Program-made: the position numbers and the translations under genes
Shown here: one piece after another, positions 1-64,000 of the stretch
How positions within the stretch are numbered: position 1 is the first letter of the stretch
Layout of the letters: each line of letters begins with the position of its first letter
Notes under the pieces: generated by a model
Told to the model about the DNA's origin: nothing
Database searches by the model: none
Seen by the model: only the letters and a program-made list of their open reading frames with translations
Assembly (NCBI GenBank): GCA_963971535.1
Contig: OZ020591.1
Coordinates: forward strand, 19,080,877-19,144,876
DNA length: 64,000 nt
Source: Notolepis coatsorum
Taxonomy: Eukaryota > Chordata > Actinopteri > Aulopiformes > Paralepididae
Direction of reading: 5' to 3'

Positions 1-51
1 TCGAGCATCCCTAAACAAATGTTATAATAGAAGCTTTTCTATACATTTGTC

Positions 52-104
52 CGATTGAAAACTTTATTAACAGATTGCAGAATGGGTACAATTCAGTACG
101 GGCT
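52..104 (-). mobile_element. LINE-A 3' tail fragment
   Basis: This is the 3' end of the LINE family called LINE-A in this annotation, read in reverse: a GATTGAAAACTTTATTAACA segment followed by GCAGAATGGGTACAATTCAG. The same tail occurs at the end of the RT-bearing copy at 12511-14039, which ties it to that family. It is a 5'-truncated scrap with no coding content. Confidence 0.75.
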
Positions 105-640
105 CTCTGAGCAAAGGAAGGAACTGAGATATGAATGACCAACAAGCTATATGGTCGGGTAAATATGCTGATGTGTAACAAAAACGTGTAACTATAACGT
201 TAATGCCACAAAACTAATGCCTTTGTTCATCATAAGTAACTTTGATGCAGTATAGGCTGGTAAAGCTATGCCTCCTAAAATGTGAATCGGAAATACAGAA
301 ATACCGGCTACAGGCTTTCCGGTTTCCGGGCACCCCCTGATCCGTTTATAGTCCCCAGCGAAACAAACAACAAGCCGGTCTGTCAGCCTGTCGAGGGAGG
401 CGATAACGAGGTTGTTTCTGGGGGGAATACATTTTCATGAGCACAGTGTCGTGATTTCAGGGGTGGGACTTCCTACCTGATTCCCACTTTCGGCCGTAGT
501 GCTTTACCAGGCTTTATCTCTCGAGATAAAGCTGGGAACGAGGTTAGATGCAGTAGCATGTGTGTGTGGGGGTGGGGTTGTGCAGGTCGCTTGACTGAAA
601 CTTTTTTCAGAGTTTGAACGTGTGGACCAGTTTGACGCGA
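105..640. other. Unassigned non-coding sequence
   Basis: I see no reading frame, terminal repeat or RNA gene that I can name here. It lies between a LINE-A tail and a hAT end, so it may be the interior of an old non-autonomous DNA transposon whose right end is at about 733, but the left end is not visible. Confidence 0.4.
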
Positions 641-733
641 CAAATTGACGAATATTTATCGGCCACTGCCATCGGCAAATTTGAGCTTATCGGCCGATAC
701 CGATACCCGACCGAGATATCTGTGCACCCCTAG
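641..733. mobile_element. Right end of a hAT-like element
   Basis: The segment holds CGGCCGATACCGATACCCGA and ends in TGTGCACCCCTAG. In reverse this gives a terminal CTAGGGGTGCACAGATATC, a style typical of fish hAT ends. It abuts L2 LINE sequence, which continues from CTGTGACCGCG as in the longer copy near 43955, so the element appears to have inserted in that LINE. The left end and target duplication were not located. Confidence 0.5.
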
Positions 734-954
734 CTGTGACCGCGTCCCCGACCGCCAAGAACCTTGGTGTTGTCCTCGACGACCAGTTGAACTTCTCTGC
801 TCACATCGCAGCGACAACCAGAACCTGCAGATTCCTCCTGAGCAACGTCAGAAGGATACGCCCCTTCCTGACAAAAGAAGCCACCCAACTCCTCGTCCAA
901 TCAACAGTCATCTCCCGCCTCGACTACTGCAACGCACTGCTCGCTGGCCTCCCG
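734..954 (+). mobile_element. L2-type LINE fragment (RT C-terminal part)
   Basis: A frame at 736-954 reads NLGVVLDDQLNFSAHIAATT and RLDYCNALLAGLP. This is nearly identical to the C-terminal half of the longer L2 LINE frame at 43548-44600. The LINE is broken at 955 by an element starting CAGGGTTTCCGTTAG, and its 3' end reappears at 6929-7490 after about 6 kb of nested insertions. Roughly 145 bp of LINE sequence between the two pieces is missing compared with the 44-kb copy. Confidence 0.85.
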
Positions 955-2303
955 CAGGGTTTCCGTTAGAAAAAATTGTTGCCGGCCTCAGTGTCCGGTA
1001 GATTTCAATCTACCGGTCAAATGAGAGAAATTCCGGTCAGAGTTTATTGAGCTTAAAAACAATTGATAGGCAAAAGAATGACAACAAAACAAAATAATGA
1101 CATCATCAAGGCATGTAGATTTAATATTTTTACTTAAAACTAGGCTACTTTTGCGTATAAAGTCATTATATTCCAAATAAAATAAGTCCCGAGACTCTGT
1201 GCTGCTGCCGACTTTAAATCAAATAGGTGTCTGTGGGCAGTCGCCCGACATTAATAAACAGCAGTCTGTTATAATCACATTTTTATGAGCTAACGAATTC
1301 CGTTATATTGGACATTTGTATTAATTATATCAAGCGAAGAACTGAGAAATTTGGCAGAGAGAGACGGCAACATTATCGTGGGTTTGCGTGACGACTCTCT
1401 CTCTCTCCACCTCCCAACGACTTATTTGCGAGAGTATGTCGATGCAGAGCAGCAGATTCAGCTGTTTTCTGGCTCTTTTCTGGCTCTATCTGGGGACCGC
1501 ACAGCAGCGCCCCCCACCCAACAGCTGAATTGCCAATGGCTGAATTGGAGTACTGCACTGTGCCCAGGGACCGAAACTAGAGAGCGCCACCCGCCATTTG
1601 CGCTCAGTTTTTACGTTTGGCGCCTCCCACTGAGGTCTGACCGCCGTGTGGCGGGCAATCAAATAGTCATGTGAAAACCGAAAATCATTATCCAATTCTT
1701 TAGCGGTGTTCTCACTCGCTGTCTCAGCACAGACATGCAGCGCACCGCGCACTGCTGCTGCTGCTCCTACCCCCTCCCCACCTGTTTCTGTATGCCTGCA
1801 TGTAAACAGAGGCTATTGCCTCCGAGTCACCGTGACGTTAGTCTAGTCAGTGTGGGACCTTCGTGAGATAACGTTAGCTACCGTTACAAAATGACCCAGT
1901 CAACTATTCACTTAGTTTAATACATGAGGCATTGTGTAACGTTATCCAGCCGGCTAGCTACTGATAGCTCCAGACATCAACAAATCCTCCAGCAATAGTC
2001 CAGTGCATAATAACTCCGTTGGCTAGGTAGCTCACTAGTCACTACGAAATGTCGCAGTAAACTAAATAGTTCACTGAGGCGTTGTCCCAACGCCATCCAG
2101 CAGTAGCTACAGATAGCTCCTGGCATCAATGTCCTACAACAACATGCGTATTCGAGTCCCTGGCTTACATTGCATGAGTGAGGGCTGCTGAATAGGGTCC
2201 AGCTGTAGCTCAGGAGAATCCTTTTGCATGCTGAATGTAGCGTTTAGGGTCCAGCTGCAGCGCCGGAGAATCCTTGCTGGAGCTGGAGGCCACTCGAGTA
2301 TAC
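955..2303. mobile_element. Non-autonomous hAT-like element, left part
   Basis: It begins CAGGGTTTCCGTTAG, the same terminus that closes the element ending at 4117. The first ~480 bp is inversely repeated at 3660-4117. The interior holds the CAATGGCTGAATTGGAGTA sequence seen again at 3370-3440, 21640 and 25600, and a stretch at 1860-1990 that is homologous to the flanks of the minisatellite at 8-9.6 kb. No matching right end with a target duplication was found, so this is probably a partial copy. Confidence 0.55.
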
Positions 2304-2311
2304 ACACAGAC

Positions 2312-4117
2312 CAGCGTTTCCGTTAGCCGGTAATTACCGGTATTTGACTGGCAAAATCTGGTGAAGTCCGACATATCTAATCTCTCCGGTCATAATGTCC
2401 GGTGAAAATAATTCCCTCTAAACACAATTAGATTATTTGAATTGTATTAAAATAGGCTAAAATTAAATAGCCTATGCGATGAACGAAACAATCATTACAT
2501 TTGTCGTTGCTTCACCAAGCAGTCGGTCAATGACATCCTGTGTCAGCGAGCTGGCAGCTGATATATTTACGTGAAGTAGGCCTGCCGCGATAAGCAATAA
2601 ATCGATTAATTGCCGCGATAATTAAAATGAATGCAATGATTTTGACGGGCGCGATTAATTGCTATTTGCGCAATAAAAATTTGTTTGTTTTATTGAGGCG
2701 GAACCAGTGCCCCTTGTCAGTCACTGTCCGTGTTGGGAGGCGGGCCGCTGGCTTTACTACAGCACAGCACAGGAGCTCCGTGGGGCAACACCACATAGCT
2801 TAACTACATTTCTCAATAGTGTTGCTCCTTTTAACCAAGTAGCGTTATTTGTAGTGTAACGTTAGAATAACACAGAATAACGTTAATACAATTACATGCA
2901 TCATTGTTTACAATGAACGGGTGGGGCTAGTCAAAGGACTGGAGACGGGGACAAGTTAAACATGAATGAATTTATTATAGCAGGTCGTTTTCGAGTCGTG
3001 CTGCAGTGCCTACGCACCACAGCTATTCTATTATAATACTGCTTTGACGCTTCCTCCTCATCGTTGATTGCCTGTAGTAGCTGCATCTAACGTTAGTAGC
3101 TAACGTTAAAACTAAAAAACACAACCGGACGAGACAAGTTGTCGGCTAGGATAATCACAACAATACTTCCGGTCCGGTCGGTGGGCTTCAAAATAAAAGT
3201 CTTAAACACCGGAAAAGACGGAGCGGTGGGCTTCAAAATAAAAGTTTTGGGAAATAAATTTCTCAAAAAAATTCTCTAACCGGTCGCAATAATATCGCTT
3301 ATCGCGATATTTTCGGGGGCAATTAATCGCCCAGCAAAATGTGTTATCGTGGCAGGCCTAACGTGAAGCATGGCTTGGCAGGGTGCAGTACTCCAATTCA
3401 GCCATTGGCAATTCAGCTGTTGGGTGGGGGCGCTGCTGACACCGCTGCTCTGCTCTGTCTGCTCCTGCTCCATGCTTCACGTAAATATATCAGCTGCCAG
3501 CTCGCTGACACAGGATGTCATTGACCGGCTGCTTGGTGAAGCAACGACAAATGTAATGATTGTTTCGTTCATCGCATAGGCTATTTAATTTTAGCCTATT
3601 TTAATACAATTCAAATAATCAAATTGTGCTTAGAGGGAATTATTTTCACCGGACATTATGAGCAGCAGCACCAAGTCGTTGGGAGGTGGAGATATACATC
3701 ACGGCGCAAACCCACGATAATGTTGCCGTCTCTCTGCCAAATTTCTCAGTTCTTCGCTTGATATAATTAATACAAATGTCCAATATAACGGAATTCGTTA
3801 GCTCATAAAAATGTGATTATAACAGACTGCTGTTTATTAAGGTCGGGCAGACTGCCCACCGACACCTCAAGTCGGCAGCAGCACGCAGTCTCGAGGGACT
3901 TATTTTATTTGGAATATATTAATGACTGTATATACGCAAAAGTAGTCTAGTTTTAAGTTAAAATATTATAAATGCCTTGATGATGTCATTCTTTATATAG
4001 GCCTATCAATTGTTTTTAAGCTCAATAAACTCTGACCGGAATTTATCCCATTTGTCCGGTAGATTGAAATCTACCGGACACTCAGACCTGCAAAAAAAAA
4101 TTCTAACGGAAACCCTG
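2312..4117. mobile_element. hAT foldback element with 8-bp duplication ACACAGAC
   Basis: The left end is CAGCGTTTCCGTTAG and the right end is CTAACGGAAACCCTG, flanked by the identical 8-mer ACACAGAC at 2304-2311 and 4118-4125. Eight-base duplications and CAG...CTG ends fit the hAT superfamily. The left arm (2312-2576) is inversely repeated at about 3476-3660, so the element could fold into a long hairpin. It has no transposase and was later entered by the MITE at 2577-3360. A related right end lies at 4440-4642. Confidence 0.8.
2577..3360. mobile_element. hAT-type MITE nested in the 2312-4117 element
   Basis: Its ends are TAGGCCTGCCGCGATAA and TTATCGTGGCAGGCCTA, near-perfect inverted repeats, flanked by the 8-bp direct repeat ACGTGAAG at 2569-2576 and 3361-3368. 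The interior is non-coding. Removing it restores continuity of the host element. Confidence 0.88.
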
Positions 4118-4125
4118 ACACAGAC

Positions 4126-4642
4126 AGTGGAGCTGTTTGCAGACAGCGAGGTGGCGATGTCTCGCAGATAACACAATCACAAGTATGATTATATAATATA
4201 TATATTTTATTAAAAAAAATCATATAAAATAATAATAAAAAAAAAAAAGTATCAAAAAAAAGTTGGCAGGTAAGAAATATGCTTGGCGGGTAGATTCTTC
4301 CCATCTACCCGCCACTGGCCGGTGAGTCAAAAAGTTAATTTCGCTCCCCGACTGTGCCGCTGCTGCTCCGGCTCTGCAGCTTCACATGCACTCCCAAACC
4401 CAGCACTAAGCTCTCGCTGACAACGTTGTTGTCATTATTAGAAGCAACGATGAAACAAATGTAATGATTGTTTCGTTCATCGCATAGGCTAGGGCTGCCT
4501 ATTTTAATACAATTCAAATAATCAAATTGTGCTTAGAGGGAATTATTTTCACCGGACATTAAGACCGGAGAGATTAAATATGTCGGACTTCAACAGATTT
4601 TGCCGGTCAAATACCGGTAATTACCGGCTAACGGAAACGCTG
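4126..4642. mobile_element. Right part of another hAT-like copy
   Basis: The segment 4440-4642 repeats the inverted left arm of the 2312-4117 element and ends CCGGCTAACGGAAACGCTG. Upstream, 4126-4330 is AT-rich and includes the pair GGCGGGTAGATTC and ATCTACCCGCC, a short hairpin. The 8 bp after its end do not match those before position 955, so it is not the partner of that left end. It is probably a left-truncated relative. Confidence 0.55.
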
Positions 4643-5245
4643 GTCAGTAGGCCTACACACTGTCCTTTATAAATGAAATAAACTAAAGGTGCATAAATTA
4701 TGCATTACTATTAGAGCTGGGCATAGATAATTTTTTTTAATCTAGATTAATCTACCTGCAATCCTGGAATTGATCTAGATTAATCTAGATTAAAATGGCT
4801 AAAAAAAAAAAAAATCTGCCAAATGCATTCAAAATGTGTGTTCTACCCAAATAATAACCAGAGGAGGAGATTTATCCTCTCCTCTTCATGTGAGGAGTCA
4901 CTAGCTGTTCTATCTCCTTGTTCAACAGCATGAACATGTCTCTTCTTTTTGTAATTTCCAGTGTTTCTTTTAAAACCAGATTTATCGTAATTTTCTGTGC
5001 CCTTCCTTTGATGCCATTAACATTGTTACACTGATATTGACAGCTCTCTCCAGTGTCAAATCACTCTGTCAGTAGTTTCTTCTGTGCACCTTCATTTCTT
5101 AATCCACACACAAACCAGTCTCTCAATGTGTCTTTTATTGAATCTCTGAATTCACAATGCTGCTGACTGGTTGCTCACACACAGACTGCTGCAGAAGCAG
5201 GTTTCTCAACAAATTCAGTGCAAGCTCAGTGTAACGGTTCCATGA

Positions 5246-5690
5246 ATGAAGAGAACACTGAACAGCTACTACAGTCTCAGGTCCACCTTCAAGAGAACAC
5301 TGAACAGCTACTACAGTCTCAGGTCCACATCCAAGAGAACACTGAACAGCTACTACAGTCTCAGGTCCACATCCAAGAGAACACTGAGCAACTACTGTCT
5401 CAGGTCCACATCCAAGAGAACACTGAACAGCTACAGTCTCAGGTCCACATCCAAGAGAACACTGAACAGCTACTACAGTCTCAGGTCCACATCCAAGAGA
5501 ACACTGAACAGCTACTGTCTCAGGTCCACCTCCAAGAGAACACTGAACAGCTACTACAGTCTCAGGTCCACCTCCAAGAGAACACTGAACAGCTACTGTC
5601 TCAGGTCCACATCCAAGAGAATACTGAACAGCTACTACAGTCTCAGGTCCACCTCCAAGAGAACACTGAACAGCTACTACAGTCGGAGTA
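5246..5690. repeat. 39-42-bp minisatellite inside a hAT element
   Basis: Eleven tandem units of the type AAGAGAACACTGAACAGCTA plus TCTCAGGTCCAC. Units are 42 or 39 bp, all multiples of three and free of stops in several frames, so long frames run through on both strands (a repeated QENTEQLLQSQVHI-like peptide on plus). Nothing upstream or downstream suggests a gene, so I read the open frames as a by-product of unit length. Confidence 0.9.
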
Positions 5691-5790
5691 CAGCTCAATA
5701 CACACAATTGTTAAGGAGATGCAGACCAGAGAAAGACATTTGTCTTGTTTACATCAGGGTCTCCCATTTTCATTTCATATTGCTCCACAT
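5689..5790 (-). mobile_element. LINE-A 3' tail fragment
   Basis: Reverse copy of the LINE-A 3' UTR: AGCTCAATACACACAATTGT, then the GATGCAGACCAGAGAAAGAC block. It adjoins the minisatellite in the hAT element at 4712-6304. Confidence 0.75.
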
Positions 5791-6312
5791 TGATACGGTC
5801 CAATATTTCCAATAACCCAAGCCATTTCTGTTGTAAACACTCACGATAGTTCAGTCGATCCTTCCTTTAGTGTGTAAAGTGGATTTCCTCCTCTTGTAGA
5901 TGTTTTCAAGTGCCGTCCGATTAACGTGAGCTAACATGCTAACTCGCTAAGGTAACGTTAATAATGTAAACAAAGCTCTCAACGGACTTCTTCTTTCTTG
6001 CATTGCGCAGATTCAGACGTCCTCATCGCCGAATTGTGTTATATCCTGAGGACTTCTTAACCTCACCTGTATAACAATGATTACCGGACCACTAAAGTTA
6101 CTTTAGTTTAACACATTATTCTGACTACAGCTCCGGTACATACGTGCAATCACTTCCGGGCACCAGAGCTGTGAACTACGGCAAATATTTAAGGACAATA
6201 CAGACCCAACGTTGAGAAAAAGATTAACGGCGTCAATTATATAATCGCGCGATACTAGTCTTGCGTTAACGCAGCACGTTAACGCCGTTAACGGCCCAGC
6301 TCTAATTACTAT

Positions 6313-6928
6313 ATTCCATCACAATAGAATAGATATAGCAAGGCTACTGACATTGTGATAAAAGTAGCTAGCTGTATCTTGTTTACACTTGAAATGTGTA
6401 TTTTTATTTTGTCACAATATTATTTGAAGCATATTGTGTAAAATTGAACTGTATTTCTAAGTTGCAGCACTTAAAAACATTAAATGGACTGTTATATCTT
6501 ATTAAATTGTGGACATTTATTCATTCCCACTTATTAGACACTATTTCTGATGGTAAAATGGGCGTAAAAGGCAAAATACAGAATTCTGAAATATTAAAAT
6601 GGAAAAAAACGGAATTTGGGAAAAAATAAAATGGAATTTGGAAAATAATAAAATGGATTTCATATGGCTCTACCTCGACCTAGGCATAACAAAATATATT
6701 CTTTGGTTCCTGTTGGTTGTCAGTTAAGGCCATGGGTAGGTAGGGAATTTATAAAAAAAATTCCCACGGCGACTATGGATAGGGAATTTCTTTATTTAAT
6801 TAAAATGTCCAGGACAACATGGATGCATGTACTCTGCCATCATGTTTAATATCCATAATAGTAAAGGTTTGACTAAGATTTTTATGAAACTTTATTGTAA
6901 AAAAATAAAAAAAATAAATTATTTTAGG
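6313..6928. other. AT-rich unassigned sequence
   Basis: AT-rich sequence with repeated AAAATGGAATTTGG-like motifs near 6590-6660 and no convincing gene. It fills the gap between the hAT element at 4712-6304 and the resumption of the L2 LINE at 6929. Confidence 0.4.
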
Positions 6929-7490
6929 CCCTAGCATACCGTGCGGCAAAGGGAACCGCTCCCGCCTACCTCCGGTCAATGGTCTCTAACTACACACCCT
7001 CAAGACCCCTACGCTCTGCATCTTCTGGCCGCCTCAGACCTACTCCTATCCAAGCTCCGGGAGGGTCATCAAAGAGAAGTCGCCTATTCTCAGTCCTTGC
7101 CCCACAATGGTGGAATGAACTACCCACCCCAGTTAGGACAGACGAAACCCGTCCAATCTTTCGCCGTCGACTAAAGATGCACTTCTTCAACCATTATCTG
7201 AAAAAAAAAAAAAAAAGGATATCTAACCCTAACTAACCTTACTATCATGCACTTGTCCTAATAAACTAAACTACACTGTAGCACTCAACACTTTGATGAA
7301 CATTGTTACTCAGCTGATAGAGTTGTGCCCTTCCTGATGACTTGTCGTACAGAACTTGTAAGTCGCTTTGGATAAAAGCATCAGCTAAATGACGTAAATG
7401 TAAATGTGCCCTTCCTAATAACTTGTCGTACAGAACTTGTAAGTCGCTTTGGATAAAAGCATCAGCTAAATGACTAAATGTAAATGTAAA
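6929..7490 (+). mobile_element. L2-type LINE 3' end with duplicated tail
   Basis: The frame at about 6934-7200 reads APAYLRSMVSNYTPSRPLRS and ends FRRRLKMHFFNHYL, matching the C-terminus of the 44-kb L2 copy. The 3' UTR follows, with the conserved CGCTTTGGATAAAAGCATC tail. That ~80-bp tail is present twice in tandem (about 7327-7408 and 7409-7488). It is the continuation of the LINE fragment at 734-954. Confidence 0.88.
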
Positions 7491-7639
7491 CAAAACATGA
7501 ATCAAGTATAAAGGCTACTGTAGGCTTACTGAACAGATTGAATAATTAATTGACGGAAGCATCATACGGATGCCCAATGTTTTGATTACTATTTCACGTT
7601 TCAAAAAATATATTGTTTGTTTATCACGCCTTTTTCAGA

Positions 7640-9790
7640 GATGCGCTGCTGTCAGGGGAGGAAATTAGGCAATTTGACTCGCCAAATGAGAGTATTTTTT
7701 ATGTTTGGCGAGTGATTCATGAAGAGCACTCGCCAATCTGGCGAGTAAAGACAATCGCCAGAGCCAGCCAGTCACATTGATATAAAACACTAGATGGCTC
7801 AAGGCGGAGTCTCTCACTCGCCGTCTCTTGCTCAGCTCCTGCTGCACGCCTTGCCCCTCCTCCTCCTCCCAGAGCCCATGTCAACAAACGCTCCGGCAAG
7901 ACTCGAGTGCACCTCGAGTGATACTAGCTAACGTTACTGTTTAAACAAAACTACACAGTCAACTATTCACTTTAGTTTAATACATGAGGCATTGGCTAAC
8001 GTTATCTAGCTGGCTAGCTACTGATAGCTCCTGATATCATCATTTTGGCAATAGTTTTCGCAGTAGTTGGCTAGTGTTGTTCCGTGAGCTAACGTTAGCT
8101 ACCGAGCATTGGCTAACGCAGTAGTTGGCTAGTGTTGTTCCGTGAGCTAACGTTAGCTACCGAGGCATTGGCTAACGTTATCTAGTTCCGTGAGCTAACG
8201 TTAGCTACCGAGCATTGGCTAACGCAGTAGTTGGCTAGTGTTGTTCCGTGAGCTAACGTTAGCTACAGAGGCATTGGCTAACGTTATCTAGTTCCGTGAG
8301 CTAACGTTAGCTACCGAGCATTGGCTAATGCAGTAGTTGGCTAGTGTTGTTCCGTGAGCTAACATTAGCTACCGAGGCATTGGCTAATGTTATCTAGTTC
8401 CGTGAGCTACCGAGGCATTGGCTAACGTTATCTAGTTCCGTGAGCTAACGTTAGCTACAGAGCATTGGCTAACGCAGTAGTTGGCTAGTGTTGTTCCTTG
8501 AGCTAACGTTAGCTACCGAGGCATTGGCTAACGTTATCTAGTTCCGTGAGCTAACGTTAGCTACCGACGCATTGGCTAACGTTATCTAGTTCCATGAGCT
8601 AACGTTAGCTACCGAGCATTGGCTAACGCAGTAGTTGGCTAGTGTTGTTCCGTGAGATAACGTTAGCTACCGAGGCATTGGCTAATGTTATCTAGTTCCG
8701 TGAGCTAACGTTAGCTACCGAGCATTGGCTAATGCAGTAGTTGGCTAGTGTTGTTCCGTGAGCTAACGTTAGCTAAGGAGGCATTGGCTAACGTTATCTA
8801 GTACCGAGCATTGGCTAACGCAGTAGTTGGCTAGTGTTGTTCCGTGAGCTAACGTTAGCTACAGAGGCATTGGCTAACGTTATCTAGTTCCGTGAGCTAA
8901 CGTTAGCTACCGAGTATTGGCTAACGCAGTAGTTGGCTAGTGTTGTTCTGTGAGCTAACGTTAGCTACAGAGGCATTGGCTAACGTTATCTAGTTCCGTG
9001 AGCTAACGTTAGCTACCGAGGCATTGGCTAACGTTATCTAGTTCCGTGAGCTAACGTTAGCTACCGAGGCATTGGCTAACGTTATCTATTTCCGTGAGCT
9101 AACGTTAGCTACCGAGCATTGGCTAACGCAGTAGTTGGCTAGTGTTGTTCCTTGAGCTAACGTTAGCTACCGAGGCATTGGCTAACGTTATCTAGTTCCG
9201 TGAGCTAACGTTAGCAACCGAGCATTGGCTAACGCAGTAGTTGGCTAGTGTTGTTCCGTGAGCTAACGTTAGCTACCGAGGCATTGGCCATTGGCTAACG
9301 CAGTAGTTGGCTAGTGTTGTTCCGTGAGCTAACGTTAGCTACCGAGGCATTGGCTAACGTTATCTAGTTCCGTGAGCTAATGTTAGCTACCAAGCATTGG
9401 CTAACGCAGTAGTTGGCTAGTGTTGTTCCGTGAGCTAACGTTAGCTACCGAGGCATTGGTTAGCGTTATCTAGTTCCATGAGCTAACGTTAGCTACCGAG
9501 CATTGGCTAACGCAGTAGTTGGCTAGTGTTGTTCTGTGAGCTAACGTTAGCTACCGAGGCATTGGCTAACGTTATCTAGTTCCGTGAGCTAACGTTAGCT
9601 ACCGAGCTAACGTTAGCTACCGAGCTAACGTTACTGTTTAAACAAAATGACCCAGTCAACTATTCACTTTAGTTTAATGCATGAGGCATTGCCTAACGTT
9701 ATCTAGCTGGCTAGCAGTAGTTACAGATAGCTCCTGATATCAATGTCTTATAACATCATTCGCTTTTGCAGTTGTTGGCTAATTAGCCAT
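7640..9790. mobile_element. Non-autonomous DNA element expanded by a minisatellite
   Basis: The left flank (7660-8035) contains repeated CTCGCCA motifs. It also holds a stretch (CAGTCAACTATTCACTTTAG, then CTGGCTAGCTACTGATAGC) that matches 1860-1990 and recurs at 9650-9740 to the right of the minisatellite. The homology suggests a hAT-like element whose centre expanded into the tandem array. Ends and target duplication were not resolved. Confidence 0.5.
8040..9640. repeat. Minisatellite of GCTAACGTTAGC-containing units
   Basis: About 1.6 kb of two interleaved unit types: GTGAGCTAACGTTAGCTACC plus GAGGCATTGGCTAACGTTAT, and a variant with GCAGTAGTTGGCTAGTGTTG. Each unit contains the perfect palindrome TAGCTAACGTTAGCTA or a close relative. 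Units are highly alike, which points to recent expansion or homogenisation. No coding frame. Confidence 0.95.
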
Positions 9791-10006
9791 CGTGCTTCAT
9801 AGATAACTGAACACTGAGAACATCTTATAAGTTTCAGTTCATAGGAAAATACTTTAGGGTAAGTAAAGTAAGTAAATTAACTTAGATACTGTTATGCTCA
9901 ACACCCAGTACTATTCACTTTACTTAATTTCTAAGATTAGATTAGATCATTTAGACAGGACTTTGAGAATGCCTGTGTTAGACCTACAGTATAATACTGC
10001 CAGCTG

Positions 10007-10169
10007 TAGAGCTGGGCGATATGGCAAAAAATCATATCGCGATAACGATATGATAATGTTATCATATTTCTCGATATCGATAATTATCGAAATTGTTATA
10101 AGTATAACAAAAAAAAATTAAAATTAAACAACAGATGTATGTTGATTTTGCAGCAATTCTTTGTCGTTG
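10007..10169. mobile_element. Left end of a hAT MITE (TAGRGCTGGGCGATATGG family)
   Basis: It starts TAGAGCTGGGCGATATGGC and matches the first ~150 bp of the complete MITE at 26098-26737, up to the shared TTTTGCAGCAATTCTTTGTC. The match stops abruptly at about 10169, where LINE-A sequence begins, so the element is truncated. Confidence 0.8.
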
Positions 10170-10892
10170 AATAATATATCACTACCCACTTTCAAAAACA
10201 CTCTCAAAGAACACCTAACGGGAGACTGCAATTCGAAACTGGCCCATGTAAATGTCCTAACCCAACCCCCTCCAATGTACAGTAAATGACCAAGTATGGT
10301 TGTGTCAATATTCAAATGTACAGCTTTGCTTGTACAGTTCTACAGTGTTCCCCACCCACCCCTCCTACCCAACCCCCACCCCACCCACCGAACCACCTCC
10401 AATGTACAGCCCACCCCCCACCCACCCAACCTCCCCCAATGTAGTTTTTACATCAAATGTATATACTGTAGTGCCCGGAGGAAAGAGGAATAAACGGAGG
10501 TAACGTAATGCTTGTTTAATGTACAAAGCCACGTCAGTAAACAAGAACACCAGCACATGAATCCCAGCACAGCCATGAATGAATAACAACCAGTGCAACC
10601 TAAATAGATGTCCCCTCTGGCGCCCGGTGCCAGATCATTAGTTCCCTCCCACTACACAACATAGTCAGAAGATGAACACGAACCAATACTGTAGTCACTA
10701 CACCACACTCTTTTCTAGACTCTTTTTGTATCACAAACAGTACTGTATTTGCAAATCTGGTATGTCATAAATGTATAGATGTAGCAGTACTGTCTATCTG
10801 TATGTCATGCATGTCATATTATGTCCTGATGAATTGAAAATGGGGGACCCTGATGTAAACAAGACGAAAGTCTTTCTCTGGTCTGCATCCCC
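10170..10892 (+). mobile_element. LINE-A 3' end (plus strand)
   Basis: It begins in the extreme C-terminal coding region (CACTACCCACTTTCAAAAAC corresponds to the reverse of about 13040-13060). It continues through a C-rich 3' UTR with CCAATGTACAG repeats to GTCTGCATCCCC. A hairpin element at 10897-11598 then splits it, and the LINE tail resumes at 11603-11640. A segment at about 10490-10630 has no counterpart in the minus copy. Confidence 0.8.
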
Positions 10893-10896
10893 TTAA

Positions 10897-11598
10897 AGGG
10901 GAACTCCAACATTTTGGGAAATTAGCTTATTTAACATCTTCCCTGGAGTTAGACAAGAAGATACATACCTTTTTTGTCTCTGTGCGTGCATTTAGCTTTG
11001 GGAATAGACGCTCCGTTAGCATAGCTTAGCTTCATCACTGGAAGTGAGGCAGATCCGTAGCCTTACAGTGCCTTACAGTGTATTGCAAGGTCTGACATTG
11101 ACCAAACTTGATATGCATGACCTTGGTGGGCTCTAGGTCAACTCCTGAAAAGGGGGTCAATGTCAGACTTTGCAATCAAAAGTTAGGGGGCTAATAACCC
11201 TTGCCATAATTTCAGTGCGCCCCCTAACTTTTGATTGCAAGGTCTGACATTGACCCCCTTTTCAGGAGTTGACCTAGTGCCCACCAAGGTCATGCATATC
11301 AAATTTGGTCAATGTCAGACCTTACAATACACTGTAAGGCACTGTAATGCCTCACTTCCAGTGATGAAGCTAAGCTATGCTAACGGAGCGTCTATTCCCA
11401 AAGCTAAATGCACGCACAGAGACAAAAAAGGTATGTATCTTCTTGGCTAACTCCAGGCTCTGGTCTGCATCCCCTTAACAATTGTGTGTATTGAGCTGTA
11501 CTGTATTGTACCCATTCTGCAATCTGTTAATAAAGTTTTCAATCAATCAATCAAAAGATGTTAAATAAGCTAATTTCCCCAAATGTTGGAGTTCCCCT
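10897..11598. mobile_element. TTAA-flanked long-hairpin MITE
   Basis: The ends are AGGGGAACTCCAACATTTTG and its inverse, flanked by TTAA at 10893-10896 and 11599-11602. The arms are about 290 bp and nearly complementary, with a ~30-bp centre near 11190-11220. TTAA duplications are typical of piggyBac and Kolobok transposons. It is non-coding and sits inside the LINE-A tail, whose sequence continues on both sides. Its right arm was later entered by another LINE-A tail (11458-11554). Confidence 0.88.
11458..11554 (+). mobile_element. LINE-A tail nested in the hairpin MITE
   Basis: It runs from CTCTGGTCTGCATCCCCTTA to the CAATCAATCAATCAA tail and interrupts the right arm between CTAACTCCAGG and AAGATGTTAAATAAGC, which are contiguous in the left arm. 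Confidence 0.88.
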
Positions 11599-11602
11599 TT
11601 AA

Positions 11603-11640
11603 CAATTGTGTGTATTGAGCTGTACTGTATTGTACTTTCA
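11603..11640 (+). mobile_element. LINE-A tail, continuation of 10170-10892
   Basis: CAATTGTGTGTATTGAGCTG follows directly after the TTAA at 11599-11602, completing the tail broken by the MITE. It ends within about 40 bp and is followed by a tail in the opposite orientation. Confidence 0.75.
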
Positions 11641-11662
11641 ATCAATCACAACAAGGAGCCAT

Positions 11663-11990
11663 GTTGTTGATTGATTGATTGATTGAAAACTTTATTTAAC
11701 AGATTGCAGAATGGGTACAATACAGTACGGCTCAATACATACAATTGTTAAGGGGATGCAGACCTGAGAAAGACGTTTGTCTTGTTTCCATCAGGGTCCC
11801 CCATTTTCAATTCATATAGACATTTATGACATACACAACATACATGACATTTATGGCATAGGGACATATAGGTATTTAGTACCGATACATTTGTGACATA
11901 AACGGTATTCAAATATACAGTACTGTTACCCCTAGATCCTGACAGAGTATATACATATGATGGGGAGGGAACTGTACATTAGGATGGGGT
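11663..11990 (-). mobile_element. LINE-A 3' end (minus strand)
   Basis: Reverse copy starting with GATT repeats and AAAACTTTATTTAACAGATT, then the CAGGGTCCCCCATTTTCAAT block and further 3' UTR to about 11990. With the plus-strand tail just to its left it forms a tail-to-tail inverted pair. Confidence 0.8.
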
Positions 11991-11997
11991 GGGTGGG

Positions 11998-12145
11998 TGT
12001 AGTAGCCACGTTAGCTAGTAGCCACGTTAGCTAGTAGCCATGTTAGCTAGTAGCCACGTTAGCTAGTAGCCACGTTAGCTAGTAGCCACGTTAGCTAGTA
12101 GCCATGTTAGCTAGTAGCCACGTTAGCTAGTGGCCTAGTATCCAT
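11998..12145. repeat. 18-bp minisatellite
   Basis: About eight tandem copies of CACGTTAGCTAGTAGC (with CATG variants), ending at about 12145. It lies next to a LINE-A 3' UTR. Confidence 0.9.
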
Positions 12146-12510
12146 GTTAGCCGAAGCTAACTGACGCTAACGTTAGCCCCAGCTGTTCGGCTCGGCGACA
12201 AAACGTCAGCTTAACGCCAGATAGGGGAGCAACTAAACATATAGACTACATGGAGGTCCCGTAATGTGAACGTTACCTGCGGTGTGGTTGTGTTCTGGCT
12301 TCGTGTTGTTGGTTGGGTGTAGAATAGTTATGATATCACTGTTCTCCCGCAGAGCTGCTTTGTTTTCCTGCCGAGAAGAAAAACAATTCATCTGAGAAAC
12401 GACGAGAAGCGGAGGAACGACGCGCCTCACCGTAAGGTTACGTAGTGTTACGTGTGTTGTTACGTGATGACGTCAGTCGTGACGATCCCATATTATGCAG
12501 CGTGACCCAG
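12146..12510. other. Unassigned CpG-containing sequence
   Basis: Non-repetitive by eye and relatively rich in CpG (for example GACGACGAGAAGCGGAGGAA-like stretches near 12400). A 65-codon minus frame crosses it, but I recognise no domain, splice pattern or flanking exon. It is the one short stretch here that could be host-derived, but that is not supported. Confidence 0.3.
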
Positions 12511-14039
12511 AGATTGATTGATTGATTGAAAAGTTTATTAACAGATTGCAGAATGGGTACAGTACAGTACAGCTCAATACATACAATTGTTAAGGGGATG
12601 CAGACCAGAGAAAGACTTTCGTCTTGTTTACATCAGGGTCCCCCATTTTCAATTCATCATAACATATATGACATACAGTACATGACATACAGATACACAG
12701 TACTGCTACATCTATACATTTATGACATATCAGATTTGCAAATACAGTACTGTTTGTGATACAAAAGTGTCCAGAAAAGGAGTGTATATACATTTGGCAT
12801 AGAAACTGTACATTGGAGGAGGTTGGTTGGGTGGGGTGGGGTTGGGTGGGTTGGGTGAGGGCTGTACATTGGAGGTGGGGGGGGGGGGGGGGTTGGGAAG
12901 GGGACACACACACATTTTACACTGTACATTGGAATATTGACAAAGCCTTACTTGGTCATTTACTGTACAACTAGGTTAGGACATTTGTAGGGGCCAGTTT
13001 CGAATTGCAGTCTCACGTAGGTGTTTTTTGAGAGTGTTTTTGAAAGTGGGTAGTGATCCACATTCCTTTACAGCTTTGGGTAGGGCGTTCCACATTGATG
13101 TGGCATAATTGCGAAACGTGTTTAGTCCCTTGTTTGAGCCGAATCTGGGTTTTACATGATTTGTGGAGCTCCCTCTGGTGTTGTGATCGTGGTATTCACT
13201 GACCTTTGGGAAGTATTTTGACATGTACATGGGTACCTTGGTCGCGTAGTGTATCTTGTAGACCAGGCCCATTGCAAGTTGCTGTACTCTGTCGTCTACT
13301 CTAAGCCATCCTAGGTTGTCAAAGTGGGCAGGGGTGAGGTGGGTTCTAGGAGTCAGGTCAAGTAGTAGTCTGATTAGCTTGTTTTGAGATGTTTGTAATT
13401 TGTTTTTTAGTGCCTTTGAGGTGCTTTGGTACCATGAGGTGCAAGCATAGTCGTAGTACCCTTGAATGAGTGCTCCTGCTAGAGTCTTCAGGGTATTCTT
13501 GTTTACCAGAGAGGAGATCCGGTACAAGAATCGCGTTCGTTGGTTGACTTTTTTTATTACATTGGATGCCATTTTGTCACAGGAAAGATTAGCCTCTAGG
13601 ATGGAACCCAGGTAGGTAATTTCATCTTTCCTTGTGATAATATTGTCACCCACTGTAACCGAGAAGCCGTCGGTCTTGCTGAGTTTGTTATTTGAACCGA
13701 AGAGAATGGACTCTGTTTTGCCCATGTGTAATGATAGTTTGTTGTCGGCGAGCCATATGCAGATTTTGCCTAGTTCCGAGCTGAGGGCTTTTTCAACCTG
13801 TAACTTGTTCTTGTCAGAGACCAGCAGGGCTGAGTCGTCCGCAAACAGGAACAAGTTGCAGTCACAAGCTGACGACATGTCATTTGCATAAATTAGGAAT
13901 AGTAGCGGTCCTAGTATGCTTCCTTGTGGAACACCACAGCTCACTGTGAGGGGGGGGGATAGTGTACCGTTTACTTCCACCATCTGTTCCCTCCCCTCCA
14001 GGTAGGATTGTATCCAGCTCACTGATAAACTAGGATACT
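12511..14039 (-). mobile_element. LINE-A, 5'-truncated copy with RT frame
   Basis: In minus orientation: RT C-terminal coding region (about 14030 to 12976), a 3' UTR with a G-rich run in plus orientation at 12870-12886, the CCCCTTAACAATTGT block, and a GATT-repeat tail at about 12515. It is the longest copy of the family here and defines LINE-A. The clade is non-LTR of the CR1/L2/Rex group by RT style; I could not fix the exact family. Confidence 0.88.
12976..14022 (-). CDS. LINE-A reverse transcriptase, C-terminal 348 residues
   Basis: This is the palm-to-C-terminal part of a non-LTR reverse transcriptase. The first methionine is internal; the true start is lost with the 5' end of the LINE. 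Visible motifs are GVPQGSILGPLLF at residues 30-42 and the catalytic FADD at 60-63, followed by the thumb-like region (ADNKLSLHMGKTESILFGS) and a conserved tail with SMWNALPKAVKE. The family copies its RNA onto nicked chromosomal DNA. No endonuclease domain remains, so the copy cannot be autonomous. The frame is uninterrupted over more than 1 kb, so the insertion is fairly young. A fragment of the same gene lies at 16805-17130 in the opposite orientation. Confidence 0.9.
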   Translation of the reverse strand: MSWIQSYLEGREQMVEVNGTLSPPLTVSCGVPQGSILGPLLFLIYANDMSSACDCNLFLFADDSALLVSDKNKLQVEKALSSELGKICIWLADNKLSLHMGKTESILFGSNNKLSKTDGFSVTVGDNIITRKDEITYLGSILEANLSCDKMASNVIKKVNQRTRFLYRISSLVNKNTLKTLAGALIQGYYDYACTSWYQSTSKALKNKLQTSQNKLIRLLLDLTPRTHLTPAHFDNLGWLRVDDRVQQLAMGLVYKIHYATKVPMYMSKYFPKVSEYHDHNTRGSSTNHVKPRFGSNKGLNTFRNYATSMWNALPKAVKECGSLPTFKNTLKKHLRETAIRNWPLQMS

Positions 14040-14071
14040 ATAAAAAGAAGGAAGGGTCGTCACGTCAGAAT

Positions 14072-14225
14072 GAATGAATGAACGAAAACTTTATTTAATA
14101 GATTGCAGAATGGGTACAATACAGTACGGCTCAATACACACAATTGTTAAGGGGATGCAGATCAGAGAAAGACTTTCGTCTTGTTTACATTAGGGTCCCC
14201 CATTTTCAATTCATATTGACATAAT
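14072..14225 (-). mobile_element. LINE-A 3' tail, second minus copy
   Basis: GAATGAATGAAC repeats, then AAAACTTTATTTAATAGATT and the CAGACCAGAG-type block (here CAGATCAGAG), ending near 14225. It sits about 30 bp beyond the 5' end of the 12511-14039 copy. Confidence 0.8.
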
Positions 14226-15316
14226 GACATTCCAGAATTGGAGGACAATTAGGCATCAATACTTTTGAAATTGGACCTTTTATTTGATAATTTTCTGTTA
14301 TGTATTTCATAAAAACAGGTATTAAACCATCAAATAATTGGATTCGTCCAGCTCAGGCATCAAAGGTACACTTTTTATGATATGTTTTATTTGTTGTGTG
14401 CTATGTTTGCCGCAACCCTGTTACAAATACTCAGGAAGCTGAAAAAAGTACATTTTAAAATATTTTCAATAAATCCTTTACAATTAAGTAAAGAAAGTCA
14501 CATGCTTACTGAATACTGATTTAATTTCAGATAAGACTTCACTTATATTAATTTAAGCAACTTTGAAATCGATCTTGCCCAACTTTTCAATAGTCACATC
14601 TTTCTTTTTACTAATTTCAGTATTTCATTTCAAATATTTGTTCAAATACATTATGCATTTAATCATGCAAACTATTACATTTACAATAGGTTAAACCACT
14701 GTGAGCTGAGAAAATCATGTACGATTATTTAAATAAAAATGATATGGTAACAGCCTTCAAATTAGAGTAACAGGGTTGCGCTAAGTAACAGTTACTTTAC
14801 TTTTGATTGTAGATCATGACATATGTGACAAATACAAACTCAGGACCACAGGTATGTTGTTTAATAATATTATTTTATTTTGGGACTCAACAGGATGAGT
14901 AGGAATGATACAAAATAAACTAAAATAAATAAATGTCAACAAAACCCCAAACTGGATCAGAATAGGCCAACAACCTGGCATTCTTGCTGTATTCCTCACC
15001 TGAATAAGCATATCAACAATAGTAATGAACTGATATATTGGGAATGATACAAAATAAACATGTCAACAAAACCACAAACTGGATCAGAACAGGCCAACAA
15101 CCTGGCATTCTTGCTGCATTCCTCACCTGAATAAGCATATCAACAATAGTAATGAACTGATCAATCTTTTAGAAAGCTGATTTTATGTTCAGATTTCATT
15201 TTTCGTGGCTGGCCAGAGTATCCCATACCTCTCTTGCTATAGCCATGTGGCGCAAGGTAACGTTCTCTGGGGGAGGAATGAGGGTCAGCATATCCTCTGA
15301 GGGATACCAGTGGAGA
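14226..15316. other. AT-rich 3' flank of the 15317-16801 gene, with internal repeats
   Basis: No coding frame. GCCGCAACCCTGTTAC at about 14410 and GTAACAGGGTTGCGC at about 14769 form an inverted pair and may be subterminal repeats of the DNA transposon that carries the neighbouring gene. A ~139-bp sequence (GGAATGATACAAAATAAAC onward) is repeated in tandem at 14902 and 15041. Confidence 0.5.
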
Positions 15317-16801
15317 TCATCCCTCAATGGCCAGAAAAAAACGGTTTGCCCCCACTCTATGCATACATTTCACCTGGCAGTGGGTCTCATTCACCTCCTG
15401 GATGATCCCAGGGTAGATGGTGTGGTCGTACAGCAGGGCACACCATTTCCCCACAACGCCTGGACTGAGCCACTGCACTTCTTCACATACACGTGTGCTG
15501 TGTATGGGGTCTTCTGTGTGGTCATCTGTGGGATTAAAGCTGAAGCTCTCACACTCCAGATTCCCTGTTGCAGAACATATGCAGCTGACATCGTGGTAGA
15601 GCATTTTCCCAGGTGAAAGAGTGACCACCTGGTGGAGCCTCATAGTGGACGGTACGGCTGGAAGGTCAGCTGGCATTTCTTTCACTGCATTATCCACAGC
15701 TTGCTCCTGAATGTAAAACAATTTCACTTTTGATTGTTCCTTACTCAGAGCTTGGTACAGGGACAGTGCCGTAGGGATATCAACTCCTTGGGTGACAAGC
15801 CTGTCGGCCCTCCTCTTCAATGTGACACCCACACCATCTGCGGCACCTTTTCCATGGCTGGCTTCAAAGTAGTTCCATGATCCTCTTGTAAACCCCCTTT
15901 TGAAGATTTCAGTACAAAACAGGTAAAAATGGCCACGCTGCTTGTACTGTGTGCAGGGTCCGTCGCTAAGAAAATGGATGGTTTTCACATCTGGGAGTTT
16001 CTCTCTGATTTCCCTCAGGATGGGCTGCAGGTGTTGCCATATGGCAGGTGGTCCCTTCAGTCTGGATGCTGATACAGTGCAGAAGGAGGTAGGGGCAGAT
16101 GCCTCCCCCACATAGTAAACCCCAGTGTGCAAAGTGGCCTGTTGGTGTGATGCACCAAAATGGACAGCCTGTACTTCAGTGCTGTACTTGCAGCTGTAGT
16201 TCTCTGAGAAGTCGATATGGACTGCACATTCATTTGCAGGGAGGTTCAGCTTCAGGGCCCGTGAGAAAGCATATTGCTGCCTGATGTTGTAGAGATGGCG
16301 CCTGAACTTCTGGAGCAAAATCTGAAAAGTTTCCACCAGCTCTTCTTGGGAGCATTCAAATTCTTTTTTCAAAGTGACCTTTGAGGCTGCTCCAGGATAA
16401 TTTGTGTGCTCTTTGTCCACAGTGGCCCACTGAAGGTAGGAGACACGATCGGTGGCTCTGTAGTGGCTTGTGAGTGTATAGGTATTGTTGCTGCAGTTCT
16501 CACATTCCCCATACATACATTGCTTGCTTGTGGTGTCACACATGATGGCTTGTGTCAGGCTCTCCAAATTGGATGTGTCAATGATGTGCATCTGGTGAAG
16601 CCTTTTGGCAATAAAGCCTAGATTTTCATTTTGTTTGCACATGCAGGTTTCACAATCTGCCAATGTTGGATGCACAATCCAGTAGGGGCGAAGCGTGCAG
16701 AACAGTGAGTATGATAGATGGAGGTTGGTGTGCTCAGCCAGGAACTTCAAATGGAGGTATGTGCATGTGTATGTGATATATGTAAATGTAAATGATATCA
16801 C
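15317..16801 (-). CDS. DDE-type transposase-like protein, 494 codons, intact
   Basis: An uninterrupted frame with an ordered domain look. There are cysteine clusters near the start (CETCMC at residues 50-55 and CMYGECENC at 95-103) and a helical segment (about 150-190). The conserved block HIDFSENYSCKY follows at 195-206, then FLSDGPCTQYK at 278-288 and WNYFEASHGKGAADGVG at 309-325. The spaced acidic residues D197, D280 and E313 or D322 look like a DDE/DDD nuclease core. From memory this arrangement recurs in uncharacterised fish and invertebrate proteins that I take for transposases; I cannot name the superfamily reliably. The first ~20 residues look like non-coding sequence read through, so an upstream exon may be missing. 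LINE-A pieces flank it on both sides. Alternatives are a domesticated transposase or a dead but young copy. Confidence 0.7.
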   Translation of the reverse strand: MISFTFTYITYTCTYLHLKFLAEHTNLHLSYSLFCTLRPYWIVHPTLADCETCMCKQNENLGFIAKRLHQMHIIDTSNLESLTQAIMCDTTSKQCMYGECENCSNNTYTLTSHYRATDRVSYLQWATVDKEHTNYPGAASKVTLKKEFECSQEELVETFQILLQKFRRHLYNIRQQYAFSRALKLNLPANECAVHIDFSENYSCKYSTEVQAVHFGASHQQATLHTGVYYVGEASAPTSFCTVSASRLKGPPAIWQHLQPILREIREKLPDVKTIHFLSDGPCTQYKQRGHFYLFCTEIFKRGFTRGSWNYFEASHGKGAADGVGVTLKRRADRLVTQGVDIPTALSLYQALSKEQSKVKLFYIQEQAVDNAVKEMPADLPAVPSTMRLHQVVTLSPGKMLYHDVSCICSATGNLECESFSFNPTDDHTEDPIHSTRVCEEVQWLSPGVVGKWCALLYDHTIYPGIIQEVNETHCQVKCMHRVGANRFFLAIEG

Positions 16802-16804
16802 ATT

Positions 16805-17130
16805 TCTACTAAAGCAGGTACAAAAGCTCTGAACTCTGCAGAATCTGAACCTGGCTCGCTGATAACAAACTTGGGTAAAACAGAATCCATTCTCTTTGGA
16901 TCAAATAGCAAACTCAGCAAGGCCAACAGCTTCTCTGTTACAGTGGGTGACAATATTGTCACAAGGAAAGATGAAATTACCTACCTGGGTTCTATCCTAG
17001 AGGCAAATCTTTCCTGTGACAAAATGCAACCAATGTAATCAAAAAAGTCAACCAACGAACAAGATTCTTGTACCGGATCTCCTCTCTGGTAAACAAGAAC
17101 ACCTTGAAGACTAACAGGAGCACTCATTCA
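16805..17130 (+). mobile_element. LINE-A internal RT fragment
   Basis: The plus strand encodes, with frame breaks, GKTESILFGSNSKLSKA and VTVGDNIVTRKDEITYLGSI, matching LINE-A residues in the 12976-14022 frame. It lacks both ends and abuts the 5' side of the transposase-like gene, in opposite orientation. Confidence 0.85.
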
Positions 17131-17194
17131 AGGGTACTTATTATTATGCCATTATTCAGCTACTTAAACACTATGCACACATGCACGCACGGTC

Positions 17195-17241
17195 GCATGC
17201 AAACTCCCACCCACCCACCCACACCCACCCACCCACCCACC

Positions 17242-17298
<57 letters not shown>

Positions 17299-17408
17299 GC
17301 GCGCACACACACACGCACACACACACACGCACACACACGTGCACGCACGCGCACACACACGCACACACACGCACACACGCGCACACACACGCACACACAT
17401 GCACACAC
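17195..17408. repeat. CA/CCCA microsatellite
   Basis: CCCACCCACCCA repeats pass into a long CA run with CG interspersions. Overlapping Cys/Val-rich and His/Thr-rich frames on both strands come only from the dinucleotide repeat. Confidence 0.97.
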
Positions 17409-17605
17409 TACTCATCTATGATCTAAGATAAATTCACAGCCACACCAGGATATAATCACATGCAGTGACTGGCCTCATCCACACGGTGGTAATATTGCCG
17501 AAGGCTTGCCCAGGCCTCTGAAGTAGCATAACCAGACCACATTTCTCACATACACATAAGTAGCCTATAGACTACAGTTATAACGGATCTTTCAGTGCTG
17601 GATGA

Positions 17606-18029
17606 CCTCTGACAGAGGAAGGACAGACATGTACAGACCCCTGACATGGGTAGGACAGACATGTCCTACAGACCCCTGACACGGGAAGGACAGACATGTC
17701 CTACAGACCCCTGACACGGGAAGGACAGACATGAACAGACCCCTGACACGGGAAGGACAGACATGTACAGACCCCTGACACGGGAAGGACAGACATGAAC
17801 AGACCCCTGACACGGGAAGGACAGACATGAACAGACCCCTGACACGGGAAGGACAGACATGAACAGACCCCTGACACGGGAAGGACAGACATGTCCTACA
17901 GACCCCTGACACGGGAAGGACAGACATGTACAGACCCCTGACACAGGAAGGACAGACATGTCCTACAGACCCCTGACACAGGAAGGACAGACATGTCCTA
18001 CAGACCCCTGACACGGGAAGGACAGACAT
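17606..18029. repeat. 36/41-bp minisatellite (GACCCCTGACACGGGAAGGA)
   Basis: About eleven units of GACCCCTGACACGGGAAGGA plus CAGACATG, with or without TCCTACA. It ends exactly where the L2-b LINE begins. A single related piece, GACATGTCCTACAGACCCCT, lies at 35284-35303 at the other end of L2-b, so the LINE landed inside or at the edge of this array. Confidence 0.93.
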
Positions 18030-18903
18030 AATAATATAATAATAATAAACTTTATTTGTATAGCACTTTTCATACAGAAGTTGCAGTTCAAAGTGCTTCA
18101 CAACAGTAAAAAATACAGGCATAAGCGAGCATAAAAAGATATAGAGAGGTAGCAAGGTAAGGTAAATCACAGTGTTTCACATTAGGATCTAGCATCCCAA
18201 TAGGCCTTTCTGTTTACAGTTTCATTCAGTAATACAAATAATAAAAATAGAATAGACAGAGTAAAAGCAAAGTGCGGTTGGATTCAGTTTAAAAATAGGC
18301 AAAAAATTATAAAATAGAACGGACATACAACAGGGTATTTAACATACAACAGAGCAGTGCATCAGTAAGAACTAAAAAGTGTGATAAAATAGTTAAAATT
18401 TGAATTACAACAGAGCAGTGCTCTTAAAATTACAGTGCATAGAACCGACACATGAATTTGATAGGAAGTGTAGGTAGGGTAAGAATAGTGCAGGTAAAGT
18501 ACAATTTGTGTCAGGATATCCCTGATGTTTCATTTAAATGCCTGAGCAAAGAGATAGGTTTTAAGCTGTCTTTTGAAGATGTCTAGCGAGTTGGCTTCCC
18601 TGATGTTTTGGGGTAGTTTGTTCCATAGTTTTGGGGCATAGTTGATACAGGCTGCATTACCGATCCTCTTTTGACTGTTTCTGGGAGCCTCTAGTAGTCC
18701 AGCAGCTGATGATCGCAGTGTTCTTGCTGGCCTGTAATTTATTAGAGTGTTGGCGATGTAGCTAGGTCCCTGTCCATTTAGAGCTTTGTATGTAAGGAGA
18801 AGGACCTTGAAGTAAATTCTAAATGTTACAGGAAGCCAGTGTAGAGCAGCTAAGACTGGACTAATGGGCTCTCCTTTTGGTTCTAGTAAGCAGTCGGGCT
18901 GCT
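18030..18903 (-). mobile_element. L2-b LINE, 3' end
   Basis: In minus orientation the region encodes AARLLTRTKRR, LAALHWLPVTFRIYFKVLLL, KLWNKLPQNIREANSLDIFK and ends LKTYLFAQAFK followed by a stop at about 18535. The 3' UTR closes with AAAGTGCTATACAAATAAAG and a TTA-rich tail at 18030. This is the standard end of L2/Maui LINEs of fish. It is the 3' part of the LINE whose other pieces are at 20864-21257, 32862-33000 and 35175-35285. Confidence 0.85.
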
Positions 18904-20397
<1,494 letters not shown>

Positions 20398-20863
20398 GTG
20401 CACAGCATACCGAACACCCCTTCCGCCGGGTACTGTTCTTACAGTAGACCCTTTAGGCACCTGTCTAGTCCGCAGTGCTCCAGGCACAGGTCGAGTTCTG
20501 GCCTGTTGCCTGGATTGAGGGATCAACCCCCTTGGGGGTTGTCTCCCCGGCGCGCCGTCTGGCCCCACAGCCTCACAGCCCCACAGCCTCTTGGGGCTTA
20601 CGGCCATGCCAACCTGGACACGCCCGATCTCGTCAGATCTCGGAAACTAAGCAGGTTCGGCCCTGGTAGTTCTTGGATGGGGGACCCCCTGGGAATACCA
20701 GGTGCAGTAAGCTAGAGAATAAGCGGTTGTGGGTGTGGCCAGGTGGATGGGTGTGTACATGTGGAGAAAATTATTCAGTATTAGATTGATAAAGGGATGT
20801 GGTTCCACTAGAGTGCAGAGCGCTCGCTATACTCATATAACTATGGTTATAGGATAACCGTAT
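20398..20863 (+). mobile_element. Partial DIRS-like element copy (fossil)
   Basis: The first ~190 bp match internal sequence of E1 (reverse of about 27160-27335). Then come a 5S rRNA-like segment, the inverted terminal repeat (GGTGTGGCCAGGTGGATGG) and the outer terminus ending AGGATAACCGTAT. The copy is heavily reduced and broken, lacking the left end and most of the interior. It inserted in L2-b, whose sequence continues at 20864. Confidence 0.75.
20596..20713 (+). rRNA. 5S rRNA-like segment (pseudogene)
   Basis: It runs GCTTACGGCCATGCCAACCT through CCGATCTCGTCAGATCTCGG and ACTAAGCAGGTTCGG to GGGAATACCAGGTGCAG. At 118 bp it is essentially full length for 5S. The internal promoter regions (A-box around AACTAAGCAGGTTC and C-box around TTCTTGGATGGGGGACC) are recognisable with a few changes. 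It is embedded in a DIRS-like fragment, not a 5S array, so I read it as a captured or inserted 5S-derived sequence. Confidence 0.88.
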
Positions 20864-21257
20864 GTTCTGAATCTATGATAACCCCGAGACTTGTGACCTC
20901 AGATTTGATCCAAGGGGTTAGTCCTCCCAGGTTCTTTATTAACGTTTCTTTTTTTGTTTTGGGGCCGATAATTAGAATTTCTGTTTTGTTCTCGTTTAGT
21001 TTCAGGAAGTTCTTACTCATCCATTTATTTATTGCCAATAAGCAGTCTGTGATGGAGTTAATAGCTGTATCATTTGGTTCAGCAGATATGTAGAGTCGTG
21101 TATCATCCGCATAGCTATGGAAACCTACATTATGTTCTCTGAGGATATCACCAAGCGGTAACATGTAAAGGGAGAAGAGTGAAGATGATTGATTAGAATA
21201 TCGTGATCGATTGTATCGAATGCTGCACTGAGATCTAGCAGGATAAGGATGGAGACC
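20864..21257 (-). mobile_element. L2-b LINE, RT core fragment
   Basis: The minus strand encodes [20 protein letters not shown] (RT motif A) at about 21185-21255. It continues as [17 protein letters not shown] with the catalytic YADD, then [20 protein letters not shown], to GVIIDSEH. It is sandwiched between the outer terminus of the partial DIRS copy (20863) and that of E1 (21258), so both landed in the same LINE. Confidence 0.88.
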
Positions 21258-21684
21258 ATACGGTTATCCTATAACCATAGTTATATGAGTATAGCGAGCG
21301 CTCTGCTCGTAGTGGAACTTATCCCTTTCAATCTAATTTTGAATAAAATGTCTCCACATGTACACACCCATCCGCCTGGCCACACCCACATCCGCCTGGC
21401 CACACCCACATCCGCTCCTCTACATAAGTGGGGACGTGGCCATACTAACAGCTCCTTCCCAAGTCTTTCCAATAGTATGCAGCTGCAGGACCGCAGAACC
21501 CATACAAGGCTCCTCCCACTAAGACACTCTCAGGACCGCAACACTCTCAGGACCCATACGAGGCTCCTCCCACTAAGACACTCTCAGGACCCTCGCTCCC
21601 ATTGGCTGATTTGGGTCACGTGACCGTCACAGGGTCACGTGACCGTCCCACCCAATGGCTGAATTGGAGTATTGCACCATGCGG

Positions 21685-21752
21685 GATTGATTGATTGATT
21701 GAAAACTTTATTAACAGATTGCAGAATGGGTACAGTGACCGTCACAGGCCCG

Positions 21753-21783
<31 letters not shown>

Positions 21784-22204
21784 ATCTTTATTAACAGATT
21801 GCAGAATGGGTACAGTGACCGTCACAGGCCCGGATTGATTGATTGATTGAAAACTTTATTAACAGATTGCAGAATGGGTACAGTGACCGTCACAGGCCCG
21901 GATTGATTAATTGATTGAAATCTTTATTAACAGATTGCAGAATGGGTACAGTGACCGTCACAGGCCCAGATTGATTGATTGATTGATTGAAAACTTTATT
22001 AACAGATTGCAGAATGGGTACAGTGACCGTCACAGGCCCGGATTGATTGATTGATTGATTGAAAACTTTATTAACAGATTGCAGAATGGGTACAGTGACC
22101 GTCACAGGCCCGGATTGATTGATTGATTGATTGATTAAAAACTTTATTAACAGATTGCAGAATGGGTACAGTGACCATCACAGGCCCGGATTGATTGATT
22201 GATT
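21685..22204 (-). repeat. Array of LINE-A tail units, left arm (7 units)
   Basis: Each ~65-80-bp unit is GATT repeats, AAAACTTTATTAACAGATTG, CAGAATGGGTACA and GTGACCGTCACAGGCCCG. Only the last ~30 bp of LINE-A is present in each unit. Length differences come from the number of GATT repeats. Confidence 0.92.
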
Positions 22205-22330
22205 CAGCTTCCCACCCCCTAATACTGCCAATTGTATTAGTATGAACAACCAGCCAAGCTGATAGCGTCTCCTGCATTGGTGGTGAGCGCCTTGCCCACT
22301 GCACCACCTAGCCGCCCCCTATCAGCTCTA
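22205..22330 (-). mobile_element. Possible tRNA-derived SINE head
   Basis: In minus orientation it reads GGGGGCGGCTAGGTGGTGCA then GTGGGCAAGGCGCTCACC, resembling a tRNA 5' half with an A-box-like TGGTGCAGTGGGCAAGG. A clear B-box was not found, so this is tentative. Confidence 0.35.
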
Positions 22331-23050
22331 TCTTTAATCTTTCAAAATGTTATCTTACATTTTTCTAAATGTTCAGTTGCTATTGCATGCACTCATCTGT
22401 GTTTCACTACACACATGAGTGCATGCTTACCAACTGTGCGTCTGCAACACTACTATCACCGACATCTAAGAAGGGAGATCCCCCCTTGAATGGCCCTTCT
22501 AAGGTTTCTCACCTCCACATATATGGATTGAAAATGGGGGACCCTGATGGAAACAAGACAAACGTCTTTCTCAGGTCTGCATCCCCTTAACAATTGTATG
22601 TATTGAGCCGTACTGTATTGTACCCATTCTGCAATCTGTTAAATAAAGTTTTCATTCATTCATTCATTCACACTGCCTGTGGAGCATTTTTTCCTATTGC
22701 TAGGTTTTAGTGAGTTTTTCCTTACCTTCGCATGGGGTATGTCTGGGAGTGTTCGCATTGGATTCATTTATTTTGCAAATAATTTACTATTTCATCTTAT
22801 CTCATTTTATATTTACAATTACTGCTACTACTTATTGTTATCATTCTTGTTTTCATTGTTGTGCACTGTTGAGTCTGAGCTTGAAATAAAAAAATGTCAT
22901 TACATGCGTTGTGTATTTGACAAATAAAGAACTTGAACTCATTTTATGCCTGTCTTTTTATTTATTTTTGTACTGCTGTGAAGCACTTTGAGCTGCAGTT
23001 CTTGTATGAAATGTGCTATACAAATATTATTTATTATTATTATTGGGCTG
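22331..23050 (+). mobile_element. LINE 3' UTR-like repeat with L2-style tail
   Basis: The stretch from about 22350 (TGTTCAGTTGCTATTGCATG) to 22925 (GGTTTTAGTGAGTTTTTCCT) has an inverted relative at 36790-37135. It ends in AAGCACTTTGAGCTGCAGTT and ATGTGCTATACAAATATTA, as in L2/Maui LINE tails. A LINE-A tail (22508-22669) splits it at CTCCACAT / CTGCCTGTGGAG. No coding content. Confidence 0.65.
22508..22669 (+). mobile_element. LINE-A 3' tail with CATT repeats
   Basis: ATTGAAAATGGGGGACCCTG to the CATTCATTCATTCATTCA tail. It interrupts a repeat that is continuous in the inverted relative near 36890. Confidence 0.85.
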
Positions 23051-23679
23051 GATATTGTGCTGGGTTGCTAAAAGCGGGTCCATGTATGAGAAACAAGACT
23101 GTCATGAGCTACCCAGTGATGAACAACCTTTCTGAGAAAACTACCATTATTATTAATTAATTAATTGGGGGATTGTGAAGTCACACTGTAGATGGGGCTT
23201 CACAAATCTTTGAAGTCACCCGCACATTCTTATTTTATTTTATTGTACTTGTGTTTATTCTATTCTCAATTTAATGTTTCTTATGTTTGACCCCAGAGAG
23301 CAGCAGTTGGCTAAGCCACCAAATACTGGGGGATCTAAATTACCAAACAAACCACACAGTACATGTCATCGGTCATATGGCGCCCTGGTGCCAGTTTCAT
23401 AATAAATATGGATCGCCATGAAATAAGGAATTATTATACATGACTATTATATGCAAGTAGGCTATGTCTAAGCTATTTTACAATATTATACATGAACAGC
23501 TTGTTTTTTTTTATCTGTTTATTTCTTGTTTTTTATTATTATTTATTTTCAATTTATGTTCGAAATAAATAAACTCATTCATTCAAGATATTGTGTGAGC
23601 AAAAGTATAGTTACTGGCTGTACAATACTGCTGTAGGCCTATAATACTTATGTAAATAAGTAAGGCAATTGAAATATAT
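23051..23679. other. Unassigned spacer sequence
   Basis: AT-rich, non-coding, with a LINE-like tail (GAAATAAATAAACTCATTCA) near 23565-23585. No named element recognised. Confidence 0.4.
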
Positions 23680-23840
23680 CTGCAGTACAGCTCAATACAC
23701 ACAATTGTTAAGGGGATGCAGACCAGAGAAAGACTTCCGTCTTGTTTACATCAGGGTCCCCCATTTTCAATTCATCATAAATGTACAGTTCCCTCCCCCT
23801 TGTATATATTTACTGTATGTCACAAATGTAACAGTACTGC
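23680..23840 (-). mobile_element. LINE-A 3' UTR, minus copy of an inverted pair
   Basis: AGTACAGCTCAATACACACA, the GATGCAGACCAGAGAAAGAC block and ATGTACAGTTCCCTCCCCC. It lies head to head with the plus copy starting at about 23848 and would form a hairpin. Confidence 0.85.
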
Positions 23841-23844
23841 ATTG

Positions 23845-24272
23845 AGGTCTTTCTCTGGTCTGCATCCCCTTAACAATTGTGTGTATTGAGCTGTACTGTA
23901 CCCATTCTGCAATCTGTTAATAAAGTTTTCAATCAATCAATCAATCAATCCGGGCCTGTGACGGTCACTGTGCCCATTCTGCAATCTGTTAATAAAGTTT
24001 TCAATCAATCAATCAATCCGGGCCTGTGACGGTCACTTTACCCATTCTGCAATCTGTTAATAAAGTTTTCAATCAATCAATCAATCAATCCGGACCTGTG
24101 ACGGTCACTGTACCCATTCTGCAATCTGTTAATACAGTTTTCAATCAATCAATCCGGGCCTGTGACGGTCACTGTACCCATTCTGCAATCTGTTAATAAA
24201 GTTTTCAATCAATCAATCAATCAATCAATCCGGGCCTGTAACGGTCACTGTACCCATTCTGCAATCTGTTAA
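23845..24272 (+). repeat. LINE-A tail plus array, right arm (first part, 5 units)
   Basis: A LINE-A tail (GGTCTTTCTCTGGTCTGCAT onward) followed by five units of CGGGCCTGTGACGGTCACTG + CCCATTCTGCAATCTGTTAA + CAATCAATC. The last unit is cut at its TTAA by the element at 24273-25223. Confidence 0.9.
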
Positions 24273-25223
24273 CACTTTAACCGCCGAAAACGCCGGAACT
24301 CGTCATTCCCCGCCATGCTCATTCCGCCGAGGACGCCTTAACTCGTCTTTGATGTCAATATTTCAAAAATCTGTCATCGAAATCATATTTCCTTTCCGGA
24401 GCTCTGAGACACAGTGCTGATCTCCTCTCAACTCTCTAGCGGTTCAAGAGCGCCATCTGGTGGCCGATCGGCAGATCGCCAACCGGATATTAACCTTTGA
24501 ACCAGTAGTACTCATCCAAATGTGGTCCGGCCACTCTCTATAGCTCCCGCGACTCCATCTTGAAACACTGGATAATAGATCGCTCGCCCTAACTCAATAA
24601 ACAACGTTATTTGGACGTATATACTATTATACAACCTGGAAATGGATCGGGCATTTCTACATCCCATAATCGAAAACGGTCTACTCCACGCTGATCGTCC
24701 AACGGCGCGAGGAACATACGGTAAGATTCAGCGTTATTTTCTAACGTGTTCCATATAAACTGCTATGATGAACATATGACCCACTCTGGATGAATCATCT
24801 AACGCTGCCCACGGAATTATAAACGATCCCCCGCCCATCCGGTCATCATCAGATCATACGTAGATCATTCTAGAAGTACGTCCAGTTGAAATTTTTCATC
24901 TCGCGCCGATCGCTACCAAACTGTATTTCATCATCAATATAATGCAATTAGGGCTATAAATCACGTTCTGAAGAAAGCTTCAGAAAACGATAAAAACATA
25001 CTTATACTTTAGACCATATTTTAGTATGAATATGTGAATGAAAAAGTTTAACGTTGCTACACCCTGAACAATACATATAGGACATTGAATGGGCCATAAT
25101 AATGGCAATGTAGCAATAGAATTTAAAAAGTTATAGCCCTGCAAAGAAGGTGAACTTCTCCATAGACAAATAGAGCTGGCGAGGGATGGTAAATTATGAA
25201 TTTAACCCATGGCGATCAAAGTG
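24273..25223. mobile_element. TTAA-targeted DNA transposon (piggyBac/Kolobok type), non-autonomous
   Basis: It begins CACTTTAACCGCC after TTAA at 24269-24272 and ends GGCGATCAAAGTG, an 11/13 inverted match. The right flank reads TAACG rather than a clean TTAA. The target is the TTAA of a LINE-A tail, since tail sequence continues on both sides. The interior includes ATGGATCGGGCATTTCTACA followed 60 bp later by ACGGTAAGATT, which looks like a short first exon with a donor site, but no transposase follows. Confidence 0.65.
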
Positions 25224-25233
25224 TAACGTTTTC

Positions 25234-25281
<48 letters not shown>

Positions 25282-25473
25282 CGGGCCTGTGACGGTCACT
25301 GTACCCATTCTGCAATCTGTTAATAAAGTTTTCAATCAATCAATCAATCAATCAATCCGGGCCTCTGACGGTCACTGTACCCATTCTGCAATCTGTTAAT
25401 AAAGTTTTCAATCAATCAATCAATCCGGGCCTGTGATGGTCACTGTACCCATCTGCAATCTGTTAATAAAGTT

Positions 25474-25524
<51 letters not shown>

Positions 25525-25590
25525 CGGGCCTGTGACGGTCACTGTACCCATTCTGCAATCTGTTAATAAAGTTTTCAATCAATCAATCCC
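25224..25590 (+). repeat. Array of LINE-A tail units, right arm (second part, 4 units)
   Basis: Continuation of the array at 23845-24272, in the same orientation and inverted relative to 21685-22204, with long CAAT runs. It joins the arm sequence at ACACGGTGCAATACTCCAAT. Confidence 0.92.
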
Positions 25591-25848
25591 ACACGGTGCA
25601 ATACTCCAATTTAGCCATTGGGTGGGACGGTCACGTGACCCTGTGACGGTCACGTGACCCAAATCAGCCAATGGGAGCGAGGGTCCTGAAAGTGTCTTAG
25701 TGGGAGGAGCCTCGTATGGGTCCTGAGAGTGTTGCGGTCCTGAGAGTGTCTTAGTGGGAGGAGCCTTGTATGGGTTCTGCGGTCCTGCAGCTGGATGCAT
25801 CTCAGTCTTTCACCACCGAAGGCGAAGACCACAGGGTCCTCAGTGAGT

Positions 25849-25942
25849 CCGAGCAGAGCGCTCGCTATACTCATATAACTATGGTTATAGGATAACCGTA
25901 TGTTATATTATCGTATAACTTACGCTCTGCTCGTAGTGGAAC
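25849..25942 (-). repeat. Internal complementary region of E1
   Basis: On plus the left half (CCGAGCAGAGCGCTCGCTAT to GGATAACCGTAT) is the reverse complement of E1's 3' outer end at 21258-21309. The right half (GTTATATTATCGTATAACTT to CGTAGTGGAAC) is the reverse complement of E1's 5' outer end at 32821-32861. This arrangement is diagnostic of DIRS retrotransposons, which use it to join their ends during circle formation. Confidence 0.85.
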
Positions 25943-26097
25943 ACAGGAGCTGAGCAGAGCGGAAGCTCGACAAATGTACCCGCTGTGGCCCCCCACAACC
26001 ATCAGAACCGGGGCGGACCCGAGACTCCCGGACCGCCCTAGAGGGGGACGGGAGGGAATCGGATCCGACTGTGCGAAGTGGGTTTAGTAACTCAAAC

Positions 26098-26737
26098 TAG
26101 GGCTGGGCGATATGGAAAAAAATCATATCGCGATAACGATATGATAATGTTATCATATTTCTCGATACCGATAATTATCGAATCGTATTAAAAGATTTCA
26201 GCCTGTTTACTTTATTTTTTATTTTGCAGCAATTCTTTGTCATTGCCGCCATCTTTAGTGTTACATCCCCTCACACTCCAGTTATCAGGCTGCAGCTGGT
26301 TTAAAAGCGAAAGTAAACAGGCTTCTCTGCTGGCTGTGGCTCCAGGGGAGTTGAACAGTTCTGGCTCTGCTAGTTTATTTTCGATCTTTTGGCGCTTTTT
26401 TGGTGGACAAACCAGTCTAGTTCTGCTAGCACACATAGCCTACTGTGTACAGACGGTTTCAAACTGTATTTTAAATTAGAAAGCAAACAAAATAAATGGA
26501 CAAGAGAAAAAGAAATCTCAATTTGGTCAGTATTGTCATTTGGACAAGCAAAGCCATTACTTTAAGTTGCAGGCAAAAAAGACAAGTCTGTCCACTGTCT
26601 CTGGTTTTAAACCTGCCCTGTTGCAGGTCAAAAAAAAAAAAAAAAAAAAATCGTTTTTTTCTTTCTTTCCGATATTTGATATAGATTATTAAAATATATC
26701 GCGATATTTATCGTTATCGTTATATCGCCCAGCCCTA
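26098..26737. mobile_element. hAT MITE with 8-bp duplication ACTCAAAC
   Basis: The ends are TAGGGCTGGGCGATATGG and CGTTATATCGCCCAGCCCTA, flanked by ACTCAAAC at 26090-26097 and 26738-26745. The subterminal regions are rich in CGATATCG-like repeats. It carries no transposase and is inserted in E1. A truncated relative is at 10007-10169. Confidence 0.92.
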
Positions 26738-29540
26738 ACTCAAACGCACAGGGTGAGCAGATCGTGGGACTTACCTTCACACAGAAGAACCCGCGACTAC
26801 ATAGGCGCGCATCCCACATGCCACCAGGGAACAAACGGGAAGAAAAAAAAACCTGTTACAATCCCTAACAACACGGGGTCAAGGTCAAAACCCAACCCCG
26901 TGGCAAGGCCGTACCAGCGGAGCGCGAAGGAGGACCCAGCCCCAGGAACAGCCTGAGGGTCAGGACCCCCTGGAAAAAGGGGGCATGGTGAGGCCAACGA
27001 TGCCGCAGCATCGAGACCCCACCAGATGGTCACTAGTGACACCACCCCCACATCGCCAGCGTATCGGACAGGGCCCATCCAAGAACAGGCCCTTCCCCCC
27101 TACATCACGCTGCCCTGAAGCACTCCAAAGAGGCTACACCCCCACAACACAGTGGGACCAGGCAGCGCACCGGGGAGACAACCCCCAAAGAGGTTGATCC
27201 CTCAATCCAGGCAACAGGTCAAAAGCATAACTCGACCTGTTCCCGGAGCACTGCGGACTAGACAGGCGCCTAAGGGGTCTGCTGAGAACAGCACCCCGGC
27301 GGAAGGGGCGTTCGGTATGCTGTGCACCATGTCGCAGCCTCCACAAAAAAACCGACCCCCCCAGAGAGGCCGAGGCAGAGAAGGCTGACATGATTGGCAG
27401 ACGTCATGAAAGGTGCAGGGGCACACTCGCAGGCAGACGGGGTCAAGCCCGGCCTAACCCGAGAGTCGACTCCGCTACCAACGCACCGGGGAACCAACCA
27501 CCTCCCTATGTTTAGTTTAACAGGAGGGGGTTGTTCCCATAACCCCACCAAGAAAAAACTCTGAAACACAACTGCGGGTATACACCGGCTATACAGCAGT
27601 ACAAGTGTTTCAGTTCTCAAGAAGGGGTTAACCCAGGCCAACAGGTAGATGAGAACGAGTCCGGACCTGGGCCCGGCGGACCGGGACGTACACAGGGACG
27701 CCAGAGGGGTACAAAAGAACCACCTCAACAGCCCCCTCCCAGCCCCACCAAGCAGGGGAAGAGAGGGGCGAAAAAGAATGGAGAAGGTCCAGGCTCCTTA
27801 GCACAGCGCAAGGTACAACACAATATGGACCAAGCAAGCACACAGTGACATAACCACGAACACCTCCATAACATCAAACCCTCTAACGCCCGGGCCAACC
27901 CGGCATTTTCCCCCCGAACAAGTCCACAAGGGTACCAGAACAACAGATCTGTGCCCCGGCGGACAACGGGTTAACTGACCTGGTCCGGCGCGACCAGAAC
28001 CAGTCCCATGTCCTAATCACACCACCATCCCCAGTCCTAAGAGGGGGGTAGGTACGCGTGTCGATCTAAAACATCACAGAGGGCGCCACCAAGACGGTCA
28101 GAACATGAATGCACCGCGCCCGGTGGCCCACCCCAAGGGCGTGAGACCCCTCCGCCAATGCTTTGATCTATTCCGTCATCTCCCCCCAGAGATGAACGAG
28201 AATTCGTAGAGACTAACCTAGTACACTGGCGCTCGGAAGAGATAAAACTCCATCCTAGTTGCTCCATAAAAAATGCCGTTTCCATGATGAGCAACCAAAG
28301 CGCCAGCCCATGCGTGGTTCCACACAGAAGCACCCAGGGCCAGCACTATGTACACGTCGAGACCCAAAACACATCAATGGTAATTCTAGCAAGAACCCAG
28401 ACAACGTTCCCTCCAAGCGGCCTGGTAGAGCGGCAGGAAGCTGGCCAAAAGACAGATATGGGTCCCATATGACACATCTGAGGGAAAACACCCCTGTTAA
28501 AAACCTGCTCTGTATAAAAGAGAGGAGATAAGGAACCCCCAGAGAGACCTCCCACGTGAGTAATAATTGAAAAGATATATGTAACATTGAGCTACGTGAC
28601 CAAAAGCTCAATACATATGCAACAGAGCGCAGAACAGAAAACAAAGTTATCACGCACCGCATAACCCAATCTTGACAATAACAGTGGTCCACAATGGAGC
28701 CTGAAAAGAACTCACGGAAGTCTCACGACCAATAGAAACGCACCCAGTGACGTACTCTATGGTGGGGGGAATTCCGTGACCCACCTGCCCAAATATGGCA
28801 TGGGACCAGGGAACTCCCCCCCGCTCTCCCTACCCTGTGACGCGCTGACCCAACAGCGTGACAGGAAGCCCGAAGGACAGGAGGTCCAACCCCCTGACTA
28901 ATCAGAAAAAAAGGGGAGGAGGGGTTTATCAGTTCACCCCCTCATGACCCCACACCCCAGATACGAAGAAAACAAACCAGCAGCAATGATACCAGTTTAC
29001 CTAGCATGCTACATGAAAAAGCGTATATCCACTAGGATAAGCTCAACCAACTGCACGCCAGCCACAGACAATAAACTCGTTTGCGAACAGGTTTTACATA
29101 CAAGGCTTTAGGCTCATGTGCGAACACGTCACCTGTGTTTATGTCTAAAGAAAAAACACAGACGTTTAAAGAGAGGGTCAAGACCTTGGTACAATCTACA
29201 TATATGAATACTTCTGTAGGCAAACACTCAACACACAACCCCCTCAGATAAAAAAGGTAAAGTTCACTCTTACTACTGCAAGAAGAACACAGTCTTCTTC
29301 ATGATGAGGGAAGACAAGTCTTTTGACCGAGTGCTAGCCACAGGCCTTGCTAAGCACACATATATATAGCGACCAGAACAATTTACAAGAAACTGTCCTA
29401 CTCTCTTAAGCAAACACACAACCCCACAGGTAGGTGAGGGTTTACACATCGTATCCCCAATATATAATAGTGAATAAACACAGTTTGTAACAAAAAACAG
29501 TCCCTCACCAGGAGGGACCTTTTATTTAGTAACAAAAAAA
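26738..29540 (-). other. E1 interior without recognisable coding
   Basis: This part of E1 is homologous to 45.4-49.2 kb of E2 and 56.5-60.7 kb of E3 (shared blocks such as GCTTAGCAAGGCCTGTGGC and GGTCTCACGCCCTTGGGGTG on minus). In a canonical DIRS it would encode RT, RNase H and recombinase; I see no such motifs in any frame. It has no complete 5S-like segment where E2 and E3 have one. Confidence 0.6.
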
Positions 29541-30504
29541 TTATATGTTGGGGAGGGGAAGGGGACAGGGGTAAACAGGGGAGTCACTAGCGGCGCCTGC
29601 CGTGTGCAGCGCGGTGTTTGCCCCCACAGGGAGTCGGCCCGGAGGGACGGTTCTGGGGAGCCTGGTCACGTCGATCCCTACCGTCACCTCCGGGCGTGTT
29701 GCGGCTGGCTGCGGCGGACAAGGCACTCCATCCACTCCTGGCCTTCTTCGATGAAGGCCCAGCAGCGGCGGCGGTGGTGGCGGAGGCAACGGTCGCGGTC
29801 CTCTGCCAGCGTTGCTTTTTTCGGCCATCACCGGTGGCATCGGGTCAGGGGAAATGGGGTTGGAGCACAGAGCGCTCCTCCTCCATCTCTCTGCAGGCAG
29901 CCGTCATCTGTTGCATGGCCGACCCGAACAGCCCAGCATCGGAGAGGGGGGCCGTGAGCAGGGGAATCCTCTTCTGTTCCGGCACCCGCGCCTGCTCCAG
30001 CCAAAGGTGGCGCTGGGAGTGGCCAGGGCGCGCTCCTTCCCGGCGGCTATCGCCTGCAGCTGGGTAAGGTGCAGGATGGCTCCAGCCGCCTGGGTGTGAA
30101 GATATTGCTAATGGTCATCCAATACCGACCCGCCCGCCATCATCCGCGACATGTAGCACGCTAGCTGCGCAATGTTAGAATTCGCAGCTAGGCTCTGATG
30201 TACGCCTGGTCACTCCAATTAGCCATCTGCCTAGCCGATTTCCCTTGGGGAACCGGCTTCCGCAACGGCTCCCACACCATTTCGGGACAAAGTATGGATG
30301 CCATCGGGCTATCAAGCCGAGGCACCCCGTCCTTTAGCCCCTGGACCAAACCCGCCACCAGCGTGACTGGCATGTAGGCGGGGGTAAGGCCAGTGATGCG
30401 GGAGATTACCTGTCCCTGTTTCACGTAGGCCTCCATTGACGGGAAGAATGGGCAGACAACGCCTGTCTCTCTCACAGGACGGTGTTGCCAGAGATGACCT
30501 ATCA
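29541..30504 (-). pseudogene. E1 gag-like frame, C-terminal part (fossil)
   Basis: This is the downstream portion of the first frame of E1. It has an alpha-helical segment with SNIAQLACYMSRMMAGG and a proline-rich end. The style (a helical block with QLQAIAAGKERALA) resembles the first protein of fish DIRS elements from memory. It is broken by several disruptions and separated from the upstream part by a LINE. Confidence 0.5.
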
Positions 30505-31827
30505 AGGCTCTGTACGCTGCAGTTCGCGTACAGAGCCAACAGATCCACAGAGGATGCTGTGAACATGGCTCTGCACTACACGCTGGAACATCTGTACTAC
30601 GCTGGCAACTATGTCGGGATATTGTATGTGGACTCCAGCTCGGCCTTTAACACCATCCTTCCACCCATCCTGGAGCACCAGCTATCCCTGCTGCAGGTGC
30701 CGGCCTCCACTCGCAGGTGGATTACGGACTTCCTGTCCAACAGGTCTCAGCGGGTGAGGCTGGGGAAGAGCATTTCCAGCTCTAGGTCCACCAGCACCGG
30801 TTCCCCGCAGGGCTGCGTCCTGTCCCCACTACTGTTCTCCCTGTACACCAACAGCTGTGCCTCTCTGCACCCCTCGGTCAAACTCCTGAAATCCGCTGAC
30901 GACACCACCCTGGTGGGTCTCATCTCCAGGGGGGACGAGTCGGCCTATAGGAGGGAGATCGAGAGGCTGCAGAGCTGGTGCAGCTGCAACAACCTGGAGC
31001 TCAATGCTCAAAAGACAGTGGAGATGGTAGTGGACTTCAGGAAGAAAGGAGCCCTGCCCCTTTCCCATCATACTGGGAGGCACGACCATCTCCCGGGATT
31101 TGAAGTGGGAGCTCAACATCACAGGCCTGCTCAAGAAGGCCCAGGGGAGGATGTTCTTCCTCCGGCAGTTAAACAAATATAAACTGCCGAGGACCATGAT
31201 GGCCCAATTCTACATGGCCATCATTGAGTCCATCCTTACCCACTCCATCATCTCCTGGTTCCCCGCTGCAGCGGCAAAATATCTCGCCAAGCTGCAGCGG
31301 GTGATTCGCTCCGCGGAGAGGGTGATCGGCTGTCCCCTGCCCTCTCTCAGGTCCCTGCACGACTCCAGGGCGCTGAAGAGGGCGAGGAAGATCATGGCCG
31401 ACCCATCCCACCCCGGTCACAGCCTCTTCACCCTGCTCCCCTCTGGGAGAAGGCTGAGGATGCCAAAGGCTGTGAAAGCTCGTCACAGACTGAGCTTCTT
31501 CCCCTCAGCCGCCAGGCTGATCAATGCCTCAGGTCCCCCCCCCCCCCCCCCTCTGCCCCCAAGTGACACTGGCACATCACAATGACACTGACTGCACTGC
31601 ACTAGTCCATACTGGAACTCTGCACTCTTCACTTTATATATATATATGTATTTTATTGATTAATCCTCCACTGCACTGTTTCGTTTCTTGTCATGTGTCT
31701 GTGTTGGTGTTGTTTACTGTGGAAAAAGAAAAGAAAATGCATACACTGTATTGCTGCAACAATTACCAATGTTTTTTTACACAAATGGCTCAATAAAGGA
31801 ATCTGAATCTGAATTTGAATCTGAATC
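30505..31827 (+). mobile_element. LINE (FADD/I-like group), 5'-truncated, inserted in E1
   Basis: It starts within the RT fingers (LQFAYRANRSTEDAVNMALH) and ends with GGCTCAATAAAGGAATCTGA and a GAATCT repeat tail at 31800-31827. It lies in the opposite orientation to E1 and splits the gag-like frame. The protein is related to the LINE at 53.4-55.5 kb. Confidence 0.88.
30520..31585 (+). pseudogene. LINE reverse transcriptase, partial
   Basis: The frame from about 30520 encodes LQFAYRANRSTEDAV, YVDSSSAFNTILPP (motif A region), STGSPQGCVLSPLLFSLYTN and SADDTTLVGLIS, where the usual F of FADD is changed. It then continues to VEMVVDFRKKG. Near 31060 the reading shifts, and the remainder (LLKKAQGRMFFLRQLNKYKL to FFPSAARLINAS) is read at 31100-31560 in another frame. 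The protein end matches the C-terminus of the 53.4-kb LINE (RGKAKRIIKDSSHP versus RARKIMADPSHP). The endonuclease and N-terminus are absent, so this is a dead copy. Confidence 0.85.
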
Positions 31828-32565
31828 AGGAACAGGTGCAGGCAGAGGCTGCGGCAACGCCACGCCATTAGCGGCTGCGGCGGCCGCCATGAGCTCAGGG
31901 AACAAGGCAAGCAACTCCCCTTGCGTACCTCCCTCCACGTCACTCGCGTCCCTCAAGTACGGGAGGCTGCCATGTCGGGCGCCACCATCCGATGCGGCAG
32001 ATAGCTGGGCATCTTGTCTCAGGGTCGGAGGTTCTAACCCAACACCGGAGAACAAGGGACCCCAAGGAGACGCAACACTCCCTGCCACACCCCGAGGGGG
32101 AGAATGATACGCCTCCACTGGGGCATTGAACAAGAGCGCTCTCGCCCCCTCCATGTGGTCCTCAGTCTCCATCGGAAATGGAGACAAGGCAAGAGCACTC
32201 TCGTCCGGCTCCAGCACAACCTCAAAGCCTGGCCGTTCGCCCCTGCAGCTCGCCGCCCTACGACGGGAGAGAGCAGAGGCGAAGAGTCTGCGTCGCAAAT
32301 CCCCAGCCACCAGAGGAGCCGTTGGCCTATCGGCCGACTGTCCACTGGCGGGGGAACCAAGGCCGGAACCAGGCCATCTCACGGGAGACGGCGGCTCAAC
32401 TGCCCCTCGGAGAGGCAGACTCACCACCGGGCGCCGCCCGGGCGTATCTGACTGCCACGGCCGCGGAGTCAGAGCCGCCCCACGACGCACGGCGGACGCG
32501 GCAATGGAGAAGTGCTGGTGAAGGGTGACGTTGTGAGCGCTCGAACCCTCCGAAAATGCAGACAT
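31828..32565 (-). pseudogene. E1 gag-like frame, N-terminal part (fossil)
   Basis: The frame starts MSAFSEGSSAHNVTLHQHF about 125 bp inside the 5' inverted repeat of E1. It is rich in Pro, Arg and Ala, followed by an acidic segment (EPDESALALSPFPMETEDH). The last residues before 31828 come from E1; residues beyond are LINE tail. Position and composition fit the first frame of a DIRS element; the assignment is by architecture rather than a clear domain match. Confidence 0.55.
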
Positions 32566-32861
32566 TATGTCTTAGCTTTTCTCGTAAATTGGCGAGAGAG
32601 AGAAAAATAAGATACAATGACCACCTAGCTCCTTTCCAACAACTATTTCGGCACTAAACTCAAGTGGTGTATACAGACACTTGTCGGTGGTGAAAATAGG
32701 GAAGGAGCTGTTAGTATGGCCACGTCCCCACTTATGTAGAGGAGCGGATGTGGGTGTGGCCAGGCGGATGGGTGTGTACATGTGGAGAAATGTTATTCAG
32801 AATTAGATTGAAAGGGATAAGTTCCACTACGAGCAGAGCGTAAGCTATACGATAATATAAC

Positions 32862-33000
32862 TTATTCTCATCAGTGCTATAATATTTTCTGAATCCCGAT
32901 TGAAATTCTTCTAAGATGTTGTTTTATTCGAGAAAGGAATTAATTTGACCTGAAACTATCTTTTCAAGTACTTTACTAATGAATGGTAGGTTACTGTAGA
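32862..33000 (-). mobile_element. L2-b LINE, RT finger fragment
   Basis: The minus strand encodes SNLPFISKVLEKIVSGQINS and FQSGFRKYYSTDE, a block that precedes RT motif A in L2 LINEs. E1 interrupts L2-b immediately after STDE, and motif A reappears at 21257. Confidence 0.88.
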
Positions 33001-35174
33001 TTTAAGATTTAAGATTTGTTTATTAAGGACAATGCAAATTAATGAACATCATTTACATGTGTATGCATAACATCACAGCATGATAAGGACATAAATATGC
33101 CGGGAATAGCACAGGGCTAATTTCGACCCGTAGTCCTAACATAAAACAAACACAAAACGGACCATACAACGTTCATTCATAAAAACTGACATCACTGACA
33201 TGACCACACTAACATGACATTCAGTCAGTACAACATCACTAACATCCCTAATGAGTGCATATTTGGCTGTCTAACAGCCATTTCCTGAGTTGGCCCCTAA
33301 AGGTGGACAGGGTGGTACATTCCCTTAAGGGGACCGGAAGGCTGTTCCATGTTCCACTTCCCTTTATCGATAGAACATTTTTGCTGAAGGCGGTCTTTCT
33401 AAAATGGACCTCACAGTCCCCTCTGGTGTTTGACCTAGTGGCTAATCCAGTGTTCCTTTTCACGTGGATAAACTCCTTGAGAGGGGGAGGGGCTAATCTG
33501 TGCAGGCATTTATATACAAAGCAGGAACTTTTATAACGTCTGAGGTTTTCAAATTATTTTATTTGATGCTTATCCAGGATTTTACAGTGGTGGTATGAGT
33601 ACTGTTTCCTGTCATATACCTTCAATGCTCTGTTGTAAAGTTGTTCTATGGGTTTCATGGCTGTGGCCCCAGTAAATGACCAGTTTAGAAGGCAATATTC
33701 AATGTGAGAGAAGACCATACAGTGTAGGTATGTCTTTGCGGCTTCAAGTGTTAGGGAGGGCCGTATTTGTTTGAAGTTGGAAATGTTGAAGTTGATGGTG
33801 TTCCTCACTTTCTTTATGTGTTTCTTAAAGGTCAGGTTTGAGTCCAAGATGACCCCAAGGAATTTGAAGTGGGAAACAAGTTCTAGTTTTTCCTTCCTTC
33901 CCTCCTTCCTCAGAAACACATTGGACCGATTGATGGTTTCTGGACGCTTGCTAAAGAACATGCACACAGTCTTTTTCGCATTAAGTAGGAGACAGGTGCT
34001 GTTTAGCCAGCATTGTACCTTGTCTAGTGCGTATGTGAGCCTAGATGTAATCAACTCTATGTTCTTGCCCTGTGTGTAGATGACTGCGTCATCGACATAC
34101 ATCTGTACATTGAGTTCGGGACACACATTTGGCAGGTCATTGATATACAGGGAGAATAGCAGGGGCCCAAGGATTGATCCCTGAGGGACACCTACAGGGT
34201 TGTCTAGATATGGGGACTTGGCGCCATTGACCGTGACACATTGTTTTCGGTTTGATAAGTAGGATCTAAACCATTCTATTGTAGCAGCTGAGAAATTGAA
34301 GTGAGTTAGTTTGGTTAGGAGGATATTATGGTTGACACAGTCGAAAGCCTTGCTAAGGTCTAAGAAGAGAGCACCAACATACTTGTTGCTATCTAGTGCA
34401 CTCTTGACCTTTTCAACAAACAGACAGTTGGCTGACTCTGTTGAGTGAAGGGCATGGAATCCAAACTGCATTGGGCTAAGTGGGGTGGGGCCCAAGTCGA
34501 TATGTTTAGTCATGAGATTCAACACCCACTTCTCTGCAACTTTGGATATGACAGGAAGTATACTGATGGGCCTATAATTGGTCACCAGTGCCTTGTTGCC
34601 AGATTTAAAGATAGGGGTCACCATGGCCATCTTCCAGGATGATGGAACTTCCCTGGAGGTGATTGATTGATTCACTAGTAGAGTGATGGGTTTAATGAGT
34701 GCATCAGAGTATGTTTTGAGGAAATCAGTGTTGAGCCCGTAGGCGTCCTTGGCTTTGGAGCCTTTCAGAGCCAGAATGATCTTTTTCACTTCAGGCTCTG
34801 TTATCTCCTCCAGTTCAAAGAGGGGCTGGGTGTTGGTTACTGGGTTTGGTAGGATACTGGAGGGGGCAAAGTGTTTGGTGCTGTCTAGAACACTATTTAA
34901 GAAGTGTTCGTTGAGGGTGCAGGCCAGTACTGTGGGGTCTTTAACTAGTATGTCATTCACATTCAGTTCTAGGGGGTATTTTTCCCGATTGTGGTGTTTG
35001 CCTAGGAGTTTATTCAAGGTTTGCCAGATTTTTTTGCTGTTCCCTTTTCCTGCTTCAATTATACTAATAAAGAAGTTTGCTTTGGCCTTTCTGAGGGTCT
35101 GTGTGACCTTGTTCCTAGCATGCGTGAATCTCTGTCTGTCGATAGACAGTCCAGACTTTAAGCTCTGTTTGAGG
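33001..35174 (-). mobile_element. LINE-B (YVDD type), 5'-truncated, inserted in L2-b
   Basis: Minus orientation with an RT-bearing body, a C-terminal remnant at 33248-33463 (VHFRKTAFSKNVLSIKGSGT) and a 3' end TTAATAAACAAATCTTAAAT at about 33001-33030. L2-b coding (ANYRPIS / SNLPFISK) continues on both sides, which fixes the boundaries to within a few bases. The clade is in the CR1/L2/Rex group by RT style. Confidence 0.88.
33554..35174 (-). CDS. LINE-B reverse transcriptase, partial, ~540 codons
   Basis: The linker before RT holds ARNKVTQTLRKAKANFF and KIWQTLNKLLG, followed by RT fingers (NYRPISILPVISKVAEK at about 209-225), LDLSKAFDCVNHNIL at 281-295, GVPQGSILGPLLFSLYIND at 338-356 and catalytic YVDD at 369-372. 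The open frame extends to a methionine at 35203, but its first ~9 codons are L2-b sequence read by chance. At 33554 the frame stops, and coding resumes in another frame to the C-terminus at 33248-33463. There is no endonuclease domain. The long open frame suggests a fairly young, 5'-truncated copy. Confidence 0.88.
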
Positions 35175-35285
35175 AGATATTGGTCGATAGTTTGCCAGTA
35201 CATTACTATCCAAGTTAGGTTTTTTTAGTAATGGCTTTACAACTGCTGTTTTAAAGGCATCTGGGAAAATACCAGTTCTAAGGGA
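35175..35285 (-). mobile_element. L2-b LINE, 5'-most fragment
   Basis: The minus strand encodes LRTGIFPDAFKTAVVKPLLK and PNLDSNVLANYRPIS, typical of the start of the L2 RT domain. The LINE is 5'-truncated here and abuts a remnant of the 17.6-kb minisatellite (GACATGTCCTACAGACCCCT). Confidence 0.88.
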
Positions 35286-35332
35286 CATGTCCTACAGACC
35301 CCTGTGCATGTTTGGTTCATATAACATTGAAG

Positions 35333-36145
35333 CAGTGGAGGTTATTCCATGACAACACGTGAGGCAGAACTTCACTCATAATTATTATTAATTTACATAT
35401 ATATATATATTTTTTTTTTTATTTATTTTTTTATTATTATTATTATTATTTTTATTAGAAATGTTTTCCTCTGTAAAAAAAATTCCAGTGAATTCTTTTT
35501 TTCTTCAAAAATGGCCAAGTGACAGCTCTGAGCTCTCTGATCTGGCCTGATAGTAATGGCGAGCTGTCAATCACTCAGTGCAAAATAACTGCACGGGTTG
35601 ATCTTAGGATTTGTGCACATGTGTGTGTGTGTCGTTCAACATCTCCTCTCCTCCTCCTCTTCCTCTCTCTCCTCCCCTCCTCCTCCTCCTCCTCCTCCTC
35701 CTCCTCCTCCTCCTCCTCCTCCTCCTCCTCTCCCCTCCTCTCCTCCTCTCCTCCTCTCCTCTCCCTCTCCTCTCTCCTCTCCCCTCCTCTTCCTCCTCCT
35801 CCCCTCTCCTCCTCTCCCTCTCCTCCTCCTCTCCCCTCCTCCTCCTCCTCTCTCCTATAGCTATTGATGTGATGTTTGTAAGCGAGGCGTGTGTGTCAAG
35901 AGTTACTCCAAGGTATTTATTACTAGTGCCTGTTGTCTTTAACTGTAGTGTCTGTCTGCTGTCTTCATAACCACACTGTGTGTCTGTGCTTCTTTATTAA
36001 ATTTTTTTTATCTCTCCCATCCTCCCCAATATTTTTAACTCACAGCCACCACTGCCACACACATTGGGGGATGTTTTAAAAATATAATATAATATAATAT
36101 AATAATTTGTGCTTCACAAAAGAATTTGGTCAGCAGCCGCCACTG
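35333..36145. mobile_element. hAT element with 8-bp duplication CATTGAAG
   Basis: The ends are CAGTGGAGGTTATTCC and CAGCAGCCGCCACTG, flanked by CATTGAAG at 35325-35332 and 36146-36153. It is non-coding and contains a TCC microsatellite (about 35640-35860) and an AT-rich left portion. Confidence 0.88.
35640..35860. repeat. CTC/TCC-rich microsatellite
   Basis: Uninterrupted CTC repeats at about 35680-35730, then impure TCCTCTCC repeats. The Ser/Pro/Leu homopolymer frames across it are artefacts. Confidence 0.97.
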
Positions 36146-36231
36146 CATTGAAGGTATTATTGTTAGCACTGGTTTGGTTCATATATTAACAGAGGGGTGG
36201 CGGGGAAGGTGAAGTGTTGTGTTAATTACAT

Positions 36232-36506
36232 AGCAAATTAGTCTATAGACAACCAGGAGAATATACATAGTTAATTAGTCTATAGATAACCAGGATAATA
36301 TACATAGTTAATTAGTCTATAGACAACCAGGAGAATATACATAGTTAATTAGTCTATAGACAACCAGGAGAATATAGTTAATTCGTCTATAGACAACCAG
36401 GAAAATATACATAGTCAATTAGATAGACAAAGGAGAATATACATAGGTAATTAGATAGACAACCAGGAGAATATAGTTAATTAGATAGACAAAGGAGAAT
36501 ATACAT
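36232..36506. repeat. 36-bp minisatellite, block 1
   Basis: Units of TTAATTAGTCTATAGACAAC plus CAGGAGAATATACATAG. This is the leftmost block of an array that recurs in pieces to 63.4 kb, with variants lacking CTATA. Confidence 0.95.
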
Positions 36507-36507
36507 A

Positions 36508-36615
36508 CACAGTAAATTTCGCAGAGCAAATTTTACTCAAACTGAGTCCATTTCAGCCCAAGTGAGTAAAACTTTACTCAGTTTGAGTAAAATTTACTCA
36601 GCTAAATGTACTGTG
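36508..36615. mobile_element. Short TA-flanked MITE (Tc1/mariner type)
   Basis: A palindromic 108-bp element, CACAGTAAATTT ... AAATGTACTGTG, with internal GTAAAACTTTACTCAGTTTG. TA lies on each side, and the minisatellite unit ATACATAGTTAATT is restored by excising it with one TA. A similar core (ATTTTACTCAAACTGAGTAC) is at about 56120. Confidence 0.75.
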
Positions 36616-36621
36616 TAGTTA

Positions 36622-37156
36622 ATTAAATCAAATCAAATCAAATCAAATCAAATTTATTTATAGGGCCCGACAACACACGTTAATGTCCCCATGGGCCGTA
36701 CAGGTCTTCTTTAAACAAGTCAAGAAGACAACATAACAATAAGTCAAGAACAGAACAAGAACACCATAGGGTCCAAACATTTTTTAGATGAATGCAAATA
36801 AATGAAAGAATGCAAGCACTCCCAGACATACCCCACGCGAAGGTAAGGAAAAACTCACTAAAACCTAACAATAGGGAAAAAAAGCTCCACAGGCAATGTG
36901 GAGGAGAGAAACCTTAGAAGGGCCGTTCAAGGGGGGATCTCCCTTCTTAGATGTCGGTGATAGTAGTGTTGCAGACGGACAGTTGGTAAGCATGCACTCA
37001 TGTGTGTAGTGAAACACAGATGAGTGCATGCAATAGCAACTGTACATTTTGAAAAATTAAAGATATAGCTAAAAGCGATAGCAACTGAACATTTTGAAAG
37101 ATTAAAGATAGAGTTGATAGCGGATCTATTTGAGGCACAGGGGCAGCGCAAGAGGG
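36622..37156 (-). mobile_element. LINE 3' UTR-like repeat with AAATC-repeat tail
   Basis: In minus orientation: the CTATTGCATGCACTCATCTG segment shared with 22350-22510, then GGTTTTAGTGAGTTTTTCCT, GACCCTATGGTGTTCTTGTT and an ATTTGATTTGATTTG tail at about 36625-36655. Flanked by minisatellite on both sides, so it inserted in the array. Confidence 0.65.
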
Positions 37157-37285
37157 TCAATTAGATAGACAACCAGGATAATATAGTTAATTAGATAGAC
37201 AAAGGAGAATATACATAGTTAATTAGATAGACAACCAGGAGAATATAGTTAATTAGATAGACAACCAGGAGAATATACATACCGG
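37157..37285. repeat. 36-bp minisatellite, block 2
   Basis: Units of the same array in the shorter TTAGATAGACAACCAGGAGA form, ending where the gypsy fossil begins. Confidence 0.93.
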
Positions 37286-37616
37286 TAGTTGTAATGTTCA
37301 GGGTTCTGTCTTAGGAACCCAACTGTCATTCTGGAGTTATTTCCCCTGGTGGTTGGTATCTGCACTCACTGTTGGTCATGCCCCATTCCTGATGTGTCAC
37401 TCCCTGTTCTGTCACCACTGGTCGCTGTCACTTTGCTGTCAATTACCCTGTCACTAATTGACGCATTGGAATGTTGGTGTTTGACTATATATTCACTTGT
37501 TGATCTCTCTATCCCTGTCGAGGCTTCAGACCGTGTTTCGTGTGGAAGGAGCTGGAGATACTGCTGACCTTCTCGCTCTTGATTATTGTAAGGGCCATTT
37601 GAGTGTTTTTGTTATG

Positions 37617-37765
<149 letters not shown>

Positions 37766-38603
37766 ATAGAAGGTTATGATTTATGGGAATGTTATGATTA
37801 TCTGTGTAACCAGTTGGGTGGACTCTGTTGTACTGTGGGTGGATCACCTGCACCTGTCAGGTGGATCAGCCACAGCGCGGCGGAGATCATTAAATAGGTG
37901 ATAGGAATCAGCTGTTGGGCTGTAGCACGGGGAAAGCATAATATTTTCTGACCGCTTTAGATCGCTTCGGTAGCGCTTTAGATCGCTTTAGATCGCTTCG
38001 GTAACGCTTTAGATCGCTTTAGCCAGCTTCGGTAACGCTTTAGGATCGCTTTAGGATCGCTTTGGTAACACTTAGAATAGTCTTATCTTAAGAAACGCTT
38101 TGAACAATTAGAACCACGGTTATAGGAAATAGGATCGCTTTGATCACCTCTCCCATGTAACCTATATCTTTTCTAAATAAATCGGATATCACGTTGGTAT
38201 CTGATAACGGAACTCAAGGTGTGGAGACTATTCTTTGGATGGAGCGCGTACGGAATCACTCCCCGACTACCAGGAAGCGGACCCAGGTAGAGGCCGCTAC
38301 AATTATTCTCATGTATCTACCTTGTTCTCAAGTTGATGCCCGGCGTCTTTCTTTGGATTCCCTGTGCTCTGTGTTCTTACATTAAAAAGGCACCACTAAG
38401 AAAGAGCAATCATTCTCCGACTCGTATTATTTCCTCCTCTACTGGACTCACAATTGCTTACCTGCACTCCAACCGTAACAGAAGCCTCTACCATCATGAG
38501 CTCCATGGAGGAAATAAGAAACGAAATGATCGCCCAGCGGGAACAGCTGAGAGCTGTACGCGACTGTCAGTCGGCAGTCAATGTGGAACTGGGTCGGCTA
38601 GGA

Positions 38604-39642
38604 CAGGGGTTCTCAACTTTCTGCTGCCAAGGCACCCCTGTGTTCAATAAAATATTCCAGGGCACCCCTACATACGATAAAGACTTTTCCGGTCCTGTCT
38701 TTTTTGCTACAATGATGACAAAAGTGCTTGTTTTCAAAATAATGTTTATTTAAAAAACCGGGAAACACATTTGTGTGTATATGCCTATATTATTAACAGG
38801 TGTTTCAGGTCTAAATGGCTTAGTACTGTTGACATTACACTGCTTGTAGTAGTAAATCAAATAGCATATTTCTTTAAATAAAATTACAGAAAATCATCAC
38901 TAAAGTGCTATCTGTTGCAGCTGCACACTTTTCCATAAAAATAGCATATTTAGATAAGTTTGACCATTTCTCAAAAACAGAAAATGCATGTATTTTTTTT
39001 AAATACAGAAAAGGATCACCAAGTTACCATTTCTCAAAAAATATAAATAAATACAGAAAATAAGCACTCGTTCACTCAGTGGACATTTCTAGCTCAATGC
39101 GAGGTCTGCTGCTGCTGGCTAATAATACGGTCAATACGTGGGGAGATCTTTGACAAGGCAACACGCATGTCATCCTCAAGGCTCAACTTGGCCCTATATT
39201 TTGTTTTCAGAGCTGTCATGGATGAAAAGCCAGCTTCACACAGATATGTGGTGCTGAATGGTATCAACACCTTAACTGCTGCATCATGAGATACTTGGTA
39301 CTCAGCACCACACTCTGAAACTAGCTCTCCAGGTGGTATCAGATGAGATTTCAATGAGTTCTTCCAAGAGTTTGGATGGAGATGTGTCAGGAAGCTTTGT
39401 CTCAATGTTGTCTGTAAAGTTTTTTTTTATCCAGAGTAACTTGGTGATCCTTTTCTGTGTTTTATTAAATAATGATTTTCAGATTTTGAGAAATGGTCAA
39501 ACTTTTCCAAATATGGTATTTTCATGGAAAACAGTGCAGCTGCAACAGATAGCACTTTAGTGATAATTTTCTGTAATCCAATATTTTTTTATCTCAAGGC
39601 ACCCCTGGCAGCTCTCTGCGGCACCCCTGTTGAGAACCGCTG
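38604..39642 (-). mobile_element. hAT element with 8-bp duplication GGCTAGGA
   Basis: The ends are CAGGGGTTCTCAAC and GTTGAGAACCGCTG, flanked by GGCTAGGA at 38596-38603 and 39643-39650. Subterminal repeats (AAGGCACCCCTG) occur at both ends. It carries a remnant of its transposase on minus (39094-39405), making it an internally deleted derivative of an autonomous hAT. Confidence 0.93.
39094..39405 (-). pseudogene. hAT transposase C-terminal fragment
   Basis: The frame encodes FSTTYLCEAGFSSMTALKTK and RAKLSLEDDMRVALSKISPR, the C-terminal dimerisation/catalytic region of hAT transposases (close in style to ZBED5-like vertebrate proteins). The catalytic core upstream is missing. The first ~30 residues (HLHPNSWKNSLKSHLIPPGE) are less clear. 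It cannot make a functional transposase; full-length relatives must have supplied the activity. Confidence 0.85.
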
Positions 39643-39919
39643 GGCTAGGAGACCTGACCCTATCCTCCCAGGAGACGGCGAATTCGGCCTTAGCGGCAGT
39701 CAACAACACCTGGTCCACCGCTGCCGAGAGGGGAGTTGCAGCTGGAACGCCGCCAGCCAGCGAGGAAGGAGAGCTGGGACCTCCAGACAGAGAGAGGAGA
39801 TCCGCTAACCGAGACTACCACCTACGGACCGGTATGGAGGTTCACCAGAAGGTTGTCGTGAGTTTGTCACTCAGTGTTCTCTCATCTTTCAGCTACAACC
39901 CCGCACTTTTCCCACACAT

Positions 39920-40555
39920 GTGTCTCGGGTATCTTATATAATCACCTTGCTTACTGGCCAGGCTCTTTCCTGGGCCACCGCCGAATGGGAGAATGCATCG
40001 CAAATCTGTAACAGTGTGGATACCTTCACCCGGGAGATGCGTCATGTATTTGACACCTCCTGGGTGATTTCCATTTATGAGGCCGGCAGTCGACTCATGT
40101 CCTGCCGGCAGGGCATTCGCACTGTTGCAGATTATGCTATTGATTTTCGCATTGTGGCTCGGGAGGCGGCCTGGCCGGAGATTCCTTGCTGCGTACTGTT
40201 TGCACAGGGGCTCTCAGTGCGCATGCGGGATGAGCTGTCCACCCGTGAGCTTCCCGAGCGCTTGGACTTCCTCATCAACCTGGCAATAAAAGTTGATAAT
40301 AGGCATCGGGAGAGGGAGCGCGAGAGGGGAGCCTCATCTCAAGGTCTCTTCCACACCTCTTATGGTATCGAACACCCCCCACCTTCGCACATAAGAGAGA
40401 GCCTGAGTGACGAACCGATGCAACTGGGTGCCCTCAGCCTCTCCGAGGCAGAGAGGCTGAGGCGCATTGAAGAGAAGCACTGTTTCCGAAGCGGCCGCAC
40501 GGGGCATCGGTTTTCCAGTTGTCGGGGATATTCGGGAAACGGGGGGGCCCACTAA
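39920..40555 (+). pseudogene. Gypsy gag part (fossil)
   Basis: It encodes a capsid-like region (FTREMRHVFDTSWVISIYEA, then GIRTVADYAIDFRIVAREA) and ends in a basic part with CFRSGRTGHRFSSC, a zinc-knuckle-like segment. This is typical of Ty3/gypsy gag. Upstream gag sequence lies on the far side of the hAT insertion. Confidence 0.8.
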
Positions 40556-40634
40556 ACTCTGGAGGAGTGATAGCAGGTGGGCATTCCTCCACGGTTACTG
40601 ATGACAATCGTATTTTCTTGAACATTACTATTGG

Positions 40635-40871
40635 GTGGGGGGCGTGATTATGAATAACATGGCCTTGGTGAATTCGGGAGCGGCAGGCAATTTAATCCAT
40701 GAGGGGTTGGCACTTGAGTGGGGGGTCCCGTTGGAAGACCTAGAGGTGCTTATCCCGGTCCACTCGTTAGATGGCCAACCTCTGGGCTGTGGAGTCATTA
40801 CCCAGCGCACCAAGCAGCTACGGGTGCAGGTGGTAGGCAATGGGTGGGATTATTTTTTGTTGTTGTTGTGA
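40635..40871 (+). pseudogene. Gypsy protease-like part (fossil)
   Basis: It encodes MALVNSGAAGNLIHEGLALE, corresponding in position to the retropepsin active-site segment of gypsy elements, and IPVHSLDGQPLGCG downstream. It lies between gag and RT as expected. Confidence 0.7.
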
Positions 40872-41318
40872 TGTCTCCCTGTTCCACTATTGTGCTAGGT
40901 CACCCCTGGCTTGCTGTGCATAACCCGTGAATTAATTGGGCTACGGGTGAACTCTCCATGGGAACCCCCCCCCCTCTTGTGTCTCTCTCCAGGATGACGG
41001 TGAACGTTCTCCCAACCCCGATTTAGCAGGAGTACCTGCGGTCTATTTTGACCTTGCGGACGTTTTTAGTAAGACGCGTGCTAACGCACTACCGCCTCAT
41101 AGACCTTACGACTGCCCCATTAATCTTCTACCTGGTACCTCTCCACCCCGTAGACGGATGTTTTCTCTCTCTCTCGCCCCGAGACTGTGTCCATGAACAC
41201 TTATATTGAAGAGGCACTGTCCGCGGGGCATATTTGACCGTCCACATCCCCTGCAGGTGCTGGCTTTTTTGTTGCAAAAAAGGATGGGGGTCAGCGGCCG
41301 TGCATAGATTATAGGGGA

Positions 41319-42053
41319 TTGAATGACGTTTCCATCAAGAACCGATATCCTTTACCTCTCATGGACGCCGCCTTTGAGTACTTACAGGGGGCGCAGGTCT
41401 TTTCTAAACTTGACTTACGTAATGCATACAATTTGGTCAGGATTAGAGAAGGAGACGAGTGGAAGACTGCATTTAATACTCCTAATGGGCATTATGAGTA
41501 TATAGTCATGCCTTTTGGTTTAGCTAATGCTCCAGCAGTTTTCCAAGACCTGGTCAACGACGTGCTGCAGGATTTAATTGGGTGTCTGTATTTGTGTACT
41601 TAGATGACATCCTAATTTTTTCTTGCGATATGGTGCAACACCAACTGCACGTTTGTGAGGTGCTTCAACATCTCCTTAAGCATCAACTATTTTTTAAGGC
41701 AGAGAAGTGTGTGTTTCACACTGACACCGTGTCTTTCCTGGGCTTTGTGTTGACGAAGGGTGATCTTCGCATGGATCCGGCCAAGGTGAGTGCATTCTTG
41801 GACTGGCCACGTCCTTCGTCGCTCAAAGAATTACAACGGTTTTTGGGCTTCGCAAATTTCTACAGGCGTTTTATTCGCAATTTCAGCGCCTTAGTCAATC
41901 CTCTGACAGCTCTCACTAAGGCCTCTCTCCCTGGCTTTGAATGGTCGGCGCGGGCAGAGTCGTCCTTCTGCGACCTCAAACGTCGGTTTACCTCCGCCCC
42001 TGTATTAATCCGCCACGATTCGGAGGCTCAGTCTATTGTGGAGGTGGATGCCT
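41319..42053 (+). pseudogene. Gypsy reverse transcriptase part (fossil)
   Basis: It shows [26 protein letters not shown] and YLDDILIFS, then SLKELQRFLGFANFYRRFIR, and ends at VEVDA, where the RNase H domain should begin. These are classic Ty3/gypsy RT blocks. The element stops at the junction with the minisatellite. Confidence 0.9.
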
Positions 42054-42220
42054 AATTAGATAGACAACCAGGATAATATAGTTAATTAGTCTATAGACAA
42101 CCAGGAGAATATACATAGTTAATCAGTCTATAGACAACCAGGAGAATATACATAGTTAATCAGTCTATAGACAACCAGGAGAATATAGTCAATTAGTCTA
42201 TAGACAACCAGGAGAATAAA
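42054..42220. repeat. 36-bp minisatellite, block 3
   Basis: Units in both GATAGACAACC and GTCTATAGACAACC forms, between the gypsy fossil and E2. Confidence 0.95.
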
Positions 42221-43486
42221 GTTCTGTCTCACACTAGCTCACGCTCAGCGTTTCATGCATAATCTCGCTTCAGCGTATGCACACTGAATACATTTCAAAT
42301 GTACCTTTAAATGCCAGCATTCATCTGGCCACACCCCCATCCGCTTACCTACATAAGCAGGGATGGGCCACACACTCATCTCCTTCGCAAATTTCATCAC
42401 AAGCAACGTATTGCTCATATGCCCACTTGACGTGGAGAAAAATATTGCTCTAAGGAAAGGAAGAATAAGGAGAATACGTTGACATCATATCTTTATTTTC
42501 TCTCTCACTATTTTAAAATGAGAAAATACGGCGATATTGTCTTCGTACTGGAGTGTCTGGAAGATGGTGATCATTCCACAAACTCCACCGGTTTCGTATT
42601 GGGGGTTCACGCCGCTACATACCTCAGAGTCCCAGCTACAGTCTTCTTTGATGCGGCTGGACGGAGTGAAACCCTCCGGCGGTGCAGGGACTGTAGTGGC
42701 GCGCCGCTGTTGTGAGAAGCGGTGCGTTTCCAGGTTGGGTGAGTAGTGTTTTGCTGGCAGGCTCCACTTGTCTGTTAGTGCTATGGGGACTAATTGACAA
42801 TGTTTATGAAAACCGGGCCCAGGCTAGGGTCCTTTGTTCAGTCTCCTAGACGACGGAAGACCTTGGTCTGAAGCCATTTTAGTTTAACTAGTGGGCCGCG
42901 ACCATTAACACTGGTGATCCCTGTGTTTTCTGGACGAGTGGATATCTCTCTGTCCCGTGTTAAGCCCCTTCTTTCATATCCAAATGAGAGTATTCCTTCA
43001 CGAGGAGATATGTGCATGGATGTGCGATAGCGGCAGATCCATGTTCAAGTCAGCTACACAGGCCAGTTTGGTATTGTGCTGATTCTGTCGGGTGTTGGTA
43101 AAATCACCGTTGTAAAGCAGTGTTGACATCTTGTTTCTCTTTTCTCTTAAAAAGTGAGGAGAGGTTCAGAACGGCGGCCTGTCTGGGTGCGTGTTATGTC
43201 ATTGTATACATGTTCAGGTGATAGCTGCTTAGCTTACGGTTAGCCAGTCAGCTGTTAGCTGCTGCGTTAGCCTGCTGGGATCGCTGCGTGGCCTACTTAG
43301 GTTGGGCCTACTGTTAGCCAGTCAGCTGTTAGCTGCGGCGCTAGCATGTCGTGATCACTAGGTAACGTTAGCTTGCTGCTATAGGCCAAGGCCTGGCGCG
43401 GGGTAGCTTCAGCTCCTTGCGCGCCGCCGCAAGCTCGCTTCTGGTCACGTGCGCCGTTAGCTCGGCGTCTCGCGAGCAGGGGCAGT

Positions 43487-44824
43487 AGATCTATCTGCAG
43501 CCTTCGACACAGTCAACCATCAGATCCTCCTTGCGGCCCTCGCAGGAATGGGAGTGGCTGGATCTGCGCTGACATGGCTGACATCATACCTCAATGACCG
43601 CTCCTACCAAGTGTCATGGAGAGGGACTCTGTCGGCCACCCGCCCCCTCCGGACGGGTGTCCCCCAGGGCTCGGTCCTAGGACCCCTTCTCTTCTCCCTC
43701 TACACTAAATCACTGGGTAACATTATCACATCTCATGGCTTCTCATATCATTGTTATGCCGATGATACTCAACTCTTCCTCTCCTTCCCTCCCTCAGATA
43801 TCCACGTCTCTGAGCGGATCTCGGCCTGTCTGTCCGACATCTCCGCCTGGATGACGACCAACCACCTCAAACTGAACCTAAGCAAAACAGAATTGCTCCA
43901 CCTGCCGGCCAAATCCTCCCCCCTGACCGACCTCTCCATCACAGTCGAGAATGCAGCTGTGACCGCGTCGCCGACCGCCAAGAACCTTGGTGTTGTCCTC
44001 GACGACCAGTTGAACTTCTCTGCTCACATCGCAGCGACAACCAGAACCTGCAGATTCCTCCTGAGCAACGTCAGAAGGATACGCCCCTTCCTGACAAAAG
44101 AAGCCACCCAACTCCTCGTCCAATCAACAGTCATCTCCCGCCTCGACTACTGCAACGCACTGCTAGCTGGCCTCCCGGCCACTGCCACCAAGCCTCTTCA
44201 ACTCATTCAAAATGCAGCGGCCCGCCTGATCTCAAACCTACCGAAGTCAGCCCATGTCACCCCACTTCTTAGGGACCTGCACTGGCTCCCCATTGCTGCA
44301 CGTATCCGCTTCAAGGCCCTCGACCTAGCATACCGTGCGGCAAAGGGAACCGCTCCCGCCTACCTCCGGTCAATGGTCTCTAACTACACACCCTCAAGAC
44401 CCCTACGCTCTGCGTCTTCTGGCCGCCTCAGATCTACTCCTATCCAAGCTCCCGGAGGGTCATCAAAGAGAAGCCGCCTATTCTCAGTCCTTGCCCCACA
44501 ATGGTGGAATGAACTACCCATCCCAGTTAGGACAGTCGAATCCCGTCCAATCTTTCGCCGTCGACTAAAGTCTCACTTCTTCAACCATTATCTGAAATGA
44601 TAAAAAAAAAAAAAAAATAAAAAAAATCTAACCCCGACTAACCTTACTGTCATGCACTTGTCCTAATAAACTAACCTACACTGTAACACGCAACACTTTG
44701 ATGAACATTGTTACTCAGCTGATAGAGTTATACCCTTCTTGCTGTCTTGTTGCACAGAACTTGTAAGTCGCTTTGGATAAAAGCGTCAGCTAAATGACTA
44801 AATGTAAATGTAAATGTAAATGTA
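43487..44824 (+). mobile_element. L2-type LINE, 5'-truncated, inserted in E2
   Basis: It begins in RT motif A ([20 protein letters not shown]), contains a clean C-terminal frame and a 3' UTR, and ends with GCTTTGGATAAAAGCGTCAG and a TAAATG repeat. Pieces of another copy of the same family are at 734-954 and 6929-7490. Confidence 0.92.
43548..44600 (+). CDS. L2 LINE reverse transcriptase, C-terminal 350 residues
   Basis: Open frame to the natural stop. It shows LTSYLNDRSYQVSWRG, GVPQGSVLGPLLFSLYTKSL (37-56), the catalytic YADD at 70-73 (HCYADDTQLFLSF) and HLKLNLSKTELL. The conserved C-terminal block RLDYCNALLAGLP, LHWLPIAARIRFKAL, PQWWNELPIPVRT and FRRRLKSHFFNHYLK follows. The LINE sequence continues in frame 5' of the first methionine, so that methionine is internal. 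The endonuclease domain is missing through 5' truncation. The undamaged frame indicates a recent insertion into E2. Confidence 0.93.
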   Translation: MGVAGSALTWLTSYLNDRSYQVSWRGTLSATRPLRTGVPQGSVLGPLLFSLYTKSLGNIITSHGFSYHCYADDTQLFLSFPPSDIHVSERISACLSDISAWMTTNHLKLNLSKTELLHLPAKSSPLTDLSITVENAAVTASPTAKNLGVVLDDQLNFSAHIAATTRTCRFLLSNVRRIRPFLTKEATQLLVQSTVISRLDYCNALLAGLPATATKPLQLIQNAAARLISNLPKSAHVTPLLRDLHWLPIAARIRFKALDLAYRAAKGTAPAYLRSMVSNYTPSRPLRSASSGRLRSTPIQAPGGSSKRSRLFSVLAPQWWNELPIPVRTVESRPIFRRRLKSHFFNHYLK

Positions 44825-47168
44825 GCGCCCGAACGGTTGGAGCGGCCGTTAGCTTAATGCTACTCTGTTGAACGTGCTTTGATTATAACGTGTTTTACAC
44901 TCTTGACTACGACGTCATCCTTGACAGGGGATGTTCGTCGACCCTGCCCTGAGCCTGGACGGGGATTACGTCAACAAAGAGGACTGTAGCGACTGGTTGG
45001 AGCGACGACGCTGCCCAGTTCGAGCAACACAGGATCGGCTGTGTTGTCTACGGGGTCTTGAGTCTGCACTTCGCTGATCTACGTTCCGGATAGGACAAGG
45101 TTTGACCAGACCTTATAACACGTCTTCTGGTTTTACTTTTCTAAATGTTTTGTGAATAACGATGTTTTCCCAAAACGTGTGTTGCTGCAATGCATTTAGG
45201 ATACGACGCAAGTTATGTGTGAACTGTCTTTGTCACTGGCAGTTAGCTTCTCCGTGCAAATCGGTTTGTTACAGATGTGAAAATGATCTGGTTGTTGTGT
45301 GAGAAACATCATGTGTGTTTATATGTACCGTGTACTCACAACTAAGGTAACTAACCTATGAAGCTATGCTTAGTGACAAGTGAGTAAGAGAATGTTCTTT
45401 TCTCAGCCTGTGATGACAATGAACCCTTAGCTTGATTGCTGAGGTTGTGCTAAAACTGCTGGAGAAACTTTATTTTCCTAAAAGAAAAGATTGTTTGGTC
45501 GCTGTCGTGTGTGCTTAGCAAGGCCTGTGGCCGATACTAATCGAGAATTATGTATTCTCTCATTATGAAAAACGGCGTTCCTCTGTAGAGTGTTTTTGCC
45601 ATTTTTTGTAGGTGATGATGGGTTGTGTGTGTCATGTGACCTACAACTGGGTTGGACTGGCCACAGAAGCACATGTGTATGTTGGACCGGGGCTCTTAGA
45701 GCCCTCTCTATTCTGTGTTTTTTCCTTAGTAAAAATCAGATAGCAGGTTAGCTCATGTGCTGTGTGGAGCTGTCAAACACTTCATAGAGCTGACTATGAC
45801 TGTGTCATATTCTCTTTTTGTCATTACATCGTATCATGGGTGTCGGGTCGTAAAGGGGTGAACTGGTAACCTTTCCTCTCCCCCTTGTTTCTGTCGGTCA
45901 GGGGTACACCCCCTGTCCTTCAAGGTTCCCGTCACGTTGCGGTTCTGCACGTTACGGGGGGGGGGAGGGAGTTTCCTGGTCCCACGGCCTGGTATATTGG
46001 GCGTGTGCACCGCAGAAATTCCCCCGCCATAGAGTACGTCACCGTGCGCGTCTCTGTTGGTAGGACTTCCGTGTGCTGTTCAGGTCCATGTGATGGATCT
46101 GTTTCAGGGGGGTGGTCAGGGCTCCTCCTCACCAAGCGCCTATTCGGGCCTTTTGTGAGTTCGGACTCCTTCTTCCATGTGAGGGAGCCTCCATCAGAGT
46201 ACAGAGCCTTCCTCCTCAGATTGTCAAAGTGAGTGGACCCTCTAGAAGGTGTCCTATTCTATTGTATATGTATTCGATTCAATTCGATTATTGAGTGTGT
46301 ATGGGTTCAGTGCCTCTTCCGAGGAGAGCCCTATAACCAATTTTTTACATGGCTCAAGGTGCAATATATTCTTTTCAATCTGTACAGCTCGCGTGGGAAG
46401 TCTCTCTGGGGATCCCCGTCTCCTTCCTATGGGAGGATGGTGGGATGTAAAAATGGGAATTTTTTTTACCCCCGGCTGTGTAGACTGGGATACATACTGT
46501 TGATGCTTCCTTCTTTTCTATTCAAAAAGTGTTGGAGTTAGGAAGTGTCACACCCCTCTTGTCGTTCCCCTGGGCGCCTTGGGGATTCAATGACAGGTCT
46601 AAATAGCCTGTTCATTGATGGGGGTGTGTCCCGACGCACGTATAGTGCTAGCTCGCTGTAAACAGGCGACTGACTGGCACGCCTTGGTTGCTTGTGGTTA
46701 AAACAGCGTTTTTATAAAGCGACTGAGATGGGGGTTTTTCCTCTTCCGACGACCACATCTCACGACCTGGGTTGGTTATCGACGGATTCTCGTTCATGTC
46801 TGGGGGATGATGACGGAATGGATCTGAACATATGTAGAGGGGTCTCACGCCCTTGGGGTGGGCCACCGGGCGCGGTTCGCCCGAACGTCTGGGTGGCGCC
46901 TTCTTTTCATGTTAAGATCGACACGCATATCTGCCCTTTCTCCTGGAGTAGGCATGTCGGCGTGGTTAGGGCACGGGACTGGTTCTGGTCACGCTGGTCC
47001 GGATCAGTTGAACCCGTTGTCCGCCGGGGATGCAGATCTGCTGTTCTGGTACCCTGAGGGACTTGGGCTTTTTTCAGGGGGAAAAATGCCAGGTCGGTCC
47101 GGGTGTCACAGGGTTAAGCGCTATGGAGACCCTGGTTGGGTACGTTTTTACTCAGCACTGTCGTAATG
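44825..47168 (+). other. E2 interior, left part, no coding recognised
   Basis: It aligns by eye with 52.0-52.67 and 56.32-59.47 kb of E3 (shared blocks GCTTAGCAAGGCCTGTGGCC, GTGATGACAATGAAC, CTCAGATTGTCAA). No domain is visible in any frame. The resemblance of E2 and E3 is high across this stretch, so the family was non-coding here before the copies separated. Confidence 0.55.
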
Positions 47169-47288
47169 GCTTACGGCCATGCCAACCTGTACACGCTCGA
47201 TCTCGTCGGATCTCGGCCGCTACACGGGTTGGTCCTGGTTAGTACTTGGTTGGGAGACCGCCTGGGAATACCAAGTACGGTGTGCTTA
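47169..47288 (+). rRNA. 5S rRNA-like segment in E2 (pseudogene)
   Basis: It runs GCTTACGGCCATGCCAACCT, CTCGATCTCGTCGGATCTCG, then TAGTACTTGGTTGGGAGACC and GCCTGGGAATACCAAGTACG: 120 bp, full 5S length. The C-box region is well kept; the A-box region reads GCCGCTACACGGGTTGG and is degraded. Flanks TCGTAATG and GGGCTGGTTCTCC(ATT) are shared with E3's copy, so it was present in their common ancestor. Confidence 0.9.
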
Positions 47289-47613
47289 GGGGCTGGTTCT
47301 CCATTCTTTTTCGCTGCTCTCTCACGCATGGCGAAGAGGGGCCTGTTGGGGTGGTCTTTGACCTCCTCTGGTGACCCTGTGCTTCCCGTATCGCCAGGCC
47401 CGGTCCGAGGTAATGTTTCGTCGACCCGTAGGCCTGGGTTAACCCTTTTTTGAAAACTGAAACACTTGTACTGCGGTATTTTTCTTGAGGGGTTATGGAA
47501 CAACCACCGCATTGGGTAACGCCAAGGTGGTTGTTTCCCTGGTGTGTTGGAGCAGTGTCAACTCCCGGGTTCACCGTTTGAGGGTGCCCCTGCACGTTCA
47601 TGACGTCTGCCAC

Positions 47614-48491
47614 TAGGGATGTCCCGATCCGATCACGTGATCGGAATCGGCGTCGATCACGTGCTTTTCAGAGTATCGGGGATCGGGAAAAAATAATAAT
47701 AAAAATCGGCAGTCAAAAAAAGAAAAATTTTATTCAACAAACATGACCATGTCCACGTCTTAAACTCATACGGAGGCCTTAGTTTTGGTTTTAAATTACA
47801 TATAATATATCATCATTAATGTATTTATTGTCACACAGAGCAGAATAATTATCCACAACAAACACATTCCCCTTTAATTTTCACCGTTGCAACAAACATT
47901 CCCTTTAATTTAGACGCTACACGCTACACGCGAGTCGCGACCACATCACAACAACAACACGTCGCTCCCGAAACACGGTTAATATCCACTGACTTGAGCA
48001 GCTAGACTTAATGTCAGAGGTTTGGAACTAAGCATTTTAAAATAGAAATACAAGCAAGTTGCAATGTTTGCAAGGAGGAGATTCCGCGTGGAGGAAAAAC
48101 TCATGAAGCAGCAGGCTGGAGGCGAAGTTTTCAGACTAACTTTTCAACTGGAGGATAACGTTACGTCGGCGTTTCAGACCAGAATGGACCATTACGTAAG
48201 TCGAACACTGAATGTATACTAATGTGCAAACATATATTGAAACTTTGAATATTTCTCATATGAAGCAGAAGCACATTTCTCAGGGTGAATGTAATAACAA
48301 AAGCCTCCGCTCTCGCGCCCTATTATAGGCAACAGATGGGCTTGTCTCACTCTGCCAGTTTCTGACAAAAATGCGTCAAAATTGATTACTAATGTGAAAG
48401 ATCGGATCGGAAACGATCGGATCGATAGATATTTAAAATCATATGATCGGGATCGGATCGGAAGCAAAAAAAGGCGATCGGGACATCCCTA
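47614..48491. mobile_element. hAT element with 8-bp duplication TCTGCCAC
   Basis: The ends are TAGGGATGTCCCGATCCGAT and GCGATCGGGACATCCCTA, flanked by TCTGCCAC at 47606-47613 and 48492-48499. The empty site is visible in E3 at about 59920 (GACATCTGCCAATCGTG). GATCGG-rich subterminal repeats. It is non-coding apart from an 82-codon minus frame with no recognised domain. Confidence 0.92.
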
Positions 48492-49292
48492 TCTGCCACT
48501 CATGTCAGCCTTCTCTGCCTCAACCCCTCTGGGTGGGGGTTTTTGAATGGAGGCTTGGTCATGCAACAACGCCAGCATACGCCCCTTCCGCCGGGGCGGC
48601 TGTGTTCAGCTGTCTCCTCTGGCGCCTGTCTCGTCCGCAGTCTCCAGGCTAGGGTTAACAGCCTGTTGCCTGGTTTTTCCCCGGTGCGCTGCCTGCTTCC
48701 GTTGGTTAACCTTTTTTGTGTGCTTACGGCCATGCTGACTGCCTGTTCTGCAGGGTCAGTGTACCAGGCGGTGTACTATTGGGGGGACAGGGCCCGCTCG
48801 GCTGAGGGGCCTTTGTCCGAATACGCTGGCAATGTGGGGGGCGGGGTCACTAAGTGCCCACCTGGTGGGGTCTTGATGCTGGCATCATGGACTTCTCCGG
48901 GCCCCCGTTCCAGGGGGTCCAGTCCCTTTGGTGGGTCTGGGTCTTCCTTCGCGCTCCGCTGCTACGGCCTTGCCACGGGGTTGGGTTTGCCCTTGACCCC
49001 GTGATTCTGGGGGCAGTAACGAGGTTGTTTCCTCCGTTCGTTCCCGGGTGGCATGCGGGTTGTGCGTGTGTGTAGTCGTGGGGTCAAGCCACGCTCTGCT
49101 CACCCTGTGCGTTGAGTTGCTTGAGTGCCTCTTCGCACGGTCGGGTCCGTCGCCCTCCCGTGAAGCCACCAATAGGGGGGGTGCCCTCCATTAGGGTGGG
49201 TCGGGGGGGCTCGGCCCTCCCTGGTCTGATGGTTGTGGGGGGCCTCAGCAGGGTACATTTGTCGAGCTTCTAGCTCCCGCTCAGCTCCTATT
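48492..49292 (+). other. E2 interior, right part
   Basis: Non-coding by eye and alignable with 59.93-60.72 kb of E3 and the reverse of 25.95-27.35 kb of E1 (blocks CATACGCCCCTTCCGCCGGG, CTCCGCTGCTACGGCCTTGC). A short 5S-start-like GCTTACGGCCATG is at about 48721, and the same is at about 60151 in E3. Confidence 0.6.
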
Positions 49293-49383
49293 ATGCATGA
49301 AACGCTGAGCGTGAGCTAGTGTGAGACAGAACGTTAGGTTATAACTATAACCAAGTTCTGTTAACACTAGTGAACGCTCAGCG
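49293..49383 (+). repeat. Internal complementary region of E2
   Basis: The left half (ATGAAACGCTGAGCGTGAGC to GAGACAGAAC) is the reverse complement of E2's left end at 42221-42260. The right half (GTTAGGTTATAACTATAACC to GAACGCTCAGCG) is the reverse complement of its right end at 49571-49624, differing by about one base. Confidence 0.9.
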
Positions 49384-49624
49384 TCTAGACGCTGCTGCAG
49401 GCCCTTGATTTTTCATTGTGATGAAATTTGTTGGGAAGGAGATGAGTGTGTGGCCCATCCCTGCTTATGTAGGTAAGCGGATGGGGGTGTGGCCAGATGA
49501 ATGCTGGCATTTAAAGGTACATTTGAAATTTATTCAGTGTGCATACGCTGAAGCGAGATTATGCATGAAACGCTGAGCGTTCACTAAGTGTTAACAGAAC
49601 TTGGTTATAGTTATAACCTAACGT

Positions 49625-50200
49625 TAATTAGTCTATAGACAACCAGGAGAATATACATAGTTAATTAGTCTATAGACAACCAGGAGTATATACACAGTTA
49701 ATTAGTCTATAGACAACCAGGAGAATATAGGTAATTAGTATATAGACAACCAGGAGAATATAGTTAATTAGTCTATAGACAACCAGGAGAATATACATAG
49801 TTAATTAGCATATAGACAACCAGGAGAATATACATAGTTAATTAGTCTATAAACAACCAGGAGAATATAGTTAATTTGTCTATAGACAACCAGGAGAATA
49901 TAGTTAATTAGTCTATAGACAACCAGGAGAATATAGTTAATTAGTCTATAGACAACCAGGAGAATATAGTTAATTAGTCTATAGACAACCAGGAGAATAT
50001 AGGTAATTAGTCTATAGACAACCAAGAGAATATACATAGTTAATTAGTCTATAGACAACCAGGAGAATATAGTTAATTAGTCTATAGACAACCAGGAGAA
50101 TATACATAGTTAATTAGTCTATAGACAACCAGGAGAATATAGTTAATTAGTCTATAGACAACAAGGAGAATATACATTTAATTAGTCTATAATTAGTCTA
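49625..50200. repeat. 36-bp minisatellite, block 4
   Basis: The longest block, about 15 units of TTAATTAGTCTATAGACAAC plus CAGGAGAATATA(CATAG). The minus frame with repeated YILLVVYRLIN is an artefact of the unit. Confidence 0.96.
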
Positions 50201-50677
50201 GTCTGGTCAGATCAGCTGACCAGATGCTATTGGTGGTACCCAGAACCAGGCTCAAAACTAGGGGAGACAGAGCTTTCTCCACCGCAGCGCCTAGACTGTG
50301 GAACAGCCTCCCCCTCAGCGTACGGACTGCCCAGACCGTACAGGCTTTTAAATCACTCTTGAAAACCTACCTGTTCTCCTTGGCCTTCCCCCCTACTTAA
50401 CCACCACTAGACCCCTGGCCCTTCTATCCTCTTTGTTTTACTGTGTCCTACCAGTTTTTATTACTTTCATTGCTTTATTATGTTTTTAATCCTATATCTT
50501 GCACCATACTGTTTGTTTTTGTTGCTTTCATTGCTTTGCTATGTTTTTTTTTCTTTCTTTTAATCTTATACCTTGCCTCACACTAATTTGTTTTTATCAA
50601 CTTGCTTGTGAAGCACTTTGGTGTCAGCTGCCGCTGCCTGGAAATGTGCTATACAAATAAAACTGACTTGACTTGAC
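50201..50677 (+). mobile_element. L2-type LINE 3' end inserted in the minisatellite
   Basis: It encodes RLWNSLPLSVRTAQTVQAFK then SLLKTYLFSLAFPPT and a stop at about 50398, followed by a 3' UTR with AAATGTGCTATACAAATAAA and an ACTTG repeat tail. The typical 3' end of a Maui-like LINE. Confidence 0.88.
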
Positions 50678-50905
50678 TATAGACAACCAGGAGAATATAG
50701 TTAATTAGTCTATAGACAACAAGGAGAATATACATTTAATTTGTCTATAGACAACCAGGAGAATATAGTTAATTAGATAGACAACCAGGAGAATATACAT
50801 AGTTAATTAGTCTATAGACAACCATGAGAATATACACAGTTAATTAGTCTATAGACAACCAGGAGAATATAGGTAATTAGTCTATAGACAACCAGGAGAA
50901 TATAG
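50678..50905. repeat. 36-bp minisatellite, block 5
   Basis: About six units between the LINE end and E3. Confidence 0.95.
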
Positions 50906-53071
50906 GTCTATTTCATTATGGCTTACGCTCAGCATCATCTGCACTGACTTCACTTCGTGCACGTGCACTGAATAAAAAAATTCCACCATGTACCTTTACA
51001 TCCCAACATTCGTCTGGCCACACCCCTATCCACTTACCTTCATAAGCAGGTGTGTGGTCACCTACTCGCCTCCTTCCCAAACTTTCACCACAAGGAAGTG
51101 CCTTCGGTAGATCCCCACTTGACGAGGTTGTTAGTAGAAGAAAGTTGGAAAACGAAAGAACAGGAAGATACGTTGACATCATATCTTTATTTTCTCTCTC
51201 ACTATTTTCGAGAAAATACGGCGATATTGTCTTCGTCACTGGAGTGTCTGGAAGATGATGATCATTCTGACCTTCAACGGCTTTTTCGTATTAGGAGCTC
51301 ACGCCGCTGACATGCTCCCCAACTACAGTCCTCCCTGCTGCGGCTGGATGGGTTTGGCCCTCCGGCCATACAGCTGGACTGTGGGAAGCACCGACTGTTG
51401 TGAGAAAGAGGTGGCTTCCAGGGTGGGGTAAGTACTGTTTTGCTTGTGAGCTCTGGTTGTTGTTGATGCTGTGGGGGTTATCTGACAATTTAACGAAACG
51501 CCGACTCCAGACTGGGGTCCTCTGCTCGGCTTCTTAAACGGCGGTTGGAGGATCTTGGTCTGACGCCCATGATGGTCAATCTAGTGGGCCGCGACCAGGA
51601 CCTGGTGAACCCAGGATTCTCTGGATGAGCGGATGCTTCTCTGTCCCGTGCAGGCCCCATCTTTCACATAAAAGTGAAAGTACACCCTAACGAGGAAATG
51701 TGGGCATAGGATCTTCTTTATTGGGAGTTCCATGCTCAAAGTCGGCTGCAGCCCGAAATGGGAATTGTGCTGGCTCCGCTGTATGTCTGGTAAATCACTG
51801 TTGAAAACTGTGTTTGACATTCTTTTTCTCTTCCCTCTTAGGATGGGGAGGGGCTTGGACAGCGGCCTGTCTGAAGTGTGGCTTGTTATGTCGTTGTGTA
51901 CAGTTCAGGTGATAGCTGCTTAACTGGCGTGCTAGTTGTGGCCTACTGTGTAGGCCAGTCAGCTGTTAGCTGCGGCGCTAGCTCGCTGTGTTTACCAGGC
52001 TAGTAAACGTTAGCTTGTTGCTATCAGTCGGACGGCTGTTAGCTTAATGCTACACTGTTGAAACGATACTGTGACTATAACATGCCTTAAAACACTCTGA
52101 CTACGACGTCATCTTTGACAGAGGATGTTAGTCGACCCTACACCCGGTTGCCAGTGCCAGCGAGGACTTCGTCAACATGGAGAACGGCGGCTGGGTGGCG
52201 TTGCGGACATACCCTCGTCACCGGCGCAGGAGGTGCTGGGTTCAACTCGGTGTCCCGTTAAACCAGTGCTGCGGTTCTTTCGGCCTGCGTTCTGGGTGAA
52301 GGTAGGAGTCCCGACCGGACTTTAAACACTTCTTCTTTTCTTCCCTTCTAAATGTTTTGTAATAACGATGTTTCCAAATGTTTCCAACATTGTTGCTGCA
52401 ATACATTGAGGTTACGACGCGTGTTGTGTGTGAATTGTCTTGTCACTGGTATAGCTTCTCTCTGTAGTGAATCGGCGTTGTTTTTTACGTGTGTAAAAAT
52501 GAACTGGTTTGGTTGTGATGAGAACATGTGTGTTCATGTAACGTTGTACTTGTACCGTGGGTGAACTCACAACTAAGAGGGTTAATTAAACCTGTAAAGC
52601 TATGCTTAGTGACATGTGATTGAGGAATGAATTTTTTTCTCAGCCTGTGATGACAATGAACAGTATGTTCACCAGTGATGCCACTAACGCGCTACTAAGT
52701 AACGCGTTACTGTAATCTGATTACTTTTCCCCGAAAATAGTAATCTAATGCGTTAATCTTTACAAGCCAGTAATCTGATTGCAGTTACTTGTCCAAGTGG
52801 CTGTGTGTTACTATTTCGTTACTATCTCATCATAATGCAGGCGGAATGCAGTATTTTCTTTTGTTTTCGACAGTCAAAAATACGTTTGGAGCTGTTTTCC
52901 TTGTATTGGGGAGTGACGTCACAGCACGCAACCTCACGTGTTGTACCATGCTGGTGGGCGGTGGCTATTATTGTTATTATCAGGCTGACCTAAACATAGC
53001 TAGCAGGGAGACGCTCACGCTGGTAACGCTTTCTTGCACTGGAAGTTCAGTCACTAGTCTACTTAACGTTT

Positions 53072-53290
53072 GTGTCAGCTAAGCCAGGTGAAAAAAACAT
53101 TCACTATGTGGAGGAAACAAAATACTGTCTACCGCATCTGGAATATACAGCACAGCACGACCAAACGGATAGAAAAAAAACCAAAGCCGAAGCATCGACT
53201 TCTACAGGACTCGGAGGTGCACCAGCCAAACAGCAAAAGCTGGATTTCTTTACTGGATTTAAACTTTACTACCCACACATGAAGTGCTGA
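53072..53290 (+). pseudogene. hAT transposase N-terminal fragment
   Basis: A short frame containing EASTSTGLGGAPAKQQKLDF and a stop shortly after. The KQQKLDFF motif is common just after the BED zinc finger of fish hAT transposases, from memory. It is followed at 53347 by GCAGGTATGTT, a possible splice donor. The rest of the transposase is lost or lies beyond the LINE (C-terminal piece at 55815-55985). Confidence 0.55.
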
Positions 53291-53399
53291 TGCACTCTGA
53301 AGGACACCCTGCAGGACACGACTGCAGGCCTTCCAGATGCCATAGTGCAGGTATGTTCCACCTTTGAGTTAAACATCTTTTGCATTGCACTATTCATGA

Positions 53400-55538
53400 A
53401 CATGGAACACCATACTGCATCCTGTGAGAATGGCGCTGCTCCGACCGGCCGCCTTTCTGTTAGCTCCGTCGAGACTGTGCTTACTTTTGTTAATTTTTAT
53501 AGTTTTAAGAGTTTTATTTGCACCAACTGTTGGTGCATTATATCTGTATGACCGTCAGTCAATCATTGACATTGGATTAAGGAAAACGTACCGATTGGAT
53601 TGCTCTCTGGATCGGATTGCTGAACAGCAGCAGTGGCCCGCCGAAAACTCAGTTTTCAGGGTAACAGAGCATGAGGTGAGGCGGACCTTTAAAAAAGTGA
53701 ATATCAGGAAGGCAGCAGGACCGGACGGCATCCCCGGCCGCGTCCTAAAAGTCTGTGCCGACCAACTGGCCCCGGTATTCACTGACATCTTCAACCTGTC
53801 CTTGGAACAGGCTGTCATCCCCACCTGTCTGAAGAAGTCCACCATCATCCCTGTACCCAAAAAATCTACGCCCGCTTGCCTCAACGACTACCGCCCTGTA
53901 GCCCTCACCTCCATAGCCATGAAGTGCTTTGAGAAGCTAGTGAAGGGCTACATCTGTTCCTCCCTCCCCATCAACCTGGACCCCCTGCAATTTGCATATC
54001 GCCCCAACAGGTCCACGGAGGACGCCATAGCCCATGTGCTGCACACAGCAGCATCACACCTGGACAAGAGGCAGGGGAACTATGTGAGAATGCTGTTCAT
54101 CGACTACAGCTCAGCATTCAATACCATAGTCCCCTCCAAACTCATAGCCAAGCTCAGGGACCTGGGCTTGAACTATGACCTCTGCCAGTGGGTCTTGGAC
54201 TTCCTGACGGGCAGACCCCAGGTGGTAAGAGCAGGCAACTGCACCTCCTCATCCATCATGCTCAACATAGGGGCCCCCCAGGGCTGTGTTCTGAGCCCCC
54301 TCCTCTACTCCCTGTACACACATGACTGCGTGGCACAGCGGAACAACAACACAATCATCAAATTTGCTGATGACACAGTAGTGGTGGGCCTGATCTCTAC
54401 CAACGACGAGAGGGCCTACCTGGAAGAGGTAGAGAATCTGTCACAGTGGTGTCAGGAGAACTGCCTCTCCCTGAACGTCAGCAAAACAAAAGAGATGATT
54501 GTGGACTTCAGGAGGTCGGGGGTCAAGGACTACAGCCCCCTCAGCATCGACGGGGCACCGGTTGAGAGAGTGAACAGTTCCAAGTACCTCGGAGCCCACA
54601 TATCCGAGGACTTGACATGGACCACACACATTGACAGTGTTGTGAAGAAGGCACGACAACGCCTCTACTTCCTCAGGCGCCTAAGGAAGTTCCAAGTCAG
54701 TCAGAAGATCCTTAGGAACTTCTACTCATGTACAATAGAGAGCATCCTGACTGGCAACATCACCTCCTGGTTTGGGAATAGCACTGCACAAGACCGTAGC
54801 AGACTACAAAGAGTGACACGTTCAGCCGAACGCACAATTGGAGGGGGGCTTCCCACCCTCCAGAACATTTACAACAAGCGGTGCAGGGGGAAGGCTAAGA
54901 GAATCATCAAGGACTCCAGCCACCCGAACAACTGCCTCTTTGAACTGCTGCGGTCAGGCAAGCGATACCGGAGTCTTAAGGCGAGCACAGAAAGACTCAG
55001 AAGAAGCTTCTATCCCCAGGCCATCAGGCTGCTAAACGAACAATAAACACTATGCAACAACCATCAAATGCACACAGCACACACACCCACACGCACACAC
55101 TCACTTAAACAAACAACACACTGCAGCACCCACTCTCCACATTTTAGATCACACAAACACACTTTATATTTATTGATAAAGGATTTGCACTACAACTCGT
55201 ACACCTACTGTAAATTGTACCTAAATTGCACCTCATCCCATTTCTGCCTTGCACTATATAGTATTGTATATTAGTACACTGCATAGTATATTGTATATTA
55301 TATGGTAACTCAGTTACGTCTATTCTGCATCGAACATTGTACATATGTCTATACTGAACACTCATTTTTTTTACTTCTAATTTACATGCTATACTATGTT
55401 ATTTTATTTCATACTTATCTTGTCTTGCACAGTCTCTGGAGCGTAACAGTAAGAAGCATTTTGTATAAAAGTATTCTGTACTTCTGTATGACAACTATTA
55501 AAGAAACTTGCAGTATGTAGGTTGTCAGTAGCACACAA
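53400..55538 (+). mobile_element. LINE (FADD/I-like group) inserted in a hAT element
   Basis: The body is an RT frame (53424-55046), a 3' UTR of about 490 bp, and then a TAA-repeat tail. A TAA-type 3' tail is characteristic of I-clade LINEs, which supports, but does not prove, an I/Nimb-like assignment. The left boundary is approximate. Confidence 0.85.
53424..55046 (+). CDS. LINE ORF2-like protein, 540 codons, endonuclease deleted
   Basis: The N-terminus is hydrophobic (LLLLIFIVLRVLFAPTVG) and followed by LYLYDRQSIIDIGL, which looks like the start of the ORF2 region. The frame then passes directly into the pre-RT linker (FRVTEHEVRRTFKKVNIRKA, 78-97) and RT: NDYRPVALTSIAMKCFEKL, FIDYSSAFNTI at 225-235, GAPQGCVLSPLLYSLY at 283-298 and FADDTVVVGLI at 314-324. 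The C-terminal block with RTIGGGLPTLQ and the stop follow. About 200 residues of apurinic-type endonuclease expected between positions 50 and 70 are absent, yet the frame is open. This suggests an in-frame internal deletion in a recent copy or its source. Confidence 0.88.
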   Translation: MRMALLRPAAFLLAPSRLCLLLLIFIVLRVLFAPTVGALYLYDRQSIIDIGLRKTYRLDCSLDRIAEQQQWPAENSVFRVTEHEVRRTFKKVNIRKAAGPDGIPGRVLKVCADQLAPVFTDIFNLSLEQAVIPTCLKKSTIIPVPKKSTPACLNDYRPVALTSIAMKCFEKLVKGYICSSLPINLDPLQFAYRPNRSTEDAIAHVLHTAASHLDKRQGNYVRMLFIDYSSAFNTIVPSKLIAKLRDLGLNYDLCQWVLDFLTGRPQVVRAGNCTSSSIMLNIGAPQGCVLSPLLYSLYTHDCVAQRNNNTIIKFADDTVVVGLISTNDERAYLEEVENLSQWCQENCLSLNVSKTKEMIVDFRRSGVKDYSPLSIDGAPVERVNSSKYLGAHISEDLTWTTHIDSVVKKARQRLYFLRRLRKFQVSQKILRNFYSCTIESILTGNITSWFGNSTAQDRSRLQRVTRSAERTIGGGLPTLQNIYNKRCRGKAKRIIKDSSHPNNCLFELLRSGKRYRSLKASTERLRRSFYPQAIRLLNEQ

Positions 55539-55724
<186 letters not shown>

Positions 55725-55814
55725 GCATAGGAGGAGCAGTACCGTTTAATAGACTGTTTTTTAAGAGCATGAGCTTCAGATACTGGATAGACCTTCAAAC
55801 ATAAAGAAAATGTT

Positions 55815-55985
55815 CTTGAAGTATAACACTCCAACCCATCAAGTGCTCCTGTGGAACGGCTTTTTTTAGTCTGGGAGGGTTGGTGCTCACTCCTAGAAGG
55901 AACATACTTTCTGACAAGAGGTTTGAGAAGATTCTGTTACTGAGATATAATCACTGGTTTACTCACCCCTCTCCCCTGTTTCACT
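55815..55985 (+). pseudogene. hAT transposase C-terminal fragment
   Basis: The plus strand reads SAPVERLF, then after one extra T in a T-run, SLGGLVLTPRRNILSDKRFE and KILLLRYN. This is the signature C-terminal dimerisation block of hAT transposases. With the N-terminal fragment at 53072-53290 it shows that the 52673-56312 element once encoded its own transposase. Most of the catalytic domain is missing. Confidence 0.85.
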
Positions 55986-57120
55986 AGGAACATTAGAACC
56001 ATATCTGAATAGGGCAGGCCTCAAAGGTAGGCTACATATCAGCCTACATGTGGTGTTATTGACCATTTATCTTTTGTGAAATCTATAGATCTATAGATAG
56101 GCCTACCTGCCCTATTAGTACATTTTACTCAAACTGAGTACATTTTACTCAATATTTTTTTGTCATTCTTATGTTACGACTTCGTAACCTAGTTACTTTC
56201 AAAGTAACTAAGTTACTCTGATAATCAAGTAATCAGTAAAGTAACTAAGATTACTTTTTAAAGGAGTAATCAGTAATCAGATTACTTTTACAAGTAATCT
56301 GTGGCATCACTGATGTTCACACATTAACAGAGGTGCCTGTTTGCCTTGGTCGTATCAAGGGTAAAGATAGGAGGGGTGTCCCCCCGGTTCCCTGGGGCTT
56401 CCCCCCTTCCTCTCAGACATGTTTGGTTACAATATATTGTGTCACTGTGTTTGTGGGGATACAATGTAACCCTCAGCTTAATTGCTGGGGTTGTGCTTTC
56501 CGCTTGAGAAACAATCTTTTCCTAAAGAAAAGATTGTTTGGTCACTTATCATGTGTGCTTAGCAAGGCCTGTGGCCAATACATAATCGAGGATTCTGTCT
56601 TCTCTCGTTATGAAAAACGGCGTTCCTCTGTAGTAGGAGTGTACTGTGCCATTTTTTGTTGTGATGAAGGGTTGTGTGTGTCTTTGTGATCTACAACTGG
56701 GTTAGGTTTGGCCCACAGAAGCACATGTGTAAGTCTGGACCGGGGCTCTTAAAGGGGCCCTCTCTGTTCTGTGTTTTTCCTTAGTAAAACTCAGGTAGCA
56801 GGTTATCACATGAGCTATGTGAGGCTGTTCGATGCTTCATGTAACAGGCTATGACTGTGTCATGCTCTACTTGTCATTACATCGTATCATGGGTGAGGGG
56901 TCATAAAGGGGTGAACTGGTAATCCTTTCCTCCCCTTTTCTGTTGGTCAGGGGTTAAAACCACCTGTCCTTCAAGGTTCCTGTCACGTTGCTGTTCGGCA
57001 CGTTACAGGGTAAGAGGGAGGGGGGGGGGGGGAGTTTCCTGGTCCCACGCCCTGGAAGATTGGGCGTGTGCACCGCGGAAATTCCCCCGCCATAGAGTAT
57101 GTCATTCAGTGCGTCTCTAG

Positions 57121-58341
57121 CAGTGTTGTGCAAGTTACTGAAAAATAGTAACTCAGTTACTTTTCTAGTTACTCATTTCAAAAGTAACTCTGTTACGTTA
57201 CTAGTTACTTACACCCAAAAGTAATGCGTTACTGTGAAAAGTAACTATTTAGTTACTTGAAGAAGAAAGAAATTGCTCCCATGCAGCCAGATACAGATAC
57301 TCAAAATCGGTTGATCAACTTGACAGTTTCCATTCACATCACTGAACTCTGCTAAGCAATACATCTAGATACAAACACAAATCTGACACAAACACAAATG
57401 TCCCAATGTAATAAGAAATGCACCGTGCCTAATTGCTCGGGGAGGTTGAGCGCAGGCACGTTTAGGTTGCGCGCATGCACGTTTAGGTTGAGCGCATGCA
57501 CGTTTAGGTTCTAGGTTGAAAATAAGTGCTTGAGGAACAGCCTTGATATCTGTCGCCGGAGCGTTTCATTATAACAGTCTTGCAATGTTGTTTAAGATAT
57601 CAATCGTGCATTGCAACGTTAGAATAGTTAGGATATCAATTGTGCATGAAAGGACTATATTTATATTGTTTGATTAGTATTGATGAGATTCCCTGGCAGA
57701 TTTGTAGTCAAAATGCGTTGATCAACTTGAGTTTCCATTCATTTACATTCACATCACTGCACTCACCAGTGTCTATCGAGATGTAAAGTTAGTCCAGCAG
57801 CCCCTTAAACATTTTCTTTGTTTCATTTCCATGTTGTACTGTATATTCTCTCTCCAAGTAGTTGAAAAAAGATTTCCGTCCCATTTGCTGTGTGTCGCCT
57901 CGTATCATTCTACGCGGGTGGCGAGTGGATTTGGATGAGTCCTCGTAGTTAACGTTAGACTCCAGTATCTTTGAGCCAAAACACAAATGACATAACTAAA
58001 ACGTTATTTTCTTTTCGCTCGACAAAAGAGAAATACGCGAGTAGCTGCCTGGGCGCTGCCATTATCAGTCAGGAATCTCAGGAATAGTAAACAAAACACG
58101 CCCCCATCATAGCGTTTCCCCGCAGCCAGGCAGACAGGATATGAGGATAATAATAATAATAATCACTACCGCTCGCTATCAATCTACGCCGTATATAACG
58201 CAAATAACGCAGTGACGAACCATTCAGTAACGTAAGTAGCGTTACTGAATTTCAAAAGTAATGCGTTAGAGTACTAGTTATCGCCAAAAGTAACTTCGTT
58301 ACTGTAACGCGTTACTTTGTAACGCGTTAGTCCCAACACTG
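57121..58341. mobile_element. hAT element with 8-bp duplication GTCTCTAG
   Basis: The ends are CAGTGTTGTGCAAGTTACT and GTTAGTCCCAACACTG, flanked by GTCTCTAG at 57113-57120 and 58342-58349. The empty site is seen in E2 (GCGCGTCTCTGTTGGTAGGA at about 46047). Subterminal GTAACGCGTTACT repeats. It is non-coding; a 65-codon minus frame at 57789-57986 has no recognised domain. Confidence 0.93.
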
Positions 58342-59474
58342 GTCTCTAGTGGTAAGACTTCTGTGGGTTGTTCGGGTCCATGTTATGGATCTGTTTCAGG
58401 GAGTTGTCAGAGCTCCTCCTCACGAAGCTCCTCCTCAGAGAGAAGTGCCTTCTGTGAGTTCGGACTCTCCTTCCCAGTGAGGGAGCCTCCTCAAAGTTCA
58501 GAGCCTCCTCCTCAGATTGTCAAGGTGAGTAGAACTTCAAAAAAAGGGAGTTCTGCTCTATTGTGTGTATTCGATTCAATTCGATTATTGAGTGTGTATT
58601 GGTTCAGTGCCTCCTCCTCGGAGAGCCCTAACCCAAGTGTTACATGGCTCAATGTTGCAATATATTCTTTTCAATCTATACAGCTCGCGTGTGAAGTCTC
58701 TCTGGGGATACCGTCTCCTCCCTGTGGCGAGGGTGGCGGGATGTAAAAATGTAAACTATTTTTACCCTCAGCTGCGTCACGTGGGATTCATGTCAGTCTG
58801 TGTTTCTTTCTTTTTTAAATAAAAAGAGGCAGGAACATGAAGCACGACGGCTCCGTGTCGTTCTCCCAGGCGACTTGGAGGAACAATGTCTGGTGTCTTG
58901 CTAGACTATTCATTGATGTGTTTGGGTCTCGACGAGTACATAGTGCTGGCTCGGGGTGTTTCTGTTAAGAATCACGCAGGGGCTAAGTGCGCCTTGGTTG
59001 CTCGTTATTAAAACAGCGTTTTTATAGGGCAACTGGGATGGAGTTTTGTCTCTTCCGAGCGCCAGTTTACTAGGTTGTCTCGATGAATTCTCGTTCATAT
59101 CTGGGGGATGTTAACGGAATAGATCAGAACATAGGTAGAGGGGTCTCACGCCCTTGGGGTGGGCCACTGAGCGCGGTACAAATGGGACCGTCTGGGTGGC
59201 GCCCTCTTTTCATGTTTTTAGATCGACACGCATACCTACCCCCTCTTCCGGAGTGGGCATGTCGGCGTGGTTAGGGCACGGGACTGGTTCTGGTCGCGCT
59301 GGTCCAGGTCAGTTAACCCGTTGTCCGCCGGGGATGCAGATCTGCTGTTCTGGTACCCTGAGGGAGTTGTGCTTTTTTCGGGGGGAAAAATGCCGGGTCG
59401 GCCCGGGTGTCACGGGGTTAGGCGTTATGGAGACCCTTTGTTGGGTACATGTTGTACTCTGCACTATCGTAATG

Positions 59475-59570
59475 GCTTACAGCCATACCAACCTGTACAC
59501 GCTAAGCAGGTTCGGTCCTGGTTAGTACTTGGTTGGGAGACCGCCTGGGAATACCAAGTGCAGTGAGCTT
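59475..59570 (+). rRNA. 5S rRNA-like segment in E3, internally deleted (pseudogene)
   Basis: It runs GCTTACAGCCATACCAACCT to GCTAAGCAGGTTCGGTCCTG, TTAGTACTTGGTTGGGAGAC and AATACCAAGTGCAGTGAGCTT. At 96 bp it lacks about 24 bp around the usual CCCGATCTCGTCTGATCTCG, while the A-box-like GCTAAGCAGGTTCGG and the C-box region are well kept. It occupies the same place as the E2 copy. Confidence 0.9.
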
Positions 59571-60715
59571 AGGGCTGGTTCTCCATTCTTTTCGCTCCTC
59601 TCTCACGCGTGGCGAAGAGGGGGCTGTTGGGGTGGTCTTTGGACCTCCTCTGGTAACCCTGTGCTTCCCGAGCCGCCGGGCCCGGTCCGAAGTAATGTTT
59701 CATCGACCCGTAGGCCTGGAATAACCCTTTTTTGAAAACTGAAACACTTGTACTGCGGTATAGCTGGTGTATACCCGCAGGTGTGTTTGAGTTTTTTCTT
59801 GAGGGGTTATAGGAACAACCACCGTCTGTGTACCAAGAGGGTGGTTGATTCCCTGGTGTGTTGGAGCAGAGTCAACTCCCGGGTTACCCGGTTGAGTGTG
59901 CCCCTGCACGTTCATGACATCTGCCAATCGTGTCAGCCTTCTCTGCCTCGACCCCTCTGTTTTTTTTTTTTTGATGGAGGCTTTGTCATGGTGCTCAACA
60001 ACGCCAGCATACGCCCCTTCCGCCGGGGAGGCTGTTTCAGTTGACCCCTTTGGCGCCTGTCTCGTCCGCAGTACTCCAGGCTCGGGTCTACAGCCTGTTG
60101 CCTGGTTTCCCCGGTGCGCTGCCTGCTTCCGTTGGTTAACCTTTTGAATGCTTACGGCCATGCTGACTGCCTGTGTTGCAGGGTCAGTGTGCCAGGCGGT
60201 GTACTAATGGGGGGAAAGGGCCCGCTCTTGGAGGGGCCCTGTCCGAATATGCTGGCGATGTGGGGGGCGGTGTCACTAAGTGACCGCCTGGTGGGGTCTT
60301 GATGCCTGGCGTCATTGACCTCTCCGGGCCCCCTTTTTCCAGGGGATCCAGTCCCTTCAGTGGGTCTGGGTCTTCCTTCGCGCTCCGCTGCTACGGCCTT
60401 GCCACAGGGTTGAGTTTGCTCTTGGCCCCGTGTTTTTGGGGGCAGTAACGAGGGTTGTTCCTTCCGTTCGTTCCCTGGTGGCATGCGGGTTGTGCGTGTG
60501 CGTAGTCGTGGGGTCAAGCCACGGTCTGCTCACCCTGTGCGTTGAGTTGCTTGAGTTCCTCTTCGCACGGTCGGATCCGTCTCCCTCCCGTCCTCCAATA
60601 GGGAGGGTATCCCTCCATTAGGGAGGGTCGGGGGGCTCGGTCCTCCCTGGTCTGATGGTTGTGGGGGGCCTAAGCGGGGTACATTTGTCGAGCTTTGGCT
60701 CCCGCTCAGCTCCTA

Positions 60716-60794
60716 TTGTGCAGATGATGCTGAGCGTAAGCCATAATGAAATAGAACGTAACCAAGTTCTATGAATTATGGTGACGCTCAGCAT
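60716..60794 (+). repeat. Internal complementary region of E3
   Basis: The left half (GATGATGCTGAGCGTAAGCC to AATAGAAC) is the reverse complement of E3's left end at about 50906-50943. The right half (AACCAAGTTCTATGAATTAT to ACGCTCAGC) is the reverse complement of its right end at about 60980-61012. Confidence 0.9.
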
Positions 60795-61030
60795 ACGCCG
60801 CTGCAGCCCTTGATCTCGCCTTGTGGTGAAAGTGTGGGAAGGAGGCGAGTAGGTGACCACACACCTGCTTATGAAGGTAAGCGGATAGGGGTGTGGCCAG
60901 ACGAATGTTGGGATGTAAAGGTACATGGTGGAATTTTTTATTCAGTGCACGTGCACGAAGTGAAGTCAGTGCAGATGATGCTGAGCGTCACCATAATTCA
61001 TAGAACTTGGTTATATACATAACCTTACGT

Positions 61031-61092
61031 TAATTAGTCTATAGACAACCAGGATAATATACATAGTTAATCAGTCTATAGACAACCAGGAT
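61031..61092. repeat. 36-bp minisatellite, block 6
   Basis: Almost two units (TTAATTAGTCTATAGACAAC, CAGGATAATATACATAG) right of E3. Confidence 0.93.
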
Positions 61093-61423
61093 AAAATTCA
61101 TTTTACACCATCGACAAGACGAGGTCAAATGCAGACGCAGTTGTATCTCCTCTGCCATCGCCGGCAGGTGTGTGGACTTGAGTGCACCTGATGCAGTGCA
61201 GCTGTGCATATGCTGAGCTTAGCTTTCGTGACTGCGATCAAAATGCTTGATTGTGATTGGTCAATAGTGCTCTGTTGCCCCTAACAGCGGTCATTATTGC
61301 GTGTTGCCCCTGACAGCGGTGAATTATCGAGAAATAATTGACCGCTGCTATGGGCAACAGAGCGCTATTGACCAATCGCAATCAAGCATTTTGGCGAATG
61401 TTAAAACGCCATGTAATAAACAT
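61093..61423. mobile_element. Hairpin-forming insertion in the minisatellite
   Basis: It contains a ~55-bp inverted repeat: CAAAATGCTTGATTGTGATT ... CTAACAGCGGTCA at 61230-61284 and TGACCGCTGCTATGGGCAAC ... AATCAAGCATTTTG at 61340-61394, with GACAGCGGT repeated in the loop. It sits between minisatellite blocks, so it is probably a non-autonomous DNA element, but terminal repeats at the exact junctions were not resolved. Confidence 0.55.
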
Positions 61424-61469
61424 AGTTAATTAGTCTATACTATAGACAACCAGGAGAATATAGTTAATT
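61424..61469. repeat. 36-bp minisatellite, block 7
   Basis: One to two units (AGTTAATTAGTCTATACTAT, AGACAACCAGGAGAATATAG) left of the hAT element at 61478. Confidence 0.9.
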
Positions 61470-61624
61470 AGTCTAGACCAGTGGCATCGCGTGGGTAAAA
61501 TAACAGGGGATGCCACTTTTATTTTATTTATTTTTTTATGTATTAAACATTTGTATTAATTTTTTTTTCTTTTTTTTTTTTTGTCAAGCAGTCACCATGT
61601 ACAGTATGGCTCGGCGGCCAGTCA

Positions 61625-61990
61625 AACTTTATTTTTATTTATTTAACAGATTGCAGAATGGGTACAATACAGTATGGCTCAATACACACAATTTTATAAG
61701 GGGATGCAGACCAGAGAAAGACGTTTGTCTTGTTTACATCAGGGTCCCCCATTTTCAATTCATAGTGACATTTATGACATACAAGACATCATGACATTTA
61801 TGGCATAGGGACATACACAACATACATGACATTTATGGCATAGGGACATACATGACATACAGGTATTTAGTATGGTTACATTTGTGACATATACGATATT
61901 CAAATATACAGTACTGTTACCCATAGATCCTGACAGAGTATATACATATGATGGGGAGGGGACTGTACATTAGGAGGGGGTGGGTGGGTG
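61625..61990 (-). mobile_element. LINE-A 3' end in hAT element
   Basis: TTTAACAGATTGCAGAATGG and the CAGACCAGAGAAAGACGTTT block, extending into the 3' UTR to the GGAGGGGGTGGGTGGGTGGG stretch. It matches 11663-11990 closely. Confidence 0.85.
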
Positions 61991-62064
61991 GGAGAGAAAT
62001 ATACATACGCCCGGGAGAGAATATGACTGTCTATTAGACAAACGTCTAGAGTCTAGACAAACAA

Positions 62065-62218
62065 GACAAGACAAACGTATTTCTCTGGTCTGCATCCCCT
62101 TAACAATTGTGTGTATTGAGCCGTACTGTATTGTACCCATTCTGCAATCTGTTAAATAAAGTTTTCATTCATTCATTCATTCATTCATTCATTCATTCAT
62201 TCATTCATTCATTCATTC
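62065..62218 (+). mobile_element. LINE-A tail with long CATT repeat
   Basis: TCTCTGGTCTGCATCCCCTT to GTTAAATAAAGTTTTCATTC and about twelve CATT units. It is the inverted partner of 61625-61990. A further tail scrap (CAATTTTCAATCAATCAATC) is at about 62790. Confidence 0.88.
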
Positions 62219-63420
62219 ACGTGTCTGTTGCGCGGCGCGCCCAGCCATCAGAGCGCTCCTACTGTAAAATGCGGAAGCAGCCATTTTAGCGAAGGCTAGC
62301 TCAGCCTCAGTTTTACTCGTTTATAAAAATGATTTAAAATGTGTATTAGCAACGCCGAGCTTTCAAACCCCGCCGCATCTGTGTTTGAAACCCTAATGGA
62401 ACGCTGGGTACCTTTGACATTTATATCCGATATATTTTGGACACACCGCTAGCTTTTAAGCAGTGCTTGATGGTGCACATTAACCTGGCTACTACGGAGG
62501 AATAAGTGACTGCGTATTCCAGCCCCTGGCTTGCATTGCAGTCATGAAAGGGTCTACAAGCTTGCCTGATAACGTTAGTTAGAAAGTTAGTTAGTCAGGC
62601 TGCTCAGTGCTTACCTGGTCAATAATGTGGTCCTCCTCTTGGACAGATAGATTTGTTAAATCATAATATCCACAGTGGTGTGCTCTGCTGGTCCTCAGTA
62701 AATGTCCCGCCGGCGAAAATAAGTTGCTATTAAAGTGCTAAATGTTAGATTCACTAATAGAGGATTCGAACGTGCCCGCTCTGTTAATACAATTTTCAAT
62801 CAATCAATCCCGCAAGGGGATGACGTTCAGACGTGTTTTTTCTTACAATGGCACTGTAGTAGACTGAGTGACGACAGACAGTTTGATTGACAGTTTGATA
62901 CTACTAATGGTTGTCACGTTAGGTAGTCAGGTGGAAACGTTCTGACCTGCCCCGCCTCCAGGGCGAAAAATGTGCAGAGTGCAGAGGGGATGACACACTC
63001 ATGATTCTGCTCACAGCCCCGTTTTAAACTTTTAAGGTGTGGCAGTCAGCTCGAATCTGATTGGCTAGGATCGGTTTTGGACTCTACATACATGAATCAC
63101 ATGGTTGAGGCTGGAGAAAGAGACCTACCCCCTGCCTCCTCTCCTCTATAGCTGCAGTGAGCACAGTGAGTCTGACAGTGTGTTAGAGGGAGTGAGAAGG
63201 AGAAGAGGGAGACATTAAAAAAAAAAAAAATTATAACACAGATGCACAGATGAAAAAGAATGTAAACTATATTAAAAAATATATATATATATATATTTTT
63301 TTTTTTTTCATATTTCACATTTGATATTAATTCATATTTTAATAGGGAGGCCTGGCTTCCGTTGGCTTCCATAAGGATTCGCCACTGGTCTAGACAACCA
63401 GGATAATATAGTATAGTAAT

Positions 63421-64000
63421 TAGGGATGCACTGAATATTCGGCCACCGAAAAGGGTTTTAGCACCGAAATTATATATCTGAATGTCAAAGAACAGGGTTA
63501 CGTAACGTTCGTAACCTAAAGTGTTGTTGTGATGACGTAATCAAAACGCGGCTACGTGAGCAGCTTGGCAGCTCTTCCTGCGTTCTGCAGCCTGTGATAA
63601 CTAACTCATCTTGGGAGTCGCGCTGTTTCTATGTAAACTCCGCGAGCAACACATCCAATAAATGCGTCTTTAACATGCTTTATATCCTCGCCATTACTAT
63701 ATGCCTGTCGCGGTTAAAACCGGTTTAACTAATGTTAGCGTTAAGCTAGCTAACAATGCTTCCAGTCCTCTTTGACCCGTCTCTCGTAAGCTACGTCATC
63801 CCCCGCTAAGAGTCACAGGAGATGTAGTAAATACAACTCTTTCCATGTAGGCTAGAAGGTGTGTGTCTTTATGCAGATCTTTATGCAGTTTTAAAGCACC
63901 TTGGCTTTGTTCTGAATGCACTTTGTTGTAGTTATCCTACAGAGAAAAGAAAATGCACTTGACTTTAATGCACATTTTGTTGTATGCAAAGAGAAAATGT
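63421..64000. mobile_element. Left part of a hAT element running off the window
   Basis: It starts TAGGGATGCACTGAATATTC, a well-known style of fish hAT terminus, directly after minisatellite-derived sequence; the left flank 8-mer is ATAGTAAT. The remainder to 64000 is non-coding. The right end lies outside the window. Confidence 0.7.

Follow-up and report, generated by a model that had tools for sequence, protein, structure and literature searches.

Introduction

The capture of 5S rRNA sequence is already known from LTR elements, from SINEs, and from LINE-1 chimeras. In the excerpts of the cited papers used here, Cassandra is a plant TRIM of 565-860 bp (PMC10886601) with 5S inside its LTRs (PMC10853983), and Ajax is a nemertean TRIM, 421-434 bp long, with LTRs that contain the promoter part of 5S and with 5-bp target site duplications (PMC10886601). 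TnDIRS1a starts with GTT and has the circular junction AAC, inverted terminal repeats, and complementary regions of 36-57 bp at its 3′-end (PMC3266345).

We analyzed a 64,000-nucleotide stretch of the Notolepis coatsorum genome (the window), in which a sequence-only reading had pointed to 5S-like segments in DIRS-like elements, and searched the host genome for related copies. We confirm that a large non-autonomous DIRS1-type (tyrosine-recombinase) family carries host 5S rRNA in thousands of places. Here the carrier is of the DIRS type; our literature search found no DIRS-type element carrying 5S.

Searches and samples

Genome-wide counts refer to the host genome assembly (3.42 Gb). Each similarity search scored at most the best 40 matches (the best 47 for the 5S family), and loci of the E3 and E1 types were chosen by similarity, with queries that contained and lacked the 5S, respectively. 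A less biased sample consists of the first 100 listed copies of the flank to the left of the 5S site in E2 and E3 (site A), found with a pattern free of 5S and all located on one contig (C1). Rfam gave three matches in the window, all of them 5S and each above the family cut-off; their scores (62-90 bits) are below those of the 5S family elsewhere in the genome (108-117 bits among the best 47 matches scored), and judged by these scores none of the window copies appears to be an intact, ribosome-ready 5S gene. A tRNA scan found none, and pattern scans of viral contigs and genome contigs gave 0 matches.

Elements with DIRS1-type termini

Inverted terminal repeats are present in E1, E2, and E3 (Table 1), and in each of the three an internal complementary region matches both ends, with a 3-bp junction between the matches (AAC, as in TnDIRS1a). 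This anatomy was also found in 6 of 10 fetched genomic stretches, namely the six with both ends readable. When the flanks of E2 are joined, the array unit is restored except for one A/T difference, and the joined flanks of E2 and E3 point to insertion at a trinucleotide with no duplication of the target. On the left, six dispersed copies all have GTT; on the right, three of them have GTT and the others GTA, GGT or ATT.

Table 1. Coordinates of the elements and their parts in the window (site A and site B are the two positions of 5S segments within the elements).
Feature	Position	Strand	Remarks
P, 3′ fragment of E1-type element	20398-20866	+	right terminal repeat at end; internal complementary region deleted
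P 5S segment, site B, full length	20596-20713	+	Rfam 89.9 bits
P right terminal repeat	20723-20866	+	89% to E1 counterpart
E1, sister DIRS1-type element	21255-32861	-	termini and internal complementary region (25850-25942)
E1 5S-less sites	site A about 27795; site B about 27125	-	
E2, DIRS1-type element	42221-49625	+	GTT at start and end; host site is a 33/37-bp minisatellite
E2 left inverted terminal repeat	42221-42402	+	150 nt, 99% complementarity to 49431-49580
E2 later insertions (two)	about 43278-44842 and 47613-48490		
E2 5S segment, site A, full length	47169-47287	+	Rfam 66.1 bits (47169-47286)
T5 run	47307-47311	+	~19 nt past E2 5S; possible Pol III terminator
E2 14-nt 5S-start-like motif, site B	48722-48735	+	many family members read GCTTTACGG
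E2 internal complementary region	49290-49384	+	junction AAC; 98%/47 nt to left end, 98%/56 nt to right end
E2 right inverted terminal repeat with right extension	49416-49625	+	
E3, DIRS1-type element	50905-61031	+	
E3 left inverted terminal repeat	50905-51095	+	50915-51095 97% to 60997-60819
E3 later insertions (two)	about 52673-56312 and 57119-58341		limits set from uninterrupted relatives
E3 5S segment, site A	59475-59570	+	Rfam 62.1 bits (59475-59569)
T4 run	59589-59592	+	~19 nt past E3 5S
E3 14-nt 5S-start-like motif, site B	60150-60163	+	as in E2
E3 internal complementary region	60718-60794	+	100% over 38 nt (left end) and 36 nt (right end)
E3 right inverted terminal repeat with right extension	60819-61031	+	

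A Pfam search returned no credible domain, be it reverse transcriptase/RNase H, methyltransferase, or tyrosine recombinase, in 106 open frames (best E 0.019) or in the read-through frames taken from L054 (six), from parts of E2 (six) and, forward only, from parts of E3 (three). Since the frames tested lack these domains, the E2/E3-type elements look non-autonomous, with termini of the DIRS1 type. No autonomous partner was found; of 18 PF00589 matches in the genome, one (L084) was fetched and rejected as a partner, being without inverted repeats and similar to the family only in short, low-complexity-like matches.

The 5S segment of the E2/E3 type

The 5S segments of E2 and E3 occupy one common position with conserved flanks on both sides, as the sequence-only reading had described and the Rfam matches bear out; they are in sense orientation and within the 3′ noncoding part, where, with insertions discounted, some 1.5 kb separate them from the 3′ end. 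The E2 segment differs from host 5S by 16 substitutions and one gap, that of E3 has lost a 24-nt stretch (the helix III hairpin region) between two CGCT repeats, and five changes from host 5S (positions 22, 66, 83, 107, and 115) are common to both. The left flank of site A occurs 4,858 times in the genome, and 4,028 of these occurrences pass directly into the exact bases 1-8 of 5S; since the 27-nt junction pattern has 4,028 exact genomic matches versus 0 for a reversed control, chance is excluded. Among the first 100 listed left-flank copies there is no empty site: 85 have the exact 8-nt start of 5S, and all 15 exceptions carry 5S as judged by their sequence. Site A is likewise filled in all 30 E3-type loci, a set that includes E3 itself and was drawn with a query containing 5S; every one of them has a TTTT run after the 5S, and 28 have the 23-nt box C core exact. 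In the helix III region, 10 nt are missing in 27 of 29 haplotyped E3-type copies and more in the other two; larger 5S losses are seen in two of the 30 loci (L029 and L036), and that of L029 runs through box A. The identical breakpoints, the five shared changes, and the left junction in thousands of copies strongly support the earlier proposal that the capture preceded the split of E2 and E3.

A 5S-less sister subfamily and a second site

E1 has no 5S at site A and keeps the short flank already noticed there, GTGCTAAGGAGCCTGG; the same holds for all 12 E1-type copies fetched, which have one clean junction in common, and GTGCTAAGGAGCCTGG is the usual state of this subfamily. The third 5S segment had been placed in a partial copy (P) beside a terminal repeat, which holds, but its position within the element differs from site A. 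At this second position (site B) we counted 195 exact left junctions genome-wide, and three loci (L076-L078) have the site filled with E1-like sequence on both sides. The segment of P is best read as a separate, second capture in the E1-type subfamily, judging from the sequence around it.

It seems improbable that the E1 type instead arose by secondary deletion, one old 5S having been lost from site A and the 5S at site B being old as well, with the 14-nt motif of E2 and E3 as its relic. The E1 junction does also align with the 3′ end of 5S, but it is single and clean in 12 of 12 E1-type copies, and site B is uninterrupted in all 40 E1-type copies among the best 40 scored (E1 included). The exact 14-mer GCTTACGGCCATGC occurs only four times in the window, always within the DIRS1-type family, and an alignment sets it at the position of the P 5S; against its being a relic, the exact motif start was found in 26 of 50 fetched site-B stretches (some of which overlap), with many others reading GCTTTACGGCCATGC and none containing box C, and shuffled sequences score at least as well as the 3′ half of the motif region. 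Rfam found no 5S in the site-B stretch of E3. Both the assignment of the motif as a sure 5S relic and that as surely native sequence were dropped.

How the 5S entered the elements

We lean toward an origin from host 5S RNA by template switching on at least two occasions, followed by amplification of the 5S as a passenger. While copying element RNA, the reverse transcriptase would have jumped onto mature host 5S RNA and then returned, in at least two events, and the chimeric elements would have been amplified by DIRS machinery acting in trans; the 5S would now be mainly a passenger inside element RNA, giving rise at most to a short Pol III transcript (about 115-145 nt) and not to the genomic RNA of the element. 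Both captured segments span the mature 5S RNA end to end, and next to them there is neither the TATTTC that precedes host 5S genes nor the T-run and GCACAGC that follow those genes. No shared direct repeat of at least 4 nt was found at site A of E2 or E3; by eye, there are degenerate 4-6-nt duplication candidates (TAAWGG at site A and GGRG at site B), and P has a TGGG repeat beside its 5S, its right flank being rearranged. We infer template switching from the junctions alone, and a trimmed 5S pseudogene inserted at the DNA level would look alike. The two captures in one clade, each amplified, could be taken as a sign of benefit and thus as speaking against a mere passenger.

Insertion of a SINE3 or a 5S pseudogene by LINE machinery, with later loss of the tail, we consider very unlikely. 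SINEs with 5S heads exist, and Kojima proposes SINE3 as the source of 5S in Ajax and Cassandra, in the part of that paper used here (PMC10886601); site A, however, has neither a tail nor a clear target duplication, its neighboring sequence is common to the 5S-less E1 type, and site B matches E1 on both sides. A SINE3 identity of the segment was rejected, the post-5S sequence shared with the E1 type containing no SINE body or LINE-derived tail. No SINE3 tail is present beside the 5S at site A or site B, and separate breakpoints with SINE3 tails, the pattern named beforehand as contradicting a common capture, were not seen.

Passenger or Pol III unit

Promoter and passenger had both been proposed as roles for the segment. 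The 5S is unlikely to serve as promoter of the element as a whole, since it lies ~1.5 kb from the 3′ end and is followed after ~19 nt by four to five T, and this candidate was dropped; a short Pol III RNA and a passenger are the parts of the proposal that stand. We regard a Pol III unit as a tentative alternative, in which boxes A, IE, and C would recruit TFIIIA/TFIIIC and a short RNA would help the element; the predicted RNA comprises the 5S plus about 20 nt, starts at GCTTACGG and ends at the T-run, and candidate benefits are, for example, chromatin opening, nuclear or nucleolar targeting, and priming of a later strand. To our knowledge, the priming of reverse transcription and the production of genomic RNA are poorly understood in DIRS elements.

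The exact box C core (28 of 30) and the TTTT run (30 of 30) in E3-type loci are in keeping with such a unit, as are the two captures, each amplified. The promoter core is less variable (diversity 0.014-0.022) than the ends of the 5S (0.034 for nt 1-27 and 0.076 for nt 98-120), but the adjacent flank equals it (0.017-0.018). Box A is damaged in E2, and IE and box C are changed in P; both types were nonetheless amplified, a point against the unit. No excess conservation of the 5S was found between E2 and E3, where the 46-nt exact run within the 5S is exceeded by one of 51 nt, the longest, located upstream of it, and folding z-scores of -0.45 (E2), -2.16 (E3), and -2.09 (P) are not strong. As far as the cited excerpts go, parallels in other elements also favor the unit: Ajax retains just the promoter part (PMC10886601), and Cassandras have in common about 70 bp of core sequence surrounding the promoter (PMC10853983). 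On the whole we doubt, while allowing it some weight, that the family is a DIRS-order counterpart of Cassandra, with host 5S repeatedly recruited as a functional Pol III module that partly drove expansion to thousands of copies; the module would act through a short RNA, through chromatin opening, or as a primer of DIRS replication.

Comparison with known systems

The coexistence of sister subfamilies with and without 5S in a single genome is a natural experiment that bears on whether 5S benefits the spread of an element. Because no fewer than 4,028 site-A loci and 195 site-B loci start like a 5S gene, counts of 5S genes and the mapping of small RNAs can be misled in the N. coatsorum genome.

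The comparisons below follow the excerpted text of the cited papers. The E2/E3 type resembles TnDIRS1a in its GTT start, AAC junction, inverted terminal repeats, and complementary regions; the DIRS1-like elements treated there, for which the excerpts mention no 5S, have genes for gag, RT/RH/MT, and YR (PMC3266345), whereas the E2/E3-type frames tested are without such domains. Like SINE3, the family has a 5S-derived segment inside a mobile element (PMC10886601), but the DIRS-borne 5S has no SINE tail or clear target duplication and is carried within another element. 5S/LINE-1 chimeras likewise unite 5S RNA with a retrotransposon in the course of reverse transcription; they are individual insertions in which the 5S is typically truncated and antisense (PMC13174262), whereas the 5S in the DIRS family was full-length at capture, is in sense orientation, and is inherited by the family. 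TRIMp3 elements are defined by LTRs with a small-RNA promoter, and here the termini are inverted repeats with the 5S outside them.

The nearest known systems, Cassandra and Ajax, belong to the LTR elements. Cassandra shares with the family a 5S region whose promoter motifs were retained through amplification, and differs in having the 5S in its LTRs, a plant host, and a much shorter length. Ajax is similarly a non-autonomous retroelement bearing 5S rRNA sequence with internal promoter boxes; the family described here differs from it in having DIRS termini, a length of about 5 kb, one full-length 5S outside the terminal repeats, and insertion of the GTT type.

Three 5S segments at two sites in DIRS1-type elements

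Three 5S segments were identified in the window with Rfam, two of which occupy one shared position (site A) in the elements E2 and E3; this common placement had been proposed from the sequence alone and is borne out by the Rfam matches. E1, E2, and E3 are DIRS1-type insertions: besides the inverted terminal repeats (see table), E2 and E3 each have an internal complementary region near the 3′ end that matches both termini, the complementary regions join at AAC, and the first letters of the element are GTT or nearly so. E1, which lies on the minus strand, is built in this way too. E2 and E3 are surrounded by a 33/37-bp minisatellite, with GTT-like insertion sites, and joining the flanks of E2 regains the array unit save for one A/T difference. 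The E2/E3 family may prefer tandem arrays as insertion sites.

Features of the window, with percent complementarity for repeats
Feature	Position	Strand	Remarks
Inverted ends	about 18900-18960		CAGGGCTGCAACTA-like
Inverted ends	20270-20397		CAGGGCTGCAACTA-like
Fragment P	20398-20866	+	3′ fragment of E1-type element; 5S at site B
Stretch common to P-query places	20585-20717		133 bp; 5S and few bases
5S segment of P	20596-20713
E1	21255-32861	-	no 5S at site A or B
264-aa open frame	31780-32571	-	adjoins left terminal repeat of E1
Reverse transcriptase frame	33557-35224		outside E1
Minisatellite flanks of E2/E3	42053-42220; 49623-50191; 50677-50905; 61029-61100
E2	42221-49625	+	terminal repeats 150 nt, 99%; internal region vs termini 98% over 47 nt, 98% over 56 nt
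Reverse transcriptase frame	43461-44597		in later insertion within E2
E3	50905-61031	+	terminal repeats 97%; internal region vs termini 100% over 38 nt and 36 nt

Three of the six dispersed copies that were read (L056, L060, and L063) lie in another repeated sequence (ACTACCACACTACAG...), beside GTTAA-like letters. Elsewhere, copies follow one another head-to-tail, at a regular spacing of 4,551 bp in L061 (G000:C4459:17000-26999) and of about 3,478 bp for three left flanks at C1:29070008, 29073486, and 29076963, as if they were integrated tandem arrays or circular concatemers.

No credible Pfam domain was found in 106 open frames of at least 55 residues from E1-E3 (E1 being represented by some of its frames only), nor in read-through frames from parts of E2 (six) and E3 (three forward) and from the dispersed copy L054 (six). 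Since the frames tested revealed no coding capacity, the E2/E3 family, and E1 with it, appears non-autonomous. Of the reverse transcriptase frames in the window, two were examined: one lies in a later insertion within E2 and the other outside E1. The 264-aa frame has neither a Pfam match nor a second copy within the window; at a guess, it could be what is left of a DIRS gag gene. A 419-aa frame matching PF00589 was seen at L084, and a frame of that length occurs in 7 of 18 PF00589 matches; no DIRS termini were found around it at L084, the one locus fetched of the 18.

Site A in the host genome

The sequence-only reading had the segment built into the element, and the count in the host assembly (3.42 Gb; the window is on contig C23) agrees: the site-A left flank ACTCNGCACTRTCGTAATG occurs in 4,858 copies (2,482+2,376; reversed control 0), and is followed by 5S bases 1-8 in 4,028 (2,045+1,983; control 0). 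Among the first 100 left-flank copies listed, all on contig C1, the 8-base start is exact in 85, and the remaining 15, once fetched, all contain the 5S, altered somewhere within its first eight bases. In three of these 15 (L089, L090, and L097) the 5S is interrupted, at the same base each time, by another inverted-repeat element that starts with CAGTGGTGCAGTCGT and carries the complement of these letters further along. Thirty E3-type loci, E3 included, were obtained with another query, one that spanned the 5S; they show the left junction in 30/30, the exact 23-nt core of box C (an internal 5S promoter part) in 28/30, and a TTTT run in 30/30. The best 40 matches scored with the E2 site-A query, E2 included, are 96-100% identical, which marks the E2-like copies as a young subfamily.

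That E1 lacks the 5S at site A also held, and extends to E1-type copies: the best 40 matches scored with a 281-bp E1 query across the site measure 281-303 bp, leaving no room for a 5S, and the 12 copies fetched from these 40 all share one 5S-less junction, GTGCTA(A)AGGAGCCTGG. The 5S-less state may be ancestral or reflect one old loss; by eye, the junction letters fit the left flank and the 3′ end of the 5S about equally well, so the junction alone settles neither.

Host 5S genes gave 47 scored matches, every one above the cut-off, with arrays visible at eight loci, spaced about 232 bp in several. Compared with the common form of host 5S, the segment has 16 substitutions and one gap in E2, six substitutions and a 24-nt loss in E3, and nine substitutions and one gap in P. 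Five changes are common to E2 and E3 (positions 22, 66, 83, 107, and 115), as expected from acquisition before the two split; none is present in P, whose change at position 13 is common to E2 only. In E3, a CGCT repeat stands on either side of the 24-nt loss, which has taken away the hairpin region of helix III. Some host array units, in L005 (1733-1840) and L007 (351-458), are 10 nt short in their helix III region, the size and region of a loss common to most E3-type copies.

A probable second capture at site B

The third segment does lie in a partial copy, as was read, but at a different place (site B), apparently through a second capture. The P query found 39 places besides P among the matches listed: 38 match P, at 98-100%, over no more than the stretch of 5S and few bases, and L079 alone reaches into the terminal repeat. 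In L076, L077, and L078, E1-like sequence runs on at either side of a full-length 5S, and site B is unbroken in each of the 40 E1-type copies that were scored, E1 being one of them; P therefore probably represents an E1-clade subfamily with its 5S at site B. The exact left junction has 195 genomic copies (104+91; control 0). As to site A in P-type copies, L081, which adjoins L076, has no 5S match, its stretch being about as long as that of E1 with a middle that does not align to E1; in L080 there is no match to E1 past site A. P itself lacks everything between the 5S and a point inside the right terminal repeat, and on its left an element with CAGGGCTGCAACTA-like inverted ends, which we take to be hAT-type, seems to interrupt it.

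The exact 14-mer GCTTACGGCCATGC stands at site B of E2 and E3 and occurs four times within the window, always in their family. A 5S formerly present at site B could have left it behind as a relic, in which case that capture would predate the split of the two clades. Against this, among 50 fetched site-B stretches (some overlapping), the motif start is exact in 26, GCTTTACGGCCATGC stands in its place in many others, and a box C is present in none; the remainder of the motif region scores no better than shuffles.

Origin and role of the segment

At both sites the segment begins with base 1 of the 5S and extends to about base 119-120. The sequences that flank host 5S genes (TATTTC on the left, a T-run and GCACAGC on the right) are absent beside it, as is any tail, and site A of E2 or E3 is bordered by no direct repeat of at least 4 nt. 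Together these features suggest that the template was mature 5S RNA, which template switching during reverse transcription would have joined to the element.

Two features make it unlikely that the 5S drives genomic RNA: its distance from the 3′ end, about 1.5 kb with insertions subtracted, and a run of T4-T5 some 19 nt downstream of it. Across 29 E3-type copies, diversity reaches 0.034 for nt 1-27 of the 5S and 0.076 for nt 98-120, with 0.014 for box A and 0.022 for IE plus box C between them. The flanks show 0.017 directly before the 5S, 0.018 directly after, and 0.028-0.045 further out; the promoter core is thus kept better than the 5S ends but no better than its neighbours. Scored against human 5S and its box limits, box A of E2 has five substitutions and a gap, and P lacks one base in IE and has two changes in box C; the altered places agree with the comparison to host 5S. 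Both types were amplified despite their altered boxes. Without great confidence, we favour a passenger over a functional module.

Comparison with known elements

No open-access paper on a 5S inside a DIRS element was found by title or abstract start, and “5S rRNA” is absent from a report on Xenopus DIRS elements (PMC9210276). A database consensus with the segment may exist unnoticed, since Repbase entries and most subscription papers and preprints lay outside the search. LINE-1 forms 5S chimeras, typically antisense and truncated, and for other RNAs joined in sense, template switching or RNA ligation has been proposed, according to PMC13174262. The GTT start and AAC junction of E1-E3, which would suit a fish host, are also given for the fish element TnDIRS1a in PMC3266345.
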